From NCBI RefSeq assembly GCF_014805625.2, contig NW_023998433.1:4328260-4392259 (forward strand): 64,000 bases of DNA, read 5' to 3'. This DNA is from Glossina fuscipes (taxonomy: Eukaryota; Arthropoda; Insecta; Diptera; Glossinidae). The position numbers were made by a program, and so were the translations under genes. Shown here piece after piece: positions 1 to 64,000 of this stretch. Position 1 is the stretch's first letter. Each line of letters opens with the position of its first letter. A model generated the notes under the pieces. It was given only the letters and a program-made list of their open reading frames with translations. It was not told the DNA's origin and searched no databases.

Positions 1-762
1 CTTTCATTGAAAATAAAAGGACTCCAATATCTTCAAATAATATCGACAGATGTGCCATGTTCCTGGAAAATTGCGTATCCACCTCAGAACTTGGAAGTTG
101 TCTCTCCAATTTGAAGGGGAAGACACCTGGTCTAGACCGCATCTCATACCAAATGATCAGTGCTATGCCTAAGTCTAGTAAAAAGAAATTACTGGACCTA
201 TGTAATACGGCATTTATGACTGGCCATATACTCTACATGTGGAAACTGGCAACAGTTGTTCCAATTCCAAAGTCAAAAAATGTCTCCATCGCATCTGATT
301 ATCGCCCAATTTCTCTTTTATCTTGCCTCTCTAAGGTTTTAGAGAAGATTATGGCATCTAGATTATCTTGGTTTCTTGAATCCAAGAACCTGATAACAAA
401 GCAACAAGTTGGTTTCAAGCGGGGTAGAGGGTGCATCGACGCTCTGTTACATATTGATTATTTCACAAGCAAAGCAATTTCCGAACGAAATCACGTAACA
501 ATTCTCTCAATTGATTTCGAAAAAGCATTTGAAAGAGTTGGTCTTCATGTTATCTTAAGACTCTTGAAATCATGGAATGTTGCACCCAAATTCTTCAACT
601 ACATCAAATCATTCATGTCGCATCGGCGGTTCAAAGTTAGAATCAACAATGATGTCTCTGATTCCTTTCCGCTAATGAATGGCATTCCGCAAGGATCTCC
701 TCTTTCTGTCACGCTTTTCCAAATCGCCTTCAACGAAATTAGCAAAATTCTTTGTCGTGTAC
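1..762 (+). mobile_element. I-clade LINE copy 1, 5' segment (enters from outside the window)
   Basis: Reverse-transcriptase part of an I-clade non-LTR retrotransposon. It continues at 5434 after an interruption by a CR1-clade element. The join is supported by the second copy at 57298-59494, where sequence matching 720-758 runs directly into sequence matching 5436 onward. The 5' end of the element lies before the window. The copy is dead: it is split and also has frameshifts further on. Confidence 0.85.
57..762 (+). pseudogene. I-clade LINE reverse transcriptase, fingers/palm half
   Basis: Open for about 235 codons. Visible RT blocks are GKTPGLDRISYQM, the YRPISLLSCLSKVLEKI block, the GF(K)RGRGC block, the first catalytic aspartate in SIDFEKAFE, and NGIPQGSPLS. 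The YADD box that should follow is displaced 4.7 kb downstream to about 5455 by the inserted element. The last few codons of the open frame (after about 762) belong to the inserted element, not to this protein. Family assignment rests on the downstream RNase H and C-terminal Cys/His motif, which are features of the I clade. Confidence 0.85.
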
Positions 763-1183
763 CAGTCTGGCAACTCTGTCGCGCGGTATAGTCGTATATA
801 TTTTGTTTCGGCAATTAATATTTTAATTTTTTGTTGAATTTCGTGGCTATTCTGCCTTATAGTGTGTGAATTTATAATATACTTTGAGAAGTGAGTGAAT
901 TCAAAGTAAAAGAAATATTTTTCCTTTACGCTTTGAATCATTTGATTTTTGCAAATAAAAATTTTGAGCTCTGATATAAATCTCTCTTTTTTTTTTCGTT
1001 TTCTCTCTTTTTCTCTGTTATTTTTTTGCTGTTTGGAGTTTGTGTTGCTATTGATTTCTCGTTACAGTGTCAACCTAACAGAGAAGTTTTGCACAAATTG
1101 GTTGATAAATTTTTATGTTCAGGATTTTTTTAGTGATTTTTGTGTCTGTTCTTCATAATCCACAACTGTCTTTTTGACAGGAC

Positions 1184-2211
1184 ATGGAGTGTTTATATAC
1201 ACCTTGTCGGGCGAAATCAGGCCCGGATTCTGACAGATTCGTTTCTTTTTGGCTCTGCGAGCGCTTTGGTCATACAAAGTGTGCCGGTATTCTCGGCCGT
1301 GCTGCTGACGCAGTCGCTGATCCGTCTAAAGGCTTAAGATGGTCATGTCCTGACTGTAGGCAGTGGGACATTGACTTTTATAAACTTTTCACGGAGACCC
1401 GTTATGGTTTCTCGGAATTGAGTAGAAATCTCGGCTCCTTGTGGGAAAAGTTTGAGCTCATTAAGTATAGGTTTGATGAGACACTCATCTTCTACTCGTA
1501 GTGTAGCGTGTGGAACGTCACCTCTGGCTTTCTCCAAATCTAATTCGTTGGTACAAGTTACCGCTCCCTCTAACTCTAAAATGAAACGTAATGTTTCCGA
1601 TATTGCTGAGTCGGTTGGTAGCAAAACAGTTACAAACACCGGCAAGTCCATCGATGTTAAGCTACGCTGAAGTGGCAAGGGTATCTCCGCCCAGAGTCGC
1701 CAATCACTCTAATCAAGCACCATCGCCTAAAAGTAATGAAGAGAAAAATAAATCATCCTCTCCTCCTCGCTGTTCGCGTGTGAATGCTGGTCACCAGACT
1801 GGGCAAGTCTCACAAGCTGCCGGTACAAGGGCGATAACCCCATCTATATTTTCCCCTTCTCGAAACTCTCCTACTGCGAACCCCCCTCCTGTTCCAAATA
1901 ATGACATTTGCTTGACGGCAGTTCCTCCTAGAAAAGCAATATTTGTGTCAAGACTGGCACCTGAAACATCGGTGGATAACATAAAAGGTTATCTGGCGAC
2001 GAAAGTCCCATCAGTCAACTTAAAGCGTGTTAGCATCTTCAAAATGGCTCCTTCTCAAGTTAGGGCAATCTCCTCTTTTAAAATATTAGTTCCGGCTGAT
2101 ATGTTGTTAAACAAATCACTGTGGCCAGTAGGATCCTTAATTAAGGAATTTATCCCTCGAGATCGTCCCCGTAATACCAAGGCAATAGTCTTGTCGCCTT
2201 CAAAAAACTAA
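1184..2211 (+). pseudogene. CR1-clade ORF1 with PHD-like zinc finger, frameshifted
   Basis: The N-terminal part (1184-1501) has a Cys/His pattern typical of a PHD finger: CxxC near the start, then a WLCERFGHTKCAGI block, then WSCPDC. The reading frame changes twice, at about 1450-1500 and 1590-1660, to reach the C-terminal part (1591-2211), which is proline/serine-rich and then carries a domain ending with motif VGSLIKEFIPRD. The same C-terminal motif recurs in the minus-strand copy at 55905-56138. In the living element this protein would bind RNA or chromatin (family knowledge); here it is broken by frameshifts. Confidence 0.65.
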
Positions 2212-2213
2212 TT

Positions 2214-5090
2214 GTTTCTTCAGGCCCACTATCTCTCATTTATCAATATGTTAGGGGCCTAAATTCGAAAATTCGTTCCACTTTTCTAAATTCAGTGAGC
2301 ACGGAATTTTTCTGTTTGGCCTTTACTGAAACTTGGCTAAAACCCGATCTTCATTCGTCGGAACTTTTTCATAATTCTTTCCAAGTGTTTAGAAATGATC
2401 GAGTGAATCGCATTGGTGGTGGTGTATTAATTGCCATATCTGCGTCAGTCCCGTCCAATTTAATTGAATTTTCCACTTCTCCTGACGTTGAATTTATCGC
2501 TATTCGTGCGAATATGCCTGATAAACATCTATTTATAACCTGCTCCTATATTCCCCCAAATTCCGATATCTCCATTTACAGGAAACACGCTTCCCTCATT
2601 TGTAAAGTGGCCAAGCGCTCGAGACCCACTGATTTGGTCGTTGTATTGGGTGACTTCAATTTGCCTCAAGTCACTTGGTGTAGCACTGATAATTCTGGCT
2701 GTTTGGTTCCTACTTCAACGTCTGATAGGGCTGTTGTGTTCTTTAGTGAATTGTTTGATCATAATTTGGGTCAATATAATCGTACCCCTAATTGTAATCG
2801 TAGACTGCTTGATCTCTGCTTTGCCAATTTTCCCGAGATTTACGTAAATCGTTGTCCACCTTTTAGTTTACCAGAGGATCCTTATCATCCATCAATATGC
2901 ACTTCTTTTCATCATATTAATGCTGGTTTGTTGAAATGACTTAATGTGCCAAATCAAACTTTTTTAAATAATTATTATGATTTTCATAAAATCAATATTG
3001 TATTACTAAAACATCGTCTTTCACATCTGACGCTTGATTTCTCAACCAGTAGTATTGAAAGCTTATTGCCATCGTTCTACAATACATTAAATCTAGCTAT
3101 TGCTGCATCTGTTCCGATCAAGCATTGTCGACCTCGAAGCAGATGTCCCCCGTGGTTTAATAAGACAATTAAATATCACAAGAATAGAAAAAACTCGCTA
3201 TTCAAAAAATATTCGAAAAGTGGCTCTGCGCTCGACTATGTCGCTTACTCGGTGGCGAGTCATAGATTTAACTTCCTCAACCATCATTATTACTGCAGAT
3301 ACCTTCAGTTCATTAAATCCTCTCTGTTTGCTAATCCTAAATTCTTCTTTAAATTTGTTAACTCTAAAAGAAAAATTTCCACATATACCTCTTATGTTTC
3401 TTTTAATGGCTCTGATTCCTCGGATGATTTTGAAATCTCAAATCTATTTGCTGAGTATTTCCGACGAAACTTTTCGATTGCTAATTTCGATTTATCAGCA
3501 AACTACCCATAGCCTATAACTAACTCGGCTTCAATACCTAACTTAATTATTTCGGAAGATGATGTTCTTAAAGGGTTGAGTTCTCTAAAATACAGTTGTT
3601 CGCCTGGACCTGATGGAATTCCATCATGTGTACTTAAATCTTGCGCTGTCGAGTTATGTGGTGTGATCTCAAAGATTTTTAACATGTCCTTGTATTTAGG
3701 TGTTTTCCCTTCATGTTGGAAGAGTAGTTTCCTTATTCCTATCCACAAGAGTGGAAGTAGACAATTTGTTGAGAACTACAGAGGCATAGCCAAGTTGAGT
3801 GTCTTGCCCAAGTTGTTCGAGCGTATTGTGACTCAGCATTTGGCCTTTGCCATTAATTCGTATATTTCTCCGCACCAGCACGGCTTTCGTAAAGGGCGAT
3901 TTACAATCACCAACTTGTTAGAGTTTACCTGTCATGTTTTCAAGGCTTTTTCTAGCGGCTCTCGCACAGATGTTATTTACACTGATTTAAGCAAAGCATT
4001 TGATATGGTTAACCATAGACTACTTATCTTTAAACTCCAAGCCTCTGATTTCCCACCCTACTTAGTGAAATGGATAAGCTCTTATCTGCACAATAGATCC
4101 TTCAGGGTTTTGTTTAACTTCATCACCTCGGATGAATTCCCCGTTACGTCTGGCGTACCTCAAGGAAGTCACTTAGGTCCTATTTTATTTAGTTTATACA
4201 TTAATGATCTCCCATCGGTGGTTAATTCCAGCCAGATCTTAATGTATGCTGATGATGTGAAACTGTTTTCTTCCTTCTCTGTTGAATCGCAATCACATCA
4301 GCTTCATGGTGATTTGGATAATTTTGTTGCATGGTGCTCTTTGAATCTTCTGAAACTAAATCTGAGTAAATGTAAGAAGCTTTCATTCTCAAGGAGAAAG
4401 TCATTCATTACTCAGTATTTCATAGATTCGCATAAGTTGGAGGACGTCGATTCGATTAAAGATTTAGGCTTTCTATTTGACCATAGATTACGTTTTAACT
4501 TGCATATTGAGCTCTCGATTAGCAAAGCTAGGTCCGCGCTTGGTTTTATAAAAAGGTGGTCCAAAGAGCTTGATGATTCCTACATTACGAAAAGGCTGTA
4601 CATGTGTTTGGTTAGACCCATACTCGAGTATGCCTCAGTTGTGTGGCCTCCTTCATATAGGTGCTACGTAGATTCAATTGAATCTGTTCAAAAGAAATTC
4701 TTGCTGTTTGCCCTTAGAAATTTGGGTTGGGATCCGATTGCCTCTCTTCCTCCGTATGAACTTAGGTTGCTTCTGCTGTCCCTACCGTCTCTTGAGAAAC
4801 GTAGATTTGTTCTTGGCGTTTCCTTTCTAATTAAAGTAATAAATGGTGCTATTGACTCGCCTTCATTACTTGGTGAAATAAACTTTAATGTCCCTAACCG
4901 CTTCTCTAGGCACTTTATCTTGGTTAAGCTTAATCAGTGTAAATTTAATTATGAGCTGTTCAATCCGCTCAGAGTCGTTTGCAAGAACCTAAATGACGTC
5001 TACCACTTATTCTCGTTATCGGACTCTTTAAAGTCCATTAAAGCAACATTGCTTAATACGCGCGATTTACCTATGTCGTATTTAAACTAG
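2214..5090 (+). pseudogene. CR1-clade ORF2: AP-like endonuclease plus reverse transcriptase, two in-frame stops
   Basis: A single reading frame covers the whole ORF2 except for two stop codons, TGA at about 2937 and TAG at about 3510. The endonuclease half shows the YVRGLNSK start region, the FTETWLKP block with its glutamate, VVLGDFNLPQVTW, and a PYHPSI block at the position of the usual SDHxPI. The RT half shows SPGPDGIPS, the LIPIHKSG block, YTDLSKAFDMVNH, SGVPQGSHLGP and MYADDVKLF. The C-terminal thumb region ends at 5090. Few lesions mean a fairly recent loss of activity. Confidence 0.85.
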
Positions 5091-5433
5091 CTTTTATCCT
5101 TAAAAAGTCGTTACGTTTCGAAAGTGAATTATTGTCAATTTATTATCGGTTGCCAGGCTTATGCATGTTTGCGATGGCTTCGGGGTTCATTTGCAATTTG
5201 GTCCTGTACCGGTTGTAAGTGTGCTCCTATGCTGATAGTATACATGTTTTTTTTTCTTTTTTCTTTTTATTTTTTTTTTCTTCTTATTTGTTTTATTGTG
5301 CTTATACTCAATTTTATTGTTAATTAATATAAGTTTTGCATTAAGAGCCAATTGAACTCGACTGTTATTTGTTTAGTTGAGTTTCTAGTTTAAGTGGAAT
5401 AAATAAATAAAATAAATAAATAAATATATAAAT

Positions 5434-7215
5434 AAGAGTGGAACATTGTCTCTACGCGGACGATGTATACATTTTTACAAAAGAAAAAGACAACGCGAAA
5501 GCAATCAACATCCTTGAATCTATTGGACGAGAGATCTCCGCATGGGCAAACTCTTCAGGGGCTAAAATTTCTATACAAAAATCAAAAAAAATGCACATGT
5601 GTCGAAAACAAATGTGCGATGCAAAAAATCTACTGATGCATATTAATGGCTTACCAGTACTGCATATTCTCGGGCTCACGTTTTCCAACAAACATTGGAA
5701 AGCACACTATATGCCGTTAAAAAACTCTATTTTAACAAGTGTGAATTTCATACAGTACGTTGCTTGGAGAAGCAATGCGCATATTAGCACTATTGCTTAT
5801 CTTACCAAAATGCTTGTGTTAAGCAAGATTGACTATGCTTTGATAATTTATGGCAATAGCTGCAAATCTAATACCAACATCTTTAACCCGGCCTATCACC
5901 AAGCCGTCAGAGCAAGTTGTTATGCTTTTTGGACGACGCCCATAAATAATATTGTAACGAAACTGGTCACCCAATTTTAGAAAATAGACTTTATGAGTTA
6001 AAAGCCAAAATAGTCCCCAAGCTTCTTAATTCAAACAAATCTATTCTCGGTGATGACAGGAAAAAGATTATTATTGCGAAGAAAATTCCAAAGTCACCAT
6101 CTGCAATTGACTATTGTATGTACGTCGCAAAGGAATTGAACATTCCCTTAAAAATTTTCCGCTCTTTTGGTGTTAAACCTCCATGGATTTTGAAATACTG
6201 CTCTTTTGACATTTCGCTGTCTGTGCACAAGAAAGAAAATACACCAAATTACGTCTTCAGGAATCTAATAGCTGAAAAAACCCAAATATTAGAAAGTACT
6301 GGTTGGAATCTTTTATACACAGACGGCTCAAAATCTTCTGGTCTGCCTCATGTTTGTGCCGTGGTTGATCCTACAGGACGAGTTCTTCTCAACCGCATAT
6401 TTCACGAAAATACTGCAACTTTCACAACCAAACCCAGAGCTATCCTTCACGCTGCAAACCTTGTCCATAAAAACAAACTCAAAACCGTCATTGTTACCGA
6501 CAGTTTGCCTGTATTACAAGCTATTCGGAATCCTTCGACTTCGAGATGGAGCACCATCAACAAATTAAGGAATATAATTACAACATCCGACGGAAAAATT
6601 AAAATGTTATGGGTACCAAGTCACATCGGTTTATTGGGAAATGAGCAGGCTGATCGAGCGGCAAAGGATGCTGGTTTTGCTCCTCTAATTATGGATGATG
6701 TCATGGAAAAGTTGGATCTTCAAAGAAGAAAAGTTAAAGAGAAAATTGCAGAAGAAAATTTACAATACCATCATCAACACTACTCTTCCATTAACCCCGA
6801 ATTAACTCCACCTTTATATCCAAGAAACGTTGAGAAAATGAAGATCCAAACATTTTCGAGAATTCGTTGGTCATACAATTGCAACTCACCAATGGATCTT
6901 GAAGAAGTCTTCCTCCCCAATCTGCAGTTGTAGACAAACTCTCACCATAAAGTACATTCTCTGCGACTGCCTCAAAACTTGCTTGGCTAGAAGTATTGCA
7001 TTTGGAACGATTAACCCTTTGGACTTTCTACAATCAGCTTCAGAACCGAATATCAATTCTATATATTACCTTATTAATACTTCTAAGCACATTATCTAAT
7101 GTACATTTATTTATATTAGAGCCGATGGCCTGTGTTGCTAGTGCTCAATGTCTTTTTTTTAGTCTAAGAATTTACTTCATTAGTCTAAAATTATAATAAT
7201 AATAATAATAATAAA
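5434..7215 (+). mobile_element. I-clade LINE copy 1, 3' segment with TAA-repeat tail
   Basis: Downstream half of the interrupted LINE. It begins with the YADD region, then thumb, RNase H, C-terminal Cys/His motif, a short 3' UTR (about 7100-7190) and a TAA repeat tail ending near 7215. The 3' UTR phrase GCTAGTGCTCAATGTC and the following block recur at 59420-59490 and, reversed, at 34826-34920, and are related to the SINE tails at 9238-9337 and 23500-23574. Confidence 0.85.
5438..7099 (+). pseudogene. I-clade LINE RT thumb, RNase H and C-terminal zinc-knuckle region
   Basis: Begins with CLYADDVYIFTKEKDN (RT catalytic box). A small deletion near 5957, relative to the copy at 58250, shifts the frame. 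The next open stretch (about 6000-6933) holds RNase H: LLYTDGSKSSG, VTDSLPVLQAI and VPSHIGLLGNEQADRAAK supply three of the four acidic or histidine sites. The expected catalytic glutamate reads TTKPRAI here but TTEARAI in the other copy, so it is lost. A further frameshift near 6870-6900 leads to CSCRQTLTIKYILCDC, a Cys/His motif in which the His is replaced by Tyr. Confidence 0.75.
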
Positions 7216-7866
7216 TGAATTTTAGACCAACACTAAACTTGAAACTTAATGTGGATTTTTCTAGTTACATAACTTTTACCACTGCATGCGTTCAGCCTAC
7301 AGAAGGTAAGATGGGCATGCAAGCAAGGTTAAACTGATCCAAAATCTTCGCAGGATTTGTGGGACGCTGATGTATTTTGGGTGCCATAAAAATTCGGGTA
7401 GTGGATATAAAAATATGAATAATGCACATCGTATATTATTATAAAAGATGCACTTTGCCGAATTTAATACAAGTTATATGATGTTTACACAAACAAAAAA
7501 CTCTACGTAATCAAACTAAGACGACTTTCACAAAACTATTTAAGACTCAGAACTTAAACCATCCAAAGTTTTTGTGCTCCAAACCACCTGTGATAAGCGT
7601 ATACTAAATTTGTGGTAGTATGTGGGACACTCATAGTAACTATTTTCCACGTTGTGTTAGGCCTATACAAGCCTCCTTTTACTCTCTTATGTTTGCCCAT
7701 GTGTGTGCGTCAAAGATAAACTGTCGCGATAACGAATTATATGGTAGATGAGCATGTTGTCCTTTGCTCTAACACTCTTTTCTTATACACGTCAGTCTTA
7801 TGTTCAAACTCACATACGTATATGAAAGAGAAACCTGAAGTAAGCTTAAAATAAAGCTGCAGTCAA
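7216..7866. other. Intergenic, no feature recognised
   Basis: AT-rich sequence between the I-clade LINE and the first DINE-like repeat. I see no open frame with protein-like composition, no tRNA-like box and no clear repeat. Confidence 0.6.
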
Positions 7867-8520
7867 TTATTAACAAGTAGAAAAATTATATTCGGCTGTG
7901 ACCGAATCCTTTGTACCCATCACTGTTATCGTAAAACAGACAAAAAAATAACAGAATAAAATTTTCATGCTCTATAAGGCACGACACAGTTGGGCAAATA
8001 GACGGACGGACATGCTTGGGTGCACTCCGAATTTGAAATTATCCAAGAATTTGTACACTTTATTAGGTTTTTGAAGCATGCTTCTGAGTGTTATAAAGGT
8101 TTGATAAAAATGGGATTATGATATACTACAAAATTAAGCAGACATAGCTGATTTTTCCATTTTTGTAGAGGTACTACATCATCCCTTAGATAGACCTTCA
8201 AAGTTTTGTATATGCATCTGCTGCAGTTTATGAGTAATGATCAAAAAACCAATTTTTATTCCTTTTGAGAAATAGATGTTTTCTCACTTTACGTAATATT
8301 GTCGGCGTGTACTTCACCCAAGGGAGAAGAAAAGGAGACAGGACAGGAAAACGTTTACAACAGACGTTATCCAGGTGGAAAGATAGACATGCTTACATGG
8401 ACTTTGAATTTGATGCTGATCAAGATTATATATACTTTTTTGGGTCTCTGAAGTTTCCTTCTGGCCGTTGCAAAATGATAATTTGATAAAATGAATGATA
8501 TATCCTTCGCGTGTAAAAAA
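7867..8520 (+). repeat. DINE-1/mini-me-like dispersed repeat, copy a
   Basis: Opens with the imperfect palindrome TTCGGCTGTGACCGAA (7891-7906) followed by TTTGTACCCATCAC. A short GACGGACGGACATG run (the GTCY-type microsatellite on the other strand) follows near 8000. It closes with the sequence around AAGTTTCCTTCTGGCCGTTGCAAAATGATAATTTG. The order of blocks matches the copies at 22050-22735, 24890-25385, 31085-31680 and 33600-34115. Assignment to the DINE-1/mini-me (Helentron-associated) group is by resemblance of layout and is an inference. Confidence 0.55.
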
Positions 8521-9064
8521 ATTAGATTTTGTGTTCATCATATATTACAACAAAAAAAAAAATAAATAAATAAAAATCTCACTGTATGTTGTAAGGATGA
8601 TACTACACGCTATACAAATGTAGAAAAAGTGAAAGACGTTTGACCTAATTGGAAAACGTTCTGCGGTGATGTGTATAACAATTAACCTGCTTCAGGTATA
8701 CCCTAAGAAATAATCACAGGTGATAAAAGAAGACTCTATATTTAGAAGTGTTTAGAAGACTTTATATTAAGAAATCTTTTTGCCATTTATTTCACCGTCT
8801 GAAAATTGTGCAATTTCAATTCACTATTTTATAAGGGTGAAATGTGGGATTTATTTTATAGAAAAGCCGATTAGATTTAACACGCGCAATCTCTTTAAAT
8901 TCGTCATTTAGTTGTTGAAAGATGTGGTTACGAATTGCTCCTATTGCTTCATTGAGAGTGTATTTGATGGACGAAATTGTTCCATCAACTTGAGTCAGCT
9001 TTTACATTTAAAAACATTCCGCAGTGACCAGGTATACAAACAAAGTGGCATCACAATCATCCAC
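8521..9064. other. Intergenic, no feature recognised
   Basis: AT-rich spacer with an A-run and AAATA units at 8549-8574. No gene-like frame is seen. Confidence 0.55.
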
Positions 9065-9307
9065 TTGAGATGTGTATATCAAACACATATTGATTAACTG
9101 CATCTATTTTATTTATTACAAGTAGAGCGGGCTTACTATTAGAAAAAACAACATCCGCCTGAGTAGCCGAAGGGGAGGAATCTCGACTAGCAAGTCAATG
9201 GTCGTGGGTTCGAATCTCAAGTGCGGTAGAGTTTTTAATAAAAAGCCGATAGCCTTAGATGCTAGTGCTTTTAAGAGTTTAGTCTTAGAATTTATTTCTC
9301 TGGCGAA

Positions 9308-9338
<31 letters not shown>

Positions 9339-10000
9339 GAAAAAACAACAAATTTTTTGATACCATGAATTATAGCCACCTTATTAATAGCATGTCTAAT
9401 GGCAAGGAATTCAATCAAAGTCAAGGAAAGTTCCTCCGCATCTTTGACCCTTTGTGCTATTTTAGACAGACGCCTCACTACCGAGAAGCTAGACATTATG
9501 TTCAACGAAACAGTCACTGGCAAATATATCATAGCCTTTGTTGTAATAAAGAAGAAGCTTTTCTTGACATAAGACCTTCATACAAGAGAGATTGACATTT
9601 TGCTTTGAGGTAGAGATCGATTCAAGACTTCGGAAGGAAGATTGACTTTAAACAGACGGTTCATAAGGAGGTTAAGTGAAATGAAATTTTCTATTTTTTT
9701 AACGAAATTGGTGCAACTGTGAAATAAAATGGGAGGGTGTTGAATAGTTGAACTAGAAAAGGTTAGATCCCAGAGACTGCTCGTCGTGCGACCACTCCGA
9801 TTGCAATAAAAGGTAGTATTATCATTATTTAACACAATAAAACTGCTGGCATTGATGGTGCTAATAAGAATTCGCCTTTGTTGGTCGAGAGCTGATTGCC
9901 ATACAAGCAATGTCTAGCATCTCCAGCTAGAATCACATTTTGTTCACCATCAACAAAGTCACACAATCTCTGAATCTCATCACAAAAAGTATGTACACAA
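9065..10000 (-). pseudogene. Degenerate LINE relic: endonuclease plus RNase H, RT missing
   Basis: On the minus strand, 9578-10000 resembles an APE-type endonuclease: VILAGDARHCLYGNQ stands where I/R1-type elements have a GDFNxxHxLWG block, followed by FIVLNNDNTTFYC and LWDLTFSSSTI. The frame at 9360-9535 and its continuation left of the SINE resemble RNase H: GYDIFASDCFVEHNV, then a frameshifted AIRHAI helix, then FVVFSNSKPALLVI, in which the usual FSDS aspartate is Asn. The RT that should lie between the two is absent. A plus-oriented SINE at 9154-9337 splits the RNase H. Confidence 0.55.
9154..9337 (+). mobile_element. tRNA-derived SINE with LINE-like tail, intact, 13-14 bp target duplication
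   Basis: The head looks like a class II (Ser/Leu-type) tRNA: GCCTGAGTAGCCGAAGG resembles a pol III box A region and GTGGGTTCGAATCTC is a good box B. The tail from about 9238 contains GCCGATAGCCTTAGATGCTA and a TTTAGTCTTAGAATTTATT block, closely resembling the 3' UTR of the I-clade LINE at 7119-7215 and also ending in TAA repeats. It is flanked by perfect direct repeats AGAAAAAACAACA at 9141-9153 and 9338-9350. The acceptor stem is not paired, so it is not a tRNA gene. Confidence 0.8.
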
Positions 10001-11141
10001 ACACTGGTTAGAAATTAGCATGATGCTATGGAAAGACTTGGTTTAAGATTCATGGTTTTGATGATGATAATGTCAACAAACTTGATCGATTTGGAAAGGA
10101 CTTTCCTTTTAAAACAAATTTTAATACCCGTTGTGGGAATAAAGTCGTTAGAATTTCTTCTTCATAGCAGACTTAATGGGAATATCGGACACAGTTCATA
10201 GTGATTTGTTCTTCTTTTTGATTGGGTTTATGGGCGATGGCCAGAAGATACGTCATACGGATTTATGCGTTAAGTCATGGCACAATTCTACAAATACGTC
10301 CCTTTAAGTTTCTGCGTTGTGTCTTTTATTTGGCTTTGCTCACTCAGTTAAGTTCCTAAAATTTCTTCGTCTTTCATATCTTACCCCGAATTTTTTGCTT
10401 TCTTATCGTTATTGTTTCTTCTATTATCAGTGAAGGGGTACAAAAAAGGGCCACTTTGCGAAATAGTTCAGTTCGTCTAACTTTCCTTTTGCATTTCTAT
10501 ATCTTTTGAGTATGACAATATTACCGAGTCCTTACGTCGAGTAGAATATTTTGCTAAGATGTTTGGCGATTCAGTTACAGATGATTGCTATTATCACAAA
10601 TTTCCGTCAATTGTGAAGAGGGGAAAAAGTTTGCGTACTTCGCATATTAACTGTACTCTTGTAGTATACTTTTCTGTAACTAAGCAGCAGATTTTTACGG
10701 GTTAAAAAATTAAAATAAGTTGGTATTTGATATTTCTTAGCAGCTTCAAATTTTAACAGACGGACGGTGCTAAATAACCTTAAACTGCTTAGATGTACAT
10801 ACTCTTTGAAGGCGGTTTAAAAGAAATTTTCCTTGAGGTTCCTTTCTTAGAAAAAATAACGTAAAGTTTTAATCAAATTTATTTAAAAAATTATTTGTGA
10901 TGAAAATAGATGTATGCATAAATATACTGATAAGGGCAATTATTATATTTAAAGTCGTAAAAAATTAAAAAAAATCATAAAGTGAAAGGTAAACTTTTAA
11001 AACTCTAAGTTTCGTACAGAAATTACCATTATGTGCATAAATATCCCATCTTATACTCTACACGACATGCTAAAGTACAATTCTTTCCATCCTTTTCAAA
11101 ATTGTTGCGCCTTAACGCTACTACTGCTATAAATTTAATGC
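10001..11141. other. Tor 3' flank and intergenic sequence
   Basis: Holds the 3' UTR of Tor on the minus strand. TTTATT strings near 10873 (AATAAA read on the minus strand) could serve for polyadenylation, but the end cannot be fixed by eye. No other gene is seen. Confidence 0.45.
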
Positions 11142-14100
11142 TTACCAAAAGGGACACCACCCAATATAACATTGACACAAATTTTCATTGTTAGTGGCTT
11201 GCTGTATAAGTAAGTCCACCTGTTGCTGTACTGTGTAGCTGGTTTGCGTTTGGAAATCGGTACCGGTTAGTTTACGTTTAACACGTTTGATTACTTTGCT
11301 TGCTTTGCCATTGGTAATGTCTGCGTTGGCTGCCGGAACACCAAGGCCGCCAAATAACTGGTTATCGTAGGCCTTTGATTTGGCGATATGATTACTGTGG
11401 AGCATAGATTCCTCTACAGAGTTACTTAGGCTATTACCATTGTTTCCCACCATATTGGTGGTATTGGTGGGATCGTTTGGATTTTTAGGACGATGGTTTT
11501 TTGCTTCCGTATCTAATAACCGCCAATTAAGCAGTGGATCATATACAAAAGCTTCCAATACAGCCATCAAAGAGTCCTTATTGCGTCGTAAGACCAGCAT
11601 AACACTCTCACATGTACGGCGATAAGTACCCTCTATGCCCGTGACCTCCATGGCTTTAATAAGCATGCGTGTTAAGCGGAATGGTATTTTTTCGGGGAAT
11701 TTCTCACGAGTCATTGCTACTTCGAAACAGTCGCCAAAATCTATATGTAATATTTTGCCACTCATCCGATCCAGCATTAGATTTGAGGGATGACGGTCTC
11801 CTAAGCCCAAGATATAACCAACCATGGACATAACTGCTAAGGAACGTGTATAATTGGTGCGTCTTTCAAACCACACTTCAGAGGATGGAGATTTTAGCCA
11901 TAACAATTTTGCCAAATCATCGCCTGGAGTTTGAGCCAAAGCGTATTCGAAAACTTCTACTTTTTGCATTAAAGTCAAATGATCGTAATCAGGGGCAAAA
12001 CTTAACATGGTACGGTGTTCCTGATTCAAAGGCACCTTCTTCTTATCGCGGTAATCTCGTATTAAAGTGTGTAAAGTATCGCAGTGTGGCACCCATCCAA
12101 TTAGACCCGAATTTGTGCTAAGAGGTATAACAGCGTAGCGTTGTATGGCTAAATTACGTCTAAAAGTGTCAGGATCATCTAGTAATAAAGTGTTGACCAA
12201 AGAGAACAACTGCATAACTCTTTCATCTTGACGCAAGTCTTCGTGACCTTTCAGCAAATACATGTAATCCTTGCCGTTCGAACCTCGAATACACAGCTTG
12301 CGAGGTCTTTGTTTAGATGTTATTACTTGTAAATTCGTTTTAATAAAACTGATTCTAATCAGTTCTTGCCCTGGATTATATGATCCTGGCACAGCTAGTT
12401 CCAAATCTTTGCAAGCTAACAATTTCGGTGAAACATAAGGCAACTCCAGTGAGGTTAGTTGTGGCAATTGCCTTGATATTTTTTGAAATACGTGATAATA
12501 AATGTCCCAAGCATGATCTAAATCCATTAAAGCATTCGAAGACTTATAACGTTGGGTCCATTCATAAGCTTCGGTTAGTTCACGGCCATAAGCTTGAGAA
12601 AAGGAAGTCTCTTTTAGAGTTTGAGGTCCCCTTTCCAACATAGCGTGCAAGGGTTCCAAGATGTCAAACATTCCTTTAATATTGCGGTCCCCAAAATAAA
12701 GACGCGAAGCTTCTTCCAGGCCTTCATGCCACTGCTCATGCCATAGAATAGCTACTCTAATCAATTCTTCGCTTATCATCATGGTCTGCTCCACTAAGAC
12801 TGGTGAATGTTTACGCATGGAATCCAAAATTTTGAAAGCTGCATTTTTACGAGCTACAGAAGCAGATTTTGAGGCTACCGTCAAAGGATAAACCAAAGCT
12901 TGAGGATGGTATTTTCCTATGTCGATAAGCAGTTGATGTATTAATTGCCCGACTAAGTTGCGATGTGTATCAATGCGTGCTATAAGCTGGGGAATAACTT
13001 GAAGCCAAGTGTTGATTTCAATTAGTTTCATTCCCGACAATAGAGCATCATAAACTTCGGAATGATGGCCATAATCAAACCACAAAGTTAATAGACGTAA
13101 TGTGTCCTGCAAAGAATTTCCTTTTATAAGGCTTATGGAACGGAAAAAGCCGTGTACTGCTGGCACTGCGTATTGTTCAATAATAATGCGTTCCTTCTCT
13201 AGGAGCAATGCAGGGTTGTGCACTTCTATGGGAATTTTGTAACTTTCTAAAGCCTGCTTTTGAGCTTGAACTACCTTGAAATTCATGTAAGCATATAAAT
13301 GCCACGCCTTATAACAATTGGGATCATAATTAGTGGCCTTTTCAAAGCAATTTAAAGCTCCTTGCACTGCTTCTGGATCCAAGCCTTCAAGTTTATTTTG
13401 CCACATTGCCAACCGTAAATAACAACGGGCCAACAAACGATGATCTTCATGTTTGCATATTGTGTCTGGCATGCAACTCAACTGAGAACTGTAGGCTTTT
13501 ACGAAGCGGCTTAGTTGTTCATAAGCACCTTTCATATTATCCGAGGCTGCCATATGTTTTGTGTAAGCGTAAGTGACTTGTGGTAAGTGATAAGGCAAAC
13601 TTTCATTAGCATTGACACTAGGATCAGTACCCAAAAGCATAACTAAAGTTTTGTGCGATTGCATTAAGGAACCTGATTTACGACAGAGGCTAGCATACTT
13701 CAGCCAAGTGTGAATGTCATCATGAGGTTTAACAACAAGAGAGTGAACTTGAATAATACGTCTCCAATCTTCCACTAAACGTTGACCTCCTTGCAAACGT
13801 TTCCACCACATATTCTTCAAAGGTTCCCGACGATCCGGTATCAGTTTATATTGTATAACTTCTTCTAGCTCAGCTAGCATCTGCACGCATACCATAGCAC
13901 CATAAGCCCTTTCATAGGACTCACCAGCCATGGAAGTCAATTCGGTATCAAGTAAATCACGAGTTCCATCGATCAAGCGTTGAGCTGTTTCAAAATCCTC
14001 ATAATGCACAGCCAAAACAGCTCTATAAAAGCTACCATCTTGCGAATCCTCCGGTATGCACTTAACATATTCTTGCATTGATTCCCAATCTTGTAGACCC

Positions 14101-17100
14101 CAGGCTGCAACAGCTGCCAACGGACCTGCTTTGCATTTAGTTTCCCGGGAGAAAGTATCCCATTCTTCTTTCGCTACACTACTAAGATCCGACCATTGGC
14201 CTAAAGATTCCAGGCAACGCAAATAACCTAAGTGAGATTCCATATCAGTAGAATCCTGTCTCAAATTACGTTGATAATATATCAAAGCTTGGTCCCAATT
14301 GTGCAGTTTTTCATACCATCGACCTTGAACTTTAAGTTCGTCTTTAAAACGCGAGTTCTCACTACCCACTGCATTTCTGTAAGTTGTAAGTAAACCCTCC
14401 GCAGCTTCTTTTTGCTGCAACTTATTGTTGATCAGAATCAATGACTCAAACACATGAGGATCTTTGTGGGTCATGAATTCCTCTTCTTTGTAACGCAACG
14501 CTTTGGCATACGCTCGGCAGGCCATGGCGCGTGTACCCAAAAGTTTAGGGTCTATGAGTATTGGATCTTTATCGCAATGTTCCATAAATTCGGCCAAATT
14601 CAAAATTGTTTGCGTAATCTCTGGCATATCAGTCACTTGCAATGCCTGTATTAATGATTGCGTTAATTCATTTTTATGTTCTGGCGATAATTCAGTCCAA
14701 CAGGATATAAAGGCCGCATTGAAAAGATCTCTTAGGAGTTTATCGTAATCTTCGGCTAACACACGACAAGCTCGTAAAGCATGCGATCTTGATTCTCGTA
14801 GTAAACCTATTGATAACCGCTTTAACCATTCAACCCAATCGTCTTTGGAAACACGTCTGTTCACTTGCCACGCCATGCATAGCTGCTTCGTGGACACGTT
14901 TAGCTTCTTAATCGTAGTATTAACATCACTTAAAGTAGCCACCATGTTGCTGCTCTTAAATTTGGCTTGACGCATTAAAAACTCCTCGTCCAAACACATG
15001 GTGGTATTGCTTTGTAGTTTAGCCAATAATTTCTCGTATTTCGAATCGACAATACGCTGCCGAGTTACGGTACGATTAACCAATGGCGCAAAAACTAAAT
15101 ACCTTTTCCCCAATTGTATAACTAACGAACACAAGGTAGACATGGCTTGATCTCTTAGTTCAGGTTCAGAGTCTAACACTCTCACCAAAGGATGAATAAT
15201 ACGTGAAGCAAAATCTGTGAAATCCAAAATCCAGGCTAAACTGTCGATAGTTTCCAAAGCTACTAAAGAAACCTGTTGCGGCACATAAGGAGAATCATAT
15301 AGTCTTACTATGGGCGGTACTACTAAATGTAAATAATCATCCAAATTATTGCCGAATTTCTCTATAGCCTGCAATAAACGCTTTGTTACATTTCGATCCT
15401 TTGAACTATCGTGCTGCAAAACACGTAGGATCTGTGGTATTAATTGAGCCAAATAATTGCGGAATTCTCCACCCAGCGCAACAGCAATTTGCTCTATTAA
15501 ATTTATTAAAGTTGATTGCAAGGGAGTATTATTGGTCCAAAATTCTTTAATAAGTTTAAATATGTCGTTCATATAGGTAATTATGTGTTGGCGTACGATT
15601 TCCACTAAAATCGCCAGTTGTTGGAATAGAAACTCTCTTAAATTATTATTCGCTGTGCGGACATTTTCTAACAGACTTGGGAGAACCTGTGATAAATATG
15701 GAACACATTTAATTCCTAAACTTTGAAAAATATAAGTGACAGCCTGAACAACACTAGTGTGGCGACTACTTAGAGTCGGGTCGCGCAAAATTCGCATCAG
15801 AGCGGCTATTGCCACAGCCGGGTAATATTCATCTAGAATATTTCCCATATTAACTAGTAATTCGGCAGTGGATATATCTTGATTTTCATCCACTTTATAA
15901 TCAGATAAAGAGATTAAAACACTGTCTTTTTGACTATCGATCAGACCCTTATTCATTTTATGCTTGTAAGGATCCATGGCTCCCAATAAACCTAAAACGC
16001 GTATTGTTTCTCGACGTATGGATCGTCTTTGTTCAGTACGTAAGAAATTTATCAAAATATCTATCAAAACGGGATATTTATGATAGGGTGTAACTACGCG
16101 ACCGGTGGCTGAAATTAATTGACCTAACGTCCATAAAGCTACGCCGCGTTTATCAGGTGAACCAGCATCTCCTAACATTTCTAATAGAATAGCTAACAGC
16201 TCGTCAGCCCACATTTCCATTTCTTCTGATCCTCCGTTAACTTCTGCTAAATCACCGATAGCTCGCAGAACGTTTAGTACCACACCAGGGTTTGATTCGG
16301 GTTCTCTAAGTTTTGGTACTAAAATACTCAGAATTGGGTTCATGTATGTCGATATTAAGCGCGGCGTACTTATAACCAAATGGTCCAACATACGCGCACT
16401 TTGTTCTTTATTTCGGCTCATGCCCGAATGCTCCAACTCTGTTAACAATTGTACCATAACTTTTCTCAATTTTGGCATTACATAAGCAGGATTCATGGTC
16501 GATAAACGTCCGATGGTAACCATTGCTAATTCTCGTATCTCAAAAATTTCATCATTAAGAGTAATAAATAAAGCACTCAACGATTCGGGTTGCGCTAATT
16601 CTGCATCAAATGTTTCATCTAATGAACGTAGAATGCGAACCCTTACATTACAATCCATGTCGGTTATGGCGACGATAAGCAAACGTTCAATGACGTGTGA
16701 TACAGTCTCAATTAAAGTAGCCGAATTTTCTATGGTATCGGCTGTTCGTACTGCCAGTTTCAATAAATGTGTACAGGTTTGTACAGCTTCCAAGCGTATC
16801 TCTTGTTGGTCGTGATTAATGAAGTAATCGGCAGATCTGTTAACGAGGAAGAAAAACTGGTATCAAATATTATGTTGCCACTATCAGTGGAATGCCAATT
16901 TACCGTTGAATAAAATCCAACATATTTTGTTCTTCAAAATTAAAGGTCCCTAAGGTTCGCAGAGCCAACACTATGGTAGGAACATCTTGCGGCAAATTTA
17001 TTGAACTTTCCATAGGGGAATTAACTGGTAACATTCCTGCATAAAGTGCACCAGATGTTTTATTCATTAAAATTTGAGATAGCACACCAATTAACCCTTC

Positions 17101-18859
17101 CGCAATAGCAGATTTAAGATGAGGCACATTTTCAGCTAATTCACGCAAACATACTGTCAACGCTGGTGATAACCCCGTAGAGAACATTTGCTCCAATATG
17201 TCACGAACATCATCAGTAATATGTGACTTGACAGCATGAGCAAGCAGAGTAATGCAGGCAAATATTGCTGGATCTATTGCAAATTTGCGTTTATTGATAA
17301 CGTCCTTAGGTGGCAAAGCAGCCTTAATTGCCGTCATTATAGTAGGTAAATGTTTATCGATGTCCCGTTCTACTGCCACAGCTATGTACCCTATGGTTAT
17401 ATAGGCAATATTGCGATCTTTTTCTTTTCCTTTCAGGACGTTAAGCAAATGCTGAACGCATAGTTTTAGATATTTCTGTACAAAGATTTCACGATTAATA
17501 GCAGCTAACCGTGGCAAAATTTGCAATAACGTTTGCTGTATGTAGAGTGATTTAGCGAGGCGCTGGTCTAAAATATTGTCGCATATTGTGGTATAGTGGT
17601 CCATTAAAACTTCACGAGCATAAGATGATTCTAGTACATTACTCTAAAATATAAAGGTTGTTACTGAAATTAAAACCATTTTGTAATGTTTACCGTGTTT
17701 AATTTGTAGGATAAATTCTGATGTTGTTCAGCGATTTCTACCAAACGTGTGGAGCCCATTTTTTTAATAAATGGTGCTTTCAAACGAGGAACTATAGTTG
17801 TTAACTGGCTACCTACTGAACTACCGCCGGCAGAACTGCCTGCGGTCAAATAAGAAACGGCCAGACTGTCGCCTAACTTTGTACTCAAAGTTTCCGGCAA
17901 TAAAGTTTTTAAACTGTTGTAGCGACGCTCCCAAGTAGCATTAGAACAACGGAACAGTTCATTAAAAATAATTAAGCTACCATGCACTCGATCTTCGCGA
18001 GTCATCCCTTTTGCTTCGCGCTGTAAGGCTACAGCATCTTCTAAGAAACTTTTATGAGCCTCAGTGTAACATGTCTTATACCATATAGGTTCGCTAGATT
18101 GTTTAGTATTTTCACGTTGAGAAGTAACAATTAGGGCTGCACGCAAGGCACCTCCAGCAGACTCACGTATACCAGGCTTAGGATCAAAAATAGCATTGAA
18201 TATGTGGTCAAAAAATGTAGAGATTTGCTGGTAAAAATACGTAGGCATTGCTACGGCCAATTCGCGTAATATAAAGACAGCAGCGTACCGACGGTACTGT
18301 AAAATAAGTTGGCATTACTTAAGCAAAATGTATATAATTTCTTTACCTCATGACGGTCTCCACTTAACCACTCAAAAGCTCGTTTAATATCAAATTCAAA
18401 CGATTCAGCACCTTTTGAACCGGGCAAATTGGCCAATTTCACTAGGGTGCGGGCAGCAATTTCCATAACGGAAACATCATTGCAAGGCAATAAGTCCCGT
18501 AAATGATTATAGTATGGTGTAATGCGTTTCATAGTGTTAACCACATCGCCACTGATCATGCACTCTAGAGGAACAACAAAAATTCAAATGTATTTTATGT
18601 CTTTTCTATCGTGTGAACTTACAATAAGCTTACTTATAGCTAACACACCGCCCTTTTTTTCATTAATATCCGACGACATGACCATGCTAAAAATTTGATG
18701 ATTAAAATCATCAAAAAAATGTACTAACTCTTCCTGCGACATTTCTCTAAGTTCCGTTTTAACATAAAGGAATAAATCCTGGGCTGTCTTATTTTGAACA
18801 TTGTGATTACGAGATTTTAGCCCAGCCACAAATTGTTGCACAATTGAAGTGGTGGACAT
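11142..18859 (-). CDS. Tor: Target of rapamycin (TOR) Ser/Thr kinase, five exons, 2496 aa
   Basis: Catalytic core of TORC1/TORC2, which senses nutrients and growth factors and drives growth. Exon models (minus strand): 18859-18623, 18562-18347, 18296-17694, 17643-16904 and 16836-11142. Introns are 60, 50, 50 and 67 bp with GT..AG ends; the first three are phase 0, the last phase 2. The sum is 7491 nt, exactly 2497 codons with the stop. Domains: HEAT repeats to about residue 1300; FAT from about 1365; FRB about 1956-2055 with the rapamycin-site serine at about S1976 (EEASRLYFG); kinase with GLGDRHPSNLML (D2279, H2281) and HIDFGD (D2298); FATC ending QCYIGWCPFW. Key residues align with human MTOR at a constant offset of 59. 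Length fits insect TOR (about 2470). No lesion is seen. Confidence 0.97.
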
Positions 18860-19402
18860 GGTATTTACGATAGCAATGCTTTCGAAAGAAGTTAAAATTT
18901 CTTAAATTTAACACCGCACACTTAAAATGCGTTTTAACTATTCTGGAATAATATTTAAATCCCTTACACTTTACAAAGTTTTCACATTTATTTTGTCTAT
19001 ACTGATAATCAGCTGTTCACCAGAGATATATTTTTATATTCGACGGAGTCTTTTGTTTGGCGTTGCCACGGATACGAAAATATGTTAATTGCGTTTTTGT
19101 TTTATAGTTACCGTATGTACGTACTACTTCCTGATATAACAAATTAAGTTTTTAATAGATTGTTCTTCTTAGATTTAATGATGAAATTTTATTAGATTTT
19201 TATTATTTTTGTTGGTACACTAATATCACTATTATATGCATACTTTCTCATATTTGCAATATGAAGTGACAATTTTGTTATATGATAAAGCAGGAAGAGG
19301 ATAGCATATTTGTATACCAAGATGAAATAAAGATGCATAATCAGGCGGACTTTGAGGACATTATAAGATGCATTTGGAATGAATGTATACAGTAGCTGCT
19401 AT
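18860..19402. other. Tor upstream region
   Basis: 543 bp between the Tor start codon and the stop codon of the RRM gene, both on the minus strand. It must hold the Tor 5' UTR and promoter unless these lie further up. No TATA box stands out. Confidence 0.5.
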
Positions 19403-20143
19403 TTAACCATATCTATCCCACAAAACAGTAGCGTTACGTCCAAATTTTCTTATGCTTCTTAATAAATCGCGACGTGCATACACGGCCTCTACATTGCAAC
19501 TGAATAAGATTTGATATTCAAAGTATCCGGGATATATCTCACGACCCACCAGTTTGTCGAACTTAATTGATTGTTTCAACATATCGAACACTATTTCGGG
19601 TGGCATGCAACATATTCCTTTTAGCAACAATTTGCACCTGTTGCTCGATTGTCTTACACGTATCTTAGTATATTTATATTGGCGAAATAAAAGAGGCAGT
19701 CTGTAGTAAGTATAAATTAGATAAACGTTTTCATGTGAGGTAGTAAATTTCTTACTGGATTAAAGCAGTAGGCATGAAATTCGGATCAATGTACTGCAAA
19801 TAGGCAAAACCACGTGATTTGCCGGAGTAATCCACTTTGAAACGTAATAGATAAAGTTCTCCTAATAAGGAAGCAATTTCGGCTATTCGCTCGGCTCTAG
19901 TTTCTCTAGATATGCCGGTAATAAAAATCTAAAGTAAAAAATTAATAAAAAAAATAATTACATATTATAATTTGAGTTTTACACCTCTCCTGCGCAAGAA
20001 TTTAATTGTTGTTGCAGCAATTTATCATCCAACATTTTACGGCTCTTTATATATTTGGTGCCATTCTTTTGATACGATGTATAACTTATCAATTGACACT
20101 CAAAAATTGATCGATCAAAAGAATCAAAAGAATTAGCAATCAT
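19403..20143 (-). CDS. Tandem RRM protein, A1CF/RBM46/DND1-like, 209 aa, three exons
   Basis: Exons 20143-19985, 19928-19756 and 19700-19403 total 630 nt, exactly 210 codons with stop. The introns are 56 and 55 bp with GT..AG ends (phases 0 and 2). RRM1 starts at residue 54 with RNP2-like IFITGI and has RNP1-like KSRGFAYLQY at 90-99. A second, weaker RRM follows from CKLLLKGI (about 133). The C-terminus ARRDLLRSIRKFGRNATVLW resembles the end of RRM2 in the SYNCRIP/A1CF/RBM46/DND1 group. RRM2 lacks a recognisable RNP1, so it may not bind RNA in the usual way. RNA binding is inferred from the fold. I do not recognise a named fly gene. It shares orientation with Tor. Confidence 0.8.
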
Positions 20144-22049
20144 TTAAAATTTTTTTTTTTGAATAGAGACTTGCACAATTTTTCCAAAAAAAAGTATTGT
20201 CTTTGTCAACAACTTGATCGTTGTATTCTTACAAATGTTATATGCTAAGTGATTCCGGAGAGAATTGAAAATCATAGAATTTTCCAAAAACTTCTTCAGT
20301 TTTATTCTGTGTATGGCTGTGTGCTTAGTATGTGTCTGTAAAATGTATATAAATCTGCAAAGGTTAAAAGTTTTCGATAAAAGCTGCCGAACTTTACGCC
20401 ATTTTTTCTGAGAATAACGCAAAAAATTTGAATTTTTGTTTCTTTGTTTAGAAAGAAAAGAACAACGGCGCTGCATGTATGTAATCATAAGAGCTTTTTT
20501 TTTTTAATTTTTTGGACTGATAAACATTGAATAATTTTGAAATTGTTGACTACTTTTTCAATGCGAAAATAAAATGAATTTCTGTAAAAATAGTAATTAA
20601 CATATAAAGGTTAGACATCTTTTAATAAAGTTTTCTTTTGCATCTCAGAAAACTATTTTCTATTTGCAGATAATTTCCCTTTTAGCGTTAGGAAATATTC
20701 AGAAAAAATTATTATTGAGTTCCTACGTTTGTATGTTTGTCATACGTGCATCTTCAACTAAAAGAAGCAAAATGTTTTTCATTTATTTCTTATATCTGTT
20801 TAGTTTACTTGATTTACTATGTCCCTCAACAGGGAACTTTTTCAATCAAGTTGCTGCGGTTGTACCTATTTTTAATTATAGAAAGTTATTAAATCAGCTG
20901 TCCTTGCAAGAGATGTTTATGAAGATATTTTACACAATATTTGCCAGTGGTTTTGAGCCCACGTAACGTTCATTAACGGTGCTAAAACTTTTCGAAAAAC
21001 ATGTGTTAGATGGGAATGTAATATAAGTGGAGGGTTTCTTTCTTTTTTAAATACCACAATCTCCAGAAGGTTTTTTTAAAGATATAACAGATTTAATTTC
21101 GTTTTAGTCTTACGATCTTTCATTAGATTCAGGTTTAGCTTAAGTTTATGTTTGGAATACGAAAGTTTATGTTTAGAAAAGTTTCATAAAAGAAAAAGAA
21201 AACTGATTTGTTAAAGTCAATTAACGGATGTTATAACAATATATAGAAGCATGTGAAGCATTTTGGACTGGTCTAAAATATTGTAAAATTTATTTTAATA
21301 AGAACTGTCATTGAAGCTGTTGCAAGTTGTGAATACTTAAAGCTACATTAATTTCATTTTATAAAATTTGGATGTCGTTAAATATTTTCTTCAAATAAAG
21401 TTCGAGTCCTTTGAAAGTTAAAATAAAACCCTGAAGGAAAGTATATGAAATTTTGTCATTGCGTTTGTAACCATAATTATGTAAAATAGTAACAATTTTT
21501 TCATCTGTCATAAAGTTTTTCCATCCGATGTTCATAATGTAAAATACTTAGGATAATGGTAAGGAAGTTATAAGGGAAGTTGGGTTTAATTTGTATAGCT
21601 ACTATCTTAAACTAATATTTAAAAATATTAAAGCATTTTAGTGTGCGGCGCGCTCGATTGAAACTATTGTTGTATTGTGTGTTTAGACAATCGATATTTA
21701 TTAAGGCTTGAGATTTTGGTTCCAAGCGAAGGGCAAATCTAATATAGTTTGTTCCCTTGAGTGTGTTTGTAAGCCTTACATATAATATTGTCAGTCGGAT
21801 CGGTGGTCCATGAGTTAAAGTAGCCTTTCACATATATGTCTATGTATTCGTACAAAGCTATTTTTTAAGATTTATAGCAAAGATTATTTTATGTTATATT
21901 ATATTATATATATATATATATAGGTTGGTTGGATGTCCTCTAGCGTGCTCGTGGGCTTCACACATCTAACTTCAAATTTACGATAATCTGCTAAGTATGT
22001 ACATTTGTTTTTTCAGCTTTTAACTTTACTTATGTTGGTCACGAGAATT
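20144..22049. other. Intergenic, no gene recognised
   Basis: AT-rich sequence upstream of the RRM gene, with a TA-dinucleotide run at 21897-21922. An open frame at 20664-20966 has no recognisable domain or splice context and is probably chance. Confidence 0.5.
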
Positions 22050-22735
22050 ATTTTACAAATTTATAGGAGATATCTTCATTTTCATAACGGGAAATTTATC
22101 ACAAATACTACGAAGTTGCCCGACCAGACAGGTAGACAGACGGACAGGTGGACATGCTTGGGTGCATTCCGAATTTGAAACCGGCCGAAACTCACTATAT
22201 TTTAAGGGGTTTTGAAGCTTGTTTCTGCGTGTTATAAAGGTATCGGGAAAAACAATTAAAATAGTGATACACTATAATATTGGGTGGGCGTAGTCGGTTT
22301 TTTCCATTTCTGTGCACAAATGCTACAGCATCACGCAGAGAATGTGGGTTTAAATTTTTGTAAACTTATTTGCTATAGTTCACGAATATTGAGCAAAAAA
22401 TCAATATTTCATTCCCTTTGAAAAAACAATGTGTTCCCAGCTTACGTGATGCTGTTGGCGCATTCTTCGACCGATTTGGCCCATTTTCAATACCAACCTG
22501 CGTGCGAGGGCTTCGAATGCTTCTGCCAAATTTGAAGTCGATAGTGTCCAGGAGAATGTTTACAACAGACTTTACACAGACGGACAGATGAACAGACGGA
22601 CATGTTTAAATCGCTTTAGAATTTAGTGCTGCTCAATAATATGTATATTTTGTGAGGTTTCTGATGCTTCCTTTTGAGCGCTGCAAACGTTTTTACAAAA
22701 TGAATATACCCCAGGTCCTTCAATGATGGTATAAA
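22050..22735 (+). repeat. DINE-1/mini-me-like dispersed repeat, copy b
   Basis: Contains two GTCY-type runs (GACAGACGGACAGGTGGACATG near 22135-22156 and ACAGACGGACAGATGAAC near 22576-22593). It also has the internal block GCGCATTCTTCGACCGATTTGG, shared with copy c in reverse, and the end block CTTCCTTTTGAGCGCTGCAAACG, closing at ATGATGGTATAAAAAT. It lacks the terminal palindrome seen in copies a, c, d and e. Confidence 0.6.
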
Positions 22736-23405
22736 AATACAATTGCAAAGTTTGCCATATTTGCATATTTTATCCTATACAAAGGTATTTATAATTTACC
22801 TTGAGCTCAAGTACACGATATATATGTGAGCTAACCGCAAACGTAATATAATTATTTCAATTTAGTTAAGGAGTTTCTCATTTCCAATCACTGAGCCGTA
22901 GAAAAAATTTCGGTTTTGTTTTACGTTGCATCCACCGAACAACAAGCCTAGACAGATAAACACATACTTGGGTTGCTCAAGGTGATAAATAATAAGGCGT
23001 GTATCGAAAGGAGTGGATCTTTCGGGATAAAATGAATTTTTAATTGGCAAGTGAAGCATTGGTATATGAAAATTATGTGTAATTCAAAATTTAATGTTTT
23101 GACAGCATTTTCTGCAAGTTATTACTGAAAGCAGACATTGAAGGTGTATTGAAGCATTTCGTTAAAGCCCTTATTTCTCTGTTGTTGTTTTGGTTTGGTT
23201 TATTTTTTTGCAATATATGCAATGTATGTATTGTCTTACTAACTTACTTACTAATCTATGGTATTAATATCAAGCGCATGTTAAAATATTAGAATTATCA
23301 ATTGGTTTTGGAATCCGATTTAGCTGATAACAAAGTATTTGTTACTTTTGAAGAAAGTGAACATCTAAACGCGTAGTTTCACTCACAAATAAAACACACA
23401 TATAT
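22736..23405. other. Intergenic, no feature recognised
   Basis: AT-rich spacer between a DINE-like copy and a SINE. No gene-like frame with support. Confidence 0.5.
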
Positions 23406-23574
23406 CCACCTAAATGGCCGAGTAGCCAAACAGTGTCGACTAACAACTCAATGGTTCATGGGTGTAAATCTCAAGTGCGGCAGAGTTTTTAATAAAGCCG
23501 ATAGCCTTGAATGCTAGTGCTTTAAGACTTCAGTCTTAGGATTTATTCTGTGCTAATAATAATAATAATATATT
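23406..23574 (+). mobile_element. tRNA-derived SINE, second full-length copy
   Basis: Same design as the copy at 9154: TGGCCGAGTAGCC box A-like head, a decayed box B (ATGGGTGTAAATCTC), AAGTGCGGCAGAG, then GCCGATAGCCTTGAATGCTA and a TAA repeat tail. Candidate target duplication ACATATAT at 23398-23405 and 23575-23582; it sits next to a TA repeat, so it is weaker evidence than at 9141. Confidence 0.75.
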
Positions 23575-24889
23575 ACATATATATATATATATATATGTAA
23601 TATATATGTAATACGTAATATATATATAAATATACATGTGTACATTCTACATATAAGTTGTGGATTTACAATTTCTAAAGCCTTATTGCAGTGGTTACCC
23701 AGCGTTGAAAAGCGTGTTTCAACTATTTTAAGCAAACGTTGGCTGCGTGAATGTATCAAGAAAGACAGATAATTGCACGTGCATGGAGTGAACACAACTG
23801 TGTCAGGTATTAACAAAAAAAAAGATGTCGGAAAAAGTAAAACATAGCAATTCGTTGTAAAAACATTTTTCAAAGTGTGACAACATTTTTGCATAAAGCT
23901 TTTATGCTACTGCATGGATGCAAGGTGTTCATATGTATATACTTATAATTTTGGTACAACGTCGAAACAACGCACATATAAACATGCACGTATATGTTTA
24001 AAGAAGAAGAAAAACAAACGACGGCAACAACAATAAGGTAAAATGAAATAGAAGTTTCTGTACGTTACTTTGTTTTTATTATTGTTGTTGTTGCTATGGT
24101 TATTGTTATGGTTGTTGTGTGGTATACTTAAGTTTCCCTAATGATTTTACACATGTTAGTATGCATGTTACACGACCTCCATCGTCATTTACTTTAAATT
24201 CCCTTATTTTAGTTGCTTGGCTAGTTGTTTTCCGTGTTGTTGTTGTGGTTGTTATGGCTGTCGACTCTCATAGTAAGGTAATGTTGCTATGGAATTTTCC
24301 TTTTGTGTTCATCTTATTCCATTTTATTTATTTACGTGCATGCTTTTGTCTTCTAAAATCTTGTCATACTCTTACTTAAACTTGAACAAGAAAGAAAGTC
24401 GCATATTTTGCTACTACTTGTAATTTTATTTTTATATTCCTTTATTCATTTTACACGGAAAATGCTACCGAAACAATGTAAGTCGTATTAAGTACTGAAA
24501 GTTATGTTTCCATACATGGCAAATAGGATTATAAGTTAATCTAAACCAATCCTTGCAGTGATCGTTTAAAATTTTAAAACGAGTGAATACTCGTATGTGT
24601 AGTTTCATAGTTAATATTTGTGAGTAAAGTTGCCTCAGCTTTAATAACTAACTTTTGTTTGTTATTATTTCTTTATTTAAATTTTTACAGCGATGATGAC
24701 GTACTTTGCGACAAGCAGAGAAACGACTAAATATATAATTAGAAGATCGTTTCCGAATACAATGTTAAGTGAGTTATATGATCATCATTGAGATAGATGG
24801 TATATTTTGAATGAAATAGAGAACTCAATATGGTTTCTGTTGATTGAAGTAATAATAACTAATGACGTACATACAAAATACAAAATGGA
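23575..24889. other. Intergenic with TA repeat and TTG-rich stretch
   Basis: A (TA)n run lies at 23577-23597 and a GTT/GTTG-rich stretch at about 24077-24120 and 24230-24255. Open frames here are low-complexity; I see no gene. Confidence 0.5.
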
Positions 24890-25385
24890 ACAGTAACTAT
24901 CTATAGACAATTTCGACTTCAAATTTGGCAGAAGCATTGGAAGTCCTCGCACGCAGGTTGGTATTGAAAATGGGCCATATCGGTCGAAGAATGCGCTCAA
25001 AGCATCACGTAAGCTGAGAACACATCGTTTTTTCAAAGGAAAAGAAAGAAATCGACCAAATCTACCCAATATTATGGTGTTTAAAATTATATTATTTTTC
25101 CCAAACCTCTATAAAACGCAGAACAAACTTCAAAAACCCTGAAAAATGTATTGATATTTGACCAGTTTCAAATTCATAGTGCACTTAAACATGTCCACCT
25201 GCTCGTCTGTCCATCTGTCTTTTTGTGCAACTTTTTAGTATTCGTGGTAAACATTCTCACATTAACGAAAATGAAGATATTGCCCACTCCATATTATAGA
25301 GCATGAGAATTTTGTTTTGTTTGTCTTTGTGGTAAAAGGTGATGAGTACAAAACGTTCGGTCACGACCGAATTTAATTTCTTACT
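24890..25385 (-). repeat. DINE-1/mini-me-like dispersed repeat, copy c
   Basis: Reverse-oriented copy. The terminal palindrome is TTCGGTCACGACCGAA (25357-25372). GTCY-type tract GTCCACCTGCTCGTCTGTCC near 25192-25211. Internal block shared with copy b (reverse of the GCGCATTCTTCGACCGA region) at about 24975-25000. The distal end is truncated near 24890. Confidence 0.6.
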
Positions 25386-25951
25386 TGCTTATAACTCCGT
25401 ATCAGTTTGTACCATCATGTTTGTATGATGCGCTATGAACAAACATATGAGTTTTGGCCAAAGTGAACAAAAATTTGTGCTGAATTTGTTGATTCTGGCA
25501 ACAGATAAGGAGTTTTGGGCCATTTTTTGGGTAAAATTGCATGTATCGTCTAATAGTAATCGCTGTTATACTTACTCTTAATTTGTTTACGAAGGGATAC
25601 TGTTTTGGGGTTCGCCATAGCAACGGAATAGCAAAGGTTTTCACGTAGAATATATATCGTCGATTGAAATAAGTGATAAGCAGATAAGTGATATTATAGT
25701 TTTTAACCTTTTTTGGACTGATTTGGTAATATGTAATCGAAACAATATTATGAGTTTACCTGGCGTGCATCACGATTTATGCACTTTGAATTAACATAGC
25801 GTATAAGAAAAGTAAAATTTAAATCAAGTTTTACAATCGAAAGTGAAATCTTAAGCGGAAATACTTTATTCATATTTTTACGATTTTCGGGGTTTAATGG
25901 TGACGTTTTTAGATGATTAGAAGATATTAAACCTTATAGAAGGAATAAAGG
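25386..25951. other. Intergenic, no feature recognised
   Basis: AT-rich spacer between a DINE-like copy and a purine microsatellite. Nothing gene-like is seen. Confidence 0.5.
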
Positions 25952-26010
25952 GGAAGGAAGGAAGGAAGGAAGGAAGGAAGGAAGGAAGGAAGGAAGGAAG
26001 GAAGGAAGGA

Positions 26011-26041
<31 letters not shown>
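25952..26041 (+). repeat. Compound microsatellite (GGAA)n then (GA)n
   Basis: About 15 units of GGAA to 26012, then about 14 units of GA to 26041. All-purine on the plus strand. It lies about 160 bp before the recognisable start of the R1-clade relic. Confidence 0.95.
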
Positions 26042-26045
<4 letters not shown>

Positions 26046-26199
26046 CACTAAAGTAAAAAACCCCTTTAATTGCGCGGACTAAAGAAGCATTCGTGAGGCT
26101 CCCATAAGGATGTAGATTCCAAGGTATACACTTGGCATCAACGATAACGGGAAGAAGACGCCGTCCCACAGGAATTGGTCCTCCCTTCTCTCCTACAGT

Positions 26200-27275
26200 C
26201 GCTAAAGTAAAGTGGTTGGAAGAGATGGAGCTGAAGTTAGCGGAGCATAAGACAGAGGTGCTAATAAGTAGCGAAAAACGTATAAAAAATGTGGTATACG
26301 AGTAGGACAAGACATCACGCAGTCGTCTCCTGTTCTCAAATACCTCGGAGTCATGTCGGACTATCGACTCAGCTCTAAGCACCACGTGGATTACACCGCG
26401 AAAGATTTGGTGCCAATAGCAAAATGTAGCTTCAGTCATGACGCATGCGCCCAGTTTGGACGTGGGCATTTACCGTAAAAGCAGTGTACCGTTTTAGCGA
26501 GCTGAGGCAGATGAGCGGATTACGAGCAGTATTGCACGACGCCACCCTTGTAGTCGCAGGCGCCGTACCAATCTATATTTTGGCGAATGAAATAAGGCGC
26601 AGCTACGAACGGTGTCGCAAAAAGAACCGCTTCCATATAGCCATAAAAAAAGACGAGCGGCTAGTGTCGGTGAGAAGGAAGGAAAAGGAATATGGACGTG
26701 CGTTCTTATCATAAACATAACGCGATGGACCGAAAGGATACACGGGGAGGTAAATGATTATTTCACCCAGTTCCTGAGTGGTCATGGTTGCTTCTAGAAG
26801 TACCCGTGCAGGTTCAGACACGATAGCTCACCAAACTGCCCGCAATGTAGGGAAAAAAGAAAGGTGCAGAGCACGCTATATTTCACTGTAAAAGCTTAGA
26901 GAATGGCAGACCCCAAGTGAGGTATTGCAGATGATAATTGACTGCAACAAAGTCTGAACATCATAGATGAGTTCTTAAGGAAGGAATTACGGCACCTAGA
27001 AAGACAGTGGAGAGTAGAGGAAGTGGAAGGTAATAATGAACTCCACTGAGGTCCCACTATGCAAAGCGCATTAATTACAACCAAATCCTGCGAAGTAATA
27101 GCTAACGTTGGTCCCGCGGAGGAGAGTGATCGAGATAATGAGTGTGTGGAAGATAGATTGAGTACATAAGCGCCATGGAGGGCGAATCGTGCATACCACT
27201 GGAACGGGCCAGTAGTATCCGTGAAAGATTTCTACTTCTAGATCGCATAGCGAATAAAACAAAGCAGAGCGCATG
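26200..27275 (+). pseudogene. R1-clade LINE relic: RT C-terminus and Cys/His tail
   Basis: Scattered plus-strand frames match the end of R1-type ORF2. Near 26211 WLEEMELKLAEHKTEVLISS matches the region after the RT palm; near 26340 a YLGVM-type block is frameshifted; near 26500 MSGLRAVLHDATLVVAGAVP matches the C-terminal region of R1-type proteins; near 26820 DSSPNCPQC precedes a decayed Cys/His motif; near 26980 FLRKELRHLERQWRVEE is the typical C-terminal helix. There are many stops and shifts. No RT catalytic box remains. Confidence 0.65.
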
Positions 27276-28089
27276 ATACACAATATAAGCAGTTTAGTGC
27301 TTTATTAATTCACACGTTATATCAAATACTCTTTTTTTGCTGTTTGCGGCCTCTGTCCCACTTTGTCTCCAAAATAGACGCTGTGATAATTACGCAAGCA
27401 GAGACCATTTGTCTGAATCGCGACTTTTCGTGCTAATTGGCTTTATTTTTATGCGTCTAGTTTTCTCTTATCGCATATATGCTGTCAGAATTTCATCGAA
27501 TGTTTTTTAAACTGTCATTTTGCCAATAGATTCTCTTATTAGAAGTAATATTTATCCAGCTCTAGGACAGGCAGCTTATACACAACGATAATGTAATTAC
27601 TGCATGCAGGCGTTTGCTTAATAAGAAGTGTTTACTTTGACTTAGACTTCGTGAGATTTTTCAAAATAGCTTTACCGGATATTTATTGAAATCTATGAAA
27701 TATGAATGAATACTTCGACTGCATATCTTTTTCTTTTTATATCGTTTTTCGTTCTCTTTTTTTTTTTTAAAACTCTCCACTGCAAAGAGTTTACTAGCTG
27801 GGTATATCCATACAGAAGCATTTAAACTGAATTGAAATGTAATTGACGAAGCTGGTTACAAATGGAAACAAAGAACAGAAAACTTGCTTTGGATTAAACC
27901 GAACGTTTTTAATACCAACAATACGTGTAAAACAAATAAGAGCATTACAATTGGGCAAGGCTGACCATTAAATAGCCCACACCGCACTGTTTAACACAAT
28001 TCTTATATTATTTATTCTAAAACACGAAGATTATATCTTGTTTTCATATAAAGGCAAATTTTTTAAGTGTGTATTTATGGGGAAGCGGA
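27276..28089. other. Intergenic, no feature recognised
   Basis: AT-rich spacer following the R1-clade relic. No gene-like frame. Confidence 0.5.
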
Positions 28090-28780
28090 AGCAAAAAGGC
28101 ACCCTATTGTAGCACAAGTTTAATCCTTACATAGGGTAGGACCCAAGAATGGGCGTAGAGGATCCAAATTTTGTAGAGTTCGTTTTTGTATGAATATACT
28201 ACGATATTATGGGTCAATTTTCATACACACATATGAAAAGTTAGAATTTTCTGGTCTACAAAGGGACAATTTTCGTGAAAATTCTTATTAGGGTAGGATC
28301 CAAAAAATAGGTGGAGAAGACCCAAATTTTGTACACATAATTTGTTTATATTAAATTACTATTATGACATAATTTTCTTCATGAAGCATTGAAAATTATA
28401 CCTTTTTGTGGTGCGACTTTTCGCTTTCGTTATACGAGGTATTTCTATACCAATTTAGAATGCCCAAATACTACTACTTAGCCACTTTTGCCGGGAAATT
28501 TTAAAAATTGCAACTTTTTTCCATATGATGACTTCTCAATAGCGTTCGTTTACGTCACCGTATCAAATTTCAAATAAATAACTCAAAAATTGGAACCTGT
28601 AGCTTGAACACAAATTTGCATTGATAAAGATCATGCGGGCAGACCTACTTAAATCAATTCAACTAATGATTCTGAATTGATCGATATAGTAAAAAGTGGG
28701 TCCACCTTAAGCCTTTCTGCATACGACAACACGAAGTTAATATATCCTGCACTACAAATGGTATAGAGTGTAGTGATAAG
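28090..28780 (+). repeat. Second dispersed repeat family, copy 1
   Basis: Shares ordered blocks with 61920-62470: TAAAAATTGCA then TTTTTTCCATAT; AACCTGTAGCTTGAACA against ACCTGTAGTTTGAACA; and TTAATATATCCTGCACTAC against TTAATATATTCTGAGTGTTAC. It also has an internal near-duplicate, TAGGGTAGGACCCAAGAATGGGC (28133) and TAGGGTAGGATCCAAAAAATAGG (28289). No coding capacity. Family unknown. Confidence 0.45.
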
Positions 28781-29599
28781 CGCGTATATCTTATAATAAT
28801 TTATTTCGAGAAAGTAAAAGCTAACAAGATACCATTGCGAAACGGTAATTTAAATCGTTTTTGAATATAATATCTGAAACGCACATTTCTAAAAAGTAAA
28901 TGAACGCAGTACTAGTAAATCTTATGCTACGCAATGTTATGATTTCTAGTGCTTCTGGACGTTATATACGTTCCTACAACTTAATATAATCTTGTATCAC
29001 AAGCCATGTAAGCTATATAAAATATATAGATAAAAAGTATATATAGAAATTAGAATCTGTTCCAAAATAGAGGCTAATTTTCTATAAGAGAGTTTGCAAA
29101 AGAAGGAATTTAATAAATGGTCCCATTTCAACTAATCTTTGCACATTCATTTACTGTATTGTAATGTAGAATGCGTTTCGTGAGTTTTAGGTTGATTATT
29201 CAACTCCTGTTGAAATTATGTTCGTACAACTGAATTGTGATTTTTAATATAGAATAGATTTTATTTACAATTTTAAGGAAATTCATTTGCGAATTATTTT
29301 CAGGAATTTAAATTTGCAACGCTTTAATTCGCTTTGACATTACGTGCCATCTCTCTTGATTCAATTAATTTTGTCTGTAGGAAAAATGTTGCTCACTTTT
29401 CTTTTTTTTTGCTTTTACAAGCAAGTCAACGTGACATCTTTGTGTAAATCCTTTTTTCCGCTAAATTTCTTTTAATTGTTGTCAATCTTTTCGCGAGTCG
29501 CCAGCTGTACGAGGCAGGTAAAGCCTCATAATTGCGTCTTGGGCTCTTCATTTCTTTGAAATTTTGATTCTTGGAAAATCGACTAGTTTTCATAATAAC
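28781..29599. other. Intergenic, no feature recognised
   Basis: AT-rich sequence; no gene, RNA or clear repeat seen. Confidence 0.5.
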
Positions 29600-29760
29600 T
29601 TAAATCATAAAATACGGGATTTACGTAACAATATTATATTATATCGGCAGTATTTTTCACCGATCTTTATGGTGAAATATCAAGAATCGCAATATTTTCT
29701 TTTATATGACGATTTTTTTAAAAACGGGAGTGACCATAAAAATTGTGCAATCTAATCCAT
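29600..29760 (+). repeat. Second dispersed repeat family, fragment
   Basis: The phrase GGGAGTGACCATAAAAATTGTGCAATCTAAT (here 29728-29758) parallels GAAGGTGGTCATAAAAATGATTCAATCCAA in the copy at 61920-62470. This is a short, weak match. Confidence 0.3.
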
Positions 29761-31084
29761 TTTTCATCGTGTTAACCTTTTAGAAATGCTTGGGATTATT
29801 AGTATATATATTCTAAGAACAATAATATAAACGTAGTTCCTTGCCTACTTAATGGCATTTGCCATTTCAATGGAATAAAAACAACAACGACAACTACATC
29901 ATACAAAGCATGAAAATTCTGAATATTTTTGCTATAGAGTAAATAATAAAATTGAAATATTTATTTACATATAAACTACGTGCAAATGTATGCTGCGTTT
30001 ATTGCATCTACTAAGGTGTACGAATATATTCATACAGGGGTAGAACTCAGCTGGTTTTTGTTAAATGAATATTTTACCTATGTTCGCATGTATAAAAGTA
30101 TGTACACACGTACACACGGACATATGTACACACGGGCACACGCATAAGCTCTCACTTGCATATAAATATATAGAGCCAGCAACACAATTACATATCTGTG
30201 ACTGATATTTAGGCATTTAGATGTGAGCTTGCGCCATGCGTATTTATGTAGCCCCCTAGGCTGCTTATTAAATTTATACTTGAACACTTTACATGGTGAC
30301 GCGTTGTTTTGATGCTTGAGCCTCTTCTTATGTTTTCAAACCTCCCACTTTAAATACGGGTTAAAGTGCTTTATATTTCTGTGTATAAGTGGAAGTGTAT
30401 GTATAAGGTGGTTATAAATTTCTTTCTCTTTGATGGTATTAAATTTTAAATATTTAAATAACGCTGCTCATTAAAACGACTCTTTGACATACAGTCATGT
30501 TCTATGCTTGACAAGTTCTTTTTTGCATCAGTCACATTCGTGCGATTGCCAGGCAGTGTCACATAGAAGAATTTTGATATTGTGCTTTTTGCAACGACAA
30601 ATATATGGTTAAATTTCAATTTTGTATTCTGTATCTTCGCACATCCATCTTCGCAAGGATAAGAGTCTTTTTCATTCCCTTTTTTCTCTTTCTTTCGTAG
30701 ATTAACATATAAGAAATATGTACTAGTGATTTTCTTAAGTATGTAACACATTCTTGCTGAGCATGAAAATTATGCATGGTAAGTACATGTTCATTCTTTA
30801 AGACATCTATTGTTGTGAGAAACTTGAAAATGGAGGCGAAAGTTCAAATTTTACTTCCTTTCACAGGTCAAATTTGCTAATCGCCATGATAGGCCGAAAT
30901 ATGTACCTTCCATACATAAAAAGCCACCTTAGAAAAAAACGACACAAAGCTATTTACACCCAAAAACCGATAATCTGAAGTTAAAATTAATAAGAATATT
31001 AGTTGGATTCGACGTAGCTTTCTTATTTTCATAGCCATTAATTCGTTCATTTCAGTTATCAATTCGTCTGTTTTACTCTGAATA
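29761..31084. other. Intergenic, no feature recognised
   Basis: AT-rich. Includes a stretch of ACAC/CACG-type short repeats at about 30105-30140. No gene with support. Confidence 0.5.
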
Positions 31085-31680
31085 AGTAAGAAAATTAAAT
31101 TTGGTCGGGACCGAATCTTTTGTACCCATCAGCTTTTATGGGCGCGCCCCCCCGGGGCGGTTCGGGTGGAAAAAAAAAAAAACAAAAAAAGAAAAAGAAC
31201 CAAATTCTCATGCTTTATAATATAGAGTGGGCGTAGTTGATTACTTATATTTTCAAAATAAAAGTGTTTAAGGCATGTCGGCGTTGTAGGTGTGTCCTTT
31301 GAAAAGTTTAGGTCAATTCCAATTTTTTTGGAAAATTTCTAGGCGATAGCTTTATTTTCGCTAACAAAAGAATGTTTACTATAGATACTATTCACGGAAA
31401 CATGGGCAGGCAGTTCCTGCCTGCAGGAACTTCCAATGTTTCTGCTAAACTTGAAGTCGATAGCTTCATTTTTACGGTCAGAAGAACATTTACGACAGAC
31501 ATTACACAGACGGACAGACGGAAATGTTTAAATCGATTTAGAATTTGATGTTGATCAAGTATACTTGACACTTGACAATACTTTATGATGTCTCTGATGC
31601 TTCATTCTGAGCGTTGTAAACCTTTTGACAAAATGAATATACTCCAAATCCTTAGATGATGGTTATAAAAATATTTATGT
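31085..31680 (+). repeat. DINE-1/mini-me-like dispersed repeat, copy d, with GC-rich patch
   Basis: Begins with TTGGTCGGGACCGAA (31101-31115) and TTTGTACCCATCA. A GC-rich patch of about 30 bp then runs from 31140 to 31169, followed by a long A-rich run to 31198, where other copies have ordinary AT-rich sequence. The rest is typical: ACAGACGGACAGACGGAAATG, CTTCATTCTGAGCGTTGTAAACC and a final ATGATGGTTATAAAAAT. Confidence 0.6.
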
Positions 31681-33599
31681 CACGTAGATTAACGTTAGAG
31701 TTGCAACTATGCCATTATAACGCTTATGCAGATATCTGGAAGAAGTGATATTTGGTTTTTTTTAATTTGATTTAAAACTCTTTTTTCGTTTACTTTTCCG
31801 AGATTTCCATTTAAATACCGATCTTTCTTGTTCCGCTAAGATTTTTAGATTCATTTCAGCAATTTATAAACTCGACCTGCTTATGTAAACGTGTGCTTAC
31901 CATCGTAATATTATTTAGCAACTAAAGCCCTTTTAATAAATGACAGAACTTTTTAACATTTCAAGGTCGAGTAATCAGATGAAAATGCTTATCAATCGTG
32001 TACTTCATTTGCGATAAAAAAACCAAATAGCATATTTTTCAGTCATATACTGTATGCATACAAATATATTTTAGATATTTTTCTATATTGTTTACAGAAA
32101 ACTTTTCACAAATTTACTGCAACTTGCTTGATATGGTCTCTTATTAAAACCCTCTTTCAAGTGTCAACTGAATAAAGTAATGCAGAAATGAAAGAATTAT
32201 TATAATTATAAGTAATGAGAAAAGAAAATGGGTGAAAGTAAAACAATAAATCAGTTTTTATTTGTTTTGAAGCGAATGTTGAACGCCCACCATCTCAAGC
32301 AAATATATAAAAGTTTAACAAAGTGAGTTTTCATTATTTATGAACATGCGACTTACGTTGGGTTTTTAATGCTATATTTGGGAACGCATAAATATATTAT
32401 CTGCCGTTAATGTTTGCAAGAAAAGTTCCTCTCGCATAGGGTGAAATTTGAAACAATCGAATTCGGATGTCTCGCTTGAATTAAATAGGTTTTTACTATC
32501 ATTATAAAATTTAATATTATTTCTAGAAATATAATTATACTACTTAGTATTTTATTTTTGTATGATGCTCTTGGAAGCATTCTCCATTATCTGGTTCATC
32601 ATCATTTTTGTGAAAGAGGCACTTGTTCTATTTGTTTTCTCGGTGTGGGATATATAGAATCGGAAGACCCTTTTGAAGCTTTGTCTTCTTATTCGCTGGA
32701 AATATCTGAAGACGTATACTAACGGTTTCTACTCGAAAGCAAACGTTGAGATATGTGCTAGAGGTGACTGAACAAGAAATGAAAAATGCTATCCTGTAAA
32801 ATTTTATTTGAAAATATATTTAAAATATTCAATTTTAATTGAGACGAAATGAGAATGAATGGTTATCGGGACACAAAAACGTCAGCACGCGGGCATTGCG
32901 TGAAGTTAATCGAAAAGCATGAATTGTATGTAGACGGTAGGTAATGTGTTAAGCTCAGTTCCAATATTTGATTCGTGGATCTAAGCCAAGGATATATTAA
33001 AGAGAAATTTTCATTTTCTGTTTAATTTGTGTCGCTTTCCTTCAAACTTCCATTTGCCACTTTTCACTTCCTCACAACTGTCGGCTGCGAACGAAAGTTT
33101 AGAGTTTTGAATTTTGAACAAGCTACGAACATATATCTGAATGTATTCTAAAAGTCGTCCGAATTTGTTACATCTGGATGTGACACACGAAATAATAAAA
33201 CTGTTTTGCCACTATGGCTTGGTGGTGCGTATAAAAATGCACCTGAAAATGTAATCAAAGTTTACTCGGATACTTAAGAATCTACCTCCTTTTGCAATTA
33301 GAAATTACAGCAGTAAATGGAAATTAATGCATGGCTAATTCCCTTTCACCCGTATTTAACATAAAGTCCTTGTAAATTTTAAGCCAACGGGATAAAATAC
33401 TAAGAGGTAACTCGTTGCTGTTTCTTGCGATCTTCCGTAGCGAATAACACGTTTATGTATTTAATGTTTACATAATTATATATTTCCGTAAAGGTTTTTT
33501 TATACTTAAAAGAAGAAAAGAAAAACTGAGTTCGAGAAAAGAACAAAAGTGAATACATTTCTGATTTCTTGTATATTTTTCAAATATAATTTCATTTAC
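31681..33599. other. Intergenic, no feature recognised
   Basis: Nearly 2 kb of AT-rich sequence without a supported gene, RNA or repeat. Confidence 0.5.
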
Positions 33600-34115
33600 A
33601 TTTTTATACCTATTACCGAAGGATGAGGGTTATGTTCATTTTGTCAAAACGTTTGCAACGCCTAATCCAATCTTATTGTGCTCTATAATTTCAGTTTTTT
33701 TCTAATACGTTTATAATGTGCAGAAGCATGCTTCAAAAACGCAATGAATTGTATTAATTCTTGGCCGTCGTCAAATTGTATGCATCTAAGCATGTCCGCC
33801 TGTTCTTCTGTCCGTCTATGCAAATGTGTAGTATCTGCACTAAACATTCTCTCATTCACAAAAATGAAGATATCGCCTACAAACTTGTACAGGAGTTTGA
33901 AGATAATTCAAACTTTTCAAAGGATATGCCTATAACGCCCACACGCTTATATAACAAATACAGTGAACAGTTTTGCTTTCCTTCTCTCTTGCTCATTGCT
34001 CATAAACTACAATAGATACACGGTATAAGTTTCTACAAAATTATTCTATAAAAATAGGGTAAAGGTAATGGGTATAAAAAATTTAGTCACAACCGAATAT
34101 AGTTTTCTTACTTGT
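33600..34115 (-). repeat. DINE-1/mini-me-like dispersed repeat, copy e
   Basis: Reverse-oriented copy. It opens with TTTTTATACCTATTACCGAAGG and GTTCATTTTGTCAAAACGTTTGCAACG. A GTCY tract GTCCGCCTGTTCTTCTGTCCG lies near 33794. It ends at the decayed palindrome TTTAGTCACAACCGAA (34087-34102). Confidence 0.6.
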
Positions 34116-34479
34116 TTCTTTTTAATGCTAAATATTAAATTTGAGTGGGAACTTGTTAATGCTGAAACGATTTTTTTATAATCTGCTCTTCTGTAACAAT
34201 AAACAAATATTGTCAAATATATAATTTTTTTTAAACAAATGCATTCCAACACGCACAGCAACCGTAAATTTATGTTTGGAAAGCTTCTCGTGAACTATGA
34301 TTATGCTAGTCAACGGATCTAAGTTATTGATACTAGACTTTACATCACTATTTGTAATGGGAATAGATTGCTAGTAATTGCATTTTTAAGTATTTGAGCG
34401 ACAGGTTCACAGACGTACCATGGCTGTTTTCCACGCTTAAAATCATCAACTTTCTATCTTAATGTTTGCGACGAAATCT
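34116..34479. other. Intergenic, no feature recognised
   Basis: AT-rich spacer between two DINE-like copies. Confidence 0.45.
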
Positions 34480-34625
34480 ATGGACACAGGAAATCGATTT
34501 AGAATTTGATGCTGATCAAGAATAAGTACACTTTGTGGTGTCTCCAAAGCTTCCTTCTGGGCATAGCACACTTTTTAACAAAATGAATATGCCCTTCCAT
34601 CTTTTGGTAATGGGTTTAATAAACG
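34480..34625 (+). repeat. DINE-1/mini-me-like dispersed repeat, copy f (one end only)
   Basis: Contains ATCGATTTAGAATTTGATGCTGATCAAGAA, CTTCCTTCTGGGCATAGCACAC and ATGAATATGCCC, the end portion seen in copies b and d. Confidence 0.5.
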
Positions 34626-34825
34626 CTTGACAAAAAAAAAGGCACTAAACATATTTAATTTTGACATCTCATTTTGAACGCAATTTTGATGAGGTTGTAA
34701 AACTTGGTCAAGAAATTTGAAAGATGATCCAAAGTGGTTAGATGACACGGCTCCAACGCCCATTCGTCTATGTAACAAAAACAGTAAACGCCTTTGTTTT
34801 CTATATATTTTGTTTGTTATTCATA

Positions 34826-34920
34826 TTATTATTATTATTATTATTATTTTAATTTTAGACTAATGAATTGAATTCTTAGACTAAAAAAAGAGACATTGAG
34901 CACTAGCAACACAGGCTATC
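34826..34920 (-). mobile_element. I-clade LINE 3' end, extreme 5' truncation
   Basis: Reversed copy of the I-clade 3' UTR with its TAA tail. TTAGACTAAAAAAAGAGACATTGAGCACTAGCAACACAGGCTATC is the reverse complement of 7118-7160 with few changes. Only about 95 bp are present, a typical product of incomplete LINE reverse transcription. Confidence 0.75.
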
Positions 34921-35149
34921 ATAAAATATGACAAATACACCATATAAATTGTCAATTTTATTCTAAAAATGGAAAAGAACGGCGGTTTCCATCCATTATA
35001 ATGTATGAAAATTCAAAAATGGTCTTAATTTCATCAAATTTTACAGGTCGATAATGTACGATAAATTATTGTTTTACACTGATTTTTGTCGAAATATATT
35101 AAAAGAGATAAATTTTCTTCATACCTTTTTTGGATGTGAGTAGTCACTC

Positions 35150-35398
35150 AAGAGGCGTCTCTTATTCGTGTACCCCGATGACGGCTAAAAAGAAGTGAGG
35201 AAAGAGAACGAAAGAAAGAAATTCGGAGGTGGTGGCCGCAGCTTAGTAGATGCGTACTCAATCGATAAGCATATGCCTTCATCAACTGAGTACTCACTAC
35301 AGCTACGACCAAAGTAAACTCTACCGCACTGAGATCTGAAATCGCGAACACTGAGTTGGTAACAGCGATTCTTACTCTCTCTACTCAGCTACTACTTC
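35150..35398 (-). mobile_element. SINE-like element, same tRNA-type head, different tail (variant)
   Basis: Read on the minus strand from 35398: AGCTGAGTAGAGAG, then ACTCAGTGTTCGCGATTTCAGATCTCAGTGCGGTAGAGTTTA. This parallels the head of the SINE at 9154 (GCCTGAGTAGCC then TCAATGGTCGTGGGTTCGAATCTCAAGTGCGGTAGAGTTT). After the shared GTGCGGTAGAGTTT the sequence diverges completely and no TAA tail is present. Target duplications were not identified. Confidence 0.5.
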
Positions 35399-37728
35399 TT
35401 CAAAATAAGCCTCTATATGGGGAGTGTTTGTAAAAGCAGCTAAAATACAACAGTGTAGAAAGTTGAATTAAACTGTTTCGAAAATTTTGCGTTGTCGATT
35501 GAACAAAAACTGGCATAGATAGTTAACAAAAGGTTAGACGAAACGTGAATTATTCTCTCAAATCGTTCTGAGTTTCGCATATATCTGCATAAAAGTAATC
35601 GGAGACATTACAATGGACTTTTGAAAAAATCAGTCTTTATACTCTACATTACCTATAGTATAGAGCAAGTTAAGTTAAGGTAGTTTTATGATCCCTTGCG
35701 TCTGCGGGGTAATGGTGAAAATTAAGAAAAAAAAACATGTCTATATATAAGATATTTTAAAAATTAAATAGCATTTTTCTCGAAATATGATTTTTGGAAA
35801 CCGTCCGCAGCTGAGACAATTTTCATTTTTCATTCAATTTCATTGATTCAATTTTTAAAATATTCTTAAAGGAAAAGTACGTAAGGGATTTACGATAAGT
35901 TAATTTAAACCGTATTTGTTAACAAGTCATTGCATTTTTTTTGGCCGAAAATTGATGAAAATTCGAGATTTTCGTTAAAATATTCGCCAATAGCTCGAGA
36001 ACCAATACCTTTAACGTATCCGCCATGTTTCACAGAAGACATTTTTTTTTTTTAAATCCAACTGTGCACTACCGACATTATAGGCTGCAGGGCATACAAA
36101 TTAATATAAATATGTCTCGTATTGTAATTTTGTTGTTCTAATTTTTCCGTTGTATTGTAATTTTTTTAATATTTTTTAAAGACAATTTTTAAAAAATTCA
36201 AACACGTATATATGCTTAATAACTTGTGTTCAATATTATCCATTATATATTACTTTTTTTTCATTCCAAAAAAATTGTCAATAAACGTTTTTTGCGCTAT
36301 TTGTCCGATACACTAATGTGTTTGTTCTTAATATATATAACTTTACTAAAAGTGGTGAATGGTATAAAAATTGACAATTTGGATACATTTTACCTACAGG
36401 AGACATTGTCATGAAATTTCTTAGGCTTATTGCACAGGCTTCACAGACAGAAAATTAATTTTATTGAAACGCTTGCGCGTTTACAATTATCAAAAGTCTG
36501 TTTGAGACGATGATTGTTTGCGGCTCAACCGATAGCGAATGAAATTTTCATTCTTGTGGTTCTTATAATGGAAAGTCTACGACGCTGTCAAAATTACTTG
36601 TTAATTTAATATATAAGAAACGGCATATTGATAAATATTAAAGTAAATATTTGCTATTTATTATTTACTATAAACAATCGTGTCTTTACTAAATGAACAA
36701 AAATCCCTTTATTACTGTATTTTTGTATTTTTAATTTTTACGGCTGTTATATTTTTATTTTAATATTTAAACGGTTTATTTTAAGAACAAAAACTCAGTA
36801 CAATGGGCTCATTAGGCACCGAGTACTAGTCCTTGTTTTTTATTTTTTCCAAAAACTCTCTATACAAATGAAAATGAAACAATCGTTGAAGAATAAATAG
36901 CCGCTAAATACCCTACATTAGAGTAAGACGTATGTTTTCTCTAATGTCGTGTACGGCTGAGTGAACAATCTTAATTCATAAATAAAGAAAATGTTGTAGT
37001 TCTTTTACTGCAAACTATCTATTTAAAGCTATCAAACAAATTACCTTTTAAAAGATAAACTACTAAGACTGAACTCCCTTTTCTAAAATAATGCTCTTTT
37101 TTTTGTTAAAGTTGAGTTCTCGATTTTAATTTTAATTGTTTTTTAATTAGAAAATATTATCTACAACATAATTTTTGAGGATCGTGGATTTACTTAATGC
37201 AAGCGCTCTGTTGTTTTTAAGAGGTAAACATATATGGAATACGGTTTTTTTTTTTCTGCAAATAAAAGGGAGTTCTTCTAGGTTCTCTATTCAGTTAGTT
37301 GCCCCCAACAATCTTGTTAATTTTGTCACCGTTTTGTTAGTTAAAATGAATTTTCAGAAAAGCACAAAGAAAAACGAAAAATGAAGGAAAAAAAACTGGA
37401 AAACTACCAGCCATTGTGAAAACATGGTATCAAACAATTACTACACAACTCTCTACTCTACTACAACCATTGCTGCTGACTTTGGTGGAGCAACCAACCA
37501 GAGCAACGCAACTGTTTGCTTGGCTGGTTTATGTGTGTTCAGAAGAATATCGGAAACAGCGCTTAATTAAAAATTTGCTTTTGTTTGCTTACAGCATTTA
37601 CTTCGGATTTTGTTTTTCTTTTGTTTCTTCTCTCAGACTTTTTGTTGTTTATTTTCTGTTTCCCTATTTCTGTTTTATGGTTTCGTACCCTACACCATTT
37701 GTGGTAACAGTATACTAAATTTGTGCAG
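35399..37728. other. Intergenic, no supported gene
   Basis: AT-rich. An open frame at 37416-37718 has hydrophobic, low-information composition and no domain. No RNA gene seen. Confidence 0.45.
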
Positions 37729-37840
37729 ATTCATCCAGCAACCAGAATGAATTTGATATGAATCGACCTTTTGTTAAATCAAACGATTCACGCTCACTTT
37801 CTAAATCGATTGAATCTATCGATTGCCTGCCTGTCTGTCT
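37729..37840 (+). other. Possible coding exon of an unrecognised gene
   Basis: After ATTTGTGCAG (possible acceptor) the frame reads SSNQNEFDMNRPFVKSNDSR and continues for about 15 more residues with a normal protein-like composition (Ser, Asp, Glu, Lys), unlike the AT-driven frames around it. A clean donor is not obvious; GT occurs at 37839. Chance is quite possible. Confidence 0.25.
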
Positions 37841-38340
37841 GTGTAATCTCTGTGCATGCGTTTTTGCATTCAATCTACGGCTCCTAATTTTCCAGATATT
37901 TTCACGCAATTTAAAGTAGTGACCTATTTTAGCCTAGGTAAGAATGTGGTTGAAAATTCATCAATTGAATCTGGCCACTTTTATAACCACTTCCTCGATA
38001 AAGACGTTTTGAGAAAGTTATGTCTTGAAAAAAAAAATTTATCGTATTTAACCGTTTGAGTCCCAAGCTGCGCGATAGCGCTGCTCAGATTTTATGTCGA
38101 GAAAATCCAGACGGTATTGAAAAAACACTGCCGAAGACTCCCAAGCAGCGCGATCGCGCTGTTTAGATTTTATGTCGAGAAAATCCAGCACATTTCGAGC
38201 ATTGCGGACAACTGGCGGTGCGTTACGTATAGTCGAAATCGAGTGCTCAGACTTACTGACGCAAGTAGATCATACAGCGCCTTTTAACGTAAATAGTACA
38301 TTTTGCAATAGGTGAAATAGTACTATAATAATGCAATAAT

Positions 38341-38375
38341 ATTAGCTTGGGGAAAAAGAAATCCATTATTTTTAT
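38341..38375. repeat. Relic mariner terminal repeat
   Basis: TTAGCTTGGGGAAAAAGAAA and the following bases match the end of the complete mariner at 38718 with one or two changes, in the same orientation. The rest of that mariner is missing; a LINE fragment follows directly. Confidence 0.65.
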
Positions 38376-38384
38376 AAAAATTCC

Positions 38385-38715
38385 ACCTTCGATATTATTG
38401 CAGTAACTGAGACTTGGCTAAAACCAGATGGCGCAGTTGACATCCGTAGATATCGCTTCTGTCGTAATGATCTCGCGGACGTGGTGGGCGCGCAGGAATC
38501 TACGTTTCACACGACATTCAACATACAATTATTTCGATAGGCTCACATTTTGGAGAATGTGAAATTGTTTTTATTGAAGTGAATAGGAACGGTATGGTGG
38601 CACTAGTGGTGTTTACTTACCAGGAGCGAACATTGACATCTTTGAATCGATGGTCGGTGATATTTTTCAGAGACACAATAACATAGTTGTGGTGGGGGAC
38701 TTTAGTAATGACTTA
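38385..38715 (+). pseudogene. LINE endonuclease fragment, distinct from copies A-C
   Basis: Frames read DIIAVTETWLKPDG, then RYRFCRNDL, then after shifts HFGECEIVFIEVNRNG, and finally VVVGDFS near 38690-38705. These are APE-endonuclease blocks of a Jockey-superfamily LINE, different in sequence from the CR1 copies of this window. Frameshifted, about 330 bp only. It is trapped between two mariner ends. Confidence 0.6.
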
Positions 38716-38717
38716 TA

Positions 38718-39983
38718 TTAGTTTGGAGAAAAAGAAATCCATTATTTTTATATGAACTTCAGGACTTTATTTAACATGCTTCGGATTGTCCGACTTGGGT
38801 CGAATATGCACCGTTTTGTTGTACGATTTGTTGCCATTTTAAAGGTAACTTCAAAATGCCTCTCTCATAGAAGTCCTGGTCTCTATTTGCAAAAAACTCT
38901 AGTAGTCGATTTTCACAATCGTCCCTAGATTCCAATTTTTTATCATTAAAGAAATTTTGCAATGCAAGGAAAAGATGATAATCGCTTGGTGCCAAGTCCG
39001 GACTGTATGGCGGATGCATTAAAACTTCCCAACCAAGCTCCCGAAGTTTTTGGCGAGTCACTGTAGATGTGTGTGGCCTAGCGTTGTCGTGGTGGAACAC
39101 GACATCTCTTCTGTTGGCCAATTCTGGCCGTTTCTGGTCAATCGCTATGTTCAAACGGTCCAGTTGTTGACAGTAGAGATCAGAATTAACGTTTGGCCAT
39201 ATGGAAGCAACTCATAATAAATAATCCCCTTCCAGTCCCACCAAATGCATAGCAAAACCTTCCTGGCCGTTTGAGGTGCTTCACCGCTCTTTGACCACGA
39301 TCGTTTTCGCACAGGGTTATCGTATGTGATCCATTTCTCATCTCCAGTCACCATCCGTTTAAGAAATGGGTCTATCTCATTCCGTTTGGCCAAGGCTTCG
39401 CAGATGGACATTCGATCCATCATGTTTTTTCTGTTAATTGGTGTGGCACCCAAACATCGAGCTTCTTTTTGAATCCAGCTTTGTGTAAATGGTTTAAAAC
39501 TGTTTTATGGTCGATTTTTAGCTCCTGGGCGATGTTACGACTGCTAACATGCCGGTCAACTTCGATCATTTCTCCGATTTTATCGACATTTTCGACGACC
39601 GGCCTACCTGTGCGAGATGCATCTTTAAGATCAAAAATTCTTGAACGGAATCTACGAAACCAAAATTGCACATAATTGGCTGTTACAGTATCGGAACCAT
39701 AAACACCATTCACAATTTTAGCCGCCTGGCTTGCATTTTCGCCTTTGTCAAAGAAAAACTGTAAAATGTACCGAATTTTCTCTTTGTTCACTTCCATTTT
39801 TAACACGCTGTAACTCACAACTGAACGCACCAAACAAAAAACAGCAAAAGAATTTTTTTTACTGCGAAATGTACAGTATGTAAATGTACAGTATCGGAAA
39901 TTGGTTGATCGATACTTTACGAGAAATCTATCAGTGCAGCCATCTACCGAAAAAAATAATGGATTTCTTTTTCCCCAAACTAA
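38718..39983 (-). mobile_element. mariner (Tc1/mariner superfamily), 1266 bp, full length
   Basis: Inverted ends of about 30 bp: TTAGTTTGGAGAAAAAGAAA from 38718 and its near-complement TTTCTTTTTCCCCAAACTAA ending 39983. Each end is bounded by TA (38716-38717 and 39984-39985), the mariner target duplication. The transposase runs on the minus strand. A 325-bp piece of a nearly identical copy lies at 44384-44708. Confidence 0.92.
38771..39797 (-). pseudogene. mariner transposase (D,D34D type), two single-base frameshifts
   Basis: About 342 codons, the usual mariner length. The start chosen is at MEVNKEKIRY (39797). An N-terminal paired-type helix-turn-helix region contains YVQFWFRRFRS and SSRNIAQELKIDHKTV, then WVPHQLT. 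The catalytic triad is visible: VTGDEKWITYDN, FHHDNARPHTS and YSPDLAPSDYHLF. Two one-base losses in A/T runs, near 39425-39435 and near 39190, break the frame; everything else reads through. The segment SGEAPQTARKVLLC looks a few residues short compared with related mariners (from memory, tentative). Apart from the two shifts the protein would be complete. Confidence 0.88.
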
Positions 39984-40169
39984 TATATTACAAAATAAAC
40001 ATTTTTATTTTGCTGTTGTTTTTTCTATAATTTTTGTATTTCTCGGCATAAAATTAAGCGCTATGGCGCCGCTTGGTATTTCTCGACATAAAATTAAGCA
40101 TGCGCGATCGTGCTGTTTGGGATTCTTCGACAGTGTTTTTTAAATACCGTCTGGGACTCAAACGGTTAA

Positions 40170-42029
40170 TGTTCCGAAAATCGTAGAGTAATGACATTTC
40201 CTTATACTTGGCTGCCATTGATTGATTTCTTAAATCCTTCCCCAAATAATCCTTCTTACTCTTCTCCGTCTCACTGACAAGAAGGCCCACCTTTTAGTAC
40301 TTGCTGATGAAAGTTACCCAAAAATAGAGATTTTACATATTAATTTGACGTTGGATCATATATTTTAATAATAGTTTTCTGATGAAAAGTGAAACTAAGT
40401 AAGAGACGAATTGCAATCATTGTTATTTTATGATGAAAAGAAGTGAATAGTAGGAAATTTTTTGACAAGAAAATTAACTTTACTAAATTTAGAACATGTT
40501 CGTCCATGTTTTGCCAAACCTTTTTATGCGCTCAAGTGGCGATACGGTATTATTTTTAGTATTTTATAAGGAAAATTAGTCAAGAATTTTATTAGGTGAT
40601 GTATTGTAAGATACTGAATGGTTGACCTTTTCCGATTATAAAGTGCTCGCTTATTTATTTATTTTAACTTGCTGTGCCTTGTAAAATACCTTTTTTATTA
40701 TATTATTTTTTAATATTGCCTAAAGTAATGTTTTTGTGTATGTGAGTAACATTTATTACTGCATAGCAAAGAGCAGCAACAATATAAAAGAAATTCTTGG
40801 ATATGCGTTTTAAGTGACCGGGCAATAGTGTGTATGTTGGTTTTCTATGAAGTTTAATAAGCAGCGATAAAGCATTGTGTACAATTTATTTTTGAATTTT
40901 ATGATAAGCCACTGAAACTACGTGCTGCTTTTTTGGATATTACATAATTCCATGAAGTATGGTATGTTCTTTGATATTTTATCATAAGCTATTAAAACTA
41001 TGTATTGTTTTCCTCCTGGAAATTAAATAGTCACGGCATGCTCTTTAATATTTCTTACGACATTTTAGAGGTAAAAAATGATTAGAAAAAATTTCAACTG
41101 CTTCGTTAATTGCAGAAAATGTACGTTCATAAGAACTTTCCAGCAGTAGAGAAAAAAAGGAGAAAACAAATAAACAAACTGTAATCGCTTTGCATGTTAA
41201 GCAAATAAATGGCGTTCATATTAAGATCGTGAATATTTTTTTTGATAAAAACACGTTTTCAGTCTCTCTTTTTCTCGTAAGATGTTTAGTTTATGAAATC
41301 GAACGACAAAAGTTAAGCTTATATGTGATATAAAATATCTGAAAAATAATCGTCCCAGTCTTAATTGAATATATTCACACACCCGACAAAAATTTTGAAA
41401 AATTGTTTTCAGTTGCTGGAAAACTTTAACAATCTTGTTGCGCCTGAGTAGTGATTGACCTTGTGGTCTATTATCTATGAGATAGCTACAAAGAGAAGAT
41501 TCAGAATAACTAAGCTGATTAACATTTCCCTTGTGTGCCAGAAGGTGACTCGTTCTTTCGACATAGGAAGTTTATGTTGCAAATAAGAAGAGGATATATT
41601 CGCAAAAATGCAGTATAGTACTTAAAAAAAAAAGGGGTGAAAATAAAATCAAACGCAGAGCATTTCACAATTCAAACGAACTGGATGTTTCTTTTTATTT
41701 GAAACAATTTAAATGAATGCGCGGAACCAACCACCTACGAAAAAAAGTGAATTCGTAATGATAACAAAAAATTTGTTGTTCGATTTTTTAGAACTTTTAT
41801 TAAAACTTACTTTTGTATATATCATATGTGAAATTGAAGAAAAATAAGCGAGTTTTGTTCTTACTGTCATCAATGTCGTCGAATTTGAATATTGGCTAGC
41901 ATTGAAAGTATAGATAGCTATATTTTTTTTTTTATAAGCATAAGTTTTGAGTGAAGACCTAACTGTTTTTCTCTCTTCACATGTCAGCGGACAATAACAA
42001 TTTCCGCGGGCCAAAAAAAAATGATAGTC
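40170..42029. other. Intergenic, with one odd open stretch beside the TTAA site
   Basis: On the minus strand 40290-40166 reads MGLLVSETEKSKKDYLGKDL and continues KYKEMSLLYDFR up to the TTAA target site. The composition looks protein-like, but I recognise no family, and the frame does not continue convincingly on the far side of the piggyBac-like element. The rest is AT-rich and featureless. Confidence 0.35.
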
Positions 42030-44080
42030 AATGTATTTATTTACTTTGTTTAATTATACATGAAATTCAACTAAAACAAATTGACAGTCGAGTTCAATTG
42101 ACTCTTAAAAAAAATCTTATATTAATTAATATGAAAACCTACTGTAAGTATAATAAAACAAATGAGAAAGAAAGAAAAGAAAAAAGCATGTACACAACTA
42201 GCATAGAGCCACACCCACAACCATTATAGGACTAAATTGCAAATGGACCCGTAAGCCATCGCAAACATGCAAAAGCTTGGCAACCGATAACAGTAAACAA
42301 CAACTAATTTTCGAATCATAATGACTTTTTAAGGTTAAGAGTTAGTTTAAGTACGACATAGGTAAGTTACGCGTATTAAGCAATGTTGCTTTAATGGACT
42401 TTAAAGAGTCCGATAATGAGACTAGGTGATACACGTCATTTAGGTTTCTGCAAACAACTCTGAGCGGGTTAAACAGCTCATAATTGACTAAGCTTAACCA
42501 AGATAAAGTGCTTGGAGAAGCGGTAAGGGACAGCTTATTTTACCAAGTAATGCAGGCGAGTCAATAGTACCATTTATTACTTTGATTACGAAGGAAACAC
42601 CAAGAACAAATCTACGGTTCTCGAGAGACGGTAAGGACAACAGAAGCAACCTATTTTCATAGGGGGAAGAGAGGCAATCGGATCCCAACCCAAATTCCTA
42701 AGGGCAAACAGCAAGAATTGCTTCTAACAGACTCAATTGAATCTACATTGCACCCACACAAAAGAGGCATACTCGAGTATAGGTCTAACCAAACATCTGA
42801 ACAGTCTTTTCGTAATGTAAGGATCATCAAGCTCTTTGGACCACTCCTTTATAAAACCAAGCGCGGACCTAGCTTTGCTTAACGAGAGCTCAATATGCAA
42901 GCGGAAAAGTAACCTATGGCTAAATAGAACGCCCAAATCTGTGAACGAATCGATGTCCTCCAACTTGTGCGAATCGATGAAATACTGAGTAATGAATAAC
43001 TTGCTTCTTGAGAAAGAAAGCGTCTTTCATTTATTTAGATTTAGTTTCAGAAGATTTATCTATAAAAATTGGTGACCGTAGATCTTCCTTTCCGAAAGCC
43101 ATGCTGGTGTCGAGAAATATACCAAATAATGGCAAAGGCCAAATGCTGAGTCAGAACTCGCTCGAACAGCTTAGGCAAGACACTCAACTCGGCTATGCGT
43201 CTGTAGTTCTCAACAAGTTGTCTACTTCCACTTTTGTGAATAGGAATAAGGAAACTACTCTTTTAACAAAAGGAAACACATAAATTCAAGGACTGGTTAA
43301 AAATCTTTGAGATAACATCACATAACTCGACAGCGCAAGATTTAAGTACACATGGATGGAATTCCATCGGGTCCAGGCGCACAAGTATATTTTAGAGAGC
43401 TCAACCCTTTAAAAACATCATCCACAGAAATAACCAAATTAGGAATTAAAACCAAGTTAGTTATAGGATATGGGTAGTTTGCTGATAAATCGGAATTAGC
43501 AGTCGAAAAGTTTCGTCAGAAGTATTCAGCAGAAAGATTTGAGATTTCAAAAGCATCCGAGGAATCAGAGCCATTAAAAGAATCATGCAAGGGATGTGTG
43601 GAAACTTTTCTTTTTGAATTAAGAAATTTAAAAAAGTCTTTGGGATTAGCAAACAGGGAGGATTTAATGAACTGAAGGCATCTGCAATAATAATGATGGT
43701 TGAGGCAGTTAAATCAATGCCTTGCCGCCAAGTAAGCGAAATAGTCGAAAACGCAGCCACTCTTCGAATATTTTTTGAACAGCGTGTTTTTTCTGTTCTT
43801 GTAATATTTAATTGTCTTATTAAACCACGGGGGAAAACGTGCTTCGAGCTCGGGACTGTTTGATCGAAACAGATGCAGAAATAGCTAGATTTAATATATT
43901 GTAGAACGATGGCAGTAAGATTTCAATACTTACAGGTGAGAAATCAAGCATAATATGTGAAAGATGAGATATTAGCAGTAAAATATTGATTTTATGGAAA
44001 TCATAATATTTATTTTTTAATAAAAGCCTTAGATGCTAGTGCTTTTAAGAGTTTAGTCTTAGAATTTATTTCTCTGGCGA

Positions 44081-44111
<31 letters not shown>

Positions 44112-44388
44112 TGAAAAAGTTGGATTTGGAACATTAAGGTAGTTCAACGATGTGATGAAAGGAAATGCACATTGCTGGATGATAAGGATCCTCAGGTGAA
44201 CTAAAAGGTCGACATTTACGCTAATTTTGGGGAAATTGGCAAAGCAAAGGTCAAACAGTCTACCATTACAATTAGGGGTACGGTTGTATTGAAATAAATT
44301 ATGATCAAATAATTCGTTAAAGAACATAATAGCTTTATTAGATGTTAAGGTAGGAATCAAACCGCCAGAATTATCACTGTAACACCAA
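42030..44388 (-). mobile_element. CR1-clade LINE, copy B (rearranged)
   Basis: Minus-strand relative of copy A, starting with the A-rich tail and 3' UTR at about 42030. Recognisable pieces: the thumb region (42494-42963, with ENRLLLLSLPSLENRRFVLG), the start of RT near 43080 (HGFRKGRSTVTNF), the linker (43461-43760) and the endonuclease (44120-44385). The RT palm with YADD is deleted: sequence matching about 3915 of copy A joins sequence matching about 4350. A SINE tail interrupts it at 44013-44108, and its far end is fused to a mariner fragment at 44384-44388. Confidence 0.75.
44013..44108 (+). mobile_element. 5'-truncated SINE tail inside CR1 copy B
   Basis: TTTTTTAATAAAAGCCTTAGATGCTAGTGCTTTTAAGAG and the following block ending in TAA repeats match the tail of the SINE at 9154-9337 almost exactly. 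The tRNA head is missing. Candidate target duplication ATAATATTT on both sides; copy A of the CR1 element is continuous across this point. Confidence 0.75.
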
Positions 44389-44708
44389 AATTGCACATAA
44401 TTGGCTGTTACAGTATCGGAACCATAAACACCATTCACAATTTTAGCCGCCTGGCTTGCATTTTCGCCTTTGTCAAAGAAAAACTGTAAAATGTACCGAA
44501 TTTTCTCTTTGTTCACTTCCATTTTTAACACGCTGTAACTCACAACTGAATGCACCAAACAAAAAACAGCAAAAGAATTTTTTTTACTGCGAAATGTACA
44601 GTATGTAAATGTACAGTATCGGAAATTGTTTGATCGATACTTTACGAGAAATCTATCAGTGCAGCCATCTACCGAAAAAAATAATGGATTTCTTTTTCCC
44701 CAAACTAA
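44384..44708 (-). mobile_element. mariner fragment (transposase start and one inverted end)
   Basis: Nearly identical to 39659-39983, with two substitutions noticed. It includes the inverted end and the TA at 44709-44710. The other end of the element is missing. The inner breakpoint shares a short homology (ACCAA) with the CR1 sequence it joins. Confidence 0.9.
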
Positions 44709-46679
44709 TATATATATGTATGTATATATATGCATGTATTTATTTAATATGTTAAGTATATATATGCGCAGTTTTTAAAGCTGTACGGTTAGTACAAAAA
44801 ACACTTTCAATCTTGAATACAAAAGTGAGGATGACGTGCGCTCTTCCATAACATCTCGTAATGCGAACGCCATTACAATCCAATTAATACGCCTAAGCGA
44901 ATGCAATGCATAATGAGCACAATTGAAATGCAATGCATCTCTAAACAAAGAGCGCTGGATTTGTCAATAAAAACATAAGAAATTATGCTTGTTTATTTGC
45001 GGGTGTGAACTCTTCGCTACCATTTCTAGCAAACTTTAAGTTATTAAGTGCATCCATAAAGGCTCGTTTATGTAGAAACATGTATTATTTATTTATGCAA
45101 GCAACATATGCGTTCGCGTGTATACGCTCTGCCTAAGGGGAGATTTGCAATTACGTCTGATAAAAGGCTCCTGTTGTTCGTTATTGACAATTAAAACAAT
45201 TTTTTTTTGATTTTCAATTATTACAGTACGAAAATTTGTTTTCAGTTAATTTGAATTTACGCAATTAACGCAATTGTGATCTTCTATATATTATGTGTAC
45301 ATATATAAACGTAGGTTGTTTTTAATGTAAAGAAAAGCATTAAATGCCTCATCGGACATCCTGCACTCAACGTGTGTATCTTCTGTGCTGGTCAGATGAA
45401 CATATATTTGTTCTTTCATTTTTACAGAATACAATCAATGTCTTGTAGAGCTTTTGTAAAGCAGTAGAAAAAATTGGATAGAAATTTTTAGTAATAGAAC
45501 GTCATTCTACCGCTCGCGTTAAGGAAGAAATTACAGGCTTGACAGGCTTGTTGGCTTTCTATTTTTGGAATTCTTAAGATCGTAAACTTCGCAATAGAAC
45601 TGTAAATTTTAAATTAGTAAGTTCAGTTAATTTATCCAGATTAGGATTGAAAAAGGGCTAAAACTATTTAAAATGTATTCCCATAAAATTATGCTAAGTA
45701 AACTGAAAACATGAATACTTTGTAAGTTTTACGAATTTTGATGGATGTTGAGGGCTTAGATTTCGGCCAAAGATACTTCATGTGTCCTGTTTAGTTGGTT
45801 GATTTACGTTGTTAAAAAAAGGAGGAAAACAAATGAATTCTAAAATTATCAGCACAAAAGGGATCTTTTTACTTTATGAGAAAAGACGGAAGAAACAAAC
45901 AACAATAAAGGAAAATTAATTATTGTTTATGATAAAAAAAGAGTTCTTCGAGCATTTTTTCTCATTTGAGTTGGAATTTAATAAAAATAGTAAAAATTTG
46001 TAATGCGAATGTTTAGTAAAGTAAAATTCTCTTATTAATTATATTTGCGCCTTGATAGCTGCTATGAAATTATATACGAAAGCAATGGTGATGTAATCGT
46101 TCGAAGATTTTTCAAGCTATAATTCTATAAATTTAAGTTTAAAAAACAGAAAATGTGAATAGTTTAGGATAGACATTCGATACTTAAAGAGAAGTCATGA
46201 CAGGAGTTTCACTTTTGCTTAGATTACCCACTTATAAAATGAAATATTGGAAAAACCTTTCATTTCGCGACAATTAAGTTATGGATATGCTTGGCGCGTA
46301 GACTTCTTAGAACATTTAATGTGACAAATAGTGTGGAACATTGAAGGCTGCGGTAGCGACGATAGGATACCTCTAACGAGGGCTTGAACGCCCTAAGTGC
46401 AATGGAATGGTGGATATTGGAAGCGAATGATTGTAGATACTTATTCTACCCGATTCAGCTATCTACTTAGTCCGTAGTACATACGTCGAGAATCAATTCT
46501 GATATTTTGCTTGTTGTACTTATCACCGTAAGATGAAGATATTAAATTTGTTTTCCCGTCTACTCCACTTCTCATAATGTTATATATATATATATATATA
46601 TGTATAAATAATAAAGTATAATTGATATATATTTTTATACATAGTTTTATATAGTTCTATATATATATACATATATAGT

Positions 46680-46710
<31 letters not shown>

Positions 46711-47219
46711 GATTATGTGACTGGGCTAGCCAATCTGCATGTCCGTCTGCCATTTATTATTGTAGCGTTCGCTTTGGCTTTAAAAACATGCTTGAATGAT
46801 TGTTAAATATGATCGAGAGTTGCTCTTAATTTAGTTCACAATATAGGCAGGCAAATATAATTTGCAAACCACGGCAGAAATTTGTCCACTTAACTTCTTC
46901 ATGATATAAATGCGCTAGATTCATATACGTAGAATCTCTACATATAGAAACAACTGTTACATACAACCTATAGAATATATTAATCTAAGCCTCCGCTTAA
47001 ATGTTATTTATAGTCAGCCAAACAAACATCATGAAATGGGATCTGATGGACCGAGTGACATAATCACGTCTCATAACACATTTTAGGTTCAACCTTCTTT
47101 ACGCAATTGGACACGGACGGTATTAATTTCGTAAAGACGTAATCGAAACACATAACTTGCACCCTTAATAATAATCAATTAAACATATTTGTGAAATTAT
47201 TGAATATAATATTATACAG

Positions 47220-47251
<32 letters not shown>

Positions 47252-49325
47252 TTGTGCATTTTCGTTCATATTCATTAACTCTGGCATCTAAACTTTAGGA
47301 GCCAGCAAATTTTCAGATACGATATTTACACAATGCTTCCTCCCTGGCGATAATAAAGAATATATCTCCACATAGTTAACACTTAGGTGACTATGATATT
47401 AAATGAAGAGAACTGATGGCAAACTGAAAATTTTGTCAACGTTGACAAATATTCCACTTGAGCAAAAGCAACCAGAGGTCGCTTAGTAAATATTAAGGCA
47501 AACTAACACGCGTTAAATGCAATTGCATGTATATACACTCTTACGCATCTAAGTACATAAATCTCACCTTAATGCTGAGGGATATGTATGTGTATATATA
47601 TATATATATATATGTACGTGCACATAAGGAATAAATGTTAGCATTAATCAAACCTGTGGTTTTTTGCGTGTAAATTAAACATAAATATCTGTATGGATTT
47701 TAGCATACATTTACATGCATCCTATTACAGTAGAGAGAGTTGTACACCTGTGTGAAGTCATTAATTCCTGCTTGGTTGACTGGTTTTTGCGTTGCAGGCA
47801 TATGACTCACTTTTGAGTGTGCATTGAGTCGATAAGTTTGTGTATGTGCGTGTGGGAATCCTTGCTTGGCTGAGTGGCTTTAGTTATTGATTTGTTTATT
47901 TTTTGGTTTTGATTTAGGAATTGCCGCAACCCATCAAAATTTTACTCTTGAGTAGACACTTATATCATTATAGGGCTTCCACTGTATCGTTTTTTACTTT
48001 TATATACCCCCATATGATTTGTTCGAAATTGCATAGTGGTATGCATGGAAGATCTCGTTTACCCAAAAGTAAAATAAAAAGAAGACCAGCAAGCGCGTAC
48101 ACATTGGATTTCATAGAGTTCAGCTCTTACACTTGTCGCCAGTTGTCGCCAATTAAATAGAAAATATATTTAGTTTTGATATATTTTCGTAGAGTTGCCG
48201 TGCGATAATTTGTTTTTTTTTATCGTTATTCTCTTGCCTTCTACGTATAATGTCGATACTAGCCATTTATTTGAGGCTTTTATGTTTAATGTCGATAATA
48301 GCCACTTATTTGAACTTAGACAGTAGTCAAGGTGTGCGAATGGCATCAATAAATTTATGAACACTTTGCAGTTATCCTTAGCCGTATGGTAATGTGCGTG
48401 CAACACTCCAACTATGTGCACGGGTTGCAATTGAAACTGAGTGTCGACGACTCCCTCCATCTCCAACGATTGTTATTTTCTATTACCCTTTTGGATGCAG
48501 ATTTAGTTAATTCTTGTTGTTGTTATTGCTGCTTTTCTCTAACATCGACAGCTGTGTAAACAAGCGTAAATGCCAATTATCTTTGGCAAATGCTTTTTTT
48601 TGGTGTCACACAAATTGTCCGAAAGAATTTGTTTAAAAATTTTTATGGACGAAAATTGGAACAAATGTTAAGTGAATTTTTCTATCTACAATACGGATCG
48701 AACAGTTCGCAACACTGAAAAATACTATATGATTATTTCTGATCGAGATAACATACATAATTCATCATAGTTACGATTTTTAGACTATGCATCACAAAAA
48801 AATTGCCTTTTTTTGCTTTTTACTCCCCCCAGCTTACATTCGAAAAAATAGGTAAGCCGGTTCTTAGTTTAATTCGTAAGCAGCAATATTTTGAATAAGA
48901 ACATCGCAATTTGTTATTACATATATGTTTCGGATTCATACTCTCATATAGAAGTAGCCCTATACCAGTGCGTGAGCAGTAGTGGGGTTTAACCCATAGA
49001 AAAGTTTCGCGTTATCTTCGCGTATACCACACATTATATAACTTTAATGCTATATATACTTTAACTTTTTTTATTTACCAATATCACTAATGAAAAGTAA
49101 ATGTTAGGTATCAATAGATTTGCTCTAACTTATATATAAATTCTTTTGTTTTTTCTTTTCTAATTTATTTCGTTTTTTTCCGTTTTCAATTTTTCGTGCA
49201 GAACACAAAAAGGCCTTTACTAAATCAATTCACGATGAAAGGGTCGAGTGTTTTAGGTTACACTAAAAGGGACAGCATTTTTAAATTATTAGTAACTTTC
49301 AGGTTTATTTCAGAAAACAATTGCT
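44709..49325. other. Intergenic, rich in TA microsatellites
   Basis: TA repeat runs occur at about 46581-46602, 46678-46707, 47220-47252 and 47595-47614. An imperfect 27-bp direct repeat (TAATGTCGATACTAGCC and so on) lies at 48248 and 48288. No gene with support was found on either strand. Confidence 0.5.
49304..49309 (-). terminator. Polyadenylation signal of the minus-strand cuticle gene
   Basis: AATAAA on the minus strand, about 17 nt past the stop codon. A second AATAAA overlaps the stop codon itself. Confidence 0.5.
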
Positions 49326-49758
49326 TTATTTCTTTAACAGTAAAGGAGTATGAGCAGCAGCAACAAGAGGAGAAGGAACATCGAAATGGGGTATGGCAGC
49401 ACTCACGTAAGCAGCTGGAGCAGAGAAGACGGCGGCATGGGCAATGGAGTGAGCAGTATAACTAGAGCTATAAGGAGCCACATAAGCAGTATGACCCACT
49501 ACAACGGCCGCATCAGGTGTAGTATAGGCCACGGGAGCGGTATAAGCAGCAGAAGCCAGAGGAGCGGTGTAACCTATAGGCGCTACTAAGCCCGGCGCTG
49601 CAGTCACCACCGACAATGCAGCGAGCATACAGACGGAATTCTTAATATTTGAAAAATGGTTAATTAATTCAAATGTTTTTTGAGAACAAAAAATTTGTTC
49701 AATTTCATTTTTTCATTTTTTATATCAACTTTCCTTGGAGACTTACCAATTTGCACAT
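49326..49758 (-). CDS. Retinin/CPLCA-like cuticular protein, 108 aa, two exons
   Basis: Exon 1 (49758-49747) encodes only MCKL; the intron is 106 bp (GTAAGT..AG, phase 0); exon 2 is 49640-49326. Total 327 nt, 109 codons with stop. The N-terminus, MCKLNSVCMLAALSVVTAAP, is a secretion signal. The mature part is rich in Ala, Val, Pro and Tyr with AYVAPYSSSYTAHSIAHA, the motif of insect retinin-domain (CPLCA) proteins, and ends HTPLLLKK. Expected role: secreted structural protein of cuticle or corneal lens (family knowledge). The tiny first exon and a TATA box at 49848-49855 are typical of insect cuticle genes. Its closest relative in the window is at 60797. Confidence 0.85.
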
Positions 49759-49847
49759 TTTAAGTAGTATTGTTTTTTTATGTCTTCCTAGGGGTTTTAG
49801 CTATACGTATGGATTGTTATTGTTAACTCGTTTCCATTTGCAAACGT

Positions 49848-49855
49848 TTATATAC
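49848..49855 (-). promoter_or_regulatory. TATA box of the minus-strand cuticle gene
   Basis: TATATAAA read on the minus strand, about 90 nt upstream of the start codon, leaving room for a short 5' UTR. Confidence 0.6.
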
Positions 49856-52800
49856 TCGTTTTAGCTGCTATGAAAAACTTAATTATAAATTCTCTTCAGG
49901 TTTGATTTAAAAAATTCCTTTTTAATATCACCATAACCACGACCTTCCTTCTGCTTATTAATCATTTAAGCGTTCGAATTTGTATATCATTTGAAAAGTA
50001 AGAAGGCTTTTGGATACGATCAGTGTTCCTTAGATCCTATGGATTTCAACAAGTTGTGCTAAGTATCAGCTGTTGTTCAGCAGTTGTTGTCTTAAAGCTG
50101 AAACATAACTAAAAAATGTAAACATTTACATAACGTATTATGAAGATGTGTGAAATTCAAATTGAGGTGGGTGTTAAAACGTCCTTGTGTAGAAAACCTA
50201 TTTGGACCATCGAGCGCATAACATTTCTTAGACATTCCACAATGCTGAAGTTGACATATCTTCTTACGCATCGCTTGTTTATATAATAGAGCATAGACTA
50301 CGAAAGCAATTGAGCTATTCATAGAAAGCCTTCCAAATGCTAATCACTTTACTTCGTATCAATTTAATAAAAATAAGTGGGTGTTTTTTTTTAGAAGTGC
50401 AAAGTGTTGCCTTCCGATATATATTTTACTTTAAAATTAGCCCCTGCTTCTTTACTTTATTGACCGGTCACATTTCGCGTGATTTTCTTGGCCGTTACAA
50501 TGCACACTGGCTTACACTGTTTTCGTTGTTATTGCTTTGCAATACTTGCTTGATATCATATATGGGTCGATTTTTTCTTTTAAATTCTTATAAGAAACAA
50601 ATTTTTTATCAAACTACTTGTTACGTTTAGAAATATCTATCGAAAGTAACTTTAAAGTTTTTGTTCCATCGCAAGAATTTTTTTTTAGTAGTTATGTAAC
50701 GTTTCGCGAAGAAATATTAAGCATCACTTTTACTCTTGCAGCACTGGTGATGATGTGGTTCGATTAGTAGCATTGTAGTTCCAATTCCAGAAAATGCTTG
50801 GGATGTACTGGTAGATATTCTAATAAGTTAATATTTAACATTTTTGAAGGTGTTAAGAACAGTTTGCGAAGGGAATCTCCTTTATAACTAGAAGATGAAA
50901 TTAATTACTAAACTAAAACTTTGCGTGAAGACTTGCTAGTTTTTAGAGTATCTAATGTAACTAAACGTAGTGTTGCAAAATTAATTGTTGCTTGATGTTG
51001 TGTAAAATTCTTTCTGCCGAACCAAACTATTAACGAAAATTTATGTACTTTAATTCCTTTTTTGCCATAGATTCAATTCAATCCGCGTATGCACATGGTG
51101 TAGTTTTGTCTGATTTCTGGTGATTTTCGAAGTTTAGGAAACGGATGAGAGCATCTCTTTTTTTTTCGATTAAAAAGATAAAGTCGAATCGAAAAATGTT
51201 TTTTTTTTTAGATGACAATGAATTAAAATTTGTCATTAACTACTCAAGAAATTTCTATACAAATTTCATACAATTGGAGTCCTTGCAAAACAAGAAAAAA
51301 ACTACTCGATTAGATAACGCTACCCAATTTAAATAAGAAAGCTTTACTAACAACGTCAATAAGTCTCCAGTCTTATAGATATGCTGCTTTCGCCGGCTGC
51401 TGTCCATTCGGCTAACTGCCGATTTGACTGTGGATTGTAGTGATAAATCCACTTCCCATTCTTATTCACATATTGCATGAAAATTTTCTGTACATTGCGG
51501 CTAAACAAAGGGAAACGTCAACAAGTTGTTATCAAAAGTGAGCAATCGCGAGGCCCATTTCGAGCAGAAATTGCACAATTGTAAACAGATCGCCTTCTTT
51601 TATCCTTCAGATGTCAGATATCTCAAGCAGCTTTTCACCTTACCATCTTCCAATAATTTTGTACACCTTTTGATGTTTTCTAGAATAGTTTCCACTATTA
51701 TCGAGATTCGTACGACCTCGTTTCAAATAAGCAAACCAACGATAGATTATTGTCATCACACGCTGGCTTTGAACGGTTGAAATCATATAGGTCTGTGTTG
51801 CCGTATATGTCTCACACCATAGACTTATTGGGCGATACGTTACGTGTATAAGTTTTGATTTTTATATATAGACTGGAAGATTCCAAGTATATACAGGCAT
51901 GCTTATTTATGTGCCTGTCTATTTTCTTTAGCAAACTCTAACATAGAGCTGTGAAGCTTGGTAGGGATATCTTCGCTTGATTTTTATAAATTAAAATTTG
52001 AAAACAGATTCCAATCTTTTCACAAGCTCACTCCGATTTATTGACAGAAATAGATTTTTCAATTGTTTGTGGAAATTCATGTGACCTTAGTAGTCAGACA
52101 TACAGGTAAATAAATAGAAAAATTTTAAATCGATCTCGATTTTGTGGTGAAAATAATAAGAAATTCTTGTATTGCCATTTAATACCATCATAGAACTGGT
52201 ACAAGTATGTAAGCCTTTATATCACAGTGCAAACTAAGTAATTTAATTACTTAGGTGGACGTCTATGCATGAATTTTACCTATTTTGGCTGCTCTCATGC
52301 ATTTGGAATATTAATTTACGTCTTCGTTACTTCGTTGTCGTTGTTATCATATTAATTAAATATATGTAAATATAGACATATGCAAGTGAAGAGTGCCCTT
52401 TACGGTATGTTTATGTATAAAAACTGTGTCACACTAAATACGTTATATTAATTATTTCTTCTCTCTTTTCTATGCTCACTACAATGGTTATAGTAAATCT
52501 GTCAAATGCTTACCACACATGAATATACTGAATACATTTTCAATCAGCAAATATAGACGAATAAAAGTTCTCGTTCTTTTTTATCTTTCTCAAATATTTT
52601 CTTTTTTTTAACAGGAATGGCCAGTTTTTACGGTCAACGTATGCACGTCTCGATAAATATTTTTTATAAAAAAGTACGTATTAGTATAATTTTGCTTCGA
52701 CAAATGGCATGATGTTAATGTCAATGCCTATATACTATAACATATATATTAAGGATATATGCTTTGTTTCAATCGTAATAATAATTTAAAATGATTTAGA

Positions 52801-53424
52801 TGATTATGTAAATCATGGTAAATCAGGTAAACACAATGTTCATTAACGAATTTTCCTCAACATTAATGGTGGAGAAGTAATTTTCGTGCTAAGAAATTAA
52901 TTCGCTATTTCAAAATGTAATATGATCGACTACATTTATTAATTGTTTCACAAGCAAGGAACTAATTTTATAGAAGAAGAATGTTTCAACATGTATTTCA
53001 ATTTAAGTACATATATTTTTGATCAGTTCTAAATTTTGAATTGATCTAAGTATGTATGTCCCTCTTTCCACTTGTTTGGCTGTTTACGGTGAAATGCGCA
53101 TTGATGGTAAAACTAAAGCAACGCGCGCGCTTTCAAAATGAAAAAAAGCCGTGGAAATTCTTGCCCCTAGATTATAAATAAGCCAAATTAGTGAAAGGAT
53201 AACCTTAGTCTACAGTGCAAGATAAACTTAAACTCTGTTTTCACGACCAAAATATGGTCATTTTGTTTATTGCTTACAAACTAAAACAAATGCGAGGATG
53301 TTATGCTATAAGTGCTTTTACTATACCAGGACAAGAAACGGAAAATGGGGTAAGTCTATAAAATATTATAGAGAATCAAAATTTAATATTTTTTTTTGTT
53401 TTTTTCTCTCTTGATGAAAGGTGT
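49856..53424. other. Intergenic, no supported gene
   Basis: About 3.6 kb of AT-rich DNA. One stretch at 53254-53351 (frame MVILFIAYKLKQMRGC onward, ending at GGGGTAAGT) could be a first exon but has no partner that I can find. No tRNA or clear repeat. Confidence 0.45.
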
Positions 53425-56130
53425 TTATTCATATATTTATTTACTTACACAGGAAACTCAGCTAAAATATATTAACAGCCGAATTCAATTGTCTCTTAGA
53501 AGTAAATCTTATATTAATCAATATTAAACACTAATACAAATTATATAAGGAGAGGTAAAGAAACAAAAATGATTTATGAACTAAATGAGAAGGAAAAAAA
53601 GCTTGTACACAACCGGCGCAGAGGTATATCCACAACTAGTACGGATCGAAGTTGCAAGTGAAAGCCTAAGCCATTGCAAACATACAAAAGCCTGGTAATC
53701 AGCTCAATGTGCAAATTAAAACATAATCTTTGATTAAATAGAACCCCTCAATCGATGAACGAATCAATGTCAGTACTGAATGACTTCCTTCTCAAAAAAG
53801 AACGCTTGTTACATTTTTTTTCGATCTCATTTCATAAAATTTAACTAGCAGCATATAATTGAATTATTGAAGTCCGTTCAAAGCTGATAAGATTGCGATT
53901 CCTAGGTGAAGAAAGACAATGGTTTAACATCGTCAGCGTACATTAAGATCTGGCTGGATTCAGTCACCGAGGAGAGATTATCAATGTATAAATTAAATAA
54001 AAGGGGTTCTAAGTTTCTGTCTTCAGGGACGCCAAACGTTACGGAGAATTCATCTGAAGTGATCAAGTTAAATAGAATCTTGAATGATCTGTTATGCAGA
54101 GACGATATTATCCATTTCACTAAGTACAAAGGGAAGCCAGAGAACAGCAGTTTGAAGGTCAATAGGTTACGGTTAATTAAGTCAAACGCTTTGCTAAAAT
54201 CAGTATATGCGACATCCGTGCGAGAGCCAAAAGAGACGAAAAAGTCTTGAAAGCATGGCAATTAAACTCTAAGAGATCCGTAGTAATTGATCGTCCTTTC
54301 AGAAAGCCATGCTGGAATGGAGAAATATAAAATTTGATAGCAAAAGCTAAATCCTGGTAAAAGTTCTCTCAAATAACTTATGTAAGACACTCAACTTGGC
54401 AATGTCTCTATAGTTCTCAACACGAGGCCTGTCTCCACATTTGTGAGGCGGAATAAGCAAACTACTATTCCAACGCAAAGGGAAACCACTTGATTTCAAG
54501 GACTGAGTAAAAATCTTTGAAATAAGACCATATACTTCGTCAGAGCATGATTTGAGTACGCATGATAGAATGTCATCAAGCCCAGGCACACAAAAATATT
54601 TTATAAATCTCAAACGTGTAAAACGTCGTTCTCTGAAATGAGGAATCTAAACCGAGTTAGTTCTAAGATACAAATAGTTAACAGTTAAATCAGAATGAAC
54701 AGTTGACAAATTTCGCCGGAAGTATTCAGCAAAGCGATTTGAGATTTCAATATCACAACAGGACTCTGAGCCACTGAGAGAAATCTGCGGGGGATATATG
54801 TAGACTTTTCTCTTTGACTTGACAAACTTATAAAAATATTTATGATTAACAAGCAGTGAGGATTTTATCAGCCCAAGGTATTTGTAATACCGTTAGTGGT
54901 TGATATGAATTATATCGATCGTCGAAATAGTCATCAGCAGAACCAATTTCATAAATTTTTTGAAAAGTTTGTTTTTCCTATTTTGGGAACATTTAATACT
55001 CTTGTTAAACGATGGCGGGCATCTGCTTCGAGGGCGAGGTTGCTTGATCGAAACGGATGCAGACATAGCTAGGTTTAATACATCACTGAACGAAGACAGA
55101 AAGGGTTCAATATATCCTGCAGAGAAATCAAGCATAATGTGTGAAAGATTTAAGATTTAAGCAGTAAAACATTAGTTTTTTTAAAATCATAATATATGTT
55201 GGAGAAAGTCGGATTTGGCACGTTAGAGCAAATAGAGGAAATACAAATTGCTGGATGACACGGATCCTCAGGTACACTGAAAGGTGAACAGCTATTTACA
55301 ACTATTTCCGAGAAGTTGACAAAGCGAAGATCTAAGAGTCTGCTATTACCATTCGGAGTACGGTTATATTGAAGTATATTACGGTCAAATAATTCATTGA
55401 AAAACACAATAGCTCTATCAGATGGTAAAGTGTCGTCCACATAGCCAGAATTATTATTATAACACCAAGTAACTGGTGGGAAATTCAAGTCTCCTAACGC
55501 TACGACTATAACAGTAAATTTAGTCTCTTCATCCATGTCACAAATGAGGGCAGCATGTCTCTTAAAAATAGAGATATCCGCATTCGGAGGGATATAGGTG
55601 TGTATATAACTGTTTATTGGCAAATTTCGCCCTAATGGCAATAAATTCAACGACGGGAGGAGTAGAAAGTTCAATCGAATAGGACGGGACTGCAGCAGAT
55701 ATGGCAATTAAAACACCACCACCAGTGCGATCCAATGGATCCTTTCTGAAAATCTGGAAGAATTGTGAAAAAGTTCTGACGAATGTAAATCATGATTTAA
55801 GCAAGTTTCAGTGAAGACCAAAAAGGAAACCTGCGAGCTGACTAAATTTAGGAAAGTAAAGCGGATTTTTGAGGTCAAGTCCTTAACATTTTTGTAAATG
55901 AAAGTTACTGGGAAGGAACATTTAGTTTTTTGAGAATGAAGGAGCCATCCCGAGGGGTTAATTCTTTAATTAAAGATTCAACTGGCCGAACTGGTTTGTT
56001 TAGCAAAATTTCCATATATTCAGTCCGAATTAATACCCTAAAAGAAGACATAGCTCTAGGAAATCTCTCGGCGAGAATATGGAGAGGGTGACCACACTTG
56101 CAAGTGCAGCTTCTTCGACTTGTCCAACAT
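53425..56130 (-). mobile_element. CR1-clade LINE, copy C
   Basis: Minus-strand relative of copy A. The 3' tail and UTR start at about 53425; the C-terminal half of the thumb (about 600 bp of copy A) is deleted near 53700. RT pieces: 53902-54261, with SKAFDLINR and LMYADDVKPL, and 54347-54613, with LIPPHKCGDRPRVENYRDIA. Linker 54893-55135. Endonuclease 55150-55707, with VVALGDLNFPPVTW and PEDPCHPAI. ORF1 end 55905-56138, with VESLIKELTPRD. The 5' end is truncated within ORF1. It is more decayed than copy A. Confidence 0.8.
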
Positions 56131-57286
56131 GGCGACAAGGGGGACGTCTGAAAACCTAAAGGAAAAGGCGGCTTTACTATTTTTAACAGTCAGCACTGAC
56201 AGACTACGTTAATCATGAGTATGCATTTTTAATAGATGGTAGAAATGCCATGGGAAAGATTCAATAGGAGGGAAAATGACTGTCATATGAATTGACTGAA
56301 AATGCCATTTTGAACCGCTTCAACATCGCGGTTTCGTTGCTTGCCCGGCAAAAACAAAAGAGTCTTTTGTGGCATATTGAGATTGTGTGTCTACTAAGAA
56401 AGTTCTAAGCGCAAACGGTCCTGGGTCAGTGCACGAGAATTTTGCTGTGCTTATGGTAGGATAAGCCAGGTATAGTATATTACGAGCTGCTAAAACCGAA
56501 CGGAACTATTTCTGCGGATGTTTACTGACAATGGAATTTCTTTGTCTTGCAAAGGCTTACTTTTCGCAGTAATGGCTAAATTGGAGGGGGCAGAAAAAAT
56601 TGGCCCATCCAATTCAAATGTTTTTACATCAAGTTCGCCAAAATACTATTGCTCAGCGATTTTTGTCTTATAAGGATTTTTTCGAAATACGGTGCTACGG
56701 TATATGGTAAGTCACCATAAATATGATCCTATTCCGTTAGTATATTATACACACTGTATTGCACTGCAATTGGAGATTCGGAATTGACTTCGCCTCCGTT
56801 TTTACGGTTGTCCTTCTCCTTTCATCGCGTCTGTCTAGTACCCACGTAGACGGTCTAGTATTGAGTATTTTGAACTTAGTTTATGTTTAGAAATCAAAAC
56901 GCAAAACCTCATATGGCTAAAAAGAATCTGAAAATATTGCTTTCAACAATCAGAAAGTTGGGTAAGCAGATAATGTTCAGCTATAAATGGGAAAAATACC
57001 TTTCAGGATCGTTTATAAAAAGCTTGCAATTTCTTTTAAAGTAAAAGGCGTCCAAGATTCATATCGAAGCGAACGTAAACATTTTAGTCCTTTCATTAGA
57101 GACAATTTCAGAATGCTATGAATTTCCTTTTTTTTTTTGGTTTTTAGTTAAATTTTTACGCCGCATTATGTCCGCGTCCTGCAGACAAGGTCCATAAGCT
57201 CTTTCGAATTTAATGCTTTAAATAAGAAGATCTAACAGCGGTTGTTATTAGATCTAGAATGAAGTATCATACGAGTCAAACGATTT
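56131..57286. other. Intergenic, no feature recognised
   Basis: Sequence between the CR1 copy C and the I-clade copy 2. No gene-like frame or repeat recognised. Confidence 0.45.
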
Positions 57287-57297
57287 ACATGAGAAAA

Positions 57298-59384
57298 GAT
57301 TATGGCATCTAGTTTATCTTGGTTTCTTGACTCCACGGACCTGATAACAAAGCAACAAATTGGTTTCAAGCGTGGTAGAGGGTGCATCGACGCTCTTTTA
57401 CATATTGATTATTTCATAAGCAAAGCAATTTCCGACAACGAAATCACGTAACAGTTCTCTCAAAAAGCATTTGAGAGAGTTGGTCTTCATGTTATTTTAA
57501 GACCCTTGAAAACATGGAATGTTGGACCCAAATTCTGCAACTAAATCAAATCAGTCATGTCGCATCGGCGGTTCAAAGTTAGAATCAACAATCATCTTTC
57601 TGATTCCTTTCCGCTAAAGAATGGCATTCCGCAAAGATCTCCTCTCTCTGTCATGCTCTTCCAGATCGCCTTCAACGAAATTAGCAAAATTCTTTGGCGT
57701 GTATCAAGAGTGGAACACGAGTGGAATACGCGGACGATGTATACATTTTTACAAAAGGAAAAGACAACACGAAACCAATCAACATCCTCGAATCTATTGG
57801 ACGAGAGATCTCCGCATGGGCAAACTCTTCAGGGGCTAAAATTTCTATACAAAAATCAAAAAAAATGCACATGTGTCGAAAACAAATGTGCGATGCAGGA
57901 AATCTACTGATGCATATTAATGGCTTACCAGTGCTAAACGTGCAGACGCTGCATATTCTCGGGCTCACTTTTTCCAACAAGCGTCGTTGGAAAGCACACT
58001 GTCGTCGGTTAAAAAATTCTATTTTAACAAGGGTGAATTTCATACAGTACGTTGCTTAGAGAAGCCATGCGCATATTAACACTATTGCTTATCTTACCAA
58101 AATGCTTGTGTTAAGCAAGATTGACTATGCTTTGATAATTTATGGCAATAGCTGCAAATCTAAAATCAACATCCTTAAACCGGTCTAGCACCAAGCAGTC
58201 AGAGCAAGTTGTTATGCTTTTCGGACGACGCCCATAAATAATATTATAATTGAAACTGGTCTCCCAACTTTAGAAAACAGACTTTATGAGTTAAAAGCTA
58301 AAATAGTCCCCAAGCTTCTTAATTCAAACAAATCTATTCTCGGTGATGACGTGAGAAAGATTATTATTGCGAAGAAAATTCTAAAGTCACAATCTGCAAC
58401 CGACCATTGTTTGTACGTCGCAAAGGAATTGAATATTCCCTTAAAAATTTCCCGCTCTTTTGGTATTAAACCTCCATGGATTTTGAAAGACTGTTCTTTT
58501 GACATTTCGCTGTCTGTGCACAAAAAAGAAGATACTCCAAATTACGTCTTCAGGAATCTAATAGCTGAAAAACCCCAAGTATTGGAGAGTACTGGTTGAA
58601 ATCTTTTATAAACAGACGACTCAAAATCTTCTGGTCTACCTGCTGTTTGTGCCGTGGTAGATGCTACAATCTTCTCAATCACATATTTGACGAAAGTACT
58701 TCAACGTTCACAACCGAAGCCAGAGCTATCCTTCACGCTGCGAACCTTGTCCACAAAAGCAAACTCAAAACCGTCATTGTTACCGACAGTTTGCCTGTAT
58801 TATATGCTATTCGGAACCCTTCGACTTCGAGATGGAGCACCATCAACAAATTAAGGAATATAATTACAGCACCCGACGGAAAAATTAAAATGTTATGGGT
58901 GCCAAGTCACATCCGTTTATTGGGAAATGAGCAAGCTGATCGAGCTGCTTCTGCTCCTCTAATTATGGATGATGTCATGGAAAAGTTGGATCCTCAAAGA
59001 TACATTGGAAGAAAAGTTAAAGAGAAAATTGCAGAAGGAAATTTACAATACCATCATCAACACTATTCTTCCGTTAACCCCCAATTAACTCCATCTTTAT
59101 ATCCAACAAACGTTGAGAAACCCAAGATCCAAACATTTTCGAGAATTAGCCCTGGTCATACTATCGCAACTCGCCAATGGATCTTGAAGAAGTCTTCCTC
59201 CCCAAACTGCAGTTGTGGACAAACTCTCACTATAAAGCACATCCTGTGCGACTGCCTTAACTTTTCCTTGGCTAGAAGTATTGCATTTGGAACGATTAAC
59301 TCTTTGGACATTCTAAAACCAGCTTCAGAACCGAATATAAATTCAATATATTACTTTATTAATACTACTAAGCTCATTATCTAA
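57298..59384 (+). pseudogene. I-clade LINE ORF2 (RT, RNase H, Cys/His), copy 2
   Basis: RT remnants with FKRGRGCIDALLHID. An 11-nt deletion near 57461 removes the first catalytic aspartate motif present in copy 1 as SIDFEKAF, and a stop follows near 57541. EYADDVYIFTKGKDN is intact. The RNase H frame (58596-59384) keeps the catalytic glutamate (TTEARAI), VTDSLPVL and NEQADRAA, but its first DGS motif is lost to a frame change near 58600. The C-terminal motif CSCGQTLTIKHILCDC is complete. Product non-functional. Confidence 0.8.
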
Positions 59385-59494
59385 TGTACATTTATTCATA
59401 TTAGAGCCGATAGCCTGTGCTGCTAGTGCTCAATGTCTTTTTTTTAGTCTAAGAATTTATTTCATTAGTCTAAAATTATAATAATAATAATAAT
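57298..59494 (+). mobile_element. I-clade LINE copy 2, 5'-truncated, with 11-bp target duplication
   Basis: Starts abruptly at sequence equal to position 350 of copy 1 (GATTATGGCATCTAG) and ends in a TAA tail. Direct repeats ACATGAGAAAA at 57287-57297 and 59495-59505 are perfect, showing one clean insertion event. It preserves the uninterrupted order that copy 1 lost to the CR1 insertion. Confidence 0.9.
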
Positions 59495-59505
59495 ACATGA
59501 GAAAA

Positions 59506-60711
59506 CCTCTGCTTACAATAAGGCCGGAAATATTGTTACTTTTTTAATATTTATGATATGAAATTGAACCTCTAGTTAATGCTCAATAGGTACATCACTA
59601 AATAGTTGACATTTTGGTTTTAATTACATCTGCTATGACATTTCCTTGAAAGATTAACGCAGTCATTTTTAAATAGCATTTTATCTGTAAGCTTTGTTAT
59701 ACCGCGCAAACCTTCAATTATAGATTTAGTAATTAAATCAAAGCGACACGCGTCATGCACATTTTATTTTATAAATTTGTTTTCTATTTTTATTAAAAGA
59801 ACTCTTTGTCAAATTTTCCTTTGGCTATATGAACCATTGCGATTGTGAATTTTTAAAAATCGCGCTTAGTATATGAGGTCGCGTCATCAATGTCATTCTC
59901 CTGCTTTCTATTTATAATTTAGACCATTATAAAATGTTTACATCGATTCGATTTTCATCTGTTGTTTAAACGCCTAACATATATTCAAAAATTGGTTATA
60001 ACGACCTTGAATAAGCGAAGTAAAGTTTTCTTAACTGAATTCAATATTTGAAGTCAAATTTCCATAATTCTCCATAATTGTTCGAAGTACTCTTTGATGT
60101 GATAGTCGAAATAATGACAGAAATTAAAGTTATTCGAAGTTAAACGTAATTCTAAAACGAGCATAGAATCATACAAATGATGTGAGGTTATTAAAACGGC
60201 TAATTTCAATAAATAATGCTGGAAATATGGTCAGTATAAGTCACAATGTAAATAATACTCGTACTATGGTATGGTGTCTATATGGCGGAAAGTAAGCGTA
60301 CTAAAAGTAAGAGATAATGATACCATTAACCGTTACTATCGAAATACATTTTTGAATCAACTAAATGACACAACAGTTTGTAAAAAATAAATAAAGTGCT
60401 GCATCTTTTACAGTAAATTTTTTGAAAAAGTTTAAATACTTTATTTTGTGAATTCATGCCAAGAAATTAGTCAAGGTTAAAACGACATAGATTATGTACA
60501 CATAAAATTTTATATATGCGCTGTTTTGCATGAGAGGCTTGAATTGAATTATAACTAAAATATAACAATTGAAAAAGAGAGAAAAGAAGACTATTAACAC
60601 GCATGTGCGTATGCGGACTTGCATAACAATTACTTGAAATGACGGCCATACACGTTAGCTAATATTGCTTTAGAAGCTACCTTCAATGGTTCAAATCTAT
60701 GCATACGTCGG
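59506..60711. other. Intergenic, upstream of the plus-strand cuticle gene
   Basis: AT-rich; no other gene seen. It presumably contains distal control sequence for the cuticle gene. Confidence 0.5.
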
Positions 60712-60719
60712 TATATAAA
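60712..60719 (+). promoter_or_regulatory. TATA box of the plus-strand cuticle gene
   Basis: TATATAAA, 78 nt upstream of the start codon. The spacing matches that of the minus-strand paralogue. Confidence 0.65.
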
Positions 60720-60796
60720 CAAACCTACTCCTCGATTTATTATAGTTAACTTTTAGCTTTAATCGTTTACGAATCAGTAAAACACAAAATAAAAAA

Positions 60797-61158
60797 ATGT
60801 TTAAAATTGTAAGTTGTTGTTGCGGCGGAGAATACAAAAAGTATACATAATCGTACTACGCTTATTTTTTTGCCAGTTTGTTGCCTGCTGCTTTACTTTG
60901 ATGGCTATCGTAACTGCTAAGCCTGGTGTGGTAACATATACAGCTCCTGTGGCGGCCGCTCCTTTAGTTGATACTACTATTGCTGCTGCCGCTGTGACAG
61001 GTCATGCAGCTTATGTTGCGCCTTACGCCTCAAGCTATAATGCTCACACCGTTACCCATTCCGTTGCCGCACCTTTCGTTGCCGCTGCTACCGCTCCTTA
61101 TATTGCCGCTGCTCCCGCTCACTATGTTGCTGCTGCTGCACCTTTGTTATTCAAGTAA
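60797..61158 (+). CDS. Retinin/CPLCA-like cuticular protein, 97 aa, two exons
   Basis: Exon 1 (60797-60808) encodes MFKI; the intron is 68 bp (GTAAGT..TGCCAG, phase 0); exon 2 is 60877-61158. Total 294 nt, 98 codons with stop. Signal peptide MFKIFVACCFTLMAIVTAKP. The mature chain contains HAAYVAPYASSYNAHTVTHS, the retinin-domain signature, followed by repeated AP/AAA/HYVAA blocks and the ending APLLFK. The composition is dominated by Ala, Val, Pro and Tyr. It should be a secreted cuticle or lens protein (family knowledge). The paralogue at 49326-49758 shares exon structure, TATA spacing and motif, so the two arose by duplication. Confidence 0.88.
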
Positions 61159-61208
61159 ACTGTGATTTTGCGTCTTTTTGTTTCGATTGAATGCTTTGAA
61201 ATGCTGAA

Positions 61209-61214
61209 AATAAA
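61209..61214 (+). terminator. Polyadenylation signal of the plus-strand cuticle gene
   Basis: AATAAA about 50 nt after the stop codon. Confidence 0.65.
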
Positions 61215-61919
61215 CTTAATGAGGTATAAAATATTCCTATTGAAAATGGTCTGTTGCTTATCAGTTCCCTGACCGGGCTAATGGAATAAGTGCTAATGTT
61301 AGGAGCCAAAGTTTTAAACTAATCTTCATATCTAATGCTACTATAGCTACCAGCTGTATAATATATTTGTGTTCACATTTGCCGTTAACAAAAGCAGTGG
61401 GAAAATATCAACATTTTTGTTGCGCTTATATGAGTAATTGTTAAAGGTCTTCAGGGAAAATGATGATGATTATTTTGCGGATGCGTTAGGTGATAAGAAT
61501 TGAGATTCACGATATTAAGCCTTACATGGAACTTTTTCTCTGATTGCAAAAGAAATTATTGCAAATAGAAGTACCTCTTTTTGTTAAGTGATGTTTAAAA
61601 GAACTCACCGATGAATCCCTAAAGTAATTATCTTTCTGACTGAGAAAAACAGAAATGTTATAGTAGGACTAGGTTGAACCTACACTGCTTTGCCTAACAC
61701 AATGCTTCAATTCATTTACTTTCGTCATAATATATCTAACATCATACGTTTTCGCCATCTAAATGCTCACTTTTCAGAAAAGCTCTTGTGTGCGAAACAG
61801 GCGGACCCCAAAACATCAACAGACGCAGACCAAATTTGGCAAAGTGATTCTTTGTTAAGAAATCATTTTCAGTGGTTGTTTATTTTTGTTTAAAATATCT
61901 AAAATGGGTCTTACTACCA
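61215..61919. other. Intergenic, no feature recognised
   Basis: AT-rich spacer following the cuticle gene. Confidence 0.5.
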
Positions 61920-62470
61920 TAAAAGCGTTTATTTTTTAAAAGACTTTTATATGGGAAAAGTGTTTAAAGCCGGACACACATATAGGACCCGAACATCTAC
62001 AGCAAATTTGTATGCTAAAACGTTACTTTGGACAAATTTATATTACAAAATTCCACGTTGTTCATATTTAAAAGCTTATTATATAGGAATGCTTATAGGG
62101 GAGAGGACCCGAAAGATGGCCCTATTTTCCCAAAGTTTTCGCACCACTTTGTGTGTCAAATATTAAAAATTGCAGTTTTTTTCCATATTCGAATCGGGCG
62201 AAATATAGAAGGTGGTCATAAAAATGATTCAATCCAACTTATTAACAATAGGATTCGTCCCCAGGCCAAAATATGTTAACGCACGAAATTTCATTACAAC
62301 ATCTCCACCTGTAGTTTGAACAAAAAAATACATGGTCAGACATCGAACAAATTAGCAGATAGACAGACAGTCAGGCAGGCTTAAATCGGCTCGAAAAATA
62401 ATTTTGAAGCAAACGGCATAACAAAAGTTAATATATTCTGAGTGTTACATATATCCGTACAAAGTTAACA
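61920..62470 (+). repeat. Second dispersed repeat family, copy 2
   Basis: Block-wise match to 28090-28780 (TAAAAATTGCA, TTTTTTCCATAT, ACCTGTAGTTTGAACA, TTAATATATTCTG), plus a GACAGACAGTCAGGCAGG tract near 62362. No coding capacity. Confidence 0.45.
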
Positions 62471-64000
62471 TACTTAACTTTCAAGAGGACTAAAATTGAT
62501 TACTAACATAGTTTTAATCTATTTTCCCAGTCTCTGGATATTGTATGTGTGATGACTAGAAAATCGATATACTTAAAATTCACTTTGTAATTATATTGCA
62601 ATTATTTTAGGTACCATATTGTCTTTAAATAAAATAAGTTTAAGGGCATAATCTTAGAATATACGCCGTCATACCAAAAGTCTGAATTTTTACCGATATA
62701 AATAATGAGAAAGAAAAAGCAGGCAGTCAATCGCGCACGAACATTTTTGCCGTAGCATATATTCTACTTGCCTATAGAATGTTTTGAAAAAAATTGTACG
62801 CGATTCATATTTAGAAAAATGTCGACAACTGAATAATATGCATACAACTTCTTTCGCAAATGCATGGAAGAACGCGCTACTATTGCAAACATAAGCCCGT
62901 AATGTCTAATCTTAAGTATACATGCTGAAAAAAGACAACAACATTATCTGTATAAAATCGAACATTTCATTAGCAACTAAAACAAAAACAATATGTATAT
63001 AAGAGCGAATATTTTATTAGCAACCTTATTGTAACATTTTGCCTTTATGGTCTTGTGTATATGGAGAGGCTCGGTTTTTGGCGAATTTCGAGGTGATGGA
63101 CCAGGACCAGGGCAATGAAATTAGGTTTTTCTGATAGGTTTTAGCATTTTTCACGACATATCGAAAATCTATAGGCGGGTCATGTCTCTAAGAATGGTTA
63201 TAACACGATTTTAACATTGCATTCGTTCAGTATTTGTAACGTAACTTTGCATGAGATTTGCTAGCAATAATTAGGCATTTTTGGTTTTCTGCTCCTAGTT
63301 AGCGGCTTAGCATATTTTATATGTGCACGTTGGCTAAGATTATTTAACTTTAATACTTACTTTACTTTATTGCTGTGTATTTCGCAATAAATTGCAACGT
63401 AGCAACGACAATATTTAGTGAAGACACGAACCATGAAATGTGGGTTATCTTGGTGGGCTATCTTCACTTCAGTTAAGATTCTTATAAATTATGTGAAGTT
63501 AAATTTCGTTTATGCGATATATGTAAGTCAATTTAAATTCACTCCAACTGTGACACTTGACAAGATCTTTTTGCAAATCTGATGCAGAAAATAATCCTAA
63601 TCAGCCAACAGAGTCGCTTCATACTAGGCAAAATTAAATAGTAAAATGGATGGCATATAAGGATCTTTTACTTGTTTAAAATGTTCACACAGGTGCACCA
63701 TTTTCTTTAAATTTATGCGTACTGTTTTAGTTTTCTTCCGACGCCTCAACGTGTTAAAATCGATGCATTAATCATGGAGCAGCAAGCTTTTAAATAACGC
63801 TTCCAAATGGTTACAATTTTCTTTTATTAAAATTTGCTTTTTTTGTTATTATTAGTTACGGCTGATAGTTAGGTGATTCTTCTTGGTTCTTTTAACCGAA
63901 CAATTTTAAACATGTCTAACGGAAATATTTGAATTGTTATACATTGTTATATATATGTTACACTTTATTTGAAGAGGAACGTGTAGCTTATGTTTGTGAA
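62471..64000. other. Intergenic to window end, no feature recognised
   Basis: AT-rich sequence. No supported gene, RNA or repeat. Confidence 0.5.

Follow-up and report, generated by a model that had tools for sequence, protein, structure and literature searches.

A SINE family of the tsetse fly Glossina fuscipes with a tail resembling that of its probable LINE partner

A window of 64,000 nucleotides from the genome of the tsetse fly Glossina fuscipes (C441:4328260-4392259 of a 366-Mb, 709-contig assembly) contains a complete short interspersed element (SINE) near its 9-kb position, and the tail of this SINE resembles the 3′ end of a LINE present in the same window. We consider it very probable that the SINE is transcribed by RNA polymerase III (pol III) and copied by the enzyme of the tail-matching LINE. 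We observed directly, and describe below, the anatomy of the SINE and its copy number, the duplications of its target sites, the tail it shares with the LINE, and a matching target start in those LINE copies for which a duplication was found. The coordinates are summarized in Table 1.

Table 1. Features of the SINE and of the partner-type LINE in the 64,000-nucleotide window.
Feature	Position	Strand	Remarks
SINE, complete copy, 185 bp	9153..9337	+	
Left target-site duplication TAGAAAAAACAACA	9140..9153	+	Final A doubles as first base of the SINE
Right target-site duplication	9337..9350	+	Pairs with left copy at 9140-9153
Box A-like motif TAGCCGAAGGGG	9164..9175	+	At +12
Box B GGTTCGAATC	9207..9216	+	At +55
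T5 run between head and tail	9232..9236	+	At +80; in 30-copy consensus
LINE-like tail, blocks AGCCGATAGCCT..TGCTAGTGCT and TTTAGTCT.AGAATTTATTTC	9244..9309	+	
(TAA)9 repeat	9310..9336	+	
Older SINE copy	23404..23570	+	23436-23570 84.5% identical; 23404-23435 assigned by eye
5′-truncated SINE copy, 8-bp internal deletion	44012..44109	+	85/85 tail bases identical
5′ part of second LINE copy, split by nested stretch	347..764	+	
3′ part of second LINE copy: RT fragment, RNase H (PF00075), 3′ UTR, TAA repeats	5453..7215	+	
Short LINE 3′-end fragment	34834..34920	-	94% to 59-kb copy
Left target duplication TACATGAGAAAA of 59-kb LINE	57286..57297	+	Right copy 59494-59505
5′-truncated LINE: RT remains, RNase H, 3′ UTR, TAA repeats	57298..59493	+	

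The original prediction described an element of 184 bp between perfect 13-bp duplications. The element is present, but its true length is 185 bp, with one base more at the 5′ end. An A precedes the first base assigned earlier (9154) in 30 of 30 genome copies, which places the start of the SINE at 9153. The predicted duplication is exact (9141-9153 equals 9338-9350) and extends one base further to the left, resulting in 14 bp. As the A at 9153 is common to the SINE and the flanking repeat, the boundary carries an ambiguity of one base. In the consensus of the 30 copies, the invariant A is located 11 bases upstream of the box A-like motif at +12 and is followed by box B at +55, the T5 run at +80 and the tail; the individual copies end in 3 to 12 TAA repeats. 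Box A and box B are thus located near a fixed 5′ end, as in the promoter of tRNA-type SINEs, and the good box B claimed for the head was found. Both boxes were assigned by their consensus motifs and lie at the spacing usual for such a head. A deletion within box A of the 9-kb copy, suspected from the 23-kb copy, was rejected, as the same head is found in 30 near-identical copies. The T5 run that separates the head from the tail is a possible weak stop signal for pol III, and at this position, upstream of the tail, termination could occur before the tail is made.

In the genome, a 36-base pattern spanning the junction of head and tail was matched at 2,360 sites when up to 3 mismatches were allowed (1,207 forward and 1,153 reverse), a count that leaves out more divergent and 5′-truncated copies; the reversed pattern, used as a control, gave no match. 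During the search with the full element, in which 40 of 1,949 first-look candidates were scored, 40 of the 41 rows had identities of 99-100% and began at query base 1, while the remaining row had 92% and began at base 3. In 20 random 10-kb regions (containing 10,508 N), one full-length copy with 93% identity was found; a further three regions contained tail pieces, of which one was truncated by the region's border. The 30 copies fetched for closer analysis were the best matches and not a random set; one 158-base core was common to 16 of them, and each differed from the consensus by at most one base. As these copies were chosen by similarity, they do not give the mean age of the family. The identical copies suggest that the family was probably active recently, and older copies such as the 84.5% copy at 23 kb indicate activity over some time. 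Searches with the box B region gave no matches in viral contigs or in contigs of prokaryote genomes, and the SINE had no match in phages.

Sequences with a head like that of this SINE but with a different body and a different, pyrimidine-rich tail (CCACCACCTCC) are located at 35090-35400 (minus strand) of the window and at L036:4640-4840. The likeness of the heads was seen by alignment alone, and the two sequences may represent an older SINE family in which this head is joined to another tail. Among the remaining features of the window, the open stretch 11142-16862 on the minus strand encodes the kinase TOR, whose first 500 residues show 99% identity with the Glossina fuscipes fuscipes protein and 94% with the Calliphora vicina protein. 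The open reading frames 38771-40004 and 44010-44774 contain mariner-like transposase sequence, recognised by eye, and the latter joins mariner-like, LINE and SINE-tail pieces. A match to the R2 retroelement RNA model of Rfam at 27149-27238 remained below the threshold (29.8 bits at a cut-off of 38, E 0.034).

Copies lacking target-site duplications would have spoken against the original prediction, but a clear duplication was found in 28 of the 30 sampled copies. In an exact search, 21 of the 30 loci carried a duplication of at least 10 bp, compared with 1.0% of 3,000 controls with swapped flanks. With a looser search, which allowed up to 2 mismatches and shifted ends and to which this control does not belong, 28 loci reached a score of at least 9. 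The two remaining loci, L017 and L020, have imperfect duplications (11 bp with 1 mismatch and 15 bp with 2). One of the 28 is locus L028 (G000:C93:379364-379720), where two SINE copies are arranged head to tail, 2 bp apart. The second copy sits directly on the TAA tail of the first, and the repeat at this locus is therefore confounded. Lengths among the 28 ranged from 10 to 21 bp, mostly 11-15 bp. The duplication began with TA in 26 of 28 cases, at base frequencies of A and T of near one third each, and was preceded by T in 23 and by C in 5. TA also occurs within the tail of the SINE, which makes the right boundary ambiguous, but the left copy of the duplication shows the target as it was before insertion. 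In many loci, the TCCG start is separated from the left duplication by 1-6 bases, the A included, and bases other than this A may have been added without a template. For three copies that were not among the best matches, the exact search gave a 9-bp repeat (ATAATATTT) at 44003-44011 beside the 44-kb copy and no duplication of at least 9 bp at the 23-kb copy or at L034. Scattered copies, target duplications and a simple-repeat 3′ end together correspond to the dispersal pattern of tRNA-type SINEs.

Two longer copies of the partner-type LINE are present in the window, and RNase H was found in both, in the 59-kb copy with a score below the curated cut-off of Pfam. The copy with its tail at 7119-7215 is a single insertion interrupted by a nested stretch (347-764 and 5453-7209). 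This stretch, at about 765-5452, holds another LINE with matches to endonuclease and reverse transcriptase (2175-5090); no RNase H match was obtained in its scanned open reading frames. Elsewhere in the genome, the LINE copy L051 has an open ORF2 of 1,234 aa, in which the domains are ordered as endonuclease (PF03372/PF14529), reverse transcriptase (PF00078) and RNase H (PF00075), and three further copies have open frames of 1,241, 1,241 and 1,246 aa with no stop in the match. This order of domains marks the I group. With the TAA repeats taken into account as well, the LINE likely belongs to the I clade, while its strict placement is unproven. Among the best 120 of 1,512 protein relatives, the closest were unnamed (54%), and the named ones came from Bactrocera, Rhagoletis and Haematobia (38-48%). 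No protein named I factor was among these 120, and the automatic names were jockey or X-element; the name jockey was not adopted here.

Target duplications were also searched for at five ends of this LINE, and convincing ones were found at two of them. The 59-kb copy is flanked by a 12-bp and the copy L047 by a 13-bp duplication (TAAGCAGAAATTT); both start at T|TA, and both copies end in TAA repeats. For the 7-kb copy, the 5′ end of which was not located, only unconvincing 9-mers were obtained. The ends at 34 kb and at L035 showed no target duplication, the latter being ambiguous within poly-T. In the two LINE copies with a convincing duplication, out of five ends, its T|TA start and length agree with those of the SINE duplications, which were clear in 28 of 30 loci. 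This agreement would fit the use of one endonuclease, on a LINE sample too small to establish it.

The SINE tail and the LINE 3′ end are 73-75% identical over 93-100 columns, with gaps and including the TAA repeats. For this comparison, the two LINE copies of the window served as reference rather than a LINE consensus. When the TAA repeats were removed, the local alignment score was 48 with the 59-kb copy and 38 with the 7-kb copy. In the 3′ UTR of the 59-kb copy, the match falls into one block of 26 bases and another of about 21, which run in order towards the 3′ end. For this copy, the maximum of 20,000 dinucleotide shuffles was 35, and the maximum of 691 other window segments, with related loci masked, was 27; a chance match of the tail was rejected on these two controls. 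The likeness of the SINE tail to the LINE 3′ UTR, predicted for 7119-7215 and 59400-59494, lies above chance at the latter, and the 3′ end of the SINE is homologous to that of a LINE in the same genome, as in other pairs with shared tails. When nine SINE and LINE tails, picked by hand, were aligned, they were seen to share a small hairpin (TAGC..GCTA); its covariation is weak, with a two-sided change in one of eight pairs.

Together with the insertion signature of the LINE copies that have a target duplication, the tail match supports the claim that the SINE uses the enzyme of the local LINE, and we regard mobilisation by this enzyme as the best reading of the sequences. The proposed mechanism would begin at an internal pol III promoter in the head of the SINE, from which an RNA starting with the A at 9153 would be made. 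The tail of this RNA imitates the 3′ end of the LINE, and the LINE protein, which comprises endonuclease, reverse transcriptase and RNase H, would bind it as the recognised part. After nicking of the target at a T|TA site, the UAA repeats would prime target-primed reverse transcription of the SINE RNA. Slippage could produce the variable number of TAA repeats, and repair of the staggered cut would leave a duplication of 11-15 bp.

Among the alternatives, it is unlikely, yet still worth considering, that the SINE is real but owes its mobility to another, more closely related LINE with a better-matching 3′ end. The tails of the SINE and of the window LINE are only about 75% alike, and this divergence, at approximately one quarter of the positions, leaves room for a closer subfamily as the true partner. 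The LINE family is also large (its RNase H region gave 4,143 first-look candidates, of which 122 were scored), and at least two types of tail occur among its copies. However, the tail type of the 59-kb copy clearly matches the SINE (48 against at most 35), the TAA repeats are common to both, and in the two LINE copies with a duplication, its length and start are like those of the SINE. A far weaker alternative holds that the tail likeness is due to chance or AT-rich convergence and that the enzyme recognises the TAA repeats alone, in a relaxed manner as with L1 and Alu. The repeats are common to both elements and could suffice to prime reverse transcription, but without them none of the 20,000 shuffles and none of the 691 segments reached the observed score, and the 3′-ward order of the match adds to this, which makes the explanation highly improbable. 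That the element is no SINE at all, but a 5′-deleted LINE derivative or another short repeat with a box B-like word by chance, would agree with the missing match to the Rfam tRNA model, but it is scarcely credible given that the head fails to align with the 3′ end of the LINE (score 12) and that all 30 copies begin at one and the same base, 11 bases ahead of the box A-like motif.

A tRNA Ser/Leu origin of the head is unproven. The Rfam tRNA model gave no match in the SINE even at E values up to 10, which speaks against the preferred reading of a pol III-transcribed SINE copied by the enzyme of the LINE. Rfam scans in general yielded no meaningful match to it, and no tRNA genes were detected in the 64-kb window or in 50 fetched loci. 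Folding of the whole SINE RNA was not beyond that of shuffled sequences (z -1.16).

Among known systems, 58 SINEs with LINE tails are described in the extracts of Ohshima (2013; PMC3747384) considered here, and CR1 and RTE partners predominate among them. Tail-sharing pairs generally have a common 3′ end, which in an example includes the terminal repeat unit. For protostomes, one pair is given in these extracts, Gecko of Aedes aegypti with I-74_AAe/MosquI. Like the tsetse pair, it occurs in a fly and involves a SINE that has a tRNA promoter and shares its 3′ end with an I-type LINE; the host, however, is Aedes aegypti instead of tsetse, and the two are likened by description and not by sequence homology. 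The Drosophila I element, according to the same source, ends in TAA repeats, as does the partner LINE. The tsetse SINE is a fresh example of a type of SINE/LINE pair already known from Aedes.

For higher flies, SINEs are few or lacking according to several published reports. Attardo et al. (2019; PMC6721284) called SINEs "very scarce" in six Glossina genomes, in which much repeat sequence was unclassified. According to PMC5084420, Phormia regina lacks SINEs (39 doubtful insertions) and Drosophila has none, and in Philornis downsi they were not detected (PMC9210292). The latter paper reports SINEs in the other species compared, including G. morsitans, and its extract describes no family. A tRNA-derived superfamily was reported in all species studied in PMC6327564, the main text of which does not name Glossina; the relevant passages describe no family. 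Of 234 SINEs in SINEBase, 23 are from insects (PMC8010984), and the passages of a Calliphora paper (PMC3630058) mention SINEs in general terms only. No description of a tsetse SINE was found among the matches listed for the open-licence literature. This agrees with the earlier statement that no SINE of this type had been described in these flies, while the general type is known from Gecko.

It is possible, although we would rather doubt it, that no SINE as well defined and as recently active was known from the higher flies before this one, that it is maintained by an I-type LINE whose reading frame is open, and that its copies can serve as tsetse markers. The reports of SINEs in G. morsitans and of a tRNA-derived superfamily lower the odds of being first. 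If that reading is true, thousands of copies, some of them identical, would be a ready marker set for tsetse populations, and the T5 run in the 30-copy consensus would mean that T5 does not halt fly pol III, or that RNAs ending at T5 are a product of their own. Young copies could be used as insertion markers in a disease vector. Defined by 2,360 junction copies and accompanied by a likely partner, the family would be another I-type pair in flies beside Gecko, and the tsetse pair would offer a system for testing how such a LINE chooses its RNA.
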